DNA of 64,000 bases, from assembly GCA_037974665.1 (NCBI GenBank), contig CM075781.1:34635235-34699234 (forward strand). Reading direction: 5' to 3'. Origin of the DNA: Ehretia macrophylla. Its lineage: Eukaryota > Streptophyta > Magnoliopsida > Boraginales > Ehretiaceae. A program made the translations under genes and the position numbers. Positions 1-64,000 of the stretch are shown here, piece after piece. Each line of letters opens with the position of its first letter. Position 1 is the stretch's first letter. The notes under the pieces were generated by a model, which ran no database searches, was not told where the DNA came from, and saw only the letters and a list, made by a program, of their open reading frames with translations.

Positions 1-1149
1 ATATCATGTGACGAGAGAAAGTGTCACTAATCGGGGAAAAGAAGCATGCAACAGAGCGAGCTCATCGTCCCAGACTCCGAAAGAGGTGTGAAAGCTCGTG
101 TGGTCGATCAAGGCCCTCCCAAAGTTGAAGTTCTTCTTGTGAAAAGTGTGTTAAAACTGTCTCCCGACTCAAGAGAACCGGTTTCAAAGAAGGGCAACTG
201 TGTCTCTTATTTGTCCGCTGTATGAACAAGAAAGTGAGTCTGTCGAACACATCTTCCTTTTTTGTCCTTGGGTGAAGAGATTTTGGTATATTTCCCCTCT
301 GCAGTGTGCTTTTGATCCAGTCGCCGTGATGTGTTTTAGTGAGTGGTTTCTTGGCTTTTCTAAGAGATGCTACGAAACGGGTTACAACGAGGAGGAAGCA
401 ACGACTAAAATTGCAATATGCTGTTGGCAAATTTGGAAGGAAAGGAATGATGGTGTCATTAATGGCATAAGTATAGACATTCAAAGGGCAGTTGTGAGGG
501 TTCAGTGTATGATATCTGAGTGGTACTACGAAAGAAATTTGAGACATAGGAGGTTGGATAATAGACAATATGAAGGAGCCCAAAATAGGGTGGCAGCACA
601 ATGGGTTCCCCTAGAGGTGGGAACTGTCAAAGTTAATGTAGACGCATCTTTCGAAGAAAATGGGATTGCTGCTTATGCATTTATTGGGCGAGAACGAAGT
701 GAGGAGTTGATTTTCAGGCAGACAGGACCTTTTAGATGTTTCTCAGCGGCGGAAGCGGAAGCCTTTACTATTAGATGTGCGTGTCAGTACGTGGGACAGG
801 TGCAACAGTCTAGCATCATAATCGAAAGTGATGCTCAGGATGTTCTCAAAGCAATCAGTTCTCCGAAGTACGCTCTCAGATGGAGAGCAAACGTCATAGT
901 GGAGGATATCAAAAAGATTGTGGCAGGTAACCCAAAGGTGAGGTTCCAATGCATAAGGAGAACGGCCAACCAACCTTACGATTGGATAGCAAAGAGTCGA
1001 CGCAGAGAAGAGCTGCCAGTTAATTGGGTGTCATGCAACCCACCTAAGTTGATATTTCTATTGATGAAGGATGGAGATCCCACAGGGATCGAGTGATGGA
1101 AGTTGTATTTTTTGTTCTTTCTTTCCACCTTTTGACCAAAAAAAAAAAA
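1..1149 (+). mobile_element. 3' end of a LINE (L1-type) retrotransposon
   Basis: The + strand reads through the C-terminal end of a plant LINE polyprotein. Around 100-300 there is a zinc-binding zf-RVT segment (LPKLKFFL, then CPLYEQESESVEHIFLFCPW), and at about 625-1000 a plant RNase H-like domain (VNVDASF, AEAEAF, IIESDAQ). The coding frame is open from about 200 to a stop at 1096; upstream of 200 the same frame has two stop codons (after KFFL and after KVC), so the copy is broken. A 12-base A run at 1138-1149, about 40 bases after the stop, fits the 3' tail of target-primed insertion. The 5' part lies outside the window. The domain order zf-RVT then RVT_3-type RNase H is typical of plant L1-clade LINEs. 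A host gene with only these domains is unlikely given the A tail. Confidence 0.85.
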
Positions 1150-1716
1150 GCTATAAGCTCTTCTAGTGAAAATTATCGACCAAACTGTGAATAACGAATA
1201 ATTTTATTCCTACAGTCAAATCTAGGGAAGCTAAATTTTTTACATCTTGTTTGTTAAGTGACCATCTCAATTAAAAGTTTAGACCGTCAGAGAGGGGTTT
1301 ATTATATTATTTAGAGTAAAATACATCATATTCCCATATGTTTTATCAAAGTTGCACAACAAACTCCGTATTTTTAAAAGTGGCGTGAAACCCCCTGTAT
1401 TATCCATAATTTTGCACCATATATACCCGATCTGTCTAATTTTCTGTCAAAGTTAACAGTGAGTGACATACAATTGCTTATAATATAACTAAGAATCGCA
1501 CAAAATCTCAACACACATTTAAATTGACCAAATTACCCTTACATTGTTTCTCATTGTTCATCTTTATTTATCATTTTTTTCTTTTTTTGGTTTTTCACCC
1601 TTCTTCTTCCTGACCTAACACATACCACCACCACTACGTCTCTCTACCATAAATTATTTTATAAACTCACCATTAATAATCTTCTGTTGGTTTATCCAAT
1701 TTGAGGACTTAATGAT
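1150..1716. repeat. Gene-free stretch with one Mutator-MITE-like arm
   Basis: No coding signal. About 1314-1445 resembles one arm of the foldback MITEs found elsewhere in the window (start GAGTAAAATAC, then 'ccccctgtattat', phrases seen near 10680 and 28330). I find no inverted partner nearby, so it is probably a truncated element. Confidence 0.4.
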
Positions 1717-2363
1717 TGTAATATCCCTAAATTTTGGTTGGGGTCAATTTAAAATATTAAAATATTATGAGGGTCATTTTATAATTATGACTTTTTCTAC
1801 ATAAAATATCTACCTATAAAGGATCTTTTCTTGGCTCATTTTTCTTTGTGCTCCAACCATGAGATAGAGAGAGAATAAGAAAAAAAAAAAAAAGAAAGAA
1901 AGAAAGGAAGGAAGATCAGATCAGAAAAAGAATAGAGAAAGGGAGATAGAAAGCTCAAATAAGAAAAGAAAGAGATTTCAGGACACAAAGAAATAAACTT
2001 TCTTTCGCGAACATGCTAAGCTTCACCCCTGTAACTATTAATTCAGCCAAACTTTATTTTGAGTTAACTTCCAGTGCATATATATGCATATATATGAACA
2101 AGTGGTATAATAAACCCAACTACTCTGGATTCTAATTGAAGAATTGTGGAAAAAAGGATGAACTTGGAGTATGAATTTGGTGAAGTTTTAATTTATGAAG
2201 CTTTGATAACCAAAGAATAAGATTATGAAATGGGTATGATGAATTGGTGATAGTGTGAGTTAGCCATATGTGTGTATTGTATATGTAGTGCGTGTAAACC
2301 TGTATGTATTGTGTTGGTGAAGTAGGTGATGAAGAAAGTGTGGTTTGTGTGTTGATGTGTGAT

Positions 2364-3837
2364 CAATGGCGGAGCCAGGCACCGGGAGTCAGTGTAGGCA
2401 CCCGGTGTCTAGCTCCACCTATAACAGTAATATAATCCGTAATAAAAGGTTAAGATACTTATCTTTTGGGAAAATCATGATGACGGGGCTGACAAGGTCC
2501 CTTTTGCAAGTAGTATCTCCGTACTTTATCTCGATCATTCGTATTGTAAGACGAAATTTTCAGGCGTAATCCAGGATCCGTTGATAAATCTTCTAAATTG
2601 ATCTCAATTCGAGGTTGCTTCGAACATTGTTGTGCATCATCTTTACTTCTCACTTCATTAGATTCAGAAATAGCTTCTTTCTCACAAATTGCATTTTTTC
2701 TTAGAAATTTATCCATCAAAATCTAGAACTTAGCTTTCTAGAAATAACCTACACATAAGAAGTAGAGTAAAAATTTATCAATCAATATCTAGAACTTTGC
2801 GGAGAGGGATGGTTATATTTTTTACTTGTAGCCACTTGAACTATTCCCACTGGATAATTCTGGATGGTAAACTTTAAAACTTTCTTGAATGGAAAATATT
2901 CATACATTATTGGACTTAATGTGTTGGTTTAAGGTCACATCTACAAAACTTCCATTTTCTAACAAGTAAAGTAGAGCTACCTAACTTCAGAAGGAGAACA
3001 ATAATTAACAAGTCACATCACAAAGAAAAAATCCCATCCAATGTCCAAATTGCTGGTTCACTGCTTGCATATCTACCAAGTAGATATATTGAAAAAAAAA
3101 ATACATAATCACCATATTAATATAGCTTTAGAACAACAAAAATTCAGCCAACAATAAAGGCTCTATCTTTTATGCCTAAGAACTCGGAGGGTCTTCGTTT
3201 TCCTCAATTAAGCAGCTCAATCTGCAATTAATTGTTTAGAACCATAGACCAAATTCTTTCCCTTTTCAATAAACCAAATTTCAACAAATTGAAATCAAAC
3301 CCACAAAATACTTAAAAAAATAAGAAATTATCCCATTCTACACAAACATGAATTAATTGTTGTTACTCCCCGATTACTTATATCGTTATTAATTTTAAGC
3401 ATCACTATATATATATAATCAAAAACATTAAAACATTATTTGCTCAGTTGCTGATAGAAAAAAAGTATAATTAAAAAAAAAATAAAAGATCGTAAATGGA
3501 GTTAAGAGAAATAAAAAAACATAAAAAATACCTTAATGAAGAAACAAAAATCATCCATTGGCCATGATCTTTCTGGTTGTTCAAAAAAGCATTTGGATGT
3601 ATATATGATTAGGTAAAAGTTGTGCAGCTTTTTTTTTTCCCTCTTTGTTGCTTCGAGACACAAACTAAGCCAAAGATGAAAGAAAGATAAAAAGCAACCA
3701 AAGACAAAGAAAGTGCAGCCAGCTATTTTTTTTTTTTTTTTTTAAAAAACAGTGAAATTACTAAAATACCCCTGACTTTAAAAATAATTTCAGTGTAGGC
3801 ATGAGCATACACTCATGCCTACCTCCCTCCGCCACTG
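2364..3837 (-). mobile_element. Non-autonomous hAT DNA transposon
   Basis: Terminal inverted repeats are CAATGGCGGAG at the left and CTCCGCCACTG at the right. They are flanked by a perfect 8-bp target duplication TGTGTGAT at 2356-2363 and 3838-3845, which is diagnostic of hAT elements. The 1474-bp element keeps only an N-terminal transposase scrap on the - strand (2459-2719). It is inserted in the TG-rich part of the presumed solo LTR, so it is younger than that LTR. Confidence 0.88.
2459..2719 (-). pseudogene. hAT transposase N-terminal fragment (TTF-type zinc finger)
   Basis: The 86-residue reading frame starts MDKFLRKN and contains DLSTDPGLRLKI, then NDRDKVRRYYLQKGPCQPR and HHDFPKR. This phrase order is typical of the N-terminus of plant TTF-type zinc-finger (ZMYM1-like) proteins encoded by hAT elements: a linker ending in DPG, then the GPCQPR-HxFP start of the zinc finger. 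The rest of the finger, the DUF4371/RNase H-like core and the C-terminal dimerisation domain are missing. What remains would not be active. It explains the origin of the surrounding non-autonomous element. Confidence 0.7.
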
Positions 3838-4971
3838 TGTGTGATGACCGTGTGTGTGTTGTGAATGCCGTGTGTGTGTTTGTTTGCATAAGGTGTGTGT
3901 GTAGTTAATAATTGTGTTTAGTGTTTATGGATTTGGTGTGAGTGATATATATATATATATATAAGATTGTGAAAGAAAAGAAGTCATGAATAGAGGAAAG
4001 AGAACATGGTGGGAAAAAGAAGGAAAGTTGAAAAGGAAGGAAAACAATATAAGAATAAGGAAGGGTAAGGTCCTGTCATGGCTTATTATATATAGGTAAT
4101 GAGATTGGAGTAGTATAGTTGGAGAAGAGTCAACTTATATGTAGTAGCTAACTAAGTCTGAGATAATATTTTTGGCTTTGTATACAACAATTGAATGACT
4201 AATAATTGTATATTATGTGCTCGTTCTTTATCTTGACATGTCAAATTAAACTTATTATGTTGCAGTATCAAGTTAGCCTGAAATTATAAATTAGGAGAAA
4301 TTATACCATTTATAAAGTCGCATGGAGTTGAGTTGGATATATACCACTAGTACACCATTCATTTTTCCTCCATAATTATTTGTTCTCGTATTATTCGTTT
4401 CTGTCTATATTTCGATAAATCTTGGTTATTCCAGTTTACATTGTACTCCTATTTCGATCTCTTGATATGTTCGGTAAGCTCATGTTGCCTTGTATGTATC
4501 TCGATATTCGGTTGGTCATGATCTTGAGTTTGTGTATAAATATTATGGTATTTTGTCATATTATTTTTATTCTTACATTATTCTACGAGTGAACCTTAGA
4601 GTTGTGACACCTATCTGGCAGGTGAGATTGCCATATATATATGCGTGATCTTTATCATGTGCCCGTAGGTAGGAGATGATTTACCGTACAGAGGTATGGG
4701 GCTGCAGGTGGCTATCTTGTGCCATCATCGGTGGGAGATGATTCACCATGAGAGGATGAGGCAAATACAAGCCTTCTTGAAATAATGATATGGTGTGGGG
4801 TATGCCTGTATATACGTTTTATCATAGTTGTAGGTGATATTCCTGTCTTGTTTTGTCTTGATATGATTATGAGATATATGTATATACAAGATATACGGGC
4901 TAATTACTATTCTTGGTATGGTATGTCATGGTAAATCCGATCTAGTTACGTTGACCTTAGGCTCCGTTTGT

Positions 4972-5395
4972 TTGCTGTAAAATAACTTGCACTAAAAATA
5001 TTTTTCTAGAAAATAGAATATATTCCTGGAAAATAAAATATTTTTTGGTGTTTGGACTCCATTTGTTTGCCGTAAAATAACTTGCTTATGGAAAATATTT
5101 TCAGAGAAAAATATTTTCCTAGAAAATAGAATATTTTCTAGTACTTGGAAAATGTAAAATGTTTTCATCTCCTTCCCAAATTTTGTATTAGCCGTAATAT
5201 TTGACCGAAAAATATTTTTTAATTGACCAATTTTTCGGTGTTTGTGTTAGCAAACACCGAAAAATTGAGAAAATGTAGCCACCATTTTTTACTGGAAAAT
5301 ATTTTCCAATTGACCAATTTTTCAGTGTTACCAAACATCGAAAAATTGAGAAAATATTTGCCGGGAAAATATTTTACGGCAAACAACCCTCGAAG
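4972..5395. repeat. Foldback MITE
   Basis: The left arm begins GCTCCGTTTGTTTGCTGTAA and the right arm ends TTTTACGGCAAACAA..., its inverted complement. Inside, a second inverted pair surrounds 'caatttttcggtgtttg' at about 5220-5360, and the left arm is partly repeated at about 5060. I could not define a convincing target duplication. There is no coding content. Confidence 0.6.
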
Positions 5396-6206
5396 TTTGA
5401 TAGATACTCTCCACACGTGACACGAGATAGCCCAAAAGGGACCTCGCTCCATCTAATGAGAGGGATAAGAGGATTGACTAAATTAACTCATTTTTTATTG
5501 ACGAATAATTGATGGAATTACAAATGGAATTGGTGTTATGAGTTTCTTTGTAGGAGAAGTTATCAAATATGTAGGGGGCGGATGTATCTCTTCGTATCTT
5601 TTACTTAAAAAGATTATCAGCTGACAAACTGGACAACATGGAAGAGATACAAAAAAAATGCCGACGATGGGATGGGGAGCATTAGTGTGTCTCGTATTAT
5701 TGCCTTGTTATACCTCGTTTTGTTCCTTTGATTTATGACTTGTTTTGTCCTACTTTAATCTTGTGATTCACAAGTTAATTCAATTCTAATATTGATTCCA
5801 TAATATTATTATTTTTGGACTACCCTTGAGCCTTATTCTTGGTGTTCTCCTTATTTACTGAGTATTGTTTTGCTCATTCTTTTATTTTATTACATTTGTG
5901 CAGAGCTGGGGTTAGGGCTATATGAGTTTAGAAGTCACTATATGAAATTAGTTTTCGCAATCATATGGTAATATGAGAACATTACTATTTAGGTGAATTT
6001 TATTTGAAGCGTTGTCTTCTTGTAATGGATATTCAGAAGTATTATTTGATTAAATTAAGAGTTTTAGCCGCTCTGAGAAATAATTTTGTAGAATTTTATT
6101 TCCTGTATTGTGTTATTAGAGCCTTGCACACTTAGGAAGAGAAATCTTCATAAGCACAGAGTATCACGTCCCCGAATTTGGTCCTACCAAATTTGGTGGC
6201 ATGACA

Positions 6207-6990
6207 TTGATTACATCTTTTAAGTCGGCACTGCTGCATGCAATGTGTGTTTAATTTTCAGTTTTGTCTTTTGATCCTTCGTTTGTATATTATATATGTT
6301 TTATCTTCTATTCCAACTAATTTGTTGCAGGTGATGTGTAATTGGTTCAATAAGTGTCTTATACTCTTCTTTTCCTTCTTCTGGGTTTGTATGATATTGT
6401 CAATCATAATAAATTACGAACTATTATTTGTACAGATGGATCTCGAGATTTTCCTATCTATAGCCATGGGTGTATATTATAATGCAATGATTCTTTGTAT
6501 TGAAAAAATTGAGCCCTCATTCACATGGTTTTATATATGAAAAAGTCTAAACTTTTCCAAAATCAAATTTTCAATGTGATGAAGAATCGTTGCTTTTCCA
6601 CTCTGTTCATATAGAAATCTAACCTTGTGATTGGATTTTAAACTAAACCCTGATTTAAAAAAAAAAAATTATTATTGTGTTTTAGTTACATGAATCTTTG
6701 TGCTATGAAATCCCCAACGTTGGTGACTGGTTGAGGTGGCAAGGCTGGTAGGAGGAAGTGACAAAGGTGGTTTGTGGCAGTGGAGTTGGCTAGAGGAATG
6801 ACGGAGATGGTGGGTGGTAGTCACTGTTATTGGCACATAAAAGCATAATATATATTTCGTGTACAAAAAATTTACAGAAAATATACAGAGCACACTTGTT
6901 AAGTGGCTTAAGTGCATGGTTGAATGTCGTGGGTTTGAATCTTTATAGAAGTAACTCTTTCTAATTTTGTCATTCACATATATGTGCGAC
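6207..6990. other. Gene-free stretch; possible SINE-like box at 6885-6945
   Basis: No protein-coding signal I would defend. At about 6900-6940, 'agtggcttaagtg' followed about 25 bases later by 'gggtttgaatc' resembles the A and B boxes of a tRNA-derived SINE. No tail or target duplication was found, so this is only a suggestion. Confidence 0.25.
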
Positions 6991-7420
6991 CAGAGCTACT
7001 TTGGGCAATCATCTAAATGAGGACCTTAATAATTAGGTTTTTTCTCAATAAAAAAACTTTAAATTTTTAACTAAAATAATCATTACAAATAAAAAAGACG
7101 CTAAAATTAGAATTACAAAATAACATAATATTACAAGTTAACAAAAAGATAGAGTTCCAACTAATCATTTAAAAAAAATTAAAAATTCTTTTAATTGGGG
7201 CCAATGGGACCTTAGAGTCCTAACCAATTTATTGATGAAAGCTTGCTCGTTTAATGAGCAGACCTTGGGACTCTAAAGTCCTCTTGGTCCCAATTAAAGG
7301 ACACTAATTTAAGATAAACCTTTATCTTAAAAAAAAAAAAAAAATTCTTTAAATTGAGGCCCCTGAGCTAAGGAGGCCTTGGGCACAGGCCCCCTTAGTC
7401 CAGGGCTTGGGCCGGCCCTG
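6991..7420. mobile_element. Small hAT-type element
   Basis: The right end GGGCTTGGGCCGGCCCTG is a well-known style of plant hAT terminus. The left end CAGAGCTACTTTGGGC is a diverged counterpart. Flanks TGTGCGAC (6983-6990) and TGTGTGAC (7421-7428) match at 7 of 8 bases, as an aged 8-bp duplication. An inner inverted repeat at about 7170-7310 (arms 'ggaccttagagtcc' and 'ggactctaaagtcc') may be a nested foldback element. Confidence 0.72.
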
Positions 7421-7429
7421 TGTGTGACG

Positions 7430-8130
7430 TGGCACTATGCCAATGGACTTAAAATCTACATTTTTGAATGGGTTCTTAGAAGAAGAAATTTATCTCCAAC
7501 AACCTACGAGATATATTCACAAAGGGCAAGAAGACAAAATGTTAAAATTGAGAAAGACATTGTATGGATTAAAACAAACACCGAGGGTATAGAATAATAA
7601 AATTGACAAATACTTTAATGAACACAATTTCATCAAATGCCCTTATGAACGTGTTATATATGTAAAGATGAAAAGATCACAACAGTGACATTTTGCTTGT
7701 ATGCTTATATATGGATGATTTGATTTTTACAGGTAATAATCCAAGCTTGATTGATATTCTTGTATGTATCATGTATTTGCAAGTTGTTGATATTCTGACT
7801 AAACCCGTCAAAGCCAAACTATTTTCCATATTGATGACCATGCTTGGAGTGACCAATTAAGTTTAAGAGGGGGTGTTAAATGTTAAACTTGATTTAATGA
7901 AGAAGAACTTAGACACTGATACATTCATTGTACCTACATGATGAGAGAATGTATCACGTATTTGAATTGTGTCTTTTGGGTAATTCATGTATGCAGTATG
8001 AAAAGTCATGTATCTATTGATTATATGATACATGTATTAGATGTAGATTCAAGTCTTGTAATATCTATGAATAGTTATGTAATCTACTCTATTGAAGTAA
8101 CATAGCATTTGGAAGCAATTCATGTATAGA
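7430..8130 (+). mobile_element. Copia LTR retrotransposon fragment (fossil)
   Basis: It contains part of a Copia reverse transcriptase (KTLYGLKQTPR type motif and a DD-containing strand), then the end of the RNase H region (DILTKP). A purine tract ttaagaggggg follows at about 7863, and then a probable 3' LTR start. It is broken, with several breaks and a large internal loss. Right LTR edge is not certain. Flanked on the left by the hAT element ending at 7420. Confidence 0.72.
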
Positions 8131-8529
8131 ATTCATTTAATTTATAAATAAATTTCATAAGAAATTCATTTACAAATTAATTCTCTTGTTTAGAAATATA
8201 AAATAATATTAAGTTAATTATGTTATTTGTAAATTCAAATTGTGTTTGAAACACATATGAAATTAGAATTAATAGTTATATTTTACTTAAATACTCATTC
8301 TTCTAATCAATTAAAATACGACTATCATATAAGTACTATCTTATCAATCCATTACCTTGGTACTATCATAAGAATTCAAAAGAAAAAGAAAAAGAAATAT
8401 TTTCAAAAAAGTTAAACATTAAATAATCATAATAATTTTAAGTTCAACCAGGCTTGGCTTATTTTTGATTAATGAAATGAATATATCATGTTCGTGATCA
8501 TCATGACTCCCTAAACAATTATATTAAAT

Positions 8530-8775
8530 ATAAATAAGTAATTAATTAGGTCTATATAATGTATAAAATATAAACAAGTAATTAATTAATTAGGGATTAT
8601 GTATATGGAGTCATGATTCTACATACAGGCTTGGTTTATGTAGAATCATGACTCTACGTACTGCTTTTATTTAATTATTTATTAATTAACTCTATAATGT
8701 ATCAAATATAAACAAGTAATTAATTAAGTATCATGTATATGGAGTCATGATTCTACATACAAGCTTGACTTCATT
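8530..8775. repeat. Short tandem duplication containing inverted repeats
   Basis: The phrase 'aaatataaacaagtaattaatta...tatggagtcatgattctacata' occurs at about 8565-8630 and again at about 8705-8765. Between them the complement 'tatgtagaatcatgactctacg' occurs at about 8637-8660, so the first copy can form a hairpin. AT-rich, non-coding. Confidence 0.6.
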
Positions 8776-9391
8776 TTCATTTTTTTTGGCTTCTTTCCAG
8801 ATGATTATTTCTAATTTCAGGGCGTAATTTGGAACAAGATTATACATACAACTTAATCAGGTAGGAAAAAAAAAGTTAATCAGGTAGGATACATATTACC
8901 CAAAAGAAAAATCGCGAATAAATTTGTAAACAAAAATCAAACGAATACCTGAAAGAGGAGTGAATAGAAGATGCTGGTTTTTTTTTTTTTTTTTTTTTTT
9001 TTGTCAAAGAGAGAAGGGTGGGGAAGACATTTTTTTTTTTTTTTTTGGGTTTTTGACTATTCTTAGAAAAGCCAATCATTTAAACCTGATAGTAGTTTTG
9101 TCCTTAAAAGATTAACAGCAGAATTAGAAAACGTAGATTTACAAACTCTACCTCTTGGACTCGAATTTGAGTAAGGCTTGTGAAAATATAAGAATTGTAA
9201 ATCTTGGATTTGTAATTTTTTAAAAATGTGCAACTAAACAAAAAAAAAAAAAATTAAATTTACAAATGAATTCCACAAAATTATATTCCAAACAGTTTTT
9301 TAAGAGTGAAAATTAAAAAGTATTATTTCTCCTCTTCACTTATCCTCTAAAATATTTTTTGTGTGAGTACATATTTTTTAAATTTCAACGA
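8776..9391. other. Gene-free stretch with T and A homopolymers
   Basis: Long T runs lie at about 8977-9002 and 9030-9046, and an A run at about 9240-9253. No gene or element boundary was recognised. Sequence from about 9392 onward is shared with other copies of the CRK upstream region. Confidence 0.5.
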
Positions 9392-10161
9392 ATACGTGGT
9401 ACTCCTGTCTTTTATCAATGCCATCAATAATATCTCCCAATTTTCAACAACTGCTAACATTCTTAATTCCACCACTGGAATGAGAAACGAAAAAGTTCTC
9501 CATTGACTTGCTTTAAGAGGTCTCCGGTCCCCCTCGCCATTATTTTCGTAGGGAGATTTTTCCATTGACTCGCTTTAAGAGGTCTCCGAGCCCCGCTCGT
9601 CATTATTTTCGTAGGGAGATTTTTCTCATCACAACTCTTTGAAATCTTCTAATATTTTGTATGCTTCGGCTGCTTTTAGTTTCAATAAGAAAGATTAGCT
9701 TTTTCATCCATAGCATAACTACACTGTCTTATAACAATTTAATGCGTCTCTGTAATTCAATGGAAGTGGTCACTGTATACTCCATTTTCTCTCCTATTTT
9801 TAGCGCCACCAGACTCGCCAAATCGCCCTTATAAGTAGCTTCCCAGTCCACCAACTCCAGTCATCCCCGGTGCATCCCATTTCTCCTATTTTCATGCCTA
9901 CTTTTCTGGACATAGCTGGTCGTCGGTGTTCACTAAAAGAAGAGATTACAGAACATTGGATTCATAGTCTTAGTTGTAAATTTGAGAGTCTACATTTTTT
10001 TATGGCATACTAGTTTATCTAACTATTCAATGGGACAGTCTTGGTTCTTACAAGGCCGAACATTCAGCACTCGCATTGTAGGTCCCGCATAAATATGGAG
10101 CACCCTCTCTCAATTTTCCCTCCTGTATATTATCATTAGCTTTTGTAATTACTCGATTAGA

Positions 10162-10347
10162 AATGTTAAATACCACCTTATTTTTATCACCAAAATATCA
10201 TTTCCTATATATATATATGCTTAGTTGGCATACAAAAATAAGAAAAAGAATTTAAAAAGTTTGTTATTTTAGATTGCCAACTAAACATTCATGTAGAAAG
10301 TGATATTTAAGTGATAAAAATAGAGTGATATATAAAAATGCTTATTC
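10162..10347. repeat. Mutator-type foldback MITE in the CRK upstream region
   Basis: Arms 'taccaccttatttttatcac' and 'gtgataaaaatagagtgat' are inverted, and the middle contains 'cttagttggcat...ttgccaactaa', as in the MITE at 15543-15724. The paralogous upstream region near 56300 reads 'actcgattttgttgaacc' with no insert. Here the same words are split as 'actcgatt' and 'tcaattttgttaaacc', so the empty site confirms an insertion. Confidence 0.75.
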
Positions 10348-10620
10348 TCAATTTTGTTAAACCATGTCGCCATGCACCAAATTTTTGGTGTTTCATCCAA
10401 CTTTGACCAAGAAAAAAGTTAAAATGAAAAAGACACAGTAAGCAGCAGTAATTCAAGACGGTATAAAACAGTCACATGAAATCTATACTCCAGTGACCAT
10501 CACAGTTTGGTCTTTGTAGTTTTCCACAACCCCTTCAATCTTCACAATTTATGACATCATGAAAGCAGGAAAAACTTGGAAACCACTTTTGACTACTGAA
10601 TTTTCTATACCTCAGAAGCC

Positions 10621-11131
10621 GAGTAAATTGCGTACCGCCCCCCTGTGTTTTGTCCGAAATACTCATTCACCTCCTGTGTTTTTAAAATAGGCTCATTACC
10701 CCCCTGTATTTTTTCGATTAAGCTGACGCACCCAAAATCGCTTATTCCGTTAGCAAACGTTACAAAATTAGTTAATTGATCGTTATACCCTTACATAAAG
10801 TTAAAATCGAAAAAACACAGGGGGGGTAATGAGCCTATTTTAAAAACACAGGGGGTGAATGAGTATTTCAAGAAAAACACAGGGGGGAGGCAAACAATTT
10901 ACTAAAAGGGTATTTTTGTCCAACAAAGAATTTATTTTAACCAAAAGTATAAAAAAATCGCATTTTAAGCGCGTGTGTTACAATTGCCGTTAAATTAGAC
11001 GGTTTTTCTAACGGAGGGGGACGGTCAGCTACATTCCGAAAATTACATGGGGGTAATGAGCCTATTTTAAAAACACAAGGGGTGAATGAGTATTTCGAGC
11101 AAAACACAAGGGGGCGGCAAGCAATTTACTC
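10621..11131. repeat. Mutator-type MITE with three arms, 290 bp upstream of the CRK start
   Basis: The ends GAGTAAATTGC and GCAATTTACTC are perfect inverted repeats. They are flanked by a perfect 10-bp direct repeat CTCAGAAGCC (10611-10620 and 11132-11141). Each arm carries phrases such as 'gtaatgagcctattttaaaa'. A third arm in right-end orientation lies at about 10815-10905, so this is a nested or partly duplicated element. The paralogue at about 56995 reads 'ctatacctgagaagccacagc' uninterrupted, an empty site. Confidence 0.9.
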
Positions 11132-11149
11132 CTCAGAAGCCACGGCAGT

Positions 11150-11395
11150 TTTTTTTTTCTTTCCATATTCTCCATCTCTTTCTCCTCATTAGTGCTTCTT
11201 GCGAGAGATCTGAAAGAAGTGAAAGATACTTCAAGAAACAAAAAAAGCAGGAAAGACTTGATCAAAATGATCACTTTTGACTTAATGAATTTTCTATACC
11301 TTAGAAGCCACGGCAATTGTTTGTTCTCTCTATATTCTCCATCACTTCTCCTCATTAGTTCTTCTTGCAAGAGATCTGAAAGAAGTTAAAGAACT
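11150..11395 (+). repeat. Duplicated 5' leader segment of the CRK gene
   Basis: The segment 'agaagccacggcag...ctccatc...ctcctcattagt...cttcttgc...agatctgaaagaagt' occurs at about 11135-11225 and again at about 11308-11388, just before the start codon. The same doublet is present in the third upstream copy at about 57000-57205, so the duplication predates the gene duplication. Confidence 0.7.
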
Positions 11396-11418
11396 TCAGA
11401 AAAAGCCATTCTCCAACC

Positions 11419-12252
11419 ATGGTATTTTGCTACTCTTCTAGATGCAGTGTCATGAAGGTCTGGGTTGCGCTTTATATGCTTTGCTTTCTCATCTTTATTT
11501 CTGAAGCTGATCCCCGGTCTTATGTATGTCCAAATACAACTACTTATACTCCAAATAGTACCTATCAGGTTAATCTCAATAGCCTTCTCTCTACCCTTTC
11601 TTCTCCTAATATTACGAGAAACAACTTGTTCTGCAATTAATGCAACGGCAGGTAATAGTGTCCCAGACAGGGCTTATGGCTTCTTTACGTGTCGCGGGGA
11701 TGTTACATTTGATACTTGTCATGATTGTGTGGTAACTGCCATAAGAGATATAGTCGAGAGGTGCCCCAGGGAGAAGCAAGCACGTACTTTCTATGATCTG
11801 TGCATGGTACGTTATGAAAATCAATCATTTTTTTCCACCATGGACGCATCGCTTACTGTGTTTATATGGAATCCGGGAAATGTTTCAGAACCTGATCGTT
11901 TTGCGCAAGTCTTGGGAAATACTATGAATGACTTAGCTACTCGTGCTTCCAGTGATGAGTCCGCCAATGGTGGACGATTGAGAGGTTTTGCAACAAAAGA
12001 GGCTAATTTTACGAGTTTCCAAACCCTATACATTTTAGTTCAGTGCACCCCAGATTTATCGGAGTTTGATTGTAATCGGTGTTTACGTGCCGCTATTGGC
12101 TGGAAATCCAGGTGCATGGATTTTGCTTCCAAGTTGCAATATTAGATATGAGATGTACCCATTTTACAACAGTACAGCCGCACCACCGCCACCATCGCCT
12201 ACACCCATAATTCCTCCTCCTCCAACTCCAGGATCGCCAACGAGTCCAGGAG
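11419..12252 (+). pseudogene. CRK: CRK exon 1: signal peptide and two DUF26 (Gnk2) domains
   Basis: Translation starts at 11419, or at the second Met at 11452 (MKVWVALYMLCFLIFISEA), which gives a typical secretion signal; mature sequence begins near DPRSYVCPN. DUF26 domain 1 has the C-x8-C-x2-C pattern CRGDVTFDTCHDC, and domain 2 has CTPDLSEFDCNRC, followed by LLPSCNIRYEMYPFY and a Pro-rich stalk. The frame changes near 11635, where four extra bases relative to the usual LFxNATAGN phrase interrupt the reading. It changes again near 12100, where part of the segment between the last cysteines is missing. The exon ends CCAGGAG before GTAAAG. DUF26 domains in ginkbilobin bind mannose; what this receptor bound is unknown. 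Confidence 0.88.
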
Positions 12253-12377
12253 GTAAAGTTTCATTGTGTAAACTAAGATCTTATATGCTAGTCTTCAAAT
12301 TTATAAATTGTTAATGTCTTAATGTGAGAGAATTATTCTTAACTCTCCTCTTCAAGTATAATCAGACTACAAGCAAT

Positions 12378-12965
12378 CAGTGACAGAGCCAAGCACCCGG
12401 GGTTAGGGGGTGCCGCTTCGCCACCCGAGATTAGTGGATGTACTACGTGACAGAGTCAGTAATCAGGTTTGGGTACTCATTCATGCAAATTTATTTTATA
12501 TAAATTGAAAAAAAAACTATTGCCTTTATCTCTAAAATCATGACAATGATGAAAAAATATTAAAATATTTAAACATAGAATTCATTAGTATTCGAACCGA
12601 ACTGTTTAGTCAAAAATACAAAATAATCAATTAAAAATAAAAGACAATGTAAAAATCATTTTAAAAAATTAAAATTAAATTAAACGTACAATTAAACTAG
12701 AAAAGTTTAACTTAAATGTTAAAAATATTACAAAAATAAATGAATCAAAATTCATATACAATGATAACACAAATAGTCCATAAAATATAGAAAATAAATT
12801 TAAAACCTATTTATTAATAAGAGAATAAAAGTAAAAAATGAAGAGAGAAAAACATGAGAAAAGATAGAGAATAAAAATAAAAGGGTATTTTTAGGTGAAC
12901 AAAAAACAAACTTCAAATTTCACGGGGTTCATGTGAATCCCCTGCAGAGCCTGGCTCTGCCAGTG
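12378..12965. mobile_element. Non-autonomous hAT element in CRK intron 1
   Basis: The left end CAGTGACAGAGCCAAGC and right end GGCTCTGCCAGTG are inverted repeats of the CAGTGGCGGAGCC type seen at 2364-3837. Flanks CAAGCAAT (12370-12377) and CAAGCAAC (12966-12973) match at 7 of 8 bases. The 588-bp interior is AT-rich and non-coding. Confidence 0.8.
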
Positions 12966-12973
12966 CAAGCAAC

Positions 12974-14393
12974 TCTAGTATCATGTTAAAAATCATGGAT
13001 TTTATTCTAAAATCAATATTTGATGTAAGATGATATAGCCAAATATCTCATATAATAGTTTAGAATTTATGATTTGTCAACATGTGAGAATTAGTTTTTA
13101 ACTCAATTCTCTGATGGGTGACTAAAGTGCGATTGAGCGCACGTCAGAGCCTAGTAGGTGAACTTTGACACCAGATTTTGGCTTTGTCAAGTCCGTATGA
13201 CTTTGATCCGTCCGTTTAACTTTGATCATTGACCAAGGTCATTATTTGTTTTTGCGTTCAATTTGGCCAAAATCAATCTCATTTTTCTCATTTCAAAGTC
13301 ATTTCACCATTCTCCTTTAGTGTTGCTCCGAAACTCGTTCCAACCTTTGGCATTTGAGGTTATTTTTGCTATTAAACTTATATCAAATATACAATTAAGC
13401 TTACAATTATAATGCAATTCTACATAATTAAATGGGATCGAAAAATATTGATTTATCAGTGATCCAGTTGTTAATGTGGGAGAACTATTCTTCGAACTCC
13501 ATTTCAATTGCAACATCATCGATACTTAATGATCAATACTTATAATTTTCATGGAACATAAGGTCGTATTGGAATCAATATTTGTTTTATAAGTTTTTCG
13601 TAATAAGATATACTGGAGTTCAGATAGGAGACACTAAGATCATGATTACTCAGCTACATTTTGGAGCATCAGTAAGCTAACAAGTATGTGTAAATACCTG
13701 TATCAGTTCTGTTCTGCTGGAGGTGCACGTTAGGTAAAGATTCTTCCTGATGTACGTGAAGATTTTTGGCATTTACTAACTTTAATAGAATTAATAAACA
13801 AGGATTAGATAGACTACTTGCATCTCCAGAAAATGAAAATCCCATGTAACCAGGAGGTAGCTTTGATTCTGTGAACAGTTCTTTCGTGGAAGAGGTGAAA
13901 TGTGGTTGCAACTGTGAGAAGAAGTCCAAAGATTTGTGAAATCTCTCTTTCTTGTTAATGTTTTCTTCAGCTTGTGATATGTGATGGTTATTCTTGTTCT
14001 CTGCTCCCATCAGTGAATTCTTGGCGCTGAAGATAGGTTGACTCTGCCACCCAAATCTATCTTGAAATTTCCTCCTCAACTCTCTATATATGTGGCTCTT
14101 CTACACCTCCTTTTGCTTTTCCTTGGAGACAAAGATCTCACTAACAATTAGGAAGCTCCAATCTCTGCTTTTCTAGTTTCTCCAGAACGCGACAAAAAAA
14201 TGAGATACCAATCTATTAGTTTAAGTTTCATGATTTTTTTTACTAAGCTGCATAACTATTAGACTAGACCTCTGCTCCTCCAGGGTACCATTATTCATGC
14301 TTCAGTACCTACTCTCTTTGATAACATGTAAAAAGGCACCATAAGGCTAGCTCATATACTTTCTGAAGAATGATCTTCTTTGCATTGATGCAG
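12974..14393. other. Remainder of CRK intron 1
   Basis: Non-coding on the + strand. Similar words ('tgtgagaattag...aactcaatt') recur near 12323, 13082 and 13476. Near 12975, 'ctctagtatcatgtt' resembles a reverse-complemented Met-tRNA primer site, so a small degraded LTR element is possible but unproven. The - strand reading frame at 13669-14079 is listed separately. Confidence 0.35.
13669..14079 (-). other. Unassigned 136-residue reading frame antisense in CRK intron 1
   Basis: The frame begins MRRKFQDRFGWQSQPIF and runs without a stop to TGIYTYLLAY. Composition is protein-like, with no simple repeats, and a possible splice donor (CAG|GTATTT on the - strand) lies near its 3' end, so it could be an exon captured from another gene. 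I recognise no family and no motif. It may equally be a chance open frame. Confidence 0.2.
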
Positions 14394-14528
14394 GAAACAG
14401 GAGATCATCAGCACCAGTGATTATTGCTATTATTCTCGCGGTGGTTGTTTCTATTTTCCTGCTTACTCTGGGCTTCTGTTTCCTAAGAAAAAGAGCAAAG
14501 CAGCATGATGCCATACAGGAGGCAACAG
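14394..14528 (+). pseudogene. CRK: CRK exon 2: transmembrane segment
   Basis: It encodes NRRSSAPVIIAIILAVVVSI, a hydrophobic span ending in FLLTLGFCF, then the basic stop-transfer stretch LRKRAK. The exon joins exon 1 in phase 1 to give Gly-Asn-Arg-Arg and ends GCAACAG before GTATAT. This is the normal position and size for the membrane exon of CRK genes. No lesion is seen in this exon. Confidence 0.88.
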
Positions 14529-14610
14529 GTATATTTCAAGAATCCAAGGTTTTCTTTTTTATTAATTTGTTGTGATTCGTCAAGATCCAAATTATTAACT
14601 TAAATCCCAG

Positions 14611-15991
14611 GCACAGACGGAAATGATATCTCAGCAACTGAATCTTTACAATATGATTTAAATACAATTTTGGCTGCTACAAACAATTTTTCTGCTGAAA
14701 ACAAGATAGGTGAGGGCGGATTTAGCGCTGTGTTCAAGGTAAAGTAGTTTAATTTAATTACTGACATACAAGAGAATTTTTGCCCATTTTTAATCCTTTC
14801 TGAGCAGAGTCTTTATTTGTAACTATATACATTCAGGATAAACTTTCTAATGGGCAAGAGATAGCTGTTAAAAGGCTATCCAAAACCTCCACAAGGTGCT
14901 CAAGAATTTAAGAATGAAGTTGTTCTTGTTTCCAAACTTCAACACAGAAATCTTGTGAGACTAGTAAGATTTTGCTTGGAACGAGAAGAAAAGATCCTAA
15001 TCTATGAGTTTATGCTAAACAAAAGCCTTGACCATTTTCTTTTTGGTTGGTATTTGGTTCCACTTGTGATATTTGGTATTGAAATAGGCCGGTAACAAGT
15101 CTGTATAGATTTTTATTTAGAATATGAGTTTTTTATTTTATTTTATACCAAAGTTGAGAAACCTATATTAATTCATTGTGCAGATCTAGAGAAACAACAA
15201 TTATTGGACTGGGCAACACGTTACAAGATTATAAGGGGAATAGCACTAGGGATGCTTTACCTTCACGAAGATTCTCGTCTTAAAATCATACATCGTGATC
15301 TGAAAGCTAGTAATATCTTATTAGATAAAGATATGAACCCTAAAATATCAGATTTTGATATGGCAAAACTTTTTAGTGTCGACCAATCTCAAGGGAATAT
15401 AAGTAAAATCGTCAGGACCTTGTAAGTTTGTACCTTAGTTTCTCCATAGTAATCTGATGGACAACATACATACCCTACTGCCCTCTTCGTAAGAGTATAT
15501 AACTTTTAGTTGAGTTTTTTTCGGTCATACCATTAATTTTTTGAGCATTACTATATCTCACTTCAATTTTCACACTCAAATACCACTTCTTACGTGGATG
15601 TTTAGTTGGCATGCTAAAATAACTAACTTTTTAATTTATCTCTCTTCTTTTAATATGCCAACTAAGCATACACATGGGAAGTGGTATTTGAGTGTAAAAA
15701 TTAAAGTGGTATATAGCATTTCTCTAATTTTTTTTAGCACACATTTCACATCATCTTGTACTAATTTTCATAAAGGAATGTTATATAACCAGAAACCAAG
15801 ACTAATCAGCTATTTCTAACATCGTTGTTTCTACTTGCAGTGGTTATATGTCTCCAAAATACACTATGCATGGCGAGTTCTCTATTAAATCTGATGTCTT
15901 CAGTTTTGGTGTGCTACTATTGGAGATAATAAGTGGAAAAAAGAACAGTGGCTTCACTCAATCAGGAGAGTTAAAGGACCTTCTCAACCAT
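14611..15991 (+). pseudogene. CRK: CRK exons 3-6: kinase domain
   Basis: Exon 3 carries the juxtamembrane region and the nucleotide loop GEGGFSAVF (usually GEGGFGxVY). Exon 4 has the ATP-binding Lys in IAVKRLS and, after a frame change close to KTST, the helix-C and HRNLV region. Exon 5 has the catalytic loop HRDLKASN and then SDFDMAK, where the magnesium-binding DFG has become DFD. Exon 6 starts [12 protein letters not shown], where APE has become SPK, and has [16 protein letters not shown]. The DFG glycine and the APE glutamate are near-invariant in active kinases. Either these changes followed loss of function or the last active form was already a weak kinase. Confidence 0.88.
15543..15724. 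repeat. Mutator-type MITE in CRK intron 5
   Basis: The ends GAGCATTACTATATCTCAC and GTGGTATATAGCATTTCTC are imperfect inverted repeats. They are flanked by a perfect 9-bp duplication TAATTTTTT (15534-15542 and 15725-15733). The centre has 'ttagttggcat...atgccaactaa', as in the MITE at 10162-10347. Confidence 0.85.
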
Positions 15992-16045
15992 GTGAGTACA
16001 AGTACTTTTTTTAACTTTTCAAGCCATATAGTATGATAAATTTCC

Positions 16046-16422
16046 GAGTAGATATCCATTTTGGTCTTTTATCTTTAATCTCATTGATACTTTGATCCCT
16101 TATCTTCAAAAATAATATGTTTCAGTTCCTTGTCTTTTATCTGAGTGACACCGTTAGTCCTTTTTAGGGATTCCGTTAAAAAATTAACGGAACAAGCACA
16201 TGATACTAAAAATTTCAAAATTTCAAGGGTAAAAATTAAGATATTTCAGTCGTTTATCTTTTGTTTTAGTGACACCATTAGTATTTTTTTAACAGAATCA
16301 TTGAAAAAGACTAACGATGTCACTCATATAAAAGACAAGGGACTGAAACATACCACTTTTGATAATAAGGGACCAAAGTGTCAATGAGGTTAAAGATAGA
16401 TGACCAAAATGGATATTTACTC
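16046..16422. repeat. Mutator-type MITE in CRK intron 6
   Basis: The ends GAGTAGATATCCATTTTGGT and ACCAAAATGGATATTTACTC are inverted, with a 9-bp duplication TAAATTTCC at 16037-16045 and 16423-16431. It belongs to the same family as 28775-29152 (shared 'gtcccttatctt', 'agtgtcaatgag'). Confidence 0.9.
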
Positions 16423-16544
16423 TAAATTTCCTAGAACATAGTTCAAACAAAAAATTAGGGAAATTTTTACATTTAGTCCCTATTGTTTGTAAAGTATCTC
16501 AATTTAGTCCTTATTGTTTCACTACAAGAAAAATAGGATGAGGC

Positions 16545-17135
16545 GATAGCCAAAATCCGTAGTCTAGCGGTAGCCAAATTGGGACGGGCGACGGATAGGT
16601 TATGGATTTCCGTCCGTAGTAAAAACCCCCGTAGCCAATTTCAAAAATTAATTTATATTTATTTTTTATAACTTATATAGCAAAATAGTCGTAGCCCATC
16701 CGTAGGCAACTAAAATTGTGATTTTTTTTATTATTAATTATTAATGTTCGTAGCCAATCTGTAGCCGTTTCGGTCGTAAATTGGTCGTAGCCCACGGCTA
16801 CGGATTAATATCCGTAAAATATCGGTAGCCAATCCATAGCCCATCCGCAGCCAAATAATTTTTTTATTTTTTTAATTAATTATTAATGTCCGTAGCAAAT
16901 CCGTAGCCATTTTAGTCGTAAATCAATCGTAGCCCACGGTTACGGATATATTGGTAGCCATATATTTGGTAGCAAATCCGTATCCCATCCGTAGCCAACT
17001 AAAATTTTGATTTTTTTTAATTAATTATTAACGTCCGTAGCAAAATTGTAGCAATTCCGTAGCAATTTGTCACCACATATCGGTGGCCAATCCGTTGTCC
17101 AAATCCATAGCCATTTGTCCGTAGAAAAACGGTGG
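16545..17135. repeat. Left subterminal repeats of the CACTA element
   Basis: There are roughly 25 scattered copies, in both orientations and with variants, of CCGTAGCCAATC or GTAGCCCATCCG. Subterminal motifs of this kind bind the TNP1-type protein in En/Spm. The same word is the core of the palindromes in the right-hand array. Confidence 0.75.
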
Positions 17136-17339
17136 CTAATTTTATGTGGTTATTCTGTAACCTAATAATTATTAATTATTCTGAAAATAATATGAAATGT
17201 AAAAATTAAAAAATAAAACAAATTTACACAACAAAACATAAAATTAAATATATAAAATAATATTTACATAACGCATCTTTTAAATTCATAAAAATATTAA
17301 AATATTGTTCGAAATTAGTTGTTAAAATTGTCCAAAAAA

Positions 17340-19400
17340 ACCAAATCCTAAATGTACCATTGATCACGTTGATCGGGCCAATGTTGTGGGTGTTTTAGCC
17401 GATTAATCTCCTGCTGCAAATGCCTCACAAGTTCTATGGCTTCGTTCACTTGTCGTTGCGTCTCTTGTTGTTCCTTTCCTTCGTTATCAAGTTGTTGCCT
17501 CAAGGACTCCGTTCTAGCAATGACTCGCCTGTCGACTTATTCTTCCGAGAGTCCAACTCTAGTGTTGATGGTGGGAATAGAGGATATTTCCCTACCAATG
17601 CAGACTCCTTGCAAGCTGAGTCCATAGACACGCCATTTTTTCGCCCCACCAACAGCTTGGTAGAAGATATCATCGGGTTTAACGAGCGGCGTCGTTGGGT
17701 CTTCTTGCGTCTCAAGTTCACGTTGTTGGAGCATCTCCTTATATCGTGACTACAAAAATAACATTTATAATTATTTAATATCCTTATACCACTCAATATC
17801 ATGTCCCAACTCGACCCCACCTAAAACCAAGTCGGGACGCGACGAAATTTCGGCATTACAACATCTGTAATATAGCCCCAAGCATAAAAATATAACATGC
17901 ATAACAATTATATAGCCACAACAACCAACATACAACCAAAAATAAAATTCACAATCATGGGCCTCCAACTTACAACCAAAGGATATGCGTCCGTCACAAC
18001 TACTTCAACATAATCATAATGATACAATCCTCATAATGAAATATATAAGCCTAACCACCTATACATTACAAAAGAGACTTGTGAAATTCAAGTTTTATAA
18101 CCTTTTAAATTAAAATTGACTAGCAACTTAAAATTGACATATACATTATATAAATTTAACAAAATTAAACGACAGTAAAAGTAATACACTGTCTAAATAC
18201 TTACTATCGTCTCAGCAACCTTTGGATCAGAGTACTGGATAACATCACCCTTCCTTTTACTATGAGCGACCTTGAAAACATCAGCTCTATAGACAGAGGC
18301 GTTTATTGTCACCGCCTACATTATTAAATTCATAAGTAGTAATTACTCAAAAATTAGAATATTAAGATAGACTAATTTAAGCTATTAAATTTAAGTAGTT
18401 AATTTTAGTTACATACTATCCTTCTCTGAACCTCATGAAAGGGGGTGGCACCCGTGTAGTGTACCAATTGATTTTTCTCCCTATTTTTCTTGGTCGCTTT
18501 TGATTTCTCTATCCACTTTCGGTTGCACCATCTTACTTGCATTTGCTCCCAATTTTCTAATGTCATCCACTTAGGAGGCTTGTCAAATTTATAAGCCTTA
18601 GCCAATTGGTCTTTCATTCTTTTCGCTGCCTTATAATGGAAGCAATGCTTGATGCGTGTCCTGTCACATGGGTGCTATTTATAATCTTTCTGCAACGAAG
18701 AAAAAAGGTCAATGCCAACATGTGTTAATTGAATATGCACGTATAAATGTACAAGTGTATAATATAATATATATTGACTGCATTATTGTTTATAAAAACC
18801 TCAAACGAGCAAAACCATCGGTCTTTGACATCTTACGAAATTTCTCCGTAAGTAATCCAAGGTTCTGTGAATCCGCTTGCGAATATTGACTTAAAATCTT
18901 GTATCGCCAAAGCAGGTACAAATCTGTTAAGAAGTATATCAATTCTATAAGTTAGTGTCACTTGTATTTGCATATTATAACTTTAAGAACTAATAACAAA
19001 CAATTAAAGTAATTGCTATACAATTTTATTGAATTGTATTTTACCCATTATTATATAATCGAATGTGAGTACGTCTATCCTTCAACCATGTGGCGTACTG
19101 AGCGAGTGACTCGAATCCTATAGGCTACCAGTTTGTTGTGCCAGCAGCACGTGATGATAGTTCTGGCTGTTCCGTTTCATGCTCGACGCTGTTCGTGTTC
19201 GTGGCCGTGGCATTAACACGACAATCCTCAGTAGTCACTCGGATGCCAGACAATGGGGTAGATAGTCCGGTGGAACGAACGGACGTCCCTGGAGTGCTAG
19301 GAGACTCACTATTACCTTCACCACGTGCTGCGGAGGACGAAGTTGATGGCATGCCGGATCGTGACTAATCTGCTTGCGATCTACCACCTCTAACCATGAT
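17340..19400 (-). pseudogene. TNP1-like transposase gene remnant (Ptta/En/Spm family)
   Basis: Read on the - strand. An N-terminal piece near 19400-19125 is Ser/Thr-rich (MVRGGRSQAD, a stop, then MPSTSSSAARGEG). A central piece has VKDRWFC near 18830. 18617-18405 has PKWMTLENWEQM, then NRKWIEKSKATKKNREKN and a YTGATPF phrase. Near 18315-18200 is VYRADVFKVAHSKRKGDVIQ, and at 17755-17360 is DDIFYQAVGGAKKWRVYGL, ending in a Gln/Glu-rich coiled-coil-like tail. This order (W..MC/RW, NR.K...H..G, then DIF..V.G......G.) is that of plant Ptta/En/Spm transposases. In-frame stops and unclear splice sites indicate decay. The protein would bind the subterminal repeats. Confidence 0.75.
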
Positions 19401-19494
19401 TGCTACACAAAAAAACATAAGATACACATATATGTATAATATATTCTATAAATTAAGAGATATTATAACCACTTTTCATTATAGTTTTCGATTA

Positions 19495-19947
19495 TCAATC
19501 GTACACTTCACATACAGTTGACATACAAAATATTGAATTTATAGGTACATTTGATGGGCCAAATGTGTCAAATACCATTCTCCTAAAACTGTTTCCTTCA
19601 TCACATCCAGAATTATCACCAACATTATGGTTGTTATCCTGATAGAGGTCATCATGCTCCCCATGTGAAGTCCAAACATAGTAATGCCTCATGAACCCCC
19701 AAGAATAGAGATGATGTCTACAAGTATGAGGGTCCTTAAAGTCATAATTCTTACATTTCGCACAAGGACATCTAATTTTGTCTCTATCCCTGTACTTTCG
19801 TTGATTACACGCAAAAGGAATGAATTCTTTGTGTACACCATGAACGAACTTAAGATTTAATGCTCCCTTAGATGTTAATCGATCGTTCATCCATTGTTGT
19901 CTAAGTCTTTCCATTTTCTCAACTTCTGTATAATAATATTTGTTCAT
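19495..19947 (-). pseudogene. TNP2 transposase N-terminal fragment (transposase-associated domain)
   Basis: The 150-residue frame has RQQWMNDRLTSKG, then FACNQRKYRDRDKIRCPCAK and CKNYDF, then HLYSWGFMRHYYVWTSHGE. This is the transposase-associated domain at the start of plant CACTA TNP2 proteins: the CPCxKCxN zinc-like motif followed by HLxxxGFxxxYxxWxxHGE. The large catalytic TNP2 domain that should follow is absent; the TNP1-like gene begins only about 100 bases downstream. The deletion makes the element non-autonomous. Start at 19947 is plausible because MNKYYYTEVEKMERLRQQWM leads straight into the domain. Confidence 0.82.
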
Positions 19948-20279
19948 CCCATTAAAGAATATAATAGTAAAAGATACAGTTAATTAAATACAATTTATGA
20001 TTCATTACTTAATCTTTGTTAATTAATTACAATAAATATTACTACAATACAACATTCATGTTAAATATATTACCAAAGATTTATGACAAAACCTCATTTT
20101 AAAAAATTAGAAATAAACATAACAATAAATATAAAAATAATAAAGCTGAACAAATCAAAAAAAAAATTACACATATGAAGATATATATTGTACACATATA
20201 TAAAGATGTCTATACTAGACAACAAAATAGAGAAAAAATGTATAAATTAAAATACATACTAGTAGAAAAGAGAGAGAAA

Positions 20280-20700
20280 TAGATGGTGGTGGTGCCTTTA
20301 GTGGTGATGGTGGTGGACCTTGGTAGTGGTGGGTGGTGGTGATGGTGCCCTAGATATGGTAGTGATGATGGACCTTGGTGGTGTTGGGTGGTAGTGATAG
20401 TGTCCTACATGATGGTGATGGGTGGTGGTGATGGTTTAATAGATAGTGATGAGGGATTACCTTGTGGTGGTGATGATGCCTTTGTTGGTGGTAATGGTGA
20501 TGGTGCCCTAGATATGGTGGTGATGGTGGACCTTGGTGGTAGTGGGTGGTGGTGATGGTGCCTTTGTTGGTAGTGGTGGTAGTACCCTTAGTGGTGGTGT
20601 TGATGGTGATAGCAGTGGTCTTGGTGATGATGGTAGTAGTGGTGATAGTAGGGTGGGGATGGTGGTGGGGGTGATGGGGGGGGAGAGAAAGAGAATTTTT
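20280..20700. repeat. GGT/GAT-rich low-complexity tract in the CACTA element
   Basis: Imperfect repeats of 'ggtggtgatggtgcc' and 'ccttagtggtgg' run for about 400 bases. The second CACTA element has the same tract at 58100-58290. Open frames through it (His/Thr/Pro-rich) reflect the repeat and are not supported as genes. Confidence 0.75.
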
Positions 20701-20804
20701 TTGTAAGAGATAGAGAGAGTAAAGTGATTTTGGGGAAAAAAATGTTTTAAAACTTCAACATTCACCAAAAAAAAAAAAGAAATTAATTTTTTTTTTTAAA
20801 AAAA

Positions 20805-21000
20805 AATTTGTGCAGGTCACGGCCTGCCAGCCGGCGGGCTACCCGACATGGGGACGCGAGACAATGCTGTCTCGTTGTCCCCATCGGACGACGGACGATG
20901 GGCCGGCCAGCTGGCCCCGTCATCCGGCGGGGACAGCGAGATAGCCCTGTCTCGCATCCCCAAGCCGGGTGGCCAACTAGCCAGCGAGCCGATCCAGATT
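20805..21000. repeat. GC-rich foldback upstream of the TNP2 start
   Basis: An abrupt GC-rich block in AT-rich DNA with inverted words: GGGGACGCGAGAC facing GTCTCGCATCCCC, and CGGGCTACCCG-type words facing AGCCGGGTGGCC. It lies about 0.9-1 kb 5' of the TNP2 start on the - strand. En/Spm has a GC-rich control region near its promoter, so a similar role is possible. Confidence 0.6.
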
Positions 21001-21519
21001 TTTTTTTATTTTTTATTTCTAAAAAATCTTACAAAAATCAGGAAACCCAACCCCAAACCCCTTTTTTTTCCCCAACTTCACTTCTCTTCTAAAACTCTCT
21101 CAAAATCTCTTTAAACTCATCAAAAACTAACCATTAAATCTCAAAAAAATTTCCACAATCACATTACCCACTCCATGAAACATCAAAATCTCCAAAAAAT
21201 TTTCTCAAACACCAATATTTTCCTCAACCCTATTGCAAAAAAAACTCAAAAATCTCTCTAAAATTATCAAAATCTAGCCATTAAACCTTAAAATTTATTC
21301 CATAATCACATTACCCGCTTGCCAAAACCTCAAAATCTACAAAGAGTTCTTCCAAACCCCAATCTTTTCAAGCCCTAAGCCAAAAAATAGGTAAAGTTGT
21401 ATTAAACTCAAAATTTAGCCATTAAATCTCAAATTTTTTTCCATAATCACATTACCCACTTTCCAAAACCTCAAAATTGTGGTATATATCTTTTAGACAT
21501 CTTTAGTTTTTTTTGTTTA

Positions 21520-23800
21520 ATGAATGGGCTATGGATGGGCTATGAAAAAAATAATTTCTTAGCCCATCCTTGGCAATTGGCTACGGATGGGCTACGGAAA
21601 AATGAAATCCATAGCCAATTGCCACGAATGGGTTATGGACCACTAATAGTATTAATTCTAACTTATTAATAAATAGGAACAACGTATTAAAGCATGTTTA
21701 TATCTTTATATTTTTCATATTTATGAAGTTTAGACACAATGTGAGAGTTTTTGGACCCCTAGATTGAACGTTTATTAACATTAACTCAATGTTAAGTGAG
21801 GACATGATAATTTCGATTCAAACGGCTAATGACTTCATAGGATATTTCTCTATTAAAATACGCACGCTAATAAAATACGGATAAAATTTATTTTTATTTG
21901 GAAAACTAGCATCTTAAGTAAAGTTTACTACGTTGTAGGTGCAATCAAAATTCCATAATGCAAATTAAAACCGATGAACCAAATTTTTATCTAAAAGTCC
22001 GCAGCCCATTCGTGGCAATTGGCTACGAAAAAATGAAATCCGTAGCCTATTTGTAGCCAATTGCCACGGATGGGCTACGGACCACTAATAGTATGAATTT
22101 TAACTTGTTAATAGGTAGGAACAACGTATTAAAGCGTATTTATATCTTTATATTTTTCATGTTTATGAAGTTTAGACACAATGTGAGAATTTTTAGACCC
22201 CTAGATTGAACGTTTATTAATATTAATGCAATGTTAAGTGAGGACATGATAACTTCGATTCAAACGACTAATGATTTTGTAGGAGATTTCTGTATTAAAA
22301 TACGCACAATAATAAAATACGGACCAAATTTATTTTTATTTATAAAACTAACATCTCAAGTGAAGTTTACTACGTTGTAGGTGCAATCAAAATTCAGTAA
22401 TGCAAATTAAAACCGATAAATCAAATTTTTATCTAAAAGTCCATAGCCCATCCGTGGCAATTGGCTACGAATGGGCTATGGAAAAATGAAATATGTAGCC
22501 CATCTGTAGCCAATTGCCACGGATGGGCTACGGACCACTAATTGTATGAGTTCTAACTTGTTAATAGGTAGGCACAACGTATTAAAGCGTGTTTATATTT
22601 TTATATCTTTCATGTTTATGAAGTTTAGACACAATGTGAGAGTTTTTGGACCCCTAGATTGAACGTTTATTAATATTAACGAATGTTAAGTGAGGACATA
22701 ATAATTTCGATTCAAACGACTAATGACTTCATAGGATATTTCTCTATTAAAATACGCACGCTAATAAAATATGGATAAAATTTATTTTTATCTGGAAAAC
22801 TAGCATCTTAAGTGAAGTTTACTACGTTGTAGGTGTAATCAAAATTCCGTAATGCAAATTAAAACCGATAAACCAAATTTTTATCTAAAAGTCCGTAGCC
22901 CATTCGTGGCAATTGGCTACGGAAAAATGAAATCTGTAGCCTATCTGTAGCCAATTGCCACGGATGGGCTACGGACCACTAATAGTATAAATTCTAACTT
23001 GTTAATAGGTAGGAACAACGTATTAAAGCGTATTTATATCTTTATATTTTTCATATTTATGAAGTTTAGACACAATGTGAGAATTTTTAGACCCCTAGAT
23101 TGAACGTTTATTAACATTAATGCAATGTTAAGTGAGGACATGATAACTTCGATTCAAACGACTAAAATACGCACACTAATAAAATACGGACCAAATTTAT
23201 TTTTATTTATAAAACTAACATCTCAAGTGAAGTTTACTACGTTGTAGGTGCAATCAAAATTCAGTAATGCAAATTAAAACTGATAAATCAAATTTTTATC
23301 TAAAAGTCCATAGCCCATCCGTGACAATTGGCTATGAATGGGCTATGGAAAAATGAAATCTGTAGCCCATCCGTAGCCAATTGCCACGGATGGGCTACGG
23401 ACCACTAATTGTATGAGTTCTAACTTGTTAATAGGTAGGCACAACGTATTAAAGCATGTTTATATTTTTATATTTTTCATGTTTATGAAGTTTAGACACA
23501 ATGTGAGAATTTTTGGACCCCTAGATTGAACATTGATTAACATTAACGAAATGTTAAGTGAAGACATGATAACTTCGATTTAAACGGCTAATGACTTCGT
23601 AGGAAATTTCTCTATTAAAATACGCACGCTAATAAAATAAAGACCAAGTTTATTTTTATTTGGAAAACTAGTATCTCAAGTGAAGTTTACTACGTTGTAG
23701 GTGCAATCAAATTTCGTAATTCAAATTAAAACCGATAAACCTCATTTTTTTCTGAAAGTCCGTAGCCCATCCGTGGTAATTGGCTACGGATGGGCTACAA
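21520..23800. repeat. Tandem array of about five 445-bp units with palindromes (CACTA right side)
   Basis: The marker GAAGTTTAGACACAATGTGA recurs near 21724, 22175, 22619, 23060 and 23486, giving spacings of about 426-451 bp. Each unit also has TTTACTACGTTGTAGGTGCA and an inverted pair: 'gtagcccatccgtggcaatt', a short loop containing 'aaaaatgaaatc', then GTAGCCAATTGCCACGGATG and GGCTACGG. Units are about 90% alike by eye. A homologous but longer array is at 58805-63760. Confidence 0.9.
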
Positions 23801-24661
23801 ACTTTGTTATTTTTATTTTTCCCTCTGGTCCTTTATTTTTTATGAACATTTTTTTGAATAATACATATTCCTTAGTCAATTCGTGGCTATTTGGCCACCG
23901 CATAGCTACGAAATTTGTTATGATTTTTGTTGCCGAATTAATTAAATAGTCTGTAGCAAATTTGTCACGGCTAGGCACGAAATATTATTATTATTATTTT
24001 TTATAATTAAAATTATTTTCCGTAATCAATCCGTAGCCATTTTTTGTCGCTATTTCAATGGGACCTAAGTTGGCTACGGATGGGCTACGGAATTAGTTGC
24101 TCGTAGCAATTCCGTAGCCAATTTACTATGAAAAATAACCGTCGCCCATGTGTTGTTTTCTTGTAGTGTTTAAAATGTTTTAATTTAGTCCCTATTGTTT
24201 CACCAAAAGTTTCAATTTCGTTCCTATTGTTTAAAATGTCTCAATTTAGTCCCTATTGTTTTCAAAAAGTTTCAAATTTATCCCTATTATTTTTAAAAAA
24301 TTTCAATTTCGTTCCTATTATTTTTTTAAAATTTCAAATTCGTTCTTATTATCTAAGGACAAAATCGAAATTTTTTGAGAAACAATAGGGGATGAATTTG
24401 AAACTTTTTGAAAATAATAGGGACGAAATTAAAACTTTTTTGAAAACAATAAAGACGCAATTGAAAACTTTAAACAATAGGAATGAAATTGAAACTTTTA
24501 GGGAAACAATATGAACTAAATTGAGACATATTAAATAATAGGGACTAAACTGAATTTTTTTACAAACAATAAGGACTAAATGTGAGATTTTCCCAAAAAA
24601 TTACATATTCAAAACATAATTTTACATATTCTAGACATGATCATTTGGATGAAAATTGTAG

Positions 24662-25060
24662 GCTTAGAAACTTTGGAAGGATGACACGCCTCTAGACTTA
24701 GTGGATCTTGCTTTGGGAGATTCCTTTGTTAGAAATGAAGTAATTCGATGTATAACCATTGACCCCATTGTATTGACTTTGTTTTGTTGAATGAAATTCA
24801 TTTACTGGCTTAGCCAAAAAAAAAACATCGGTTTACTCTGTGTGCAAGAAGATGCTGCAGAGAGACCTACCTTGGTATCAGTGGTTCTCATGTTTAATAG
24901 TTCCACCCTTACTCTACCATTATTGCATTAACCAACATTCTTCTTTCATAGTAGAACGGATACTATTGTGAAGGCTCTATAGTTGGATGAATCCTCAGGT
25001 AAGTCAATTCCATGGTTAGCAAATATCAATTACGGAATTATATCTGAGATAAGAGGAGAA
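24662..25060 (+). pseudogene. CRK: CRK exon 7: C-terminal kinase lobe, split by a LINE tail
   Basis: After the acceptor TTGTAG the frame reads Ala-stop-KLWKDDTPLDLVD, then ALGDSFVRNEVIRCI. CRKs have AWxLW here, so TGG has become TAG. After about 70 bases of LINE tail (24755-24825) the exon resumes as IGLLCVQEDAAERPTLVSVV, followed by LMFNSSTLTLPL, and then a stop where Gln or Ser is usual. The tail goes on as RTDTIVKAL and DESSGKSIPW up to ISEIRGE. This fixes the 3' end of the gene 8.7 kb downstream of exon 6 and shows that intron 6 swelled by insertion. The normal stop codon after ISEIR is not clear. Confidence 0.87.
24755..24825 (+). mobile_element. 5'-truncated LINE tail inside CRK exon 7
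   Basis: The piece 'ttgttgaatgaaattcattt...actggcttagcc' followed by ten A's (24816-24825) resembles the 3' end of the LINE at 54356-54812 ('ttgttgaaatgaaaaatcca...gatcgagc' plus A's). It interrupts the codons for RCI and IGLLC. Confidence 0.72.
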
Positions 25061-26445
25061 GATCCAATTATTGTCAATGATTCAAGTTGCGAACGACTTG
25101 TGTTATTGTTACACACTCACCAAAAGATCTAAAGCAATTTCTGTTTTATCTAGCACATTCTATTGTGCGTCGCTACGTACACTTGAACTTGATTTGTCAC
25201 AGTTATGAATAACAGCAAGCCGATATAAACCACAACTAATTGTTTTGAATAGTTATCCTATAATATCAAAACCTGGGCATTGCTTAATAGGTGATGCTAC
25301 TATCTTGATCTTGATGAGGTTCCAATCCACTTTTTCTGAGTACTAAAAAGAAAAGATTATTACGTGATTTTATTAGCTCATATATTTGTGATTTTAGTGA
25401 TTTTTTGATTTATTTATTTTGTAATTCTTCACCTAACGGATTTGAGAGGTTATATTCTTTTAGCTGGTGATGTGTCAAGTGTCGAGACTCTACTTATAGG
25501 CGATTTGAAGTGTGACATTCAGCATCAAGTTTTTGGCTATAACAAAATGCCAGTAGCCATACGATTATATCTGTAGATTATAATAAATAATATAATAAAT
25601 TCATCTCTATTATATTAAGTTTTAGATAAAATATTAATTTAACATAGTATCAGAGCCTAAGTTTTGGGTTCAAAATCAGAGTTTTGGTACCAAAAGATCA
25701 TGGGTTCAAAACTTATCATCACATATTGAAAAAATATTAAATTTTAGATGAAATGGTAACTTAACAGAGTATCAGAGCTTAAGTTATGGGTTCAAAATCA
25801 GCTCTTAAGTACCAAAAAGTTGTGAGTTCAAAACTCATCGACACCTATATAAAAATATTAAAATTATTCAATTGCAATTCTAAAAGATTAACTTTACATG
25901 CACTTATGGGAACGTGTTGAAAGTAATAAATAGTATAGTAAACTCTTTTTTGATAACTTATTCCTTTCTAAACTATCTTTTTTTATAAATAATTAATTTA
26001 TTACTATAAATCTGATAACTTAGATTTAAAATTTAATATCCCGTAGTAAACCTCAACTAGAAGATTATAAGAGAATTAATAAATGAAAAAATCCTTACCC
26101 AGACTACTAAAACCCCAACAAAATTTTAGTTAGACTAAGACCGTGCATCCTCACATCTCATTGATATTAACAATTAGTAACTACATAAAATACCTATTAA
26201 GTTTAATATTTACACAAAACTCCCTCCTTTAACCTCACCATTCTCCTAATCATCAAAGCCTCTGCCACCACCCAAATTGGGCTGCGTTGCCACACATCCT
26301 TCTCGATTTAAAGATTATCACCTCTTTACCAATTGCGTCAAAGAGGCATTGAAATTTTTTACATCTTATTCGCATATTACATAGAAAGCATGGTTAAGAA
26401 AAAAATTCAAGAATTCTAATCTCCAGATAACAAAGGCCTCATGTG
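25061..26445. repeat. 3' flank of the CRK gene with a 125-bp tandem duplication
   Basis: No gene recognised. At about 25611-25734 and 25735-25858 a unit is duplicated: 'attaagttttagata...ttaac', then 'agtatcagagc', then several 'gggttcaaaatc' words. GTATCAGAGC with repeated GGTTCAAAA boxes suggests a tRNA-related origin (SINE-like or LTR primer-site-like). About 26385-26440 ('gaaagcatggttaag...') is repeated at 54813. Confidence 0.5.
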
Positions 26446-27653
26446 AGCTTTCCACCGTAACCTTCTACGGTTTGTCAAAAGTTTACAAAGCCCCATATAT
26501 TTTTAAAAGTGTACAAATATCCCTTATAATTTATAAAACGTAGTACTACAACTTCTTCGTCAAAAAAATAATTATTTTTAACAAGAAATGTGCTGCACGA
26601 ATTGTAACTGTGGTTGATTTTTATAAGTTTTACTAATAAAATAAGCTTAGACATTTACGAAAATACCCTTTTTACCAAAAAAATAATAAAATCAAACTGC
26701 CTTCTTCCCCAACACCCCCCACCCACCCCGTCATATATATATATAAACACTCGCACAACTTGTCAGCCACCCCATCTCCGACCTTATCCAATCCACGGCG
26801 GCACGCGACTTCATCATCGTTGTTTAATTAGGTCAAATCTGACGGGGTTGCATTAAGAAATTTATGTTCTACCATGTATTTAATTGATTCGTGTTAGAAA
26901 TAACAACAACAAAAAAAAAGTCTTTGATTCTAATTCCGATGTTGTTATACAAAGCAAATGGATCTCTTTAACCAATCGCCCAAACAACAACCTTATTCCT
27001 CCCAAGACCTATTCCAGTTCCAATTCCGATACTGCTATACAAATAAGAAAAGCACAATCTCCTTTTTGCCACATTACAATTCAACCACCAAGATGTATAT
27101 AAATGCTGAGAAGAACCTGCAACTTTTGCCTCTATATGTTGAGGCTTTGAGAATGACTCTTCATCGATTTGGCAACACTTCCTCAAGTTCTATATGGTAC
27201 GAGCTTGCTTATACAGAGGCTAAAGGAAGGACTCGAAAGGGTCATAGAATATGGCAGATTGCATTCGGCAGTGGGTAATATATATATATATATATATATA
27301 TAACTTGAAATCTGTCTTGAATTCTTCACCAATTTTCTTACCCATTTGATGAGTATTTGAAGACCATGGAGTCTGTTAAATGCAAGAGAGTATTTGAGCT
27401 TGGGGAACAAGGAGATACCAAAGAGGGGCAAATTGGTAAATTTGGAGAAGTTGGATAAATGACAAATACAAAATAAAGTAAAAAATAAGGGCATTTATGT
27501 CTTTTAATCGTTTCTGTTAAAAATGTTGATGGAAAAAGATGAAGGGGCACGTGTGCTAAGTTTTATAAACTATAGGAGTTCTTATGCACTTTTAAATGTA
27601 TAAGAGAACCCTATGCACTTTCAACAAGTCATAGGGGCAACGGTTCATTTACC
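26446..27653. mobile_element. Mutator-type element carrying captured gene sequence (Pack-MULE-like)
   Basis: Inverted arms: left 26446-26560 ('accgtaacc...tttgtcaaaagtttacaaagcccc...tataaaacgtag') and right 27535-27653 ('aagttttataaacta...ctatgcactttcaacaagtc...aacggttcatttaccc'). The interior contains a piece of 3-ketoacyl-CoA synthase coding sequence (27108-27275), a (TA)n run near 27281-27302, and other GC-richer sequence of unknown origin. The homologous 3' flank at 54813-55150 lacks the element. A 9-bp target duplication was not resolved because the left end is diverged. Confidence 0.62.
27108..27275 (+). pseudogene. Captured fragment of 3-ketoacyl-CoA synthase (KCS, FAE1 type)
   Basis: Residues [20 protein letters not shown] then [20 protein letters not shown] and [14 protein letters not shown] match the conserved C-terminal part of plant KCS enzymes, which elongate very-long-chain fatty acids in the ER. 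The His of the [10 protein letters not shown] block is one of the three catalytic residues known in FAE1. The fragment ends just before the FKCNSAVW block that carries the catalytic Asn, and the catalytic Cys region is absent. It is therefore about 56 residues of a roughly 500-residue enzyme, in a continuous frame with non-KCS sequence upstream (from 26958). A chimeric transcript is possible; enzyme activity is not. Confidence 0.85.
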
Positions 27654-28494
27654 CTAATTTAAATAGCAAGGTAAAAAGTGAAATAGAAGATGCTTACAAT
27701 TGTTGTCTTCACTTTGGAACTCGGTGTGAACTTTGAGATCATACCCATTTTATTCTGGTGCATATTTTTTAGCAACTGTATGATGTCTATTGTTGGAAAA
27801 TTGAGGCCGAAAGAATAATTTATGAATTCTTCCATGAATTAGTAGTACAAATAGTTATAATAGTTATTGTTCGAACACTATCTCTCCAAATTAATTTTAG
27901 AGATCATAGCTCTATTATTATGACTCATGACTCCTAGATTTAGAGCTTTCGTGCAAGTTTTGGAGTTCTTAAGGCCTCTAGTGTTAATTTTTCAGACTTT
28001 ATTAATTTGGAGCACTTGTTCATCCTACAAATGATACAACAACACATATTTAAGTAAGTTCATAGGATAGATCTTTTAGACTGGATACTTGGAGAATACT
28101 AGAAAAGTGTATTAATTTCAACCCTCCCCCTTCATACACTTTTCTAGTAATTTCAGTTTTTGCTCGTGTCTTACATCTTTGATGATCGAATTAAATATAT
28201 CTCCTCCTCAAACTCTTGAGAGATAATTTTTTTTATCTCGTGTCTTGTGTAAACAAGCTCAGGCCTCGGGTAAAGAGCACTATAACTCTCTATAGTTACC
28301 GAAAGTGTACAAGATCTCTGTGGTTTTAAAAGTACACCGAACCCCTTATAATTTTAAAAACGTGAATACACATTCCCTCTTCACCTTTCCGTTAACAAAG
28401 TTAACAGAATTATATAAAAAGACTTAAATTCCTCTCAATTTTTTTTTTCTTTTTTCTCTTTTCTCCTTTTCTTTTTTGGTTATCATATTAGACA

Positions 28495-28496
<2 letters not shown>

Positions 28497-28555
<59 letters not shown>

Positions 28556-28578
28556 GTATATATATATATATATATACA
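28497..28578. repeat. (TA)n microsatellite
   Basis: About 80 bases of alternating TA with one short interruption, followed by a short (CA)n run at about 28600-28616. Confidence 0.95.
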
Positions 28579-28774
28579 CACCCATACCAAAAAAATAAGA
28601 CACACACACACACACATATATATACAAAAAAAAAAAAAACAGAATTGCATACCACAAAAAATACAAAAATAAAAAAATAAATTCCTCCAGAGATCTGTAA
28701 TGCAATTAACTCGTAGTGCTGAACTTCATACTTATTATGTTGCTGCTATAAGATGATTGTTATATTTTGTTAAA

Positions 28775-29152
28775 GGGTTAATACCACTTTTGGTCCCTTA
28801 TTTTTGAACTCATTGACACTTTGGTCCCTTATCTTCAAAAGTGATATATTTCAGTCCCTTATCTTTTAAAGTTGAAATATCGTTAGTCCTTATCGCTGAT
28901 TCCGTTAGAAAAAGACAGAAAAAATATATAATTGACCAAAATACCCCTACCACTACCACCGCTACCACCACCAAATTGTAGGGGTATTTTGGTCAACCAT
29001 AATCTTTTTCCCTTTTTTTTAACGGAATCAACGACAAGGACTAACGGTGTCCCAACTTTAAAAGATAAGGGACTGAAATGTATCATTTTTGAAGATAAGA
29101 GACCAAAGTGTCAATGAGATCAAAGATAAGGGATCAAAAATAGTATTAACCC
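28775..29152. repeat. Mutator-type MITE
   Basis: The ends GGGTTAATACCACTTTTGGT and GTATTAACCC are inverted, with a perfect 9-bp duplication TTTGTTAAA at 28766-28774 and 29153-29161. Same family as 16046-16422. Confidence 0.92.
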
Positions 29153-30213
29153 TTTGTTAAATAGCTAGCTTAATTCATCAAAAATATGCCACCGCGATGT
29201 GCTGCCGACTTTTGGGCACTTATTACATGTTCATCCTGTCTTACTTTGTCTGTAGAGATCCAAGGCTTTTCATGGATAGTGGTTGGTTCACAACACATCA
29301 ATGTCCGACTCTAATCTGGGTTTCTCAATTTTTCTTGTACATAGTGATTAAAGAAGTGCACATGAGAATGTACACCGTTATGCAAAATAACGCAATCTTT
29401 TCTGAAAAACATTTGTCGAATATTTTAGACAAAAATGTATACTTCATAAGTAGGCCCCAAAGGTGTTTGATAAAATGTGAAGGTGTAATTTGCATTGAAA
29501 ACTTACACAAATATGTCTCTCACGATATGTGCTAATGTTGTTTGACAAAATGCCAAAGCGAACTTTGCATTGAAAAGTTAGTTGAATAAATTGCAGCTTT
29601 AAGGTGAGTGTTTGTTGTTCAAAGAAAAAAGAGTGAGATCGAAGGTAAACCCAGGAAAAATGTAATGTGGAGGGTCAATTCCTCACACATTCATATCCGG
29701 AGAACTGCATCTTCGGTTTACTTCCCTGCGAAGGTAAACCCAGGAAAAATCTTCATTGGATTGTTGCAAGTTTAAACTATGAATAATTCTTCTGGTCTGG
29801 ATTTTATTCGGGTACTTGTAAAGATTAGGAACATTTAAAAAGTTTTTTTTCTCTAGAACTGTTGGAAAAGTATATATATCTGACGGGGGTGGGATGGGGA
29901 AGATGACAAGCTTATTTTTTTAATTTTTTTTTGGTGAAAAGAATGGGTGGAGTGAAAAGAAAAGAAAAGGAAAAAAAATGTATCATATAAGGGTATTTTT
30001 GTCCAAATAATTAATAATTTAAGCAAAAAAAAATGAGTAATTGTACTTAACGCGCGTGCATCGCACCTTTCTTTAAAATAGACGGATTTATTGACGGAAG
30101 GAATTATGGTATTACGTTTTTAAAACCACAAAATGGTCTGGTGGACTTTTAAAACCACAGAGAGTTCTATACACTTTCGACAAATCATAAGGGACTACGG
30201 TACTATTTACCCC

Positions 30214-30878
30214 TAGGCCACTTTTGAAACATTTGTTCTTCAAAATCTTGTAGATTTCTCCTCCTTCAGCTGATGTTAGTTGCTCATCAGTGCACTTCAA
30301 CAAGGCAAGTTGATGCGTTTATGATGGCCAAAATTTTGTTGCCTTTATAATGACCAATTTGTATCTTTTCTTTCCAAGCACTTTAGACCAAAATTGCGCC
30401 ACTTTTGTGTTGTCATTCTTCAACCAACATGTTTGACCACAATTTTCCAGATAAATCTAAGCTTAGGTGGTGAAACTTGTGGTTGTTATAGTACAATGCT
30501 TTGATATCTTATTGATCATATGTTTAATAGGCAGGCATATTCAAAAAGTGAGACCTTTTGAAAAAACTATTATAATGATATTTTCAACCTGCCTCTTTGC
30601 TTTGAGGTTCCTTGCCTCGGTGAGAAACATAGCACGTGCATACCTGAGTGTGGATACTAGTGTTCTGCCCGAGCCTTGTTATGATGTGCGACTTCTTGAT
30701 GCTGATAGTAGTTCCTTTGTAGGACTTGACTATTTAAGCTTTGGAGAACTACATTTGCAACGTAGTTTTTGCCTAGTTGATATTCACCGATGGAAGTTAG
30801 TTGATGCTTGATCACGGCTTCGGCAGCTTGTTGAGGTTGACGCCAAGTTGATGACTTGTGGTGCTCACTTGATGGGTC
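30214..30878. other. Gene-free interior of the LTR remnant
   Basis: Several short open frames exist but none resembles a known protein. 'gttgacgccaagttgatgac' occurs at about 30837 and again at 31285, on either side of the solo LTR. Confidence 0.4.
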
Positions 30879-31275
30879 TGTTGGAAAATACAAATCAAAA
30901 TTCAAGATGACTCTTGAAATTTTAAAAAATGAAGAGACAAGGTTTAAAGCATTTGATAATCATAAAGTAGATTAATTGAAGCTATTTTAAAGTCGTGAAT
31001 TTAGACATGTATCTAGCTTGTACCTTTTGGTATTATTAGATTCGTATTAAATAGAGTGTCTCTTAATTTTTCTATCTACTAGTATAAATAAGCTTTGATG
31101 GTTTTGTATCAAAGTACCCTAAGTTATTCAAGCTATGTAGTTTGTAAGAGTCAGTTAATAACTGGACTCAAAAAAATATATCCGGGCTTGGGTATCTGTG
31201 GATATAGGATAAGTCTGAATCACATTAAAAGTTCTATATATCCTTTGTATTTGTGTACTAGATCCATTTCCAACA
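30879..31275. mobile_element. Solo LTR (fossil), 397 bp
   Basis: The ends TGTTGGAA and TTCCAACA are inverted, and a perfect 5-bp duplication GGGTC lies at 30874-30878 and 31276-31280. There is no internal coding sequence. It sits inside the non-coding LTR remnant, so it is the younger of the two. Confidence 0.88.
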
Positions 31276-31674
31276 GGGTCTTAGTTGACGCCAAGTTGAT
31301 GACCCAATTAGGCTCTAATACTATGTAAGAAAATTGAGGACGGAAGAATAACTTGTGAATTCTTCCATTAATTAGTAGTAGAAATAGTTACAATAATTAT
31401 TGTTGGAACACTATCTCTCCAACTATATTGTTATGGATCATGGTCAATTCCAAGCAGTGGTGATGAGTGGTAGAAGAGATGGTGATCATGATACGGTGGT
31501 AAGTGGAAGTGATGGTCTAATTCTGGTGGTGGTGGTGAGAGATGGTGGAGTTCGTAATGGTGGTCACTACAGGGTTTGGTTTGTTGGTGAAAATATTTTA
31601 AACCAAGCAAAAACTTCATTTTTAGCCTACGGACGGATTTTTGGGGTTAGCTTACTCTCGGGGTCACAACTACA

Positions 31675-32420
31675 TACGTGGTACTTCTGTATTTATCAAT
31701 GCCATCAATAATATCTCCCTACTTCGAACAACTTCTAACATTCTTAATTCCACCCCTGGAATGAGAAACCAAAAAAAATACTCCATTGACTTGCTTTAAG
31801 AGGTCCCCGGTCCCGTTCGCCATTATTTTCGTAGGTCCATTTACTTGCTTTAATAGGTCTCCGGTCCCCGCTTGCCATTATTTTCGTAGGGAGATTTTTC
31901 TCACCACAACTATTTGAAATCTTCTAATATTTTGTATGCTTCGATCGGTTGCTTTGAGCTTCAATAAGAAAGATTAGTTTTTTTCATCCATAGACAACTA
32001 CATTGTCTAACAATTTAACGCATCTCTATAATTCAATGGAATTGATCACTGTATACTTCATTTTCCCCCCATTGTTAGCACCACGAGACTCGTCAAATTG
32101 CCCTTATAAATAGCTTTCCAGATCACAAATGTGTCATATATCTCATATTTATAGTATAAATTTATGCCTAGAAGTTTCAACCTTCGTAGTTTGAACTTAA
32201 TTTGGAATATGCTGGAATTAGTTGCTTGTAATTATTTATTCAAACTTTGATGCTTGACTTTAAATTTCTCAAATCTTCTAGGAATGAATAATTTGGACTT
32301 TTCTTATAATCTTGAATTTTCTACAAATTTAGAATTCTATGGGATCTTTGACTTTTTTCTTAGCTCCGAAATTTTCTTTGATTTTCTAGTTTGATTTCCA
32401 ACAGTTAAACCATGTCGCCA
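31675..32420 (+). promoter_or_regulatory. Upstream region of a second CRK copy (interrupted)
   Basis: 31675-32115 matches 9392-9850, including the duplicated 'cattattttcgtaggg' unit and 'cttataaatagctt'. 32404-32421 (GTTAAACCATGTCGCCAT) matches 10361-10378. Between them, host sequence equivalent to about 500 bp is replaced by an LTR-like piece. A Copia fragment follows at once. The rest of this gene copy appears to continue after 51228. Confidence 0.7.
32130..32403. mobile_element. LTR-like piece (fossil), possible solo LTR
   Basis: It begins TGTGTCATAT and ends GATTTCCAACA, so it has TG...CA borders, is 274 bp long and non-coding. No matching 5-bp flanks. It sits exactly where the CRK upstream sequence is deleted relative to its paralogue. 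Confidence 0.4.
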
Positions 32421-33776
32421 TTTGAAGCTTTATAAAGAATAAGGTAGAGAAGTAGGAAAAATAATTGCTTTGCGGTGTTGAAATGTGATCTAAGTAAAAT
32501 AATAATAATAATAATGGGTATCTCTAAAATTGTGTGCCCAAATCTCAAGTGCCATAACCAAGAAATTTCTTTTACACAAGCTTTAAGATATTTTGTAATA
32601 TCGTTTTGAATATTTAATAAAAACAATCTATTTCTTGTCATGGACACTTTTGTTATCAAAAAATTATTTTTATCTTTTATTACACAATGTTTATCTTCCA
32701 ATAAAATTGTGTAATTTCTCTTAAGAAGTTGACCCAAACTCAAAATATTAGTTTTTAATTTTGGCACATAATAAACCTCAAAAATAAAATGATGCCTTCC
32801 ATCTTTCAAACATATTAAAATTGTACCTTTTCCTTCCACTAAGACCATAGCGGCATCTTTAAATTTAACATTGCCTTTAACAGTTTCATCGAGTTCTGCG
32901 AATATGCTCCTTTGTCCAGTTATGTGATTTCTTGAACCAGTATCAAGATGCCATGAAGTATCTCCTCCATCTTGTTCGCCATGATGAGTCATAAACAAGG
33001 TAATCTCTTATTCCCTTTCTTGTCTTTCAGCAAAATTTATTTTTTCGTCCACAACTTTCGAATTATTTCTACATTCATTAGCATAATTACCATATTTTTT
33101 ACAATTGTAGCATTGAATTTGCGATTTGTCATACCTTTGTCCTAAATAATTGCCTCTTTCATGCCCACGTTTATGTGAATTTTGATTTTTCTCTTCTTGA
33201 TTAAATCCTCCTCTTCCATCACATCCTCGTCCTTGTCCTTGGTTTTGGCCTCGACCTCTACCACGTCGATATCCACGACCATGTCCTTTTTGGCTTCCAT
33301 CATTGCCAAAGTTTTCTTCTTTCTTCAAACCAAGATTACTATGAAGAACTTTTTCCAAGACTTCTTGGTTCTTCTTCTTGTGTCTTACATCATGAGCTTG
33401 TAATGAGCCCATGAGTTCATCAACGGACATGTCATCTAACTCTTTTGATTCCTCAATGTCTACAACAATATATTCATATTTTGGATGCAAAGAACGAATG
33501 ATCTTTTCTACAATACGAGTATCTTTTAAATTTTATCCATATCTTTTTAGCTGATTAGAAACCACCAAAACTCTTGAAATATAATCTGAAATAGATTCGT
33601 CATCATTCATATGGAGATATTCAAACTCATCTTTTATAGTTTGTAGACGAACCTTTTTCACATTGTCTACCCCATTTTGTGATTTTTGGAGAGTTTCCTA
33701 TACTTGTTTAACAGTAGTCGCGCATGAGATTTTCTCGAACATAGTTTTATCCAAACATAGATGGATGATAGAGAGA
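32421..33776 (-). mobile_element. Copia retrotransposon fragment: gag and protease (fossil)
   Basis: On the - strand, from right to left: a UBN2-type gag region, a CCHC zinc knuckle in a Gly/Arg-rich context (CYNCKKYGNYANEC), a Copia aspartic protease with DTGS, and a pre-integrase domain. Reverse transcriptase and LTRs are absent. It is broken, with a few breaks, and truncated at the right by a CACTA end and at the left at the CRK upstream sequence. Confidence 0.85.
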
Positions 33777-34080
33777 CACTACAAGGAAAACTGTCAAAGG
33801 TGACGGCCCGTCTCCTTTTTGTCGCCAAAAAAGTGACGAAAATGAGACAAAACTTTCGCTACATGAATAGTAACCATCTTGAGACGGTTTGGAGACGACT
33901 TAGGTATGTCGTCTCTAAACCGCCTCCCAATGGAGACGATTTGGAGACGGAACATGAATGTTGTCTCCAATTCATCTCCGATAAGAGATGAAAAGGAAAC
34001 AACATGCTTGAAGATATGTTATTCATCTCCCTTTTGAAGACGGAATGGAGACGAACCCTTGACACATTTTTTTCGTATAT
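33777..34080. mobile_element. CACTA element end fragment
   Basis: It starts CACTACAAGGAAAACTGTC and carries repeated GAGACG words in both orientations ('ggagacgacttaggtatgtc', 'gtctctaaaccgcctcc'), the subterminal style of a different CACTA family from the one at 16520. No TAGTG end is found before the Gypsy sequence begins near 34081. Confidence 0.65.
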
Positions 34081-37000
34081 ATATACAATCCTATCACATA
34101 AAAATGATCATAAGCTAATGCATAATTATCATGTAATATAATATTATCAACTAATGTACAACCTACCATATAGAAAGCAATTGTAGCACACTAACACTTA
34201 AAAGCATAGAGGGCACATGGATCACATAAGCACGTTAGGCACAAAAACATATTATTCATGTTGGACTCACTTAACATATAACACATGTGCACATATATTA
34301 CAAGATGCCTTCACACCATGAATCCTACCCGACAGTCCGAGGTCCGTATCCCGGCCTATGAGCTATCTAAGCTTTGATACCACTTTGTCAAGACCCCATC
34401 TTCTTAATTACTATAATAGCATCTGATATCATACTAAACGGCAAGAAAATATATATATTCAAACTTATAATAACCTTGAACATCTGGGATCGTGATGCCA
34501 AGGCCTTAAGAAGATCGCTTCTCTTAGGTTCGCTAAGGCACAAGTTACTAGCCCAAGCTCTAATGTCCATAAAACCATACAACCAAGAAGCTAATAATAC
34601 CATTACAACACTTGTTTTTAAGCTAATTCTAGTAAATCACATTATACAAACTTCATCACTAATAATTAAGTTCATAACCACCGGAATTACATTTACAAGA
34701 CATAGGTTTAATTGTTCATTCATAGTTCCAACCCAAATCAACCCCTAGGTTACAAAAGAATAAAAGATCAAATTAAATACAGTCTTAGAATCCAAAAGGT
34801 TAATATATTACATCACGTTGTTTAACTTACAAAATAATCTCCTATTACAAAAGTAAGAGTAACAACAACATACAGGTAGATGGCAAGGGTATAAGCACGT
34901 CTTGACAGTTAGAGAATCTCTTGTATCAACTTGTGAAATTGGCTTGAATCCAAGTTCACCAGTAATTGTTATAAAGAGAGAGTGAGCTACACCTAGCTCG
35001 GTGAGGGATATGAAAAACTGGGGTTTTCGCAAACATTTTACCCTTTAGGAAGCATTTTTGAAAAGTCATGTCATGCACAAACAAACAGTTGATAAGAAAC
35101 AAGGTAAAAACCTGATAAAGAACTAGTTTAAGCATGTATAAACAAGTATTACTAGCAGAGAACGTGTATCCCAAACATTTAATGAAGAGGTAACCAAGCA
35201 TGTTAATAATAAAATTAAACATGTGAACAAGTAAACAACTCTTCTCCCCGAATGAGAGTGGTTGAACATATAATCAGAGGATACGGGCAACGCTTTCCTC
35301 TGAGGACCTCAAGGGACCAAGCGAGAATGGTTGCAAATGTTAGAGATGGCCAGTCTCGCTGCTTCATCAATATCATAACCCCATACGCCAAATTACGAGG
35401 ATGAAATCCGGATATATACCCTAATGCCACGGTAGGCTGTCCGTCCTAGCAAGCCTAATGCTGCCCAGGCGATACCAGAACTTATACCATGGGGTCCATT
35501 ATATTGCTTAATTATATCATTTCTATAACTTCCATCTTTCCAAGGAGAATTCACCAAGCGAGAGTGGATTTCAAAGGTAGAAACAAGTTCGGAAGCAACA
35601 AAGTAGGTTGCCACCGGTTAATGATAACCATTTAAACATATATCAATATAAGCATAATCCAATTGGAGTTCATGTAACTTATAACCAAGCAGGATTCCTC
35701 CTATAGCCAAGCATGGTCACGAATGCAACAAGAAATTCATGCTAATTCGGTGTTCATGGCTAGGTTCTAATGCAATGTATACATGTGCAAGGTAAAGATT
35801 AAATTTTATGTTCAACGCTTACCAATTAAGTTATCAAAAAGGTTCTTGGAACAAGTTAGAACAAAAGGACAAAGTGTGCAAAGAAATATATAAGATAGGC
35901 TAAGTAAGCGAAGTGAAATAGGGGAGTTACACAAGACCTAATTTAAATAGTTAGTCTCCCTATGTTCCCAACCTCCAAATAACCTGATTTTGGTATAGAA
36001 TCGAAGCTTATCGAAATTATATAGTTCTAGAATCAAACTAAATGCAATTCGGTGTTGAATTGAGTGAGTTATGGACTTTAGAAAAATGTTGCGCAAATAT
36101 GTCAAACCCGAAGCCTCTCCAGCGGACAACCCCCCCTCCAACTGGTCGACCAGTGGATTAGGGGTCGTCCAGTCGTGCCAAATCTGTTTGTGAATGCTAC
36201 AGTACATCAAATGCACGAACTTTTCTTTTCTTGCTTCTTTTGCTATGCCACTCAAAGTCATCTCTTAACCATTTCATCAAACATAAATTTCATACAACTA
36301 CAACTCCAAACTCACAACTTAGCAAGCTATAAACATCCTTCAACATAATTTCAACAAGATCACCAAGAACACCAACTAAGTCTTAATATTCTTGACTTTC
36401 ATTTTCATGTATTGTAAGCAATTCAATCCTACTAACTCATGTATAACACTTCACTCCCTTCAAATTCAAACTCCTTAGCTTATCAAAGTTCTTAAATACA
36501 TATATATGAAATAAGCCCTAGCTCAAACAATACATAGAACTCAAAACATATTTCAAACTCTTAGTGTATGCATTACGAGGAAGAATAATCAACAAATATA
36601 CATATTTCTATCTTGAATGAATTTTAAGAAAAACTTTTCAAAACATCCATCACCTCAACAATGCAAGAGAAGTATTAGCTTAAGTTGTAGGATGCAAGAC
36701 AAGCTCAAAAATAACTAGAAATGGCTGGACAAAGCTTCTTCTCCTCCTTCTTCTTCCTCTTTCTTCTTTTTCTTTCTATCTTTTCAAGCTTGTTGTGTGT
36801 ATATGTGTGTGTGCTGAAAATGCGTGGGTGTGTGTGTAATATTTTTATGTGTGTATTAGTGGGTTTGTGTGTGTTTTGAGTGGGAGAGAATAGTATAAGT
36901 TAGGTGAGCAAATATCAAGAGGGCAAATGACGAGAGTGTCCTCTAATTAAGTCATGTATTGTTAGTTTGCCATTCTGGTTCATTTGCAACTAATTAGTTT

Positions 37001-37319
37001 CTTCTCCCATCTTATTAAGGTATTATAATTTTCTACGATATGTAAAACACTCAAATGCACATAATTTAATTTAGATGCACGTTAAACAAGGCTAACGAGC
37101 ATATTTCAAAGCAAATGCATGTAAATCAAAGTAAATGTACCTTAATTGCTATAAATGCATGTTAAATGATGTAAAAATATATGAAATGCTATAAAATGCA
37201 TATGGGGTCTTGTGCGGGACTTCACATCCTCCCCTCCTTAACAGAATTGCGCCCTCGCAATTATCTCATACGACGATTCCTCAATAAGTTGCAACGACTT
37301 TGACCAAAGCGCCCAACAC

Positions 37320-37810
37320 AAGTTTGAACGCCAAATGAGGATATCGAATATCACACCACTGACAAGACCTCTAGATATCATAGTGTACGGACCCCAAAGT
37401 AAGAATACCATGTAATAAGGCTGAATAAAAATATCGAATGAGAGCTTTGAATAAGAACATTGAACATCAAATGTTGAAAGAAAATACCGATAGGGAGTAT
37501 TGAATTCCAATTAAGAATTCCCAAATGAGAGCATCGATAGAAAATACCACATAAGAATTCCCTAAGTAAAAATACTGATACCAACTGAAATTGCCAGAGA
37601 TACGTCTCAACGAGAATGCCACCGAATGATATTGAAGAAGAATGCCTAATAGGAATTCCGAGATAGAATACCAAATAACAAATAAAAATACCAAGTGAGA
37701 ATCTACAGAAGTATTCCATACTAAAGATGACTATGGCTATTGAATGCTGACACCAAATAATATTTTCCCAGATATAGTTATTAAGCGAGAGCACCAACAA
37801 TTAAGAATCT
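37320..37810. repeat. Degenerate short repeats in the Gypsy interior
   Basis: Loose repeats of 'gaataccaaatgagaat' and 'aagaataccgaatgag' (about 15-25 bp period, many variants) lie between the gag remains and the polypurine tract, where the end of pol and a 3' spacer would be expected. Confidence 0.6.
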
Positions 37811-40800
37811 ACCTTCATCTGCGGCTACTGCCGAAAGTCTGTGCATGTCTCCTCTGCCATTTGGGACAGTCCTTGGCTAAGTGTTGATCACTTCCACACC
37901 TTAAGCATCTGTCAGACTTCCTCCAACATTGGACTTCAGTGTGACCCTTTTTATTGCAATGAGTACATGTAACAGGTTGAGAAATGACTGTGGTACTAGG
38001 CCGTAATCTAGTAGTAGCTGGATTCTTCTCTTATGGCTGCACAATACGTGGTCTAATCTGGATACCCTTACTGATAGTCTACCCTTGTGTCTTCCTCCGC
38101 TTTGGGCATTGCTTAGCTTTATGTTGATCACTACCACCCCTACGTTTCCTTTCAAAGGGGCCCTGAGTTACAGAGGTAACTAAATCACTCTGGCTAATCC
38201 TCTCAACATGTAGTCCATTTTGTTTCTGAACTTGACTCGGTTGACTTGACCTTGCCACTTCATCTTTCTTTCATGTCTCTATTATTGTTGCAGCAAAAAT
38301 GACCTCACCATAAGTGGATGATTGTAAAAGAACCAAGTTGTCTCGTATCTCCGGCCTCAACCCTTGAATAAACCTTTGGATCTTCTTTTAAGTCGTTTGT
38401 ACTATCCCCGGAGCATAATGTGACAATTGTGTAAACCGAGCTTTATATTGTGCAACAGTTAACTCCCCTTGTTTGAAAGTTATGAATTCATTCCTTCAAA
38501 GTCTTCTTTTAATTCCCTGAGCTCTTTTAGCCATTCTTACTTCACCACAAGATAGGCACCCCATCATATGGTATGAATGTATTAATTTATGTTACATGAG
38601 GAGCAAACGTGTATTTATACAATCCTATCGCATAAAAATGATCATAACCTAATGCATAATTATCATGTAATATAATATTATCAACTAATGTATAACCTAC
38701 CATATAGAAAACAATTGTAGTACACTAACACTTAAAGCATAGAGGGCACATGGATCACATAAGCACGTTAGGCACAAAAATACATTATTCATGTTAGACT
38801 CACTTAACATATAACACATGCGCACATATCCTGGCCTATGAGCTATCTAAGCTCTGATACCACTCTGTCAAGACCCCATCTTCTTAATTACTATAATAGC
38901 CTCTGATATCGTACTAAACGGCAAGAAAATAGATATATTCAAACTTATAACAACCTTGAACATTTGGGATCATGATGCCATGACCTTAAGAAGATAGCTC
39001 TTCTTAGGTCCGCTAAGGCACAAGTTATTAGCCTGAGCTCTAATGTCCATAAAACCATACAACCAAGAAGCTAATAATACCATTACAACACCTATTTTAA
39101 GCTAATTCTAGTAAATCACATTATACAAACTTCATCACTAATAATTAAGTTCATAACCACCGGAATTGCACTTACAAGACCTAGGTTCAATTGTTCATTC
39201 ATAGTTCCAACCCAAACCAACTCCTAGGTTACAAAAGAATAAAAGATCAAATTAAATACAGTCTTAGAATCCAAAAGGTTAATATATTACATCACGTTGT
39301 TTAACTTAGAAAATAATATCCTATTACAAAAGTTATAGCTATAACAACAGGCAGGTAGATCGCAAGGGCATAAGCACAACCTGACAGTTAGAGAATCTCC
39401 TGTATCAACTTGTGAAATTGGCTTGAATCCAAGTTCACCTGTAATTTTAATAAAGAAAGAGTGAGCTACACCTGGCTTAGTGAGGGATATGGAAAAATGG
39501 GGTTTTCGCAAACATTTTATCATTTAGGAAGCGTTTTTGAAAAGTCATATCATGCACATACAAACAGTTGATAAGAAACAAGGTAAAAACCTGATAAAGA
39601 ACTAGTTTGAGCATGTATAAACAAGTATTACTAGCAGAGAACGCGTATCCTGAACATTTAATGAAGAGGTAGCTAAGCATGTTAATAACAAAATTAAACA
39701 TGTGAACAAGTAAACAACTTTTCTCCCTGAATGAGAGTGATTGAACATATAATCAGAGGATACGTGCAACGCTTTCCTCCGAGGACCTCAAGGGACCAAG
39801 CGAGAATGGTTGCAAATGTTAGAAATGGCCAGTCTCGCTGCTTCATCAATATTATAACCCCATACGCCAAATTACGAGGATGAAATCCGGATATATACCC
39901 TAATACCACTATAACCTATCCGTCCAGGCAAGCCTAATGCCGCCTAGGCGGTACCAGAACTTTTACCATGGGGTCCATTATATTGCTTAATTATATCATT
40001 TATATAACTTCCATCTCTCAAGGAGAATTCACTAAGTGAGAGTAGATTTTAAAGGTAGAAACAAGCTCGGAAGCAACAAAGTAGGTTGCCACCGGTTAGT
40101 GATAACCATTTAAACACATATCAATATAAACATAATCCAATTAGAGTTCATGTAACTTATAAGTATGCATGAGAAGATCAACCAAGCAGGATTCCTCCGA
40201 TAGCCAAGCATGGTCACGAATGCAACAAGAAATTCATGCTAATTCGGTGTTCATGGCTAGGTTATAATGCAATGTATTTACATGTGCAAGGTAAAGGTTA
40301 AATTTTATGTTCAACGATTACCCACTAAGTTACCAAAAAGGTTCATGGAACAAGTTAGAACAAAGGGACAAAATGTGCAAAGAAAGAGGCAAGCTGGGCT
40401 AAGCAAGCGAAGTGAAATAGGGGAGTTACACAAGACCTAACTTAAACAGTTAGTTTCCCTATGTTCCCAACCTCCAAATAACCTAATTTTGGTATAGAAT
40501 CGAATCTTATCGAAATTAGATAGTTCTAGAATCAAACGGAATGCAATTCGGAGTTGAATTGAGTGAGTTATGGCCTTTAGAAAAACGTTGCGCAAATATG
40601 TCAAACCCGAAGCCCCTCCAGCGGACAACCCCCTCTCCCACCAGTCAACCGGTGGATTAGAAGTCGTTCGTTAGTGCCAAATCTGTTTGTGAATGCTACA
40701 GTACATCAAATGCACGAACTTTCCTTTTCTTGCTTTGTTTGCTATGCCACTCAAAGTCATCTCTTAACCATTTCACCAAACATAAATTTCATATAACTAC

Positions 40801-41313
40801 AACTCCAAACTCACAACTTAGCAACCTATAAACATCCTTCAACATAATTTCAACAAGATCATCAAGAACGCCAAGAACACCAACTAAGTCTTAATATTCT
40901 TGACTTCCATTTTCATGTATTGTAATCAATTCAATCTTACTAACACATATATAACATTTCACTCCCTTCAAATTCAAACTCCTTAGCTCATCAAAATTCT
41001 CAAATACATATATATGAAATAAGCCCTAGTTCGAACAATACATAGAACTCAAAACATATTTCAAACTCTTAGTGTATGCATTAAGAGAAAGAATAATCAA
41101 CAAATATACATATTCCCATCTTGAATGAACTTTAAGAAAAACTTTTCAAAACATCCCTCACCTCAACAATGCAAGAGAAGTATTAGCCCAAGTTGTAGGA
41201 TGCAAGACAAGCTCGAAAATAGCTAGAAATGGCTAGACAAAGCTTCATCTTCTCCTTCTTCTTCCATTCTTTTCTTCTTCTTTCTCTCTTTTCAAGCTTG
41301 TTGTGTGTGTATG

Positions 41314-44300
41314 TGTAAAACCCGACACGAGAACCTATACGTAACTATATTATTAAGAATACATTCATATCATTTCATATTCATTAGCATCAATTAATAT
41401 GCATTAATATCATTTAACGTGCATATTTACCATTTTACGTGCCATAAATGTTCAATTACGTGCATTAGGAAATTTTACATATTGTAGACAATTATAATAC
41501 CTTAATAAGATAGGAGAAGCAACTAATTAGTTGTAAATGAACCAAAATGGCAAACTAGCAATACATGACTTAGTTGGAGGGCACTCTCGTCATTTGCCCT
41601 CTTGATATTTGTTCACCTAACTTACACTATTATCTCCCACTCAAAACACACACAAACCCACTAATATACACACAAAAACACTACACACACACTCACATGT
41701 TTTCAGCACACACACAACAAGCTTGAAAAGAGAGAAAGAAGAAGAAGAAAGAGGAAGAAGAAGAAGGAGAAGAAGCTTTGTCCAGCCATTTCTAGCCATT
41801 TTTGAGCTTTTGCTTGCATCCTACAACCTTGAATTATCATTTGCTTGCACAAGTGAAGTAAGGGATTCTTCAAAACTCTTTTTAAATGCTCATTCAAGAT
41901 TACATAATGTTCATTTGGTGTTAATATTGTTATAACTTGCGTATCTAAGCTTGGATGAGGAGATTGAATATTTTGTATGTTGTAGAACTAGGACTTGCTC
42001 AATTTGTGAATTGATGAACTTGAGAAATCGATAGATGGGCTTGGTGTTGCTCAATTTGTATGTAAAAGTTAGGAGCATGAAGTTAGCCTTAGAGTTTGGA
42101 GGTTGATTTTGATGTTGTGTATGATGTTGAATTCTTGGTAAGTTGGTAGTTGATTGTTGGTATAGAAGGTTTTGGTTGATGTTTGAACCATTATTTGGTG
42201 CCTAATAAACCACATTATGTATGTTTGATGGTTTGTAAGAAGTGGAAAGAATGGTAGCAAGAAAAGGAAAGTTCGTGCATTTGATGTATTGTAGCGTTTA
42301 CAAGCAGAATTATCACGACCGGATGACCCCTAGTCCACCGGTCGGTCGGTGGGAGGGGGGTCGTCCGCTGGAGAGGCTTCGGGTTTGACAGATTTGCCCA
42401 ATGTTTTTCTAAAGGCCATAACTCACTCAATTCCACTTTGAATTGCATTCCGTTATATTCTAAAGTTATCTACATTCGATAAGCTTCGATTCTAAACAAA
42501 AATCAAATTAATTGGAGCTTAGGAAGATAGGTAATATAACTTTTTAAGTTGGGACTAATGCGAAGGTGTCGAGTTTGATACATTTTATGTTCCACTTTGG
42601 GGGAAACTTATCCCGTTGACCTCCACTTGCATGCTTATGCATTATATGAACCCTATTTGAAACATGATTACACTAATATGTCATTGACTACTGTTACTAA
42701 CCGGTGGCAACCTACTTTGTTGCCTCCGAGCTTGTTTGCTATGATTGAACTCCTCTCTTGCTTGTGTGTTTCCTTGGAGAGATGGTTGGTATAATTAAGT
42801 TATTGAACGCCATGGTGGAAGTTCTGGGCCGCCTGGGCGGTGTTGGGCTTGCCAGGACGGACTCGACTACTATGGTTGGATTGCCTTCGGAGTACCCTTA
42901 TCGGTTGGTGTTTTGGGTTTATGGACCTCGGAGGGTAGGATTATGCATTACTACTTGCTTATTAATTCTTGTACACTAAATGCAACTCTTGCATGACATG
43001 TTTTCAAAAGGATTTTCTAAATGACGAAAATGTTTACAAAAACCTACCGTGACTTGTAACCCTCGCTGAGCTAAGTATAGCTCATCCATTTCTATAACAA
43101 TCTTTCAGGTGAGGCTGAGCGTGAGCTAGGGACTCAAGCTGAAGGCGAAACCTACTTGTGTGATGAGTCGGACTTCTGCTTGCTGTGATTATGCTTGTTG
43201 TTAATGCTATTTTGGTGGTTAAACTATGTTAATATTGAACAACTTCAAGTACTGTAATATTCTTTTGGATTTGGTCGTGTAACTAACTTCTAACGTTGGG
43301 TTGTAACCTTATTACTAGTCTATTCTTTTGAGGCCTAGAAAGCATTGATGTTTGTGGCGTGCCTGAGGGTTGAATGTAGGCCTTGTACATATCAACGAAC
43401 AGGTTAATGAATGTTGAAGTGCCGATAGATTTGGGTACCCTTCTTAAAGTTACTTGTGGATATTATAAATGATTAGGTCATGAATGGATGATTGTACAGG
43501 GTTATCTATCTAGTCCACGTCACATTCCAGCCTTATCTTGGCAACGAGTTCAGGGTCGGGGCGTGACACTTTTAGGTGGTATCAAAGCTAACCTAGGTTA
43601 GCGACTGTTCGGGTTTAGGAAAATGGTCCGTGGGTAGATGCCCTAAATAGGAAGATGAATTACTTGAGAGATGTTTTGAATTACTTATGCGATAATGTGA
43701 CTTATGTGTCTATATGTGATTAATAGGTGCTTATGTGTAGTATTTGTTTCTTGCTAATATGAAATCATGTAAATAAGTATGGTCATACACTATACCATAT
43801 CAATGTTAATTTATCCATAATCATTTATGTTAGAAGTAACTATAGGACATGTATACTTATTTCATATCATAATGCATGCGTATCATATAACCATGAGTGG
43901 TCCATGTGCTATGTCTATAGATGGCAGGTCGTAATACCCGTGCAAATACCGGAGCACAAGGAACAAGAATGTTGACCCAGCCAACCCCGGAATAGCCATG
44001 TTTTACATGATGGCAACTGCAATAGACCGCATGAGCAGAGTTATGGAACAGTAAGCAGCAACCGCAGCATCCACAACAGCAACAGCCGCAGCTAACAACA
44101 ATAATAATAATAACAATGGTGGTGGTATCAACAACAATAACAACCGAGGTAATGAAGATAATACGTTGAAAGGCATCCTAGGGTATGGACCTTCTAAGTT
44201 CCTCGGTGAGCCTGACAGTGAGAAGGCAGAGGCTTGGCTTGCCAAGGTGGAGAATATTTATGTGGCCATGGACTACAATGATGAGAAGAAGGTGTCTTTT

Positions 44301-47300
44301 GCGACCTTCTTGTTGGGGGAGGATGCGGAGGAGTGGTGGAGAAATAAGAAGACTCGTTGGGAGCGAAATGGCACCCCAACGACATGGGCTAACTTTGTGA
44401 GGTCTTTCAAAGGCAACTATGTGTCAGAAGTGGCATGAGAGAGAAATGAAGAAGAGTTCCTCACTATGAGGCAATGAAGCTTGTCGGTGGTGCAATATGA
44501 AGCTCGATTCAACAAACTCTTCAAGTATTTACCGGGATTGGTCCAAGCCAAAAGTGCAAGAATCAAACACTTTGTTCGGGGACTAAGGCCTGAAATTCAT
44601 GATTTTCTTGCATCCCATTGTTTCACTGATTATGCCGAGATGGTTGATTCGGCATCGCGAGTTGAGAAAAGGAGATTGGATACTCGTCGGGGACCGAGTC
44701 AAGTGAATAAAAGGCCGATGTTGTCACAAGCACCACAGAGATCATACTCAGCCCAGACTCAAGCTTCAAGTCAAGCTAGATCAGCCCCTACCCGACCACA
44801 ACCGGGTGCTTCAGTTACTTAATCGACCAGTGGTTCTTCAGGCAGTACTACTACCGCCCGTAATATTGTGTGCAGGCATTATAATAAGAAGGGGCATATG
44901 GAGGCCTAATGTTGGAGAAAGAATGGTAGATGCCTTAGATGTGGCAGTAATCAATATCAGGCAAGGTAGTGCCCTAAATGGCAAGGCAAAGATCAACAAC
45001 ACTAGATCATAGTCAATGCCCCAACACAGAGGGTCCAAGCCCGGGTATATGTTGTTGATCAAAATGAGGTTCCAGAGGCTGCAGTAGTGGTTGAAGGTAC
45101 TTTCTTAATTTCAAAGCAATTGGTAAAGGTGCTTATTGATACTGGAGCCCCACATTCTTTTATTTCACCTCAATGTGTGTATCGCATCAAATTACAAATA
45201 GGACTTTTATCATGTCATGTAGAAGTTAGCAATCCTATGGGTACCAAGTACATTTCTAAATATGGATACAAGGAATGTAAAATTCAAATAAAAGGCCGAG
45301 CATTTTTGGCCGATCTCATTGTACTCCTTTTTCAAAAGTATGATGTTATATTGGGAACGGATTGGTTAGCTCGCAACTATGCCCAATTGGATTGTTGAAC
45401 AAAGATTGTGAAGTTTTAGGTACCGGGTCAACCTCTAGTTGAGATAAAAGGTAGAGGTGATTCTTCAAATAATATTATTGTCTCCTCTATCAAAGCTGTG
45501 AAATTAATGAGGAAGGGATGCAGTGGATACTTGGCTTATTTGATTAACAAGCCAACTGATCAAGTTAGGCTTGTAGAGGTACCAGTGGTGAAGGAATATG
45601 TTGATGTATTTTCGGAAGAATTACCGAGATTGCCACCAAATAGGGAGATTGACTTTGTGATTGAGGTATTGTCAGGTACTCAGCCCATCTCAAAGGCACC
45701 ATATCGGATGGCCCGCACTGAATTGCAAGAATTGAAGATTCAATTGCAAGGATTGCTAGAAAAAGGATTTGTTCAACCTACTTCATCTCCTTGGGAAGCC
45801 CCAGTATTGTTCGTGAAGAAGAAACATGGCACCTTGAGGCTATGTATCGATTATCGGGGGTTGAATCATGTGACTGTTAAGAACAAGTATCATTTGCCAT
45901 TGATAGATGAGTTGTTTGATCAATTACAAGGAGCCAAAGTTTATTCGAAGTTTGATTTGAGGCAGGGTTATTACTAGCTTCGCATCAAAAAGGAAGATGT
46001 GGATAAGTCAGCCTTTAGGACAAGGTACGAACATTATGAGTTTGTTGTAATGCCATTTGGACTAACAAATACTCCTGTTGCCTTTATGGACTTGATGCAC
46101 AGGGTGTTCCAGCCTTACTTGGATCAGTTTGTGGTGATATTAATAGATGATATTTTGGTATATTCCAAGACCGAAGATGAGCATGAGAAGCATCTACATA
46201 TGGTGTTGCAGAAATTGCGGGAACATCAGTTGTATGTCAAATTTAGCAAATGCGAGTTTTGGCTTCAACAGGTTTCTTTCTTAGGGCATATAATCTCCCA
46301 AGCGGGGATAGCAGTGGATCCATCAAAGATTGAAGTGGTGCAAACGTGGAAGAAGCCCGAGAATGTTACGGAAGTACGCAGCTTCCTTGGGTTAGCCGGG
46401 TTCTATAGGAGATTTGTGAAAGACTTCTCAAAGATTGCAGGACCCCTTACAAGATTGACTCAAAAGAAGGTGAGCTTCATATGGGACGACAAGTGTGAAA
46501 ATAGCTTCCAAGAGTTGAAGCAGAGATTGACAACCACTCTTATCTTAGCATTGCTCGAGGGAAGTCAAGGGTTTGTCATCTACAGTGATGCTTCGAATGA
46601 GGGATTAGGATGTGTGTTGATGCAAAATGGTCAAGTCATCGTTTATGCCTGCTGGAAACTAAAGCCTTATGAAATGAATTACCCCACTCATGAATTGGAG
46701 TTGGCAGCGATAGTGTTTGCATTGAAGAAGTGGAGACATTATTTATGGGGAAACAAGTTCGAGATCTTCACTGATCACAAAAGCTTGAAATACTTATTCT
46801 CTCAAAAGGAACTAAACATGAGGCAAAGGAGATGGATGGAACTCTTGAAGGACTACAATTGCACCATCAACTATGTGCCCGAAAAAGCTAATGTGGTAGC
46901 GGATGCATTAAGCCAAAAGGCAAGCTTGGCAAGCTTGGCAAGATTGAGGGTAAATGCTCCTTTAATGATTAAATCATCATTGCTATCTCAAATTAAGGAA
47001 GCTCAACAACAAGATCCACAATTCCAGAAGATTAAAGAAGATAATCCGGATTTCAAACAACAAGATGGATTGTAGAGATTTCAAAATCGGGTTTGTGTAC
47101 CAAATGACCTAGAATTGAAGAAGAAGATACTTGAAGAAGCTCATAATACAAGGTATACAATACATCCCGGGGGAACAAAGATGTATTGTGACTTGAGGCA
47201 ATTTTATTGGTGGAATAATATGAAGCGGGAGATTGCAGAGTTTGTGTCATGTTGTTTGACATGCCAAAGGGTTAAGGCAGAACATCAAAGACCTGCAGGA

Positions 47301-50300
47301 CTTTTGCAACCTTTGGAAATTCCACAATGGAAATTGGAGCACATAACAATGGATTTCGTGACAGAGTTACCGAGGTCACCTCGAGGTTATGATACTGTTT
47401 GGGTAATCGTGGATCGGTTAACGAAGACGGCCCATTTTATCGCAATGAATAAGACAGATGGCTTAGAGAAACAAGTTGATTTGTACATAGCTAACATTGT
47501 GAAATTGCATGATGTACTTGTGAGCATAGTGTCTGACAGAGATCCTAGGTTTACATCGCGGTTTTGGCAAAAGTTTCAAGAGGCGATGAGGACAAAATTG
47601 AGCTTCAGTACAGCCTACCATCCTCAAATTGACGGGCAGTCCGAAAGGACCATTCAAATCTTGGAGGACATGCTACGAGCTTGTGCATTGGATTTTAGAG
47701 GATCATGGGAAAAACACTTGTCGTTGGCAAAGTTTGCCTACAACAACAGTTATCAAGCGACGATTGACATGGCACCTTACGAGGCTTTGTACGGACGAAA
47801 GTGTAGATCTCCTCTATATTGGAGTGAGGTTGGTGAGATGAAGGCTATTGATCCTACATTATTGCCAAAGATGATGGAAAAGATTGAGAATGTACATTTG
47901 ATCCAGAAAAGGATGTTCACCGCACAAAGTAGGCAGAAAAGTTATGCCTATAGAAGAATAAGAGACTTGGAATTTGAAGAGGGTGATAAGGTGTTTCTGA
48001 AATTGTCTTCTCGGAAGGGGTTGATTCGGCATGGTAAGGGTGACAAATTGAGTCCAAGGTACGTGAGACCGTTCGAGATTGTAAAGAAAATTAGCAAGTT
48101 AGCATACCGGTTGAGTCTACCAACGAGTCTCTCCGGTATACATGACGTGTTCCATGTCTCGATGTTAAGGAAGTACCAACCCGACCCTTCTCATATCTTG
48201 GAGTCGGAACCGCTACAACTTCGCGAGAACCTTTCCTATGAAGAAAGGCCCATGCGAATCTTGGATGAACAAGAGTGAGAGTTACGTAGAAAGAAGATTC
48301 CTATGGTGAAGGTATTGTGGAACAACCATGGAATTGAGGAAGCAACCTGGGAGCTACGGGATCAGATGGAGAAGCAATATCTGGAGTTATTTGCAAGGTA
48401 AAAAAAAATTGCGATGACGCAATTCTATTAAAGAGAAGAAGATGTAAAACCCGGCACGAGAACCTATACGTAACTATATTATTAAGAATATATTCATATG
48501 ATTTCATATTCATTAGCATCAATTAATATGCATTAATATCATTTAACGTGCATATTTATCATTTTACGTGCCATAAATGTTCAATTACGTGCATTAGAGA
48601 ATTTTACATATTGTAGACAATTATAATACCTTAATAAGATGGGAGAGGCAACTAATTAGTTGCAAATGAACCAAAATGGCAAACTAGCAATATATGACTT
48701 AGTTGGAAGGCACTCTCATCATTTGCCCTCTTGATATTTGTTCACCTAACTTACACTATTCTCTCCCACTCAAAACACACACAAACCCACTAATACACAC
48801 ACAAAAACACTACACACACACTCACATGTTTTCAGTACACACATATACACACACAACAAGCTTGAAAAGAGAGAAAGAAGAAGAAGAAAGAGGAAGAAGA
48901 AGGAGGAGAATAAGCTTTGTCCAGCCATTTCTAGCCATTTTCGAGCTTTTGCTTGCATCCTACAACCTCAGATTATCATTTGCTTGCACAAGTGAGGTGA
49001 GGGATTCTTCAAAAATCTTTTTAAATACTCATTCAAGATTACATAATTCTCATTTGGTGTTAATATTGTTATAGCTTCCGTATCTAAGCTTGGATGAGGA
49101 GATTGAATATTTTGTGTGTTGTAGAACTAGGACTTGCTCAATTTTTGAATTGATGAACTTGAGAAATCGATAGGTGGGCTAGGTGTTGCTCAATTTGTAT
49201 ATAAAAGTTAGGAGCATGAAGTTAGCCTTAGAGTTTGGAGGTTGATTTTGATGTTGTGTGTGATGTTGAATTCTTGGTAAGTTTGTAGTTGATTGTTGGT
49301 ATGGAAGGTTTTGGTTGATGTTTGAACCATTATTTGGTGCCTAATAAAGCACATTATGTATGCTTGATGGTTTGTAAGAAGTGGGAGGAATGGTAGCAAG
49401 AAAAGAAAAGTTGGTGCATTTGATGCACTGTAGCGTTCACAAGCAGAATTGGCATGACCGAACACCCCTGGTCCACCGGTCCACCAGTGGGAGGGGGGTC
49501 GTCCGCTGGAGAGGCTTCGGGTTTGACAGATTTGCCCAATGTTTTTCTAAAGGCTATAACTCACTCAATTCAACTTTGAATTGCATTCCGTTTGATTCTA
49601 GAGTTATCTACATTCGATAAGCTTCGATTATAAACCAAAATCAAATTAATTGGAGCTTAGGAAGATAAGTAATATAACTATTTAAGTTGGGACTAATGCG
49701 AAGGTGTCGAGTTTGATACATTTTATGTTCCACTTTGGGTACAACCTATCTTGTTGACCTCTACTTGCATGTTTATGCATTATATGAACCCTATTTGAAA
49801 CATGATTACACTAATATGTCATTGACTACTATTACTAACCGGTGGCAACCTACTTTGTTGCCTTCGAGCTTGTTTGCTATGATTGAACTCTTCTCTCACT
49901 TGGTGTGTTTCCTTGGAGAGATGGTTGGTATAATTAAGTTATTGAACGCCATGGTGGAAGTTCTGGGCCGCCTGGGCGGCATTGGGCTTGCCAGGACGGA
50001 CTCGGCTACTGTGGTTGGGTTGCCTCCGGAGTACCCTTATCGGTTGGTGTTTTGGGTTTATCATGGAAGCTGATTCGTGACTGGCCATCTCCAACAACTA
50101 TTCGAGTATCGTATCCCTTGATATCTGGTAAACCTACCTTCGCTTGGGCCCTTGAAGAACTTGGAAGGTAGGATTATGCATTACTACTTGCTTATTAATT
50201 CTTGTACACTAATTGCAACTCTTGCATGACATGTTTTCAAAAGGATTTTCCAAATGACGAAAATGTTTGCAATAACCTACCGTGACTTGTAACCCTCGCT

Positions 50301-50801
50301 GAGCTAAGTGTAGCTCATCCCTTTCTATGACAATCTTTCAGGTGAGACTGAGCCTGAGCTAGGGACTCAAGCTAAAGGCGAGACCTACTTGTGTGACCAG
50401 TCGAACTTTTGCTTGCTATGATTATGCTTGTTGTTAATGCTATTTTGGTGGTTAAACTATGTTAATATTGAACAACTTCAAGTACTGTAATATTCTTTTG
50501 GATTTGGTCATGTAACTAACTTCTAACTTTGGGTTGTAACTTTATTGCTAGTCTATTCTTTTGAGGCCTAGAAGGCATTGATGTTTGTGGCGTGCTTAAG
50601 GGTTGAATATAGGCCTTGTACATATGAACGAACAGGTTAATGAATGTTGAAGTGCCGATAGATTTGGGCACCCTTCTTGAAGTTACTTATGGATATTATA
50701 AATGATTAGGTCATGAATGGATGATTGTACAGGGTTATCTATCTAGTCCACGTCACGTTCCGGCCTTGTCTTGGCAACGAGTTCGAGGTCGGGGCGTGAC
50801 A
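41314..50801 (+). mobile_element. Gypsy chromovirus, Tekay/Del-like (fossil), nearly full-length
   Basis: LTRs 41314-43568 and 48443-50801 start TGTAAAACCC and end GGGGCGTGACA, with a perfect 5-bp duplication GTATG at 41309-41313 and 50802-50806. The primer site TGGTATCAAAGC is at 43576-43587 and a polypurine tract precedes the 3' LTR. Parts in order: gag from 43921 to about 44820, aspartic protease near 45100-45400, reverse transcriptase about 45500-46500, RNase H about 46550-46950, integrase about 47115-48100, and a chromodomain-like tail up to about 48400. It is broken, with a handful of breaks. Sampled LTR stretches are about 94-96% alike, and the left LTR lacks about 105 bp, which points to an age of a few million years under commonly used plant rates. 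It is inserted in opposite orientation into the related LTR2. Confidence 0.92.
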
Positions 50802-51408
50802 GTATGTGTGTGTGCTGAAAATGTGTGGGTGTGTGTGTAGTGTTTTTGTGTGTGTATTAGTGGGTTTGTGTGTGTTTTGAGTGGGAGAGAATAGTATAAG
50901 TTAGGTAAGCAAATATCAAGAGGACAAATGATGAGAGTGCCCTCCAACTAAGTCATGTATTGCTAGTTTGCCATTCTGGTTCATTTGCAACTAATTAGTT
51001 GTTTCTCCCATCTTATTTAGGTATTATAATTGTCTACGATATGTAAAACACTCAAATGCACATAATTGAATTTAGATGCACGTTAAACGAGGCTAACGAG
51101 CGTATTTCAAAGCAAATGCATGTAAATCAAGGTAAATGCACCTTAATTGCTATAAATGCATGTTAAATGATGTAAAAATATATGAAATGCTATAAAATGC
51201 ATATGGGGTCTTGTGCGGGGTTTCACAAAAAATACTCCAATTTGAAACTTTATATTTTATAGTTTTTTTTAGTTTCAACTTTTACCTAAAAGTTGTTTGA
51301 AAAATAGGCCAAACATAATGCATGAATCAGAATTTCCACACAGACTTTTCAACTCTGATTGTTTTAATGTAATTTTTTCAATACGTTCACACATTCTCTT
51401 CCACCAGC

Positions 51409-52759
51409 TAGAGGTGGCATTTGGGCCAGTCAAATCATGAGTTGAGAAAATTGAACTCGATTCAACACAAATGTTTAATGGGTCAAGCTGGGTTTGGCTC
51501 ATTTCTCAAAATATAGGACTCAGCTCGGTCCACGAGCCCACTACCACGAGTTGCAAGTTAGGCTGAACTGAGTTGTGCCAACCCATTTTTTGTGATTACT
51601 GTATTCTGAATATAATATATATATATATATTATCAACAATTAAAAAATAAAATTTAAAATTAATTTTTTTTAAAGAAAAGTTAATTTAACTATTAACGAG
51701 ACAATATACAAGTTGATTGATAACATTAACTATTAACATAAATAATAAAATATTACATAACAAACTACAAGTTAATGAGACATAGTAGATTAATGATATA
51801 AACATAAAAATAAAATATTACATAAACTCTTAATGAAAGCTAATGCAAAAGTTCTATATTTCGTTATCCTCCTTGTACGTGTGCTAGGCCTGCTGGTAGT
51901 GGTGGTGGGCTTGACGGTGGCGATGGTTGAATAATCACTTCAAAATTAAAATAATCTGTGACATTTGGTTGTTAAGATTCAAGGTGTCTTACAAGAGTTC
52001 CAGTTTCAAATTTATGTCGAAATATAAATTGACGTTGACAATAGTTACAAATTACACATCCCTGTTCTTCAAAGTATGTAAAATGATTTCAAACCTCTAA
52101 CGAATATAATTGTCTTGAAATATTTTTTTCTACGTGGACATAGTTATATATAATGTTGTAGACTAGTAGTAAAATAAAATTGAATATACTAAGTATAACT
52201 AAAGCACTATATTACTAAGTATTTATAGGAAAAGTTAAATGTACGATTATAAAAATCATAAAAAAAAATGTATATAAAATATTTTAAAAAATATAATATG
52301 TTGCAAGTTGTAAACTTGCAATATCATAAAAAAATATTTGATAACAAGTCATTTAATATTAACTTAAGAAATAAATTTACTACTTCTTACTATTAATTTG
52401 TTAAAAAAATAATTACTATGACTTGCTAGTTTTTTTTTTTTTTAAATAGTTACTACAACTTACATTGCATGCATACAACATAATATTTCAATTTCTGTTA
52501 ACAAGTTAGCCCAAATTGTGCTTAATTTGTACTAGGCTTGAGTTGGGCTCGATATGGGCCTTATTTGGGCTCAAGCTGGGTTGGGTTGGGCTTGGGCTCA
52601 AATGAACTGGGTCAAAAATTATATGACCTATATCAACCCATATATATGTTGTGGACTGGACCGAGTCGAGCCCACTATCAACTGAGCAGGGTTGGGCCTG
52701 AATTTTCGTATGTTGGACTGAACTGGGCTTGTGTTGGCCCAACCCAAATGCCACTTCTA
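51409..52759 (-). mobile_element. Non-autonomous hAT element with a BED zinc-finger remnant
   Basis: The ends TAGAGGTGGCATTTGGG and CCCAAATGCCACTTCTA are inverted repeats of the TAGxGGTGGCA class. Flanks CCACCAGC (51401-51408) and CTACCAGC (52760-52767) match at 7 of 8 bases. GC-richer subterminal words ('gggcccaa', 'cgagccca') lie at both ends. The interior keeps a transposase scrap on the - strand. Confidence 0.88.
51940..52105 (-). pseudogene. hAT transposase BED zinc-finger fragment
   Basis: The - strand reads (V-stop-)NHFTYFEEQGCVICNYCQRQ then FIFRHKFETGTLVRHLE. This matches a BED finger: the WxxF segment, C-x2-C, and the RHLE end with its His. The usual Trp before NHF has become a stop codon and another stop follows RHLES. 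The RNase H-like core and the dimerisation domain are absent. BED fingers bind element ends in hAT transposases. Confidence 0.78.
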
Positions 52760-52858
52760 CTACCAGCCATGTGTGTTGGAGCCATTGAAACTTACACTTT
52801 TCTACCTGCAACTTATCATTGTCCCATTTTCCCCAAATTTCCCATATTGCATACTACA

Positions 52859-53179
52859 ATGGATGACCAAAAAGGGTGGTTTATCATCATTCTTCTTCAG
52901 CTTCTCATACACCTTCTTAGCCTCACTATAGGCATATATGCACAAAACAACACATACCAGAAAAACCTGAAAATTCTTCTCTCTCCAATCTCCTCCAATG
53001 TCAACGCATATAGATTCTACAACTCCGCTGCTGGCCAAAACTCTGATACATTCAACATAATCGTGCTGTGTAGAGGAGATGTTGAGCTCAATACATGTCG
53101 TGCCTGTATCAACAACTCAACTAAAAAGGTTTTAGAACTTTTTCCAAATCAAAAGGAAGCAATATTATGGTGCAGATAG
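52859..53179 (+). pseudogene. CRK: CRK exon-1 fragment of a second gene copy
   Basis: The start MDDQKGWFIIILLQLLIHLL is a signal peptide (continuing SLTIGIYAQ). YQKNLKILLSPISSN and YRFYNSAAGQNSDTFNIIV follow, then the first DUF26 motif CRGDVELNTCRAC and NSTKKVLELFPNQKEAI. The reading stops at WCR, where a Copia fragment begins at about 53180, so half of domain 1, all of domain 2, the membrane span and the kinase are missing. The sequence is clearly different from the CRK at 11419 (an older paralogue), but the C-x8-C-x2-C spacing is preserved. Start at 52859 is chosen because the signal peptide follows directly. It could at most make a short secreted peptide. Confidence 0.85.
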
Positions 53180-54355
53180 ACAACACTTTATTCAAGCTAT
53201 GAACACCAAGTCTAGCATGCCATATATCACTGGTCACTTTATTTGCATAACATAAAACCTTCGGCACTTGGAAGAGAGGATAGAGAGTGTCATTAATCTT
53301 TTCCTAATTAAAGAGACGATCCGTCTACATGTCCTTTATGCAATAACCAAATGGGATAAATACAAAATAGCAATTATGTGCCTTGGTGAACTATGAGATG
53401 AATAATAAACGTTTATCCAAAGAGGGAACCAATAGAACATCACAAGAATGTGTAGAACTACTAGATAAATTCACTAAAGTACAGCCTGTATGAGTAATTG
53501 TCATGCCTGAGCCATTACTAATTAAGACTTGATCAGAACCATAGTAAGGCAATTTACATGTAACTTGTTTGTCATATGGGGCCGTGTGATGTGTAGCCCC
53601 TGTATCAACATACCAACTCGAATCTGCAGGACTAGATAGATGCATAACATTGAAAGCTTAAGCAGAGGAATTGATAACATCGTTAGGAGCCCAACAACTA
53701 TTTGCCTTATGGTAAGGATGACCATACCAATAACATATAGCTTGTTGAGGGCTATTATTGGCGGAGGAAGTAGTGACAGGCTAAGTAGGTGCACGTCCAT
53801 GGCTGCGCCCTTGGTCTCAACGTCCACGACCTCCTCGCTAAGAACGTCCCCCAGATTGCATATTGTTGGGTAGAGGAGATGGTGGTAAAGGGGCATGGAT
53901 ATTTTTGCTGGACTAGTAGAGAAAGCAACCTACTTGTCAAGCAAGGAAATTGAGGACCCAATTCACAATTCAAAATCTAAGAGCAATCCACAGACTTCTG
54001 CAAATGTGGGACAAGTAAGACGCGAGTTTATGGCAGCTACAATGGAATCATACTCAGAGTTCAGCCCACTCAATGTCCATACACAGTAGGCAGAGACGCC
54101 ATTTTGGATGCAGTAGTGGAAGAAGAAGGCAAGATGGACTCGGCAAATGAATGAGAGGTAGAAGATGCCATTGGAGAGAAAGAAAATACCTAAGCTGTTG
54201 ATACCATGTAATGAACGAATTTCCCACATTGATTTGTGGTGTCTTTCATTAATACTTATAATGCAATTTACAATTTGGATAAGTATACAAAGAGTTTGAA
54301 ACCAGCTATGTGATATACAAGATAACAACTAAGATACAATTGCAAGATTTAAGAT
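53180..54355 (-). mobile_element. Copia retrotransposon fragment: gag, protease, partial LTR (fossil)
   Basis: The - strand carries a gag region of UBN2 type (about 53960-54100), a Gly/Arg-rich section, and an aspartic protease with DTGATHH (about 53590). A primer-site complement (GCTGTTGATACCA, 54194-54206) is next to the start of an LTR at 54207. The other half of the element is absent. Broken, with several breaks. Confidence 0.8.
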
Positions 54356-54812
54356 ATTATGTTGTATTTCCATGAGATGTGGATAAGCTCAATAGAGATT
54401 GCCTTGACAACTACCACGATTTGCAAATGGGAAACGTGTATAAAATGGGTTTTAATCTTCTGTAAAACCAAAAGTCTCCAAGCAAGTATTATCAAGGTTG
54501 CCTTTTGTGCACTCATCTACCAGCTTTGTCAAGAGAGAAACCAAAGACTTCACAACAATGGCGCAAGAACAGAGGACCGGAATAGGTGTTGAACAAAATC
54601 AGAAATGACATTGATGTGAAACTGGATGCGAAAATTAAATTCAAACGTACAAGTACAAACGTTAACATCTGTAGAGCGTGAAATATAGATGAAAATATTA
54701 TTTTGTAAGTCTTTCTTTTCAATGTACATATTTTGACCGGGGATCATATATACTCCTGTGTATTTTGATTTTGTTGAAATGAAAAATCCATTTACTGATC
54801 GAGCAAAAAAAA
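54356..54812 (+). mobile_element. 5'-truncated LINE
   Basis: The end of a LINE polyprotein reads KSLQASIIKVAFCALIYQLC then QERNQRLHNN, the segment after the zf-RVT finger. A 3' untranslated part ends 'ttgttgaaatgaaaaatcca...gatcgagc' and eight A's at 54805-54812. The host sequence 'gaaagcatggttaag' begins immediately after, matching 26390 and so fixing the 3' border. Part of the coding frame stops at 54592. Confidence 0.8.
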
Positions 54813-55150
54813 GAAAGCATGGTTAAGAAAAAATTCAAGAATTCTAATCTCCAAATAACACAAGGCTCATGTGTACCCATTATTTACAGCCCATTATGAC
54901 CCAAAAAAAATTTATTTACAGCATACATTTTTTCCTTATTAGCAAGGTAAAATGTACTATTTTACTGCAGGTTACCTCTAAGTGAAATGTTGGAACTAGC
55001 ACAATAATTTTTATCACAACAAAAAGGGAAATGAAAAATGCTTACAATTGTTGTCTTCACTTTGAAACTCTAGTGTGTGAACTTTTAGATCATACCCATT
55101 TTATTATGGTGCATATTCTTTAGCGAATGTATGATGCCTATGTTAGTGGA
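54813..55150 (+). repeat. Copy of the CRK 3' flank
   Basis: 'gaaagcatggttaagaaaaa' to 'ctccaaataacac' matches 26388-26440. 'tagcaaggtaaaa...' and 'gcttacaattgttgtcttca...ttatggtgcatattctttag' match 27664-27790. The Mutator-type element and LTR element that follow or interrupt the 26390 copy are absent here, so this serves as their empty site. Confidence 0.82.
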
Positions 55151-55359
55151 AGAAAAAATTGGTATCATGGAGTTGATCAGTTGTGAATCGTGATACCTTG
55201 CTTCTTAATATTTTTCCTTTTGCTATTATAAGTCAACCCATAACTAGTTGGTGCCTAGCTAGTATCATATTTATTTTCAACAGACTATATAGACCTATGA
55301 CGTGACGAAGCTGGTGGCTATCATCGGGAGGGAGATAAAAGACTTGTGGTAAGAAAAAT
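55151..55359. other. Short spacer between CRK 3' flank and next CRK upstream region
   Basis: About 210 bp with no recognised feature. It shows how close successive CRK units once were before insertions; the corresponding spacer after the first CRK is about 3.9 kb. Confidence 0.4.
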
Positions 55360-55724
55360 CTTCCAACTTTGAACAACTGCTAGCATTCTTAATTCCACCT
55401 CTGGAATGAGAAACGAAAAGCTAATCCATTGACTTGCTTAAAAAGGTTTTCGCCTATTCGGTCTGCGGCTTTTCATAGGGAGGTTTTTCTCACCACAACT
55501 CTTTGAATTTGTCTAATATTTTGTATGCTTCGGTTGCTTTTAGCTTCAATAAGAAATATTAGTTTTTTCATCCATAGCATATCTACATTGTCTAAAAATT
55601 TAACGCATGCATCTTTGTAATTCAATTAAAGTGGTCGTATACCCCATTTTCCCAGTCTATCTACTCCAGTCATCCCCGGTGCATCCCATTTCTTCTATTT
55701 TCATGCCTTTGTTTCTTGACATAG

Positions 55725-56105
55725 CTGATTGCCGGTGTTTACTCAAAAAAAAAGATTACTGAACATCGGATTTATAGTTTTAGTTGTAAATTTGAGGGTC
55801 TACATTTATAATAGCATACTACTTTGTCTATATATCCATTCAATTTGACATAGCTGGTTGTCAGTGTTTACTCAAAAAAAAGAGATTACTGGACATCGAA
55901 TTTATAGTTTTAGTTGTAAATTTGAGGGTCTACATTTATAATAGCATACTACTTTGTCTATATATCCATTCAATTTGGCATAGCTTGTTGTTGGTGTTTA
56001 CTCAAAAAAAGAGATTGCTGAACATCGGATTTATAGTTTTAGTTGTAAATTTAAGGGTCTACATTTATAATAGCATACTAATTTGTCTATATATTCATTC
56101 AATAG
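55725..56105 (+). repeat. 125-bp segment triplicated in the third CRK upstream region
   Basis: Three tandem units, each 'gacatagct...ggtgtttactcaaaaaaa...gattactg...catcg...tttatagttttagttgtaaa...tctatatatccattcaat', begin near 55719, 55846 and 55976. The first CRK copy has a single unit at about 9908-10035. Confidence 0.88.
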
Positions 56106-56383
56106 GACACTATTGGTTCCTTCAAGGCCGAACATTCAGCACTCACATTGTAAGTTGCACATAAATATAGGGCCACCCTCTCTCAGGCTGCCGGACCAAA
56201 TTTTGTCCCAATTCAATACATCTTTGTAATTCTGGCGAAGTTAACCATTAGATAATACTCAACTTTTCCTCCTATATATTATCATTCGCTTCTATAAATA
56301 CTCGATTTTGTTGAACCATGTAGCCATGCACCAATTTTTTGGTGTTTCATCCAACTTTGATCAAGATAAAGTTGAAAAGAAAA

Positions 56384-56795
56384 GGGCAAATCTCACAAAT
56401 AGTCCTTATTGTTTACAAATTTTTGACAAATAGTCCTAATTGTTTTAAAAGTCACGCAATTAGTTCCCATTATTTGTAAAACTTTCACCAATAGTCCCTA
56501 TTGTTTCACAAGTTATTCAGTTAGTCCTTATTGTTTGTAAAAGTCTTTCCATTAGTCCTCATTGTTTGCGAAAGTCTCTTCATTAGTCTTCATTGTTTGC
56601 AAATGCATTTACAAACATTGAAGACTAATAGAGAGACTTTTGCAAATATTAAGGACTAATTGAGTGACTTTTGAAACAATTAGGACTATTGGTGAGACTT
56701 TTACAAACGATAGGACTAATCGTGTGATTTCTAAAATAAAATAGACTATTAATCCAAAACTTGTAAACAATATAGACTATTTGTCCAATTTGCCC
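56384..56795. repeat. Mutator-type MITE in the third CRK upstream region
   Basis: Starts GGGCAAATCTCACAAATAGT and ends ACTATTTGTCCAATTTGCCC, with a perfect 9-bp duplication AAAAGAAAA at 56375-56383 and 56796-56804. The first CRK copy at about 10415 has no insert here. Same 'agtccctattgttt' family as the split MITE at 16458-24594. Confidence 0.93.
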
Positions 56796-57976
56796 AAAAG
56801 AAAAAGACATAGTAAGTAGTAGTAATTCAAGACAGTATAAAATAGTCACATGAAATCTACACTCTGGTCACCAACACAGTTTGGTCTTTGTAGTTTTCCA
56901 TAGCCTCTTCAATCTTCATAATTTATATATGAACTCATGAAAGCAGGAAAAATTAATTAACTTGGAAACCACTTTTTGACTAATGAATTTTCTATACCTG
57001 AGAAGCCACAGCAGTTGTTTGTTCTTTCCATATTCTCCATCCATTTTTCCTTGTTAGTGCTTCTTGCTAGAGATCTGAAAGCAGGAAAGACTTTGATCAA
57101 AATGGTCACTTTTACACCTCATAAGCCACGACAATTGTTTGTTCTCTCTATATTATCCATATCTTCTCGTCATTAGTTCTTCTTGCAAGAGATTTGAAAG
57201 AAGTTAAAGGCCTCCAAAAAAATCCATCCTCAAAGGCCTCCAAAAAATGAATATACAACTTGCAAAACATCATAATCCGATCGTTTAATTCAATATAACT
57301 CATAATACATTCACAACCAATAATTCAATCGTTTCACATATCTAGTGATAACAAAGTAGGCTACCACTTATAGCATTCATACACATTTTACCCATTTTTC
57401 GTTACCAATTAACTTGCACGAGAGCACCATTAAGTTCACATGGTAATCATTTTTAGTAATCTAACTAACTAACAACATAAACAAGTCACATTTCCATTTG
57501 AAATCCAAGGAAATTTACAAGATTCCAACTTTAGGCCTTATTTTGCAAGCATGTATCATGTATATATGTTGTATGCAATGTATGTAGGCCAAAAATACTC
57601 ATTCAAGCATTTTATCAAACATATATTCAACATACTATACAACTATATCAAACAACAACACTCACATAAAGTCTCTAACTTTCAACAATATTCTACACAT
57701 GTACTTCACATTTACTTCATAATAAACAACTTAGCATGTGAATTCATAGCCTAATTTAACACTAAAGGCCCAAAATATTTAAGTAGTATATTACACTACC
57801 AAATAACATTTCATATTGCACAACCAAATATGACTGCAATACAACATTTTTAATTCACACAATATTTATACCAAATATTTATGTCAAATATTACTAAATA
57901 AAATTTGAAATAAATATAAAATTAAGTACAAAAACTATAGATTGGGCAAATAAAAATCTAAAATTCTCACACATAT

Positions 57977-58017
<41 letters not shown>

Positions 58018-58089
58018 TATATGTACATATGTGTATAGTAGATAAAAAAGAGGGAAAATATAAACCCTAAACTATTTACCTATAGAAAA

Positions 58090-58310
58090 GAAAGAAAGAG
58101 ATGGTGGTAATGGTGATGGTACCCTTAGTGGTAGTGGTGGTACCCTTAGTGGTGGTGGTGGTGTTAATGGTGCCCTTGGTGGTGGTTGGTGGTAGTGGTG
58201 GTACCTTTAGAAGTAGTGGTTGTGTCCTTGTTAGTGATGGTACCTTTGGTAGTAGTGATGGTGGCCATGGTAGTGGTGGTGGTTGTTGGTGGTAGTGCCT
58301 TAGAGAGAGA
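58090..58310. repeat. GGT-rich low-complexity tract in the second CACTA element
   Basis: 'ggtggtggtgg...acccttagtggtggtgg' repeats, the counterpart of 20280-20700. The Thr/Lys/Gly or Val/Met-rich open frames here follow from the repeat. Confidence 0.8.
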
Positions 58311-58346
58311 GAAAAAAGAAAGAAAATTTCGTAAATAGGGAAAAAA

Positions 58347-58805
58347 AGTAGAGTGAAACGAAAAAACTTGAATAAATTTTCGTAGTTGTAGTTGAAAAAA
58401 TAAACGTGGGCGACTGCCAGGCTACGGTCATTCTGTAGCCAAACAACGGGGGGCAACGGAATGGCTGTAGCCATTCCATCACCCCCGACGGAAGAGAGTA
58501 CCGGCCTGTTGCCGCCCCCATCCGGCGCGGGCAGAGGCCAAGTTGACGCGGGCAGCCATTCTATCACCCCCGTTGGATGGGGGAACCGGCCAGCCGGCGC
58601 CCCTATCCAATACAAGCCAAGGCAGCAACTTGGCCTCGGCTTGCATCGGATGAAGGCGCTGGCTGACCGGTAACCCTTTTCAGCGGGGCTATTTTGTTGC
58701 CCTCGTGGTTTGGCTACGAAATGGCCGTAGCCTGGCAGTCTCCCCGCATTTATTTTTTCAACTACAACTACGAAAATTTATTCAAGTTATTTCATTTCCC
58801 TCTAC
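58347..58805. repeat. Large inverted repeat with GC-rich core
   Basis: The left arm 'acttgaataaattttcgtag' and 'ttgtagttgaaaaaataaa' is mirrored by 'ttattttttcaactacaact' and 'acgaaaatttattcaagtta' on the right. Inside, GACTGCCAGGCTACGG faces CCGTAGCCTGGCAGTC. The roughly 270-bp centre is strongly GC-rich ('ccggccagccggcgcc'). It occupies the same place as the GC-rich foldback at 20805-21000. Confidence 0.85.
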
Positions 58806-61800
58806 TTTTATGAAGTTTAGACACAATGTAAGAGTTTTTCGACTCCTAGATTGAACGTTTATTAACATTAATGAAATGTTAAGTGAAAACATGATAATTT
58901 CGATTTAAACGACAATTTATTTCTCTATAAAAGTACACACGTTAATAAACTACAGACGAAGTTTATTTTTTTTTTTAAAATTTGCAACTCAAGTGAAATT
59001 TATTACGTTGTAGATGCAATCAAAATTCCATAACTCAAATTAAAAATGATAAACGTCAATTTTTTGTTGAAGTCCGTAGCCCAGCAGTAGCTTAGGCTAC
59101 GGAAGAGTTGAATTCCGTAGCATAGCATAGCCAATTGGCTACTGCTGGGCTACTGAATACATATATTATATATTCTAACTTGCTAATAGGCAGGAACAAC
59201 GTATTAAAACGTGTTAATATCTTTATATTTTTCTTATTTATGAAGTTCAGACATAATGTGAGATTTTTGGATCACTAGATTGAATGTTAATTAACGTTAA
59301 CATAATGTTAAGTGAGGACATGGTAAGTTCGATTTAAATGACTATTGATTTTCAGTGAGATTTCTATATAAAAGTACGCACGTTAATGAAATACGGACCA
59401 AATTTATTTTTTTTTGGAAAAATTTTCAACTCAAGTGAAGTTTACTACGTTGTACATGTAATCAAAATTTCATAATTCAAATTAAAAATGATAAAACTCA
59501 TTTTTTTTGTGGAAGTACGTAGCCCAGCAGTAGCCAATTGACTACTGCTAGGCTACAAAAGAGTTGAATTTCGTAGCTTAGCAGTAGCCTGGGCTACGGA
59601 AGACTTGAAGTCTGAAGCTTAGCAGTAGCCAATAAGCTACTGCTGGGCTACTGAATACTTATATTATATATTCTAACGTGTTAATAGATAGAAACAACGT
59701 ATTAAAACGTGTTAATATCTTCAAATTTTTCTTATTTATGAAGTTTAGACATAATGTGAAAATTTTTGGACCACTAGATTGAACGTTAATTAACATTAAC
59801 GCAATGTTAAGTGAGGACATGACAAGTTTGATTAAAATGACTATTGATTTTCTATGAGATTTCTCTATAAAAATACGCACGTTAATGAAATACAGAGCAA
59901 GATTATTTTATTTTTTTTGAAAAATTTGCAAATCAAGTGAAGTTTACTACGTTGTAGGTGCAATCAAAATTCTATAATTCAAATTAAAAATGATAAAACT
60001 CAATCTTTTGTTAAAATCCGTAGCCCAACAGTAGCCAATTGGCTACTGCAGGGCTATGGAAGAGTTGAAGTCCGTAGCCTAGCAATAGTCAATTGGCTAC
60101 TGCTGGGCTACGGAATACTTATATTTTATATTCTAATTTGTTAATAGATAGGAACAACGTATTAAAACGTGTTAATATTTTCATATTTTTCTTATTTATG
60201 AAGTTTAAACATAATGTGAGAGTTTTTGGATCACTAGATTGAACGATAATTAACGTTAATGCAATTTTTAGTGAGGACATGACAAGTTTGATTTAAACGA
60301 CTATTGATTTTATATGATATTTTTCTATAAAAGTACGCACGTTAATGAAATACAGACCAAGTTTATTTGTTTTTGAAAAATTTACAACTCAAGTGAAGTT
60401 TACTACGTTGTAGATGCAATTAAAATTTCATAATTCAAATTAAAAATGATAAAACTCAATTTTTTGTTGAAGTCCGTAGCCCATCAGTAGCCAATTGGCT
60501 ACCGTTTGGCTAAGGAAGAGTTGAATTTCGTAGTCTAGCAGTAGCCAATTGACTACTACTGGGCTACGAAAAAGTTGAAGTCTATAGCCTAGCAATAGCC
60601 AATTAGCTACTGCTGGGCTACGGAATACTTATATTATATATTCTAACTTATTAATAGATAGGAACAACGTATTAACACTTATTAATATCTTTATATTTTT
60701 CTTATTTATGAAGTTTAGACATAATGTGAGAGTTTTTGGACAACTAGATTGAACGTTAACGCAATGTTAGGTGAGGACATGATAAGTTCGATTTAAATGA
60801 CAATTAATTTTCTATGAGATTTCTCTATAAAAGTTCGCACGTTAATGAAATACGGACCAATTTTATTTTTTTTTTGAAAAATTTACAGCTCAAGTGAAGT
60901 TTACTACGTTGTAGATGTAATCAAAATTTCATAATTAAAATTAAAAACCATAAAGCTCAATTTTTTGTTGAAATCCGTAGCCCAGCAGTAGTTAATTGGC
61001 TATTGCTGGGCTACGGAAGAATTGAAGTATGTAGCCCAGTAGTAGCTAATTGGCTACTACTGCGCTACAAAATACTTATATTATATATTCTAAGTTGTTA
61101 ATAGGGAGGAACAACGTATTAAAACGTGTTAATATCTTCATATTTTTCTTATTTATGAAGTTTAGACATAATGTGATAGTTTTTGGACCACTAGATTGAA
61201 CGTTAATGCAATGTTAAGTTAGGACATGACAAGTTTGATTTAAACGACTATTGATTTTCTAAGAGATTTTTCTATAAAAGTACGTACGTTAATGAAATAC
61301 ATATCAAGTTTTTTTTTTTTTTGAAAAATTTGCAACTCAGGTGAAATTTATTACGTTGTAGGTACAATCAAAATTCCATAATTCAAATTAAAAACGATAA
61401 AGCTCAATTTTTTGTTGAAGTCCATAGTCCAGCGGTAACCAATTGGCTACTGTTGGGCTACAGAAAAGTTGAAGTCCGTAGCCTAGCAGTAGGCAATTGG
61501 CTACTGCTGGGCTACGAAATTCTTATATTATATATTCTAACTTGTTAATAGGTAGAAATAATATATTAAAACGTGTTAATATCTTTATATTTTTCTTATT
61601 TATGAAGTTTAACATAAAGTGATAGTTTTTAGACCACTAGATTGAATGTTAATTAACGTTAACGCAATATTAAGTGAGGACATGACAAGTTTCATTTAAA
61701 CGACTATTGATTTTCAATGAGATTTATACATAAAAGTTAGGTTAATGAAATACGGACCAAGTTTATTTGTTTTTGAAAAATTTGTAACTCAAGTAAAGTT

Positions 61801-63760
61801 TACTACGTTGTAGATATAATTAAAATTCCATAATTCAAATTAAAAATGATAAACCTCAATTTTTTGTTGAAGTCCGTAGTCCAACAGTAGCCAATTGGCT
61901 ATTGCAGGGCTATGGAAGAGTTGAAGTCCGTAGCCTAGCAATAGCCAATTGGCTACTACTGGGATACAGAATGCTTATATTATATATTCTAACTTGTTAA
62001 TAGATAGGAACAACGTATTAAAAAGTGTTAATATCTTCATATTTTTCTTATTTATGAAGTTTAAACATAATGTGAGATTTTTTGGACCACTAGATTGAAC
62101 ATTAATTAACGTTAACGCAATGTTAAGTGAGGACATGACAAGTTTGATTTAAACGACTATTGATTTTCTATGAGATTTCTTTATAAAAGTACGCACATTA
62201 ATGAAATACGGACCAAGTTTATTTGTTTTTTAAAAATTTACAACTCAAGTAAAGTTTTCTACGTTGTAGGTGCAATCAAAATTTCATAATTCAAATTAAA
62301 AACGATAAAGCTCATTTTTTTGTTAAAGTTTCGTAGCCCAGCAGTAGCCAATTGGCTATTGTTGGGCTAAGGATGAGTTGAAGTCCGTAGCCTAGCAGTA
62401 ACCAATTGGCTACTGCTAGGTTACAGAATACTTATATTATATATTCTAACTTATTAATAGGTAGGAACAATGTATTAAAACGTGTCAATATCTTCATATT
62501 TTTCTTATTTATGAAGTTTAGACATAATGTGAGAGTTTTTGGACAAATAAATTGAACGTTAACGCAATGTTAAGTGAGGGCATGATAAGTTCGATTTAAA
62601 TGACAATTGATTTTCTATGAGATTTCTCTATAAAAGTACACACGTTAATGAAATACGGGCCAAGTTTTTTTTTTTTTTAAACTCTACAACTCAATTGAAA
62701 TTTACTACGTTGTAGGTGTAATTAAAATTTCATAATTCAAATTAAAAACCATAAATCTCAATTTTTTGTTGAAATTCGTAGCCCAACAGTAGCTAATTGG
62801 CTACAGCTGGGCTATGGAAGAATTGAAGTCCATGGCCTAGCAGTAGCCAATTGGCTACTGTTGGGTTACGGAATACTTATATTATATATTCTAACTTGTT
62901 AATAGGAAGGAACAACGTATTAAAACGTGTTAATATGTTCATATTTTTCTTATTTATGAAGTTTAGACATAATGTGAGAGTTTTTGGACCACTAGATTGA
63001 ACGTTAATTAACGTTAACGTAATGTAAGTTAGGACATGACAAGTTTGATTTAAACGACTATTGATTTTCTATGAGATTTTTCTATAAAAATACGCACGTT
63101 AATTAAATACAGACCAAGTTTATTTTTTTTTGAAAAATTTGCAACTTAAGTGAAATTTACTACGTTGTAGGTGCAATCAAAATTCCATAATTCAAATTAA
63201 AAATTATAAAACTCAATTTTTTGTTTAAGTCCGTAGCCTAGCAGTAGTCAATTGGCTACTGTTGGGGTACGGAAGAGTTAAAGTCCGTAGCCTAACCGTA
63301 GCTAATTGGCTTTTGCTGGGCTACAAAATACTTATATTATATATTATAACTTGTTAATAGGTAGGAACAACATATTAAAACGTGTTAATATCTTTATATT
63401 TTTCTTATTTATGAAGTTTAGACACAATGTGATTTTTTTGGACCACTAGATTAAACGTTAATTAACGTTAACGCTATGTTAAGTGAGGACATGACAAGTT
63501 CGATTTAAACGACTATTGATTTCTCTATAAAAGTACGCACGTTAATAAAATATGGATCAAGTTTATTTTTATTTGAAAAATTTGTAACTCATTTGAAGTT
63601 TATTACGTTGTAGGTGCAATTAAAATTTCATAATTCAAATTAAAAACGATAAACCTCAGTTTTTTGTTGAAGTCCGTAGCGTTGGCTACTACTGGGCTAC
63701 GAACGTGTAGAATTCCGTAGCCCATCCGTAGCTAAGGACTACGGATGGGCTACAGACTTT
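58805..63760. repeat. Tandem array of about eleven 450-bp units with paired palindromes
   Basis: The marker 'gaagtttagacataatgtga' or a close variant recurs near 58811, 59241, 59739, 60199, 60709, 61157, 61604, 62056, 62512, 62957 and 63413; spacings are 430-510, mostly 445-460. Most units carry one to three palindromes with the core CAGTAGCCAATTGGCTACTG, extended as CCCAG...CTGGG and then GGCTACGG, usually two separated by 'aagagttgaagtccgtag'. The last unit changes to the CCCATCCGTAG-type word of the other element near 63720. Confidence 0.93.
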
Positions 63761-64000
63761 GTTATTTTATTTTTTCCTATTTAATTAAAATATCCATATT
63801 TAATTTATTAAAACATTTTTTGAATAATATATATAGTCCGTAGCCAAGCCGTGGCTATTGGCCATTGCGTGGCTACGGACTTTTTTATAATTTTTTTGTC
63901 GAATTAATTAAATAATCAGTAACTAGTCCGTAGTAAATTTGCCACGAATAGGCTACGAAATATTATTTTTTATTTTTTTATTAATTAAAATTATTATCCG

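Follow-up and report, generated by a model that had tools for sequence, protein, structure and literature searches.

A regular array of palindromic ~450-bp units at one end of a CACTA (En/Spm) transposon family in Ehretia macrophylla

Background

Does a satellite-like array of palindromes inside a CACTA transposon belong to the machinery of the element, or is it carried along without a role? The question is raised by a stretch of 64,000 nucleotides from Ehretia macrophylla (hereafter the window), in which a preliminary description had claimed eleven satellite-like units of about 450 bp between 58,805 and 63,760, located within a CACTA element and usually carrying a self-complementary core twice. 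Features of the array, of the elements that contain it, and of their relatives elsewhere in the genome are described below.

Results

Structure of the array

The claimed repeat is present. TRF reports a period of 447 bp at 60,520–63,680 (7.0 copies, 85% matches), and a profile made from its units extends the array to 58,808–63,758, giving eleven units of approximately 430–510 bp. Eight units that were cut out and compared have a mean identity of 88%. Each unit consists of an AT-rich spacer of about 350 bp and a cluster of up to three palindromes of about 44 bp, which are degenerate in the outermost unit at either edge. A search of the window for the core CAGTAGCCAATTGGCTACTG yields 19 copies with three or fewer mismatches, all within the array, where 100 dinucleotide shuffles of the window give an expectation of 0.00; two of these copies, at 60,029 and 62,841, are exact. 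From first unit to last the cores number 1, 2, 2, 3, 2, 2, 2, 2, 2, 1 and 0, so the expectation of two per unit holds for most units and fails for the last, which has none at this threshold. Adjacent cores are spaced by exactly 54 bp in seven of the eleven units. Among 197 instances of the full palindrome (all loci sampled to that point), 137 depart from the consensus at two to six positions and one is perfect.

Within a unit, one palindrome is approximately the reverse complement of the other, and the pair of about 100 bp therefore folds as a single hairpin. With DNA parameters, two double palindromes gave folding z-scores of -11.1 and -12.3, and two single palindromes gave -2.9 and -7.4.

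Table 1. Features of the window (positions count from its first nucleotide)
Feature	Position	Strand	Basis
Complete CACTA element 1, 7,649 bp, TSD TTT	16520..24168	-	Termini CACTACAAGAAAA / TTTTCTTGTAGTG
Element 1 opposite subterminal region, inward GTAGCC boxes, no array unit	16520..17169	+	Box scan: 11 forward, 1 reverse
PF03004 Transposase_24, three collinear pieces (profile 4-51, 57-85, 86-131)	17537..18674	-	Weak profile matches
PF13963 transposase-associated domain, E 1.3e-18	19495..19983	-	First recognisable part of element 1 gene
Element 1 array, 5 units, class A palindromes, CATCC linkers	21555..23800	+	Comparison with the 58.8-63.8 kb array
CACTA element 2, part inside window	57244..64000	-	Relatives' homology start and array-side terminus
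11-unit tandem array, last unit partial	58808..63758	+	TRF and unit-profile matches, core counts
Example double palindrome, cores 54 bp apart, one long hairpin	60015..60115	.	Core matches and folding z -11.1
Terminal palindromes without 450-bp spacers	63711..63960	.	Unit-profile matches and arm class

Two CACTA elements of one family

The array lies inside a CACTA element, as had been proposed, and a sister element of the same family with CACTA ends and a target site duplication (TSD) is located in the same window. The array-side terminus of element 2 (...TTTTCTTGTAGTG) is found at L005:1333, which corresponds to window coordinate 64,333 and thus lies beyond the window. The gene side is truncated at 57,243/57,244, where the homology of four relatives (L006, L020, L022 and L023) begins, and for this reason element 2 shows one terminus only. 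Element 1 has CACTA terminal inverted repeats at 16,520 and 24,168, and L020 has them at 2,194 and 8,864 with the TSD GTT. The arrays of the two elements are 74–82% identical in aligned pieces and occupy the corresponding end, which in element 1 is the side where the gene begins.

The only part of the TNP2 gene found within the window is PF13963. Three relatives whose long open reading frames were selected and scanned run on from PF13963 into TNP2 (PF02992), with E-values of 9e-38 (L036), 1.1e-16 (L033) and 1.5e-9 (L030). The PF03004 pieces of element 1 have E-values of 1.8e-4, 9.9e-4 and 0.047, each alone under the curated Pfam cut-off. Termini, 3-bp TSDs, TNP2 in relatives and a motif common to both ends place these elements in the CACTA/EnSpm superfamily.

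The motif common to both ends

The basic word of the palindromes is the box GTAGCC, which recurs at a pitch of 11 bp, and two box pairs joined head to head around AATT form the 44-bp palindrome. Spacings between boxes on the same strand, in counts that take in related and duplicate loci, are most often 11 bp (297 pairs), 54 bp (132), 43 bp (79) and 65 bp (54). The boxes are dense at both ends of element 1; the 49.6 kb of window sequence that belongs to neither element contains seven. At the end opposite the array they are polar in all five ends compared (48 forward and 4 reverse exact boxes), whereas at the array end they run in both directions in 11 of 11 ends (54 and 48). A polar end paired with a two-way array end is expected if one protein reads two differently built ends.

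Occurrence across the family

The array recurs as a standard component of a single CACTA (En/Spm) transposon family. A unit-core word has 2,553 genomic occurrences, compared with 0 for the reversed-word control. When array-side ends were chosen by terminal sequence only, 15 of 20 contained an array unit within 1 kb of the terminus; four lacked a unit in the 1 kb taken, keeping only the terminal part, and one further end holds an insert of about 680 bp there. The exact unit-core word lies within 10 kb of 11 of 16 coding copies, as opposed to 0.75% of random positions. Ten of these copies match the geometry of the window, with the array on the gene-start side; one (C1:101,936,051) has nearby arrays only in the other orientation, and the remaining five have no exact core word inside 10 kb. 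Presence in other copies had been proposed beforehand as a check, and together with the sister element and the genome counts the terminus-selected ends argue against a local accident.

Arrays are present in two subfamilies with about 80% mutual identity, and at loci with a visible terminus the array is one-sided and in constant register relative to that terminus. The longest array (C1:91.799–91.819 Mb) has 37 spacer units over about 20 kb, with four inverted units outside it. It is not a stand-alone satellite: its flank matches window positions 57,244–58,446, on the gene side of the element, and its units give way to the terminal palindromes ahead of the point of truncation. Stand-alone arrays, a search for which had been suggested as a check, were not seen among the loci sampled. 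Loci L009–L014 were considered as independent, short, complete non-autonomous elements and rejected, since the supposed second terminus has two mismatches and there is no TSD. These loci share large blocks, mostly at 93–98% identity, that reach past the element, and are thus segmental duplicates of one insertion.

Two classes of palindrome

The palindrome arms fall into two classes, A (CATCC) and B (CAGCA), that rarely mix. Among 118 palindromes, 52 are AA, 59 BB, 2 AB and 5 intermediate, and exact matches on genome strands number 389 for AA, 179 for BB (about 90 places) and 1 for AB. The first terminal palindrome of element 2 (63,711–63,757) is class A, whereas those scored in the 58.8–63.8 kb array are class B. 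A switch from class A to class B amounts to two transversions on each arm.

Whether the symmetry of the palindromes is kept above chance had been proposed as a check. It is kept in that the two arms of a palindrome share a class much more often than independent mixing would give; changes within an instance are mostly uncompensated (806 single and 96 compensated), and ongoing arm-to-arm correction inside one palindrome class is rejected on this basis. In 500 permutations compensated changes averaged 72.8 (sd 6.6), the largest value equalling the observed 96, and slid controls gave 15–29; the set included class A palindromes, which may explain part of the excess.

Palindromes are not better conserved than the spacer in a comparison of columns across 91 units. 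At A/T columns the difference is in the wrong direction (0.881 in palindromes versus 0.938 in spacer, p = 0.003), and at G/C columns the values are 0.837 and 0.790. Stronger constraint on the palindromes is therefore rejected; the copies seem to decay freely once inserted, and the spacer may matter equally.

Discussion

We consider it probable that the array is a subterminal binding array of the En/Spm kind, read by a TNPA-type protein and overgrown by tandem duplication. Placement, box grammar, variation in number, two matched-arm palindrome classes and family membership are observed; binding is predicted. The subterminal region on the putative promoter side would have grown through tandem duplication, with two palindromes, usually 54 bp apart, and a spacer of about 350 bp making up one unit. 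With boxes about one helical turn apart, the TNPA-type protein of the element (PF03004) may bind the boxes and its dimers may fit the palindromes. Many units would then permit cooperative loading and the pairing of both ends for cutting by TNP2. A loaded array could also repress or titrate the element's own promoter on the array side, perhaps in a dosage-dependent manner, and its length probably changes through unequal exchange between units. A multiplied set of candidate sites for an element-encoded protein is the most likely function available. Because four of the 20 array-side ends have no unit within 1 kb and a fifth carries an insert, long arrays may be dispensable.

A somewhat unlikely alternative is that a slippage-prone palindromic stretch was expanded by unequal crossing-over, and that the extra units are functionless and carried by the transposon. 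Consistent with this, the number of spacer units differs widely between loci (1–37), units are hardly more alike within arrays (0.875) than between them (0.853), the longest array repeats in blocks with an eight-unit lag, and palindrome conservation does not exceed that of the spacer. Precedents are reported as well: some CACTA copies of Chenopodium quinoa contain a satellite DNA (satDNA) array (PMC8978399), and palindromic motifs adjoining a Beta minisatellite were proposed to drive array growth (PMC2820488). Against it, the array is one-sided and in constant register at loci with a visible terminus, it is present in both subfamilies, and its box word recurs at the array-free opposite end, which a passenger has no need to share.

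The strong folding of the double palindromes also fits a device of host or element self-control: transcripts of the array would form hairpins of about 45 bp, from which small RNAs would arise, and the family would thereby stay methylated. Of the wheat small RNAs matching CACTA elements, about half are reported to map to the outermost tenth of the element at either end, and terminal double-stranded RNA loops were suggested by the authors of that study (PMC2996936). Hairpins require neither the 11-bp pitch nor the polarity of the opposite end, however, and we regard a silencing role as highly unlikely. Capture of a host satellite by the element, as described for one Chenopodium array (PMC8978399), is least credible of all, as no array was found outside an element among the sampled loci, the unit's box word is common to both subterminal ends, and the longest array still has the element flank.

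The two arm classes raise a further possibility, distinctly doubtful in our judgement, that each palindrome is a heritable cassette whose arms are copied from each other. CATCC would become CAGCA in one step via a hairpin or cruciform, and cassettes would be shuffled by unequal exchange. If so, hairpin-templated conversion would evolve the binding-site alphabet while dyad symmetry was kept without selection on each arm.

Comparison with known CACTA elements

The subterminal boxes of maize En/Spm lie within a few hundred base pairs of the ends, and to our knowledge no units of about 450 bp are known in that system; the subterminal tandem repeats of Tpn1 from Ipomoea nil are likewise shorter than the present units. 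The proposed binding array has a parallel in En/Spm, where a TNP2-type transposase is accompanied by a second DNA-binding protein, TNPA, which recognises the subterminal repeats and is reported to bind those of Spm; the motif of maize En-1 is given as 12 bp (PMC2613891). In the Tpn1 CACTA family, non-autonomous copies have retained their subterminal repetitive regions, which are described as cis-requirements for transposition, and palindromic units are not described in the relevant portions of that source (PMC5105172).

Palindromic pairing of subterminal motifs had been taken as unusual for CACTA elements. It has a precedent in soybean, where Tgmt* is reported to have 14 such stem-loops, of which one border carries 12 and the opposite border 2 (PMC2613891). 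Like the present family, the soybean Tgm elements (Tgm1, Tgmt*) have CACTA ends, 3-bp TSDs and asymmetric subterminal regions (PMC2613891), and direct and inverted motif copies form palindromes or stem-loops (PMC2613891; TgmR*, PMC4219821). In contrast, the stem-loops of Tgmt* are found no further than 159 and 732 bp from the ends, rather than in tandem units of about 450 bp over about 1–20 kb, and occur on both borders, where here the opposite end is polar; the printed Tgm motif, TTGGCAG / AATCTTACAG, differs by eye from GTAGCC (PMC2613891). In Chenopodium, some copies of the CACTA element Jozin contain a satellite array near the 3' end (PMC8978399), and CACTA elements are described as a source of satDNA (PMC7320549). 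One such satDNA derives from a piece of about 40 bp of the tnp2 coding part and the other is called captured; unlike the present array, neither is described, in the sections of these reports consulted, as built of subterminal palindromes. A search of the open-access literature for the core word GTAGCCAATTGG yielded two papers, both concerned with other topics. Palindromic subterminal repeats are thus already known from soybean Tgm, and the long-unit, satellite-like form looks new within the open-access literature searched.

Conclusion

The array bears on the recruitment of divergent binding proteins by CACTA elements and on the seeding of satellite DNA by transposons. Loci of the family carry between 1 and 37 similar modules of one candidate binding site and so form a natural series; the polar, array-free end serves as an internal control, and the palindromes come in two classes, each symmetric. 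Number, symmetry and class are thereby separately testable for what they contribute to excision, to silencing and to the growth of arrays.

Structure of the array and of the elements carrying it

TRF gives a tandem period of 447 bp near the end of the window, and a profile made from the units finds 11 consecutive copies, which confirms the eleven-unit array of the preliminary description. Each unit consists of a spacer of about 350 bp and a cluster of palindromes, ~44 bp at full length, whose 20-base core was said to occur usually twice per unit. It does: unit by unit, the counts are 1, 2, 2, 3, 2, 2, 2, 2, 2, 1, and 0. All 19 occurrences of the core in the window (≤3 mismatches; two exact) lie within this array, compared with 0.00 expected by chance (100 dinucleotide shuffles), and neighbouring cores are spaced by 54 bp in seven of the 11 units. 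The spacer also has blocks that match the palindromes in conservation, such as TTTACTACGTTGTAGGTGCAATC (59,943-59,965), which itself contains the short quasi-palindrome CTACGTTGTAG and is a possible second protein site.

The array does lie inside a CACTA element, here called element 2. Its array-side terminus, at window position 64,333 (L005:1333), is 333 bp beyond the window and reads ...TTTTCTTGTAGTG, then TTTG. Homology with four relatives (L006, L020, L022, and L023) ends at 57,243 or 57,244, and thus element 2 is truncated on its gene side and cannot show a TSD. Matches to three of these relatives (L006, L020, and L022) cease at 58,427-58,446, so that the 466-bp inverted repeat preceding the array may be particular to element 2. 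Apparent pieces of receptor-like kinase genes, and stretches related to them, also occur in the window, suggesting a duplicated gene region that truncated element 2 would abut.

A complete sister, element 1, has CACTA ends and an array of five spacer units; self-comparison of the window aligns 21,523-24,022 with the array region of element 2 in pieces that are 74-82% identical. Its PF13963 (transposase-associated) and PF03004 pieces read away from the array, which therefore lies on the gene-start side. Genome-wide, the 1,821 first-look candidates for the PF13963 exon include 150 scored matches, and in all three relatives scanned (L030, L033, and L036, chosen for long ORFs) this part runs on into TNP2 (PF02992). 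Another L030 ORF gave no match in the family scan. Its termini and TSD, the TNP2 of relatives, and the subterminal boxes make the array-bearing element a CACTA transposon.

Features of the two elements, their surroundings, and the longest array (window coordinates unless a contig or locus is named)
Feature	Location	Strand	Particulars
Array of element 2	58,808-63,758		final unit partial
Inverted repeat	58,344-58,809		directly between gene side and array of element 2; GC-rich centre; outer arms 67 nt, 93% complementary
Element 1	16,520-24,168		complete CACTA; CACTACAAGAAAA ends, TTT duplication
PF13963	element 1	minus	E 1.3e-18
PF03004 (TNPA-type)	element 1	minus	three collinear weak pieces, each under Pfam cut-off
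AT-rich repeat DNA with 'TAGTCCCTATTGTTT' words	16,460-16,519; 24,169-24,600		surrounds element 1
MITE-like palindrome	56,384-56,795		similar to the AT-rich repeat DNA
Ty3/gypsy-type ORFs (RT, RNase H, integrase)	~44,055-48,278		within 41,314-50,801
Direct repeats	41,314-43,568; 48,443-50,801		flank Ty3/gypsy-type ORFs; 94% identical; possibly long LTRs
Apparent receptor-like kinase gene pieces	11,456-12,145; 15,096-15,425; 52,526-53,179		cysteine-rich type (Stress-antifung and kinase domains)
Related to kinase-gene pieces	parts of 9,392-11,416 and 55,355-57,234
Longest array	C1:91.799-91.819 Mb (L006:2048-L008:2086)		37 spacer units, ~20 kb; 2.8-kb interruption

Distribution of the units in the genome

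In the 1.58-Gb genome (20 contigs), the core occurs without mismatch at 607 places, and a word conserved in the spacer occurs at 2,553 (≤2 mismatches); the control gives 0 for each. Units are present in 11 of 11 separate places among core-picked loci, counting six duplicate loci (L009-L014) as one place and four touching loci (L024 and L006-L008) as another. Because these loci were picked by their palindromes, a fairer picture comes from two samples drawn without regard to palindromes. In the first, a search with 182 bp of terminal sequence scored 40 ends out of 658 candidates, and 20 of the 40, each extended by 1 kb of inner flank, were examined (19 outside contig C1, the window's own being excluded, and one of the 20 on C1). 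A spacer-bearing unit is found in 15 of the 20; within that flank L038, L042, L046, and L047 keep the terminal part alone, and L054 has an insert of ~680 bp. The second sample comprises 16 coding copies, all 11 scored on C1 and the five among the matches listed on contig C2. Eleven have an exact spacer word within 10 kb (random positions, 0.75%), and in ten of these it is placed toward the start of the gene and oriented as in the window; at C1:101,936,051 nearby arrays are in the opposite orientation only. For the five copies where this word is missing, the matches listed include cores near C1:73,013,450 and class-A palindromes (described below) near C1:7,059,801 and C1:119,924,919; the remaining two copies have no spacer word within 10 kb and no core or class-A palindrome among the matches listed. 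Absence of the array from other family copies, which would have made it a local accident, is contradicted by both samples.

Loci L009-L014 (C1:26.67-28.31 Mb) share large blocks, mostly at 93-98% identity, and the same CACTA insertion, indicating that segmental duplication multiplied the element. Eleven array-side ends at C1 60.34-61.39 Mb look like a candidate second cluster of this type.

Loci carry from 1 to 37 spacer units. The longest array was considered as a free satellite and this was rejected: it retains the gene-side flank (matching window 57,244-58,446) and closes with terminal palindromes, and is thus an overgrown element. An inverted second copy follows, its array tail to tail with the first and with no CACTA end between them. 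Unit identity is barely higher within (0.875) than between (0.853) arrays; likeness in the longest stretch peaks at a lag of eight units (mean 0.892, maximum 0.985).

Palindrome symmetry and box arrangement

Palindrome arms fall into two classes, A (inner linker CATCC) and B (CAGCA), two transversions apart on each arm. With C-to-T and G-to-A changes folded in and L010-L014 left out as duplicates, the 118 palindromes in the sequences analysed comprise 52 AA, 59 BB, 2 AB, and 5 intermediate, whereas independent arms would give ~56 mixed palindromes (arithmetic from the margins). Both AB palindromes lie in the inverted remnants beside the longest array. Exact strand matches in the genome number 389 for AA, 179 for BB (~90 places), and 1 for AB. 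The classes adjoin within single arrays (in L016, BB at 5,480 and AA at 5,534), and the palindrome closest to the terminus is commonly AA in B arrays too, as at 63,717 in the window; L016-L018 and L049-L051 are exceptions.

Symmetry above chance, which the preliminary description made a condition for its reading, holds for the matching of arms by class, but changes within the arms are for the most part uncompensated (806 single against 96 compensated). The compensated changes compare with a permuted mean of 72.8 (sd 6.6), the highest of 500 permutations being 96. In a stricter set of 96 instances, 21 have identical linkers on both arms, and the mean difference is 1.43 versus 2.08 permuted. Arms travelling together after a single origin are explained by common descent, which argues against a strong reading of the symmetry. 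Stronger conservation of palindromes than of spacers was looked for and not seen.

The GTAGCC box, the basic word of the palindromes, clusters in both ends of element 1 and occurs seven times in the 49.6 kb of window sequence belonging to neither element. Same-strand spacing, counted over related and duplicate loci together, is most commonly 11 bp (297 pairs), followed by 54 (132), 43 (79), and 65 bp (54). Boxes at the end opposite the array face inward (48 forward, 4 reverse; five ends, which are 73-87% alike and hence incompletely independent), whereas those at the array end run in both directions (54 to 48; 11 ends). The two ends therefore share one word but arrange it differently, the arrangement being direct and polar at one end and palindromic and multiplied at the other.

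Possible function and relation to known elements

In En/Spm, according to PMC2613891, the TNPA-type protein binds subterminal boxes, acts in excision, and can block transcription. By analogy, the most economical reading of the array is that the element's own TNPA-type protein would bind its boxes in the same manner; head-to-head boxes at an 11-bp pitch would suit dimers on one helix face, and more copies of the module would raise occupancy. A passenger satellite riding in the transposon is a real alternative, given the loose number of units and the four of 20 terminus-selected ends that show none.

Palindromic pairing of subterminal motifs had been taken as a departure from the CACTA norm. However, PMC2613891 and PMC4219821 already describe palindromic subterminal repeats in soybean Tgm elements, and PMC8978399 and PMC7320549 describe Chenopodium CACTA elements with internal satellite arrays; the present family resembles each in that respect. 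No CACTA family with a subterminal region of tandem ~450-bp units around paired palindromes was found among the best matches listed in the open-access literature searched. Thus, palindromic repeats and internal satellites are both known, and a subterminal region built as a tandem array of paired-palindrome units looks like a new form.
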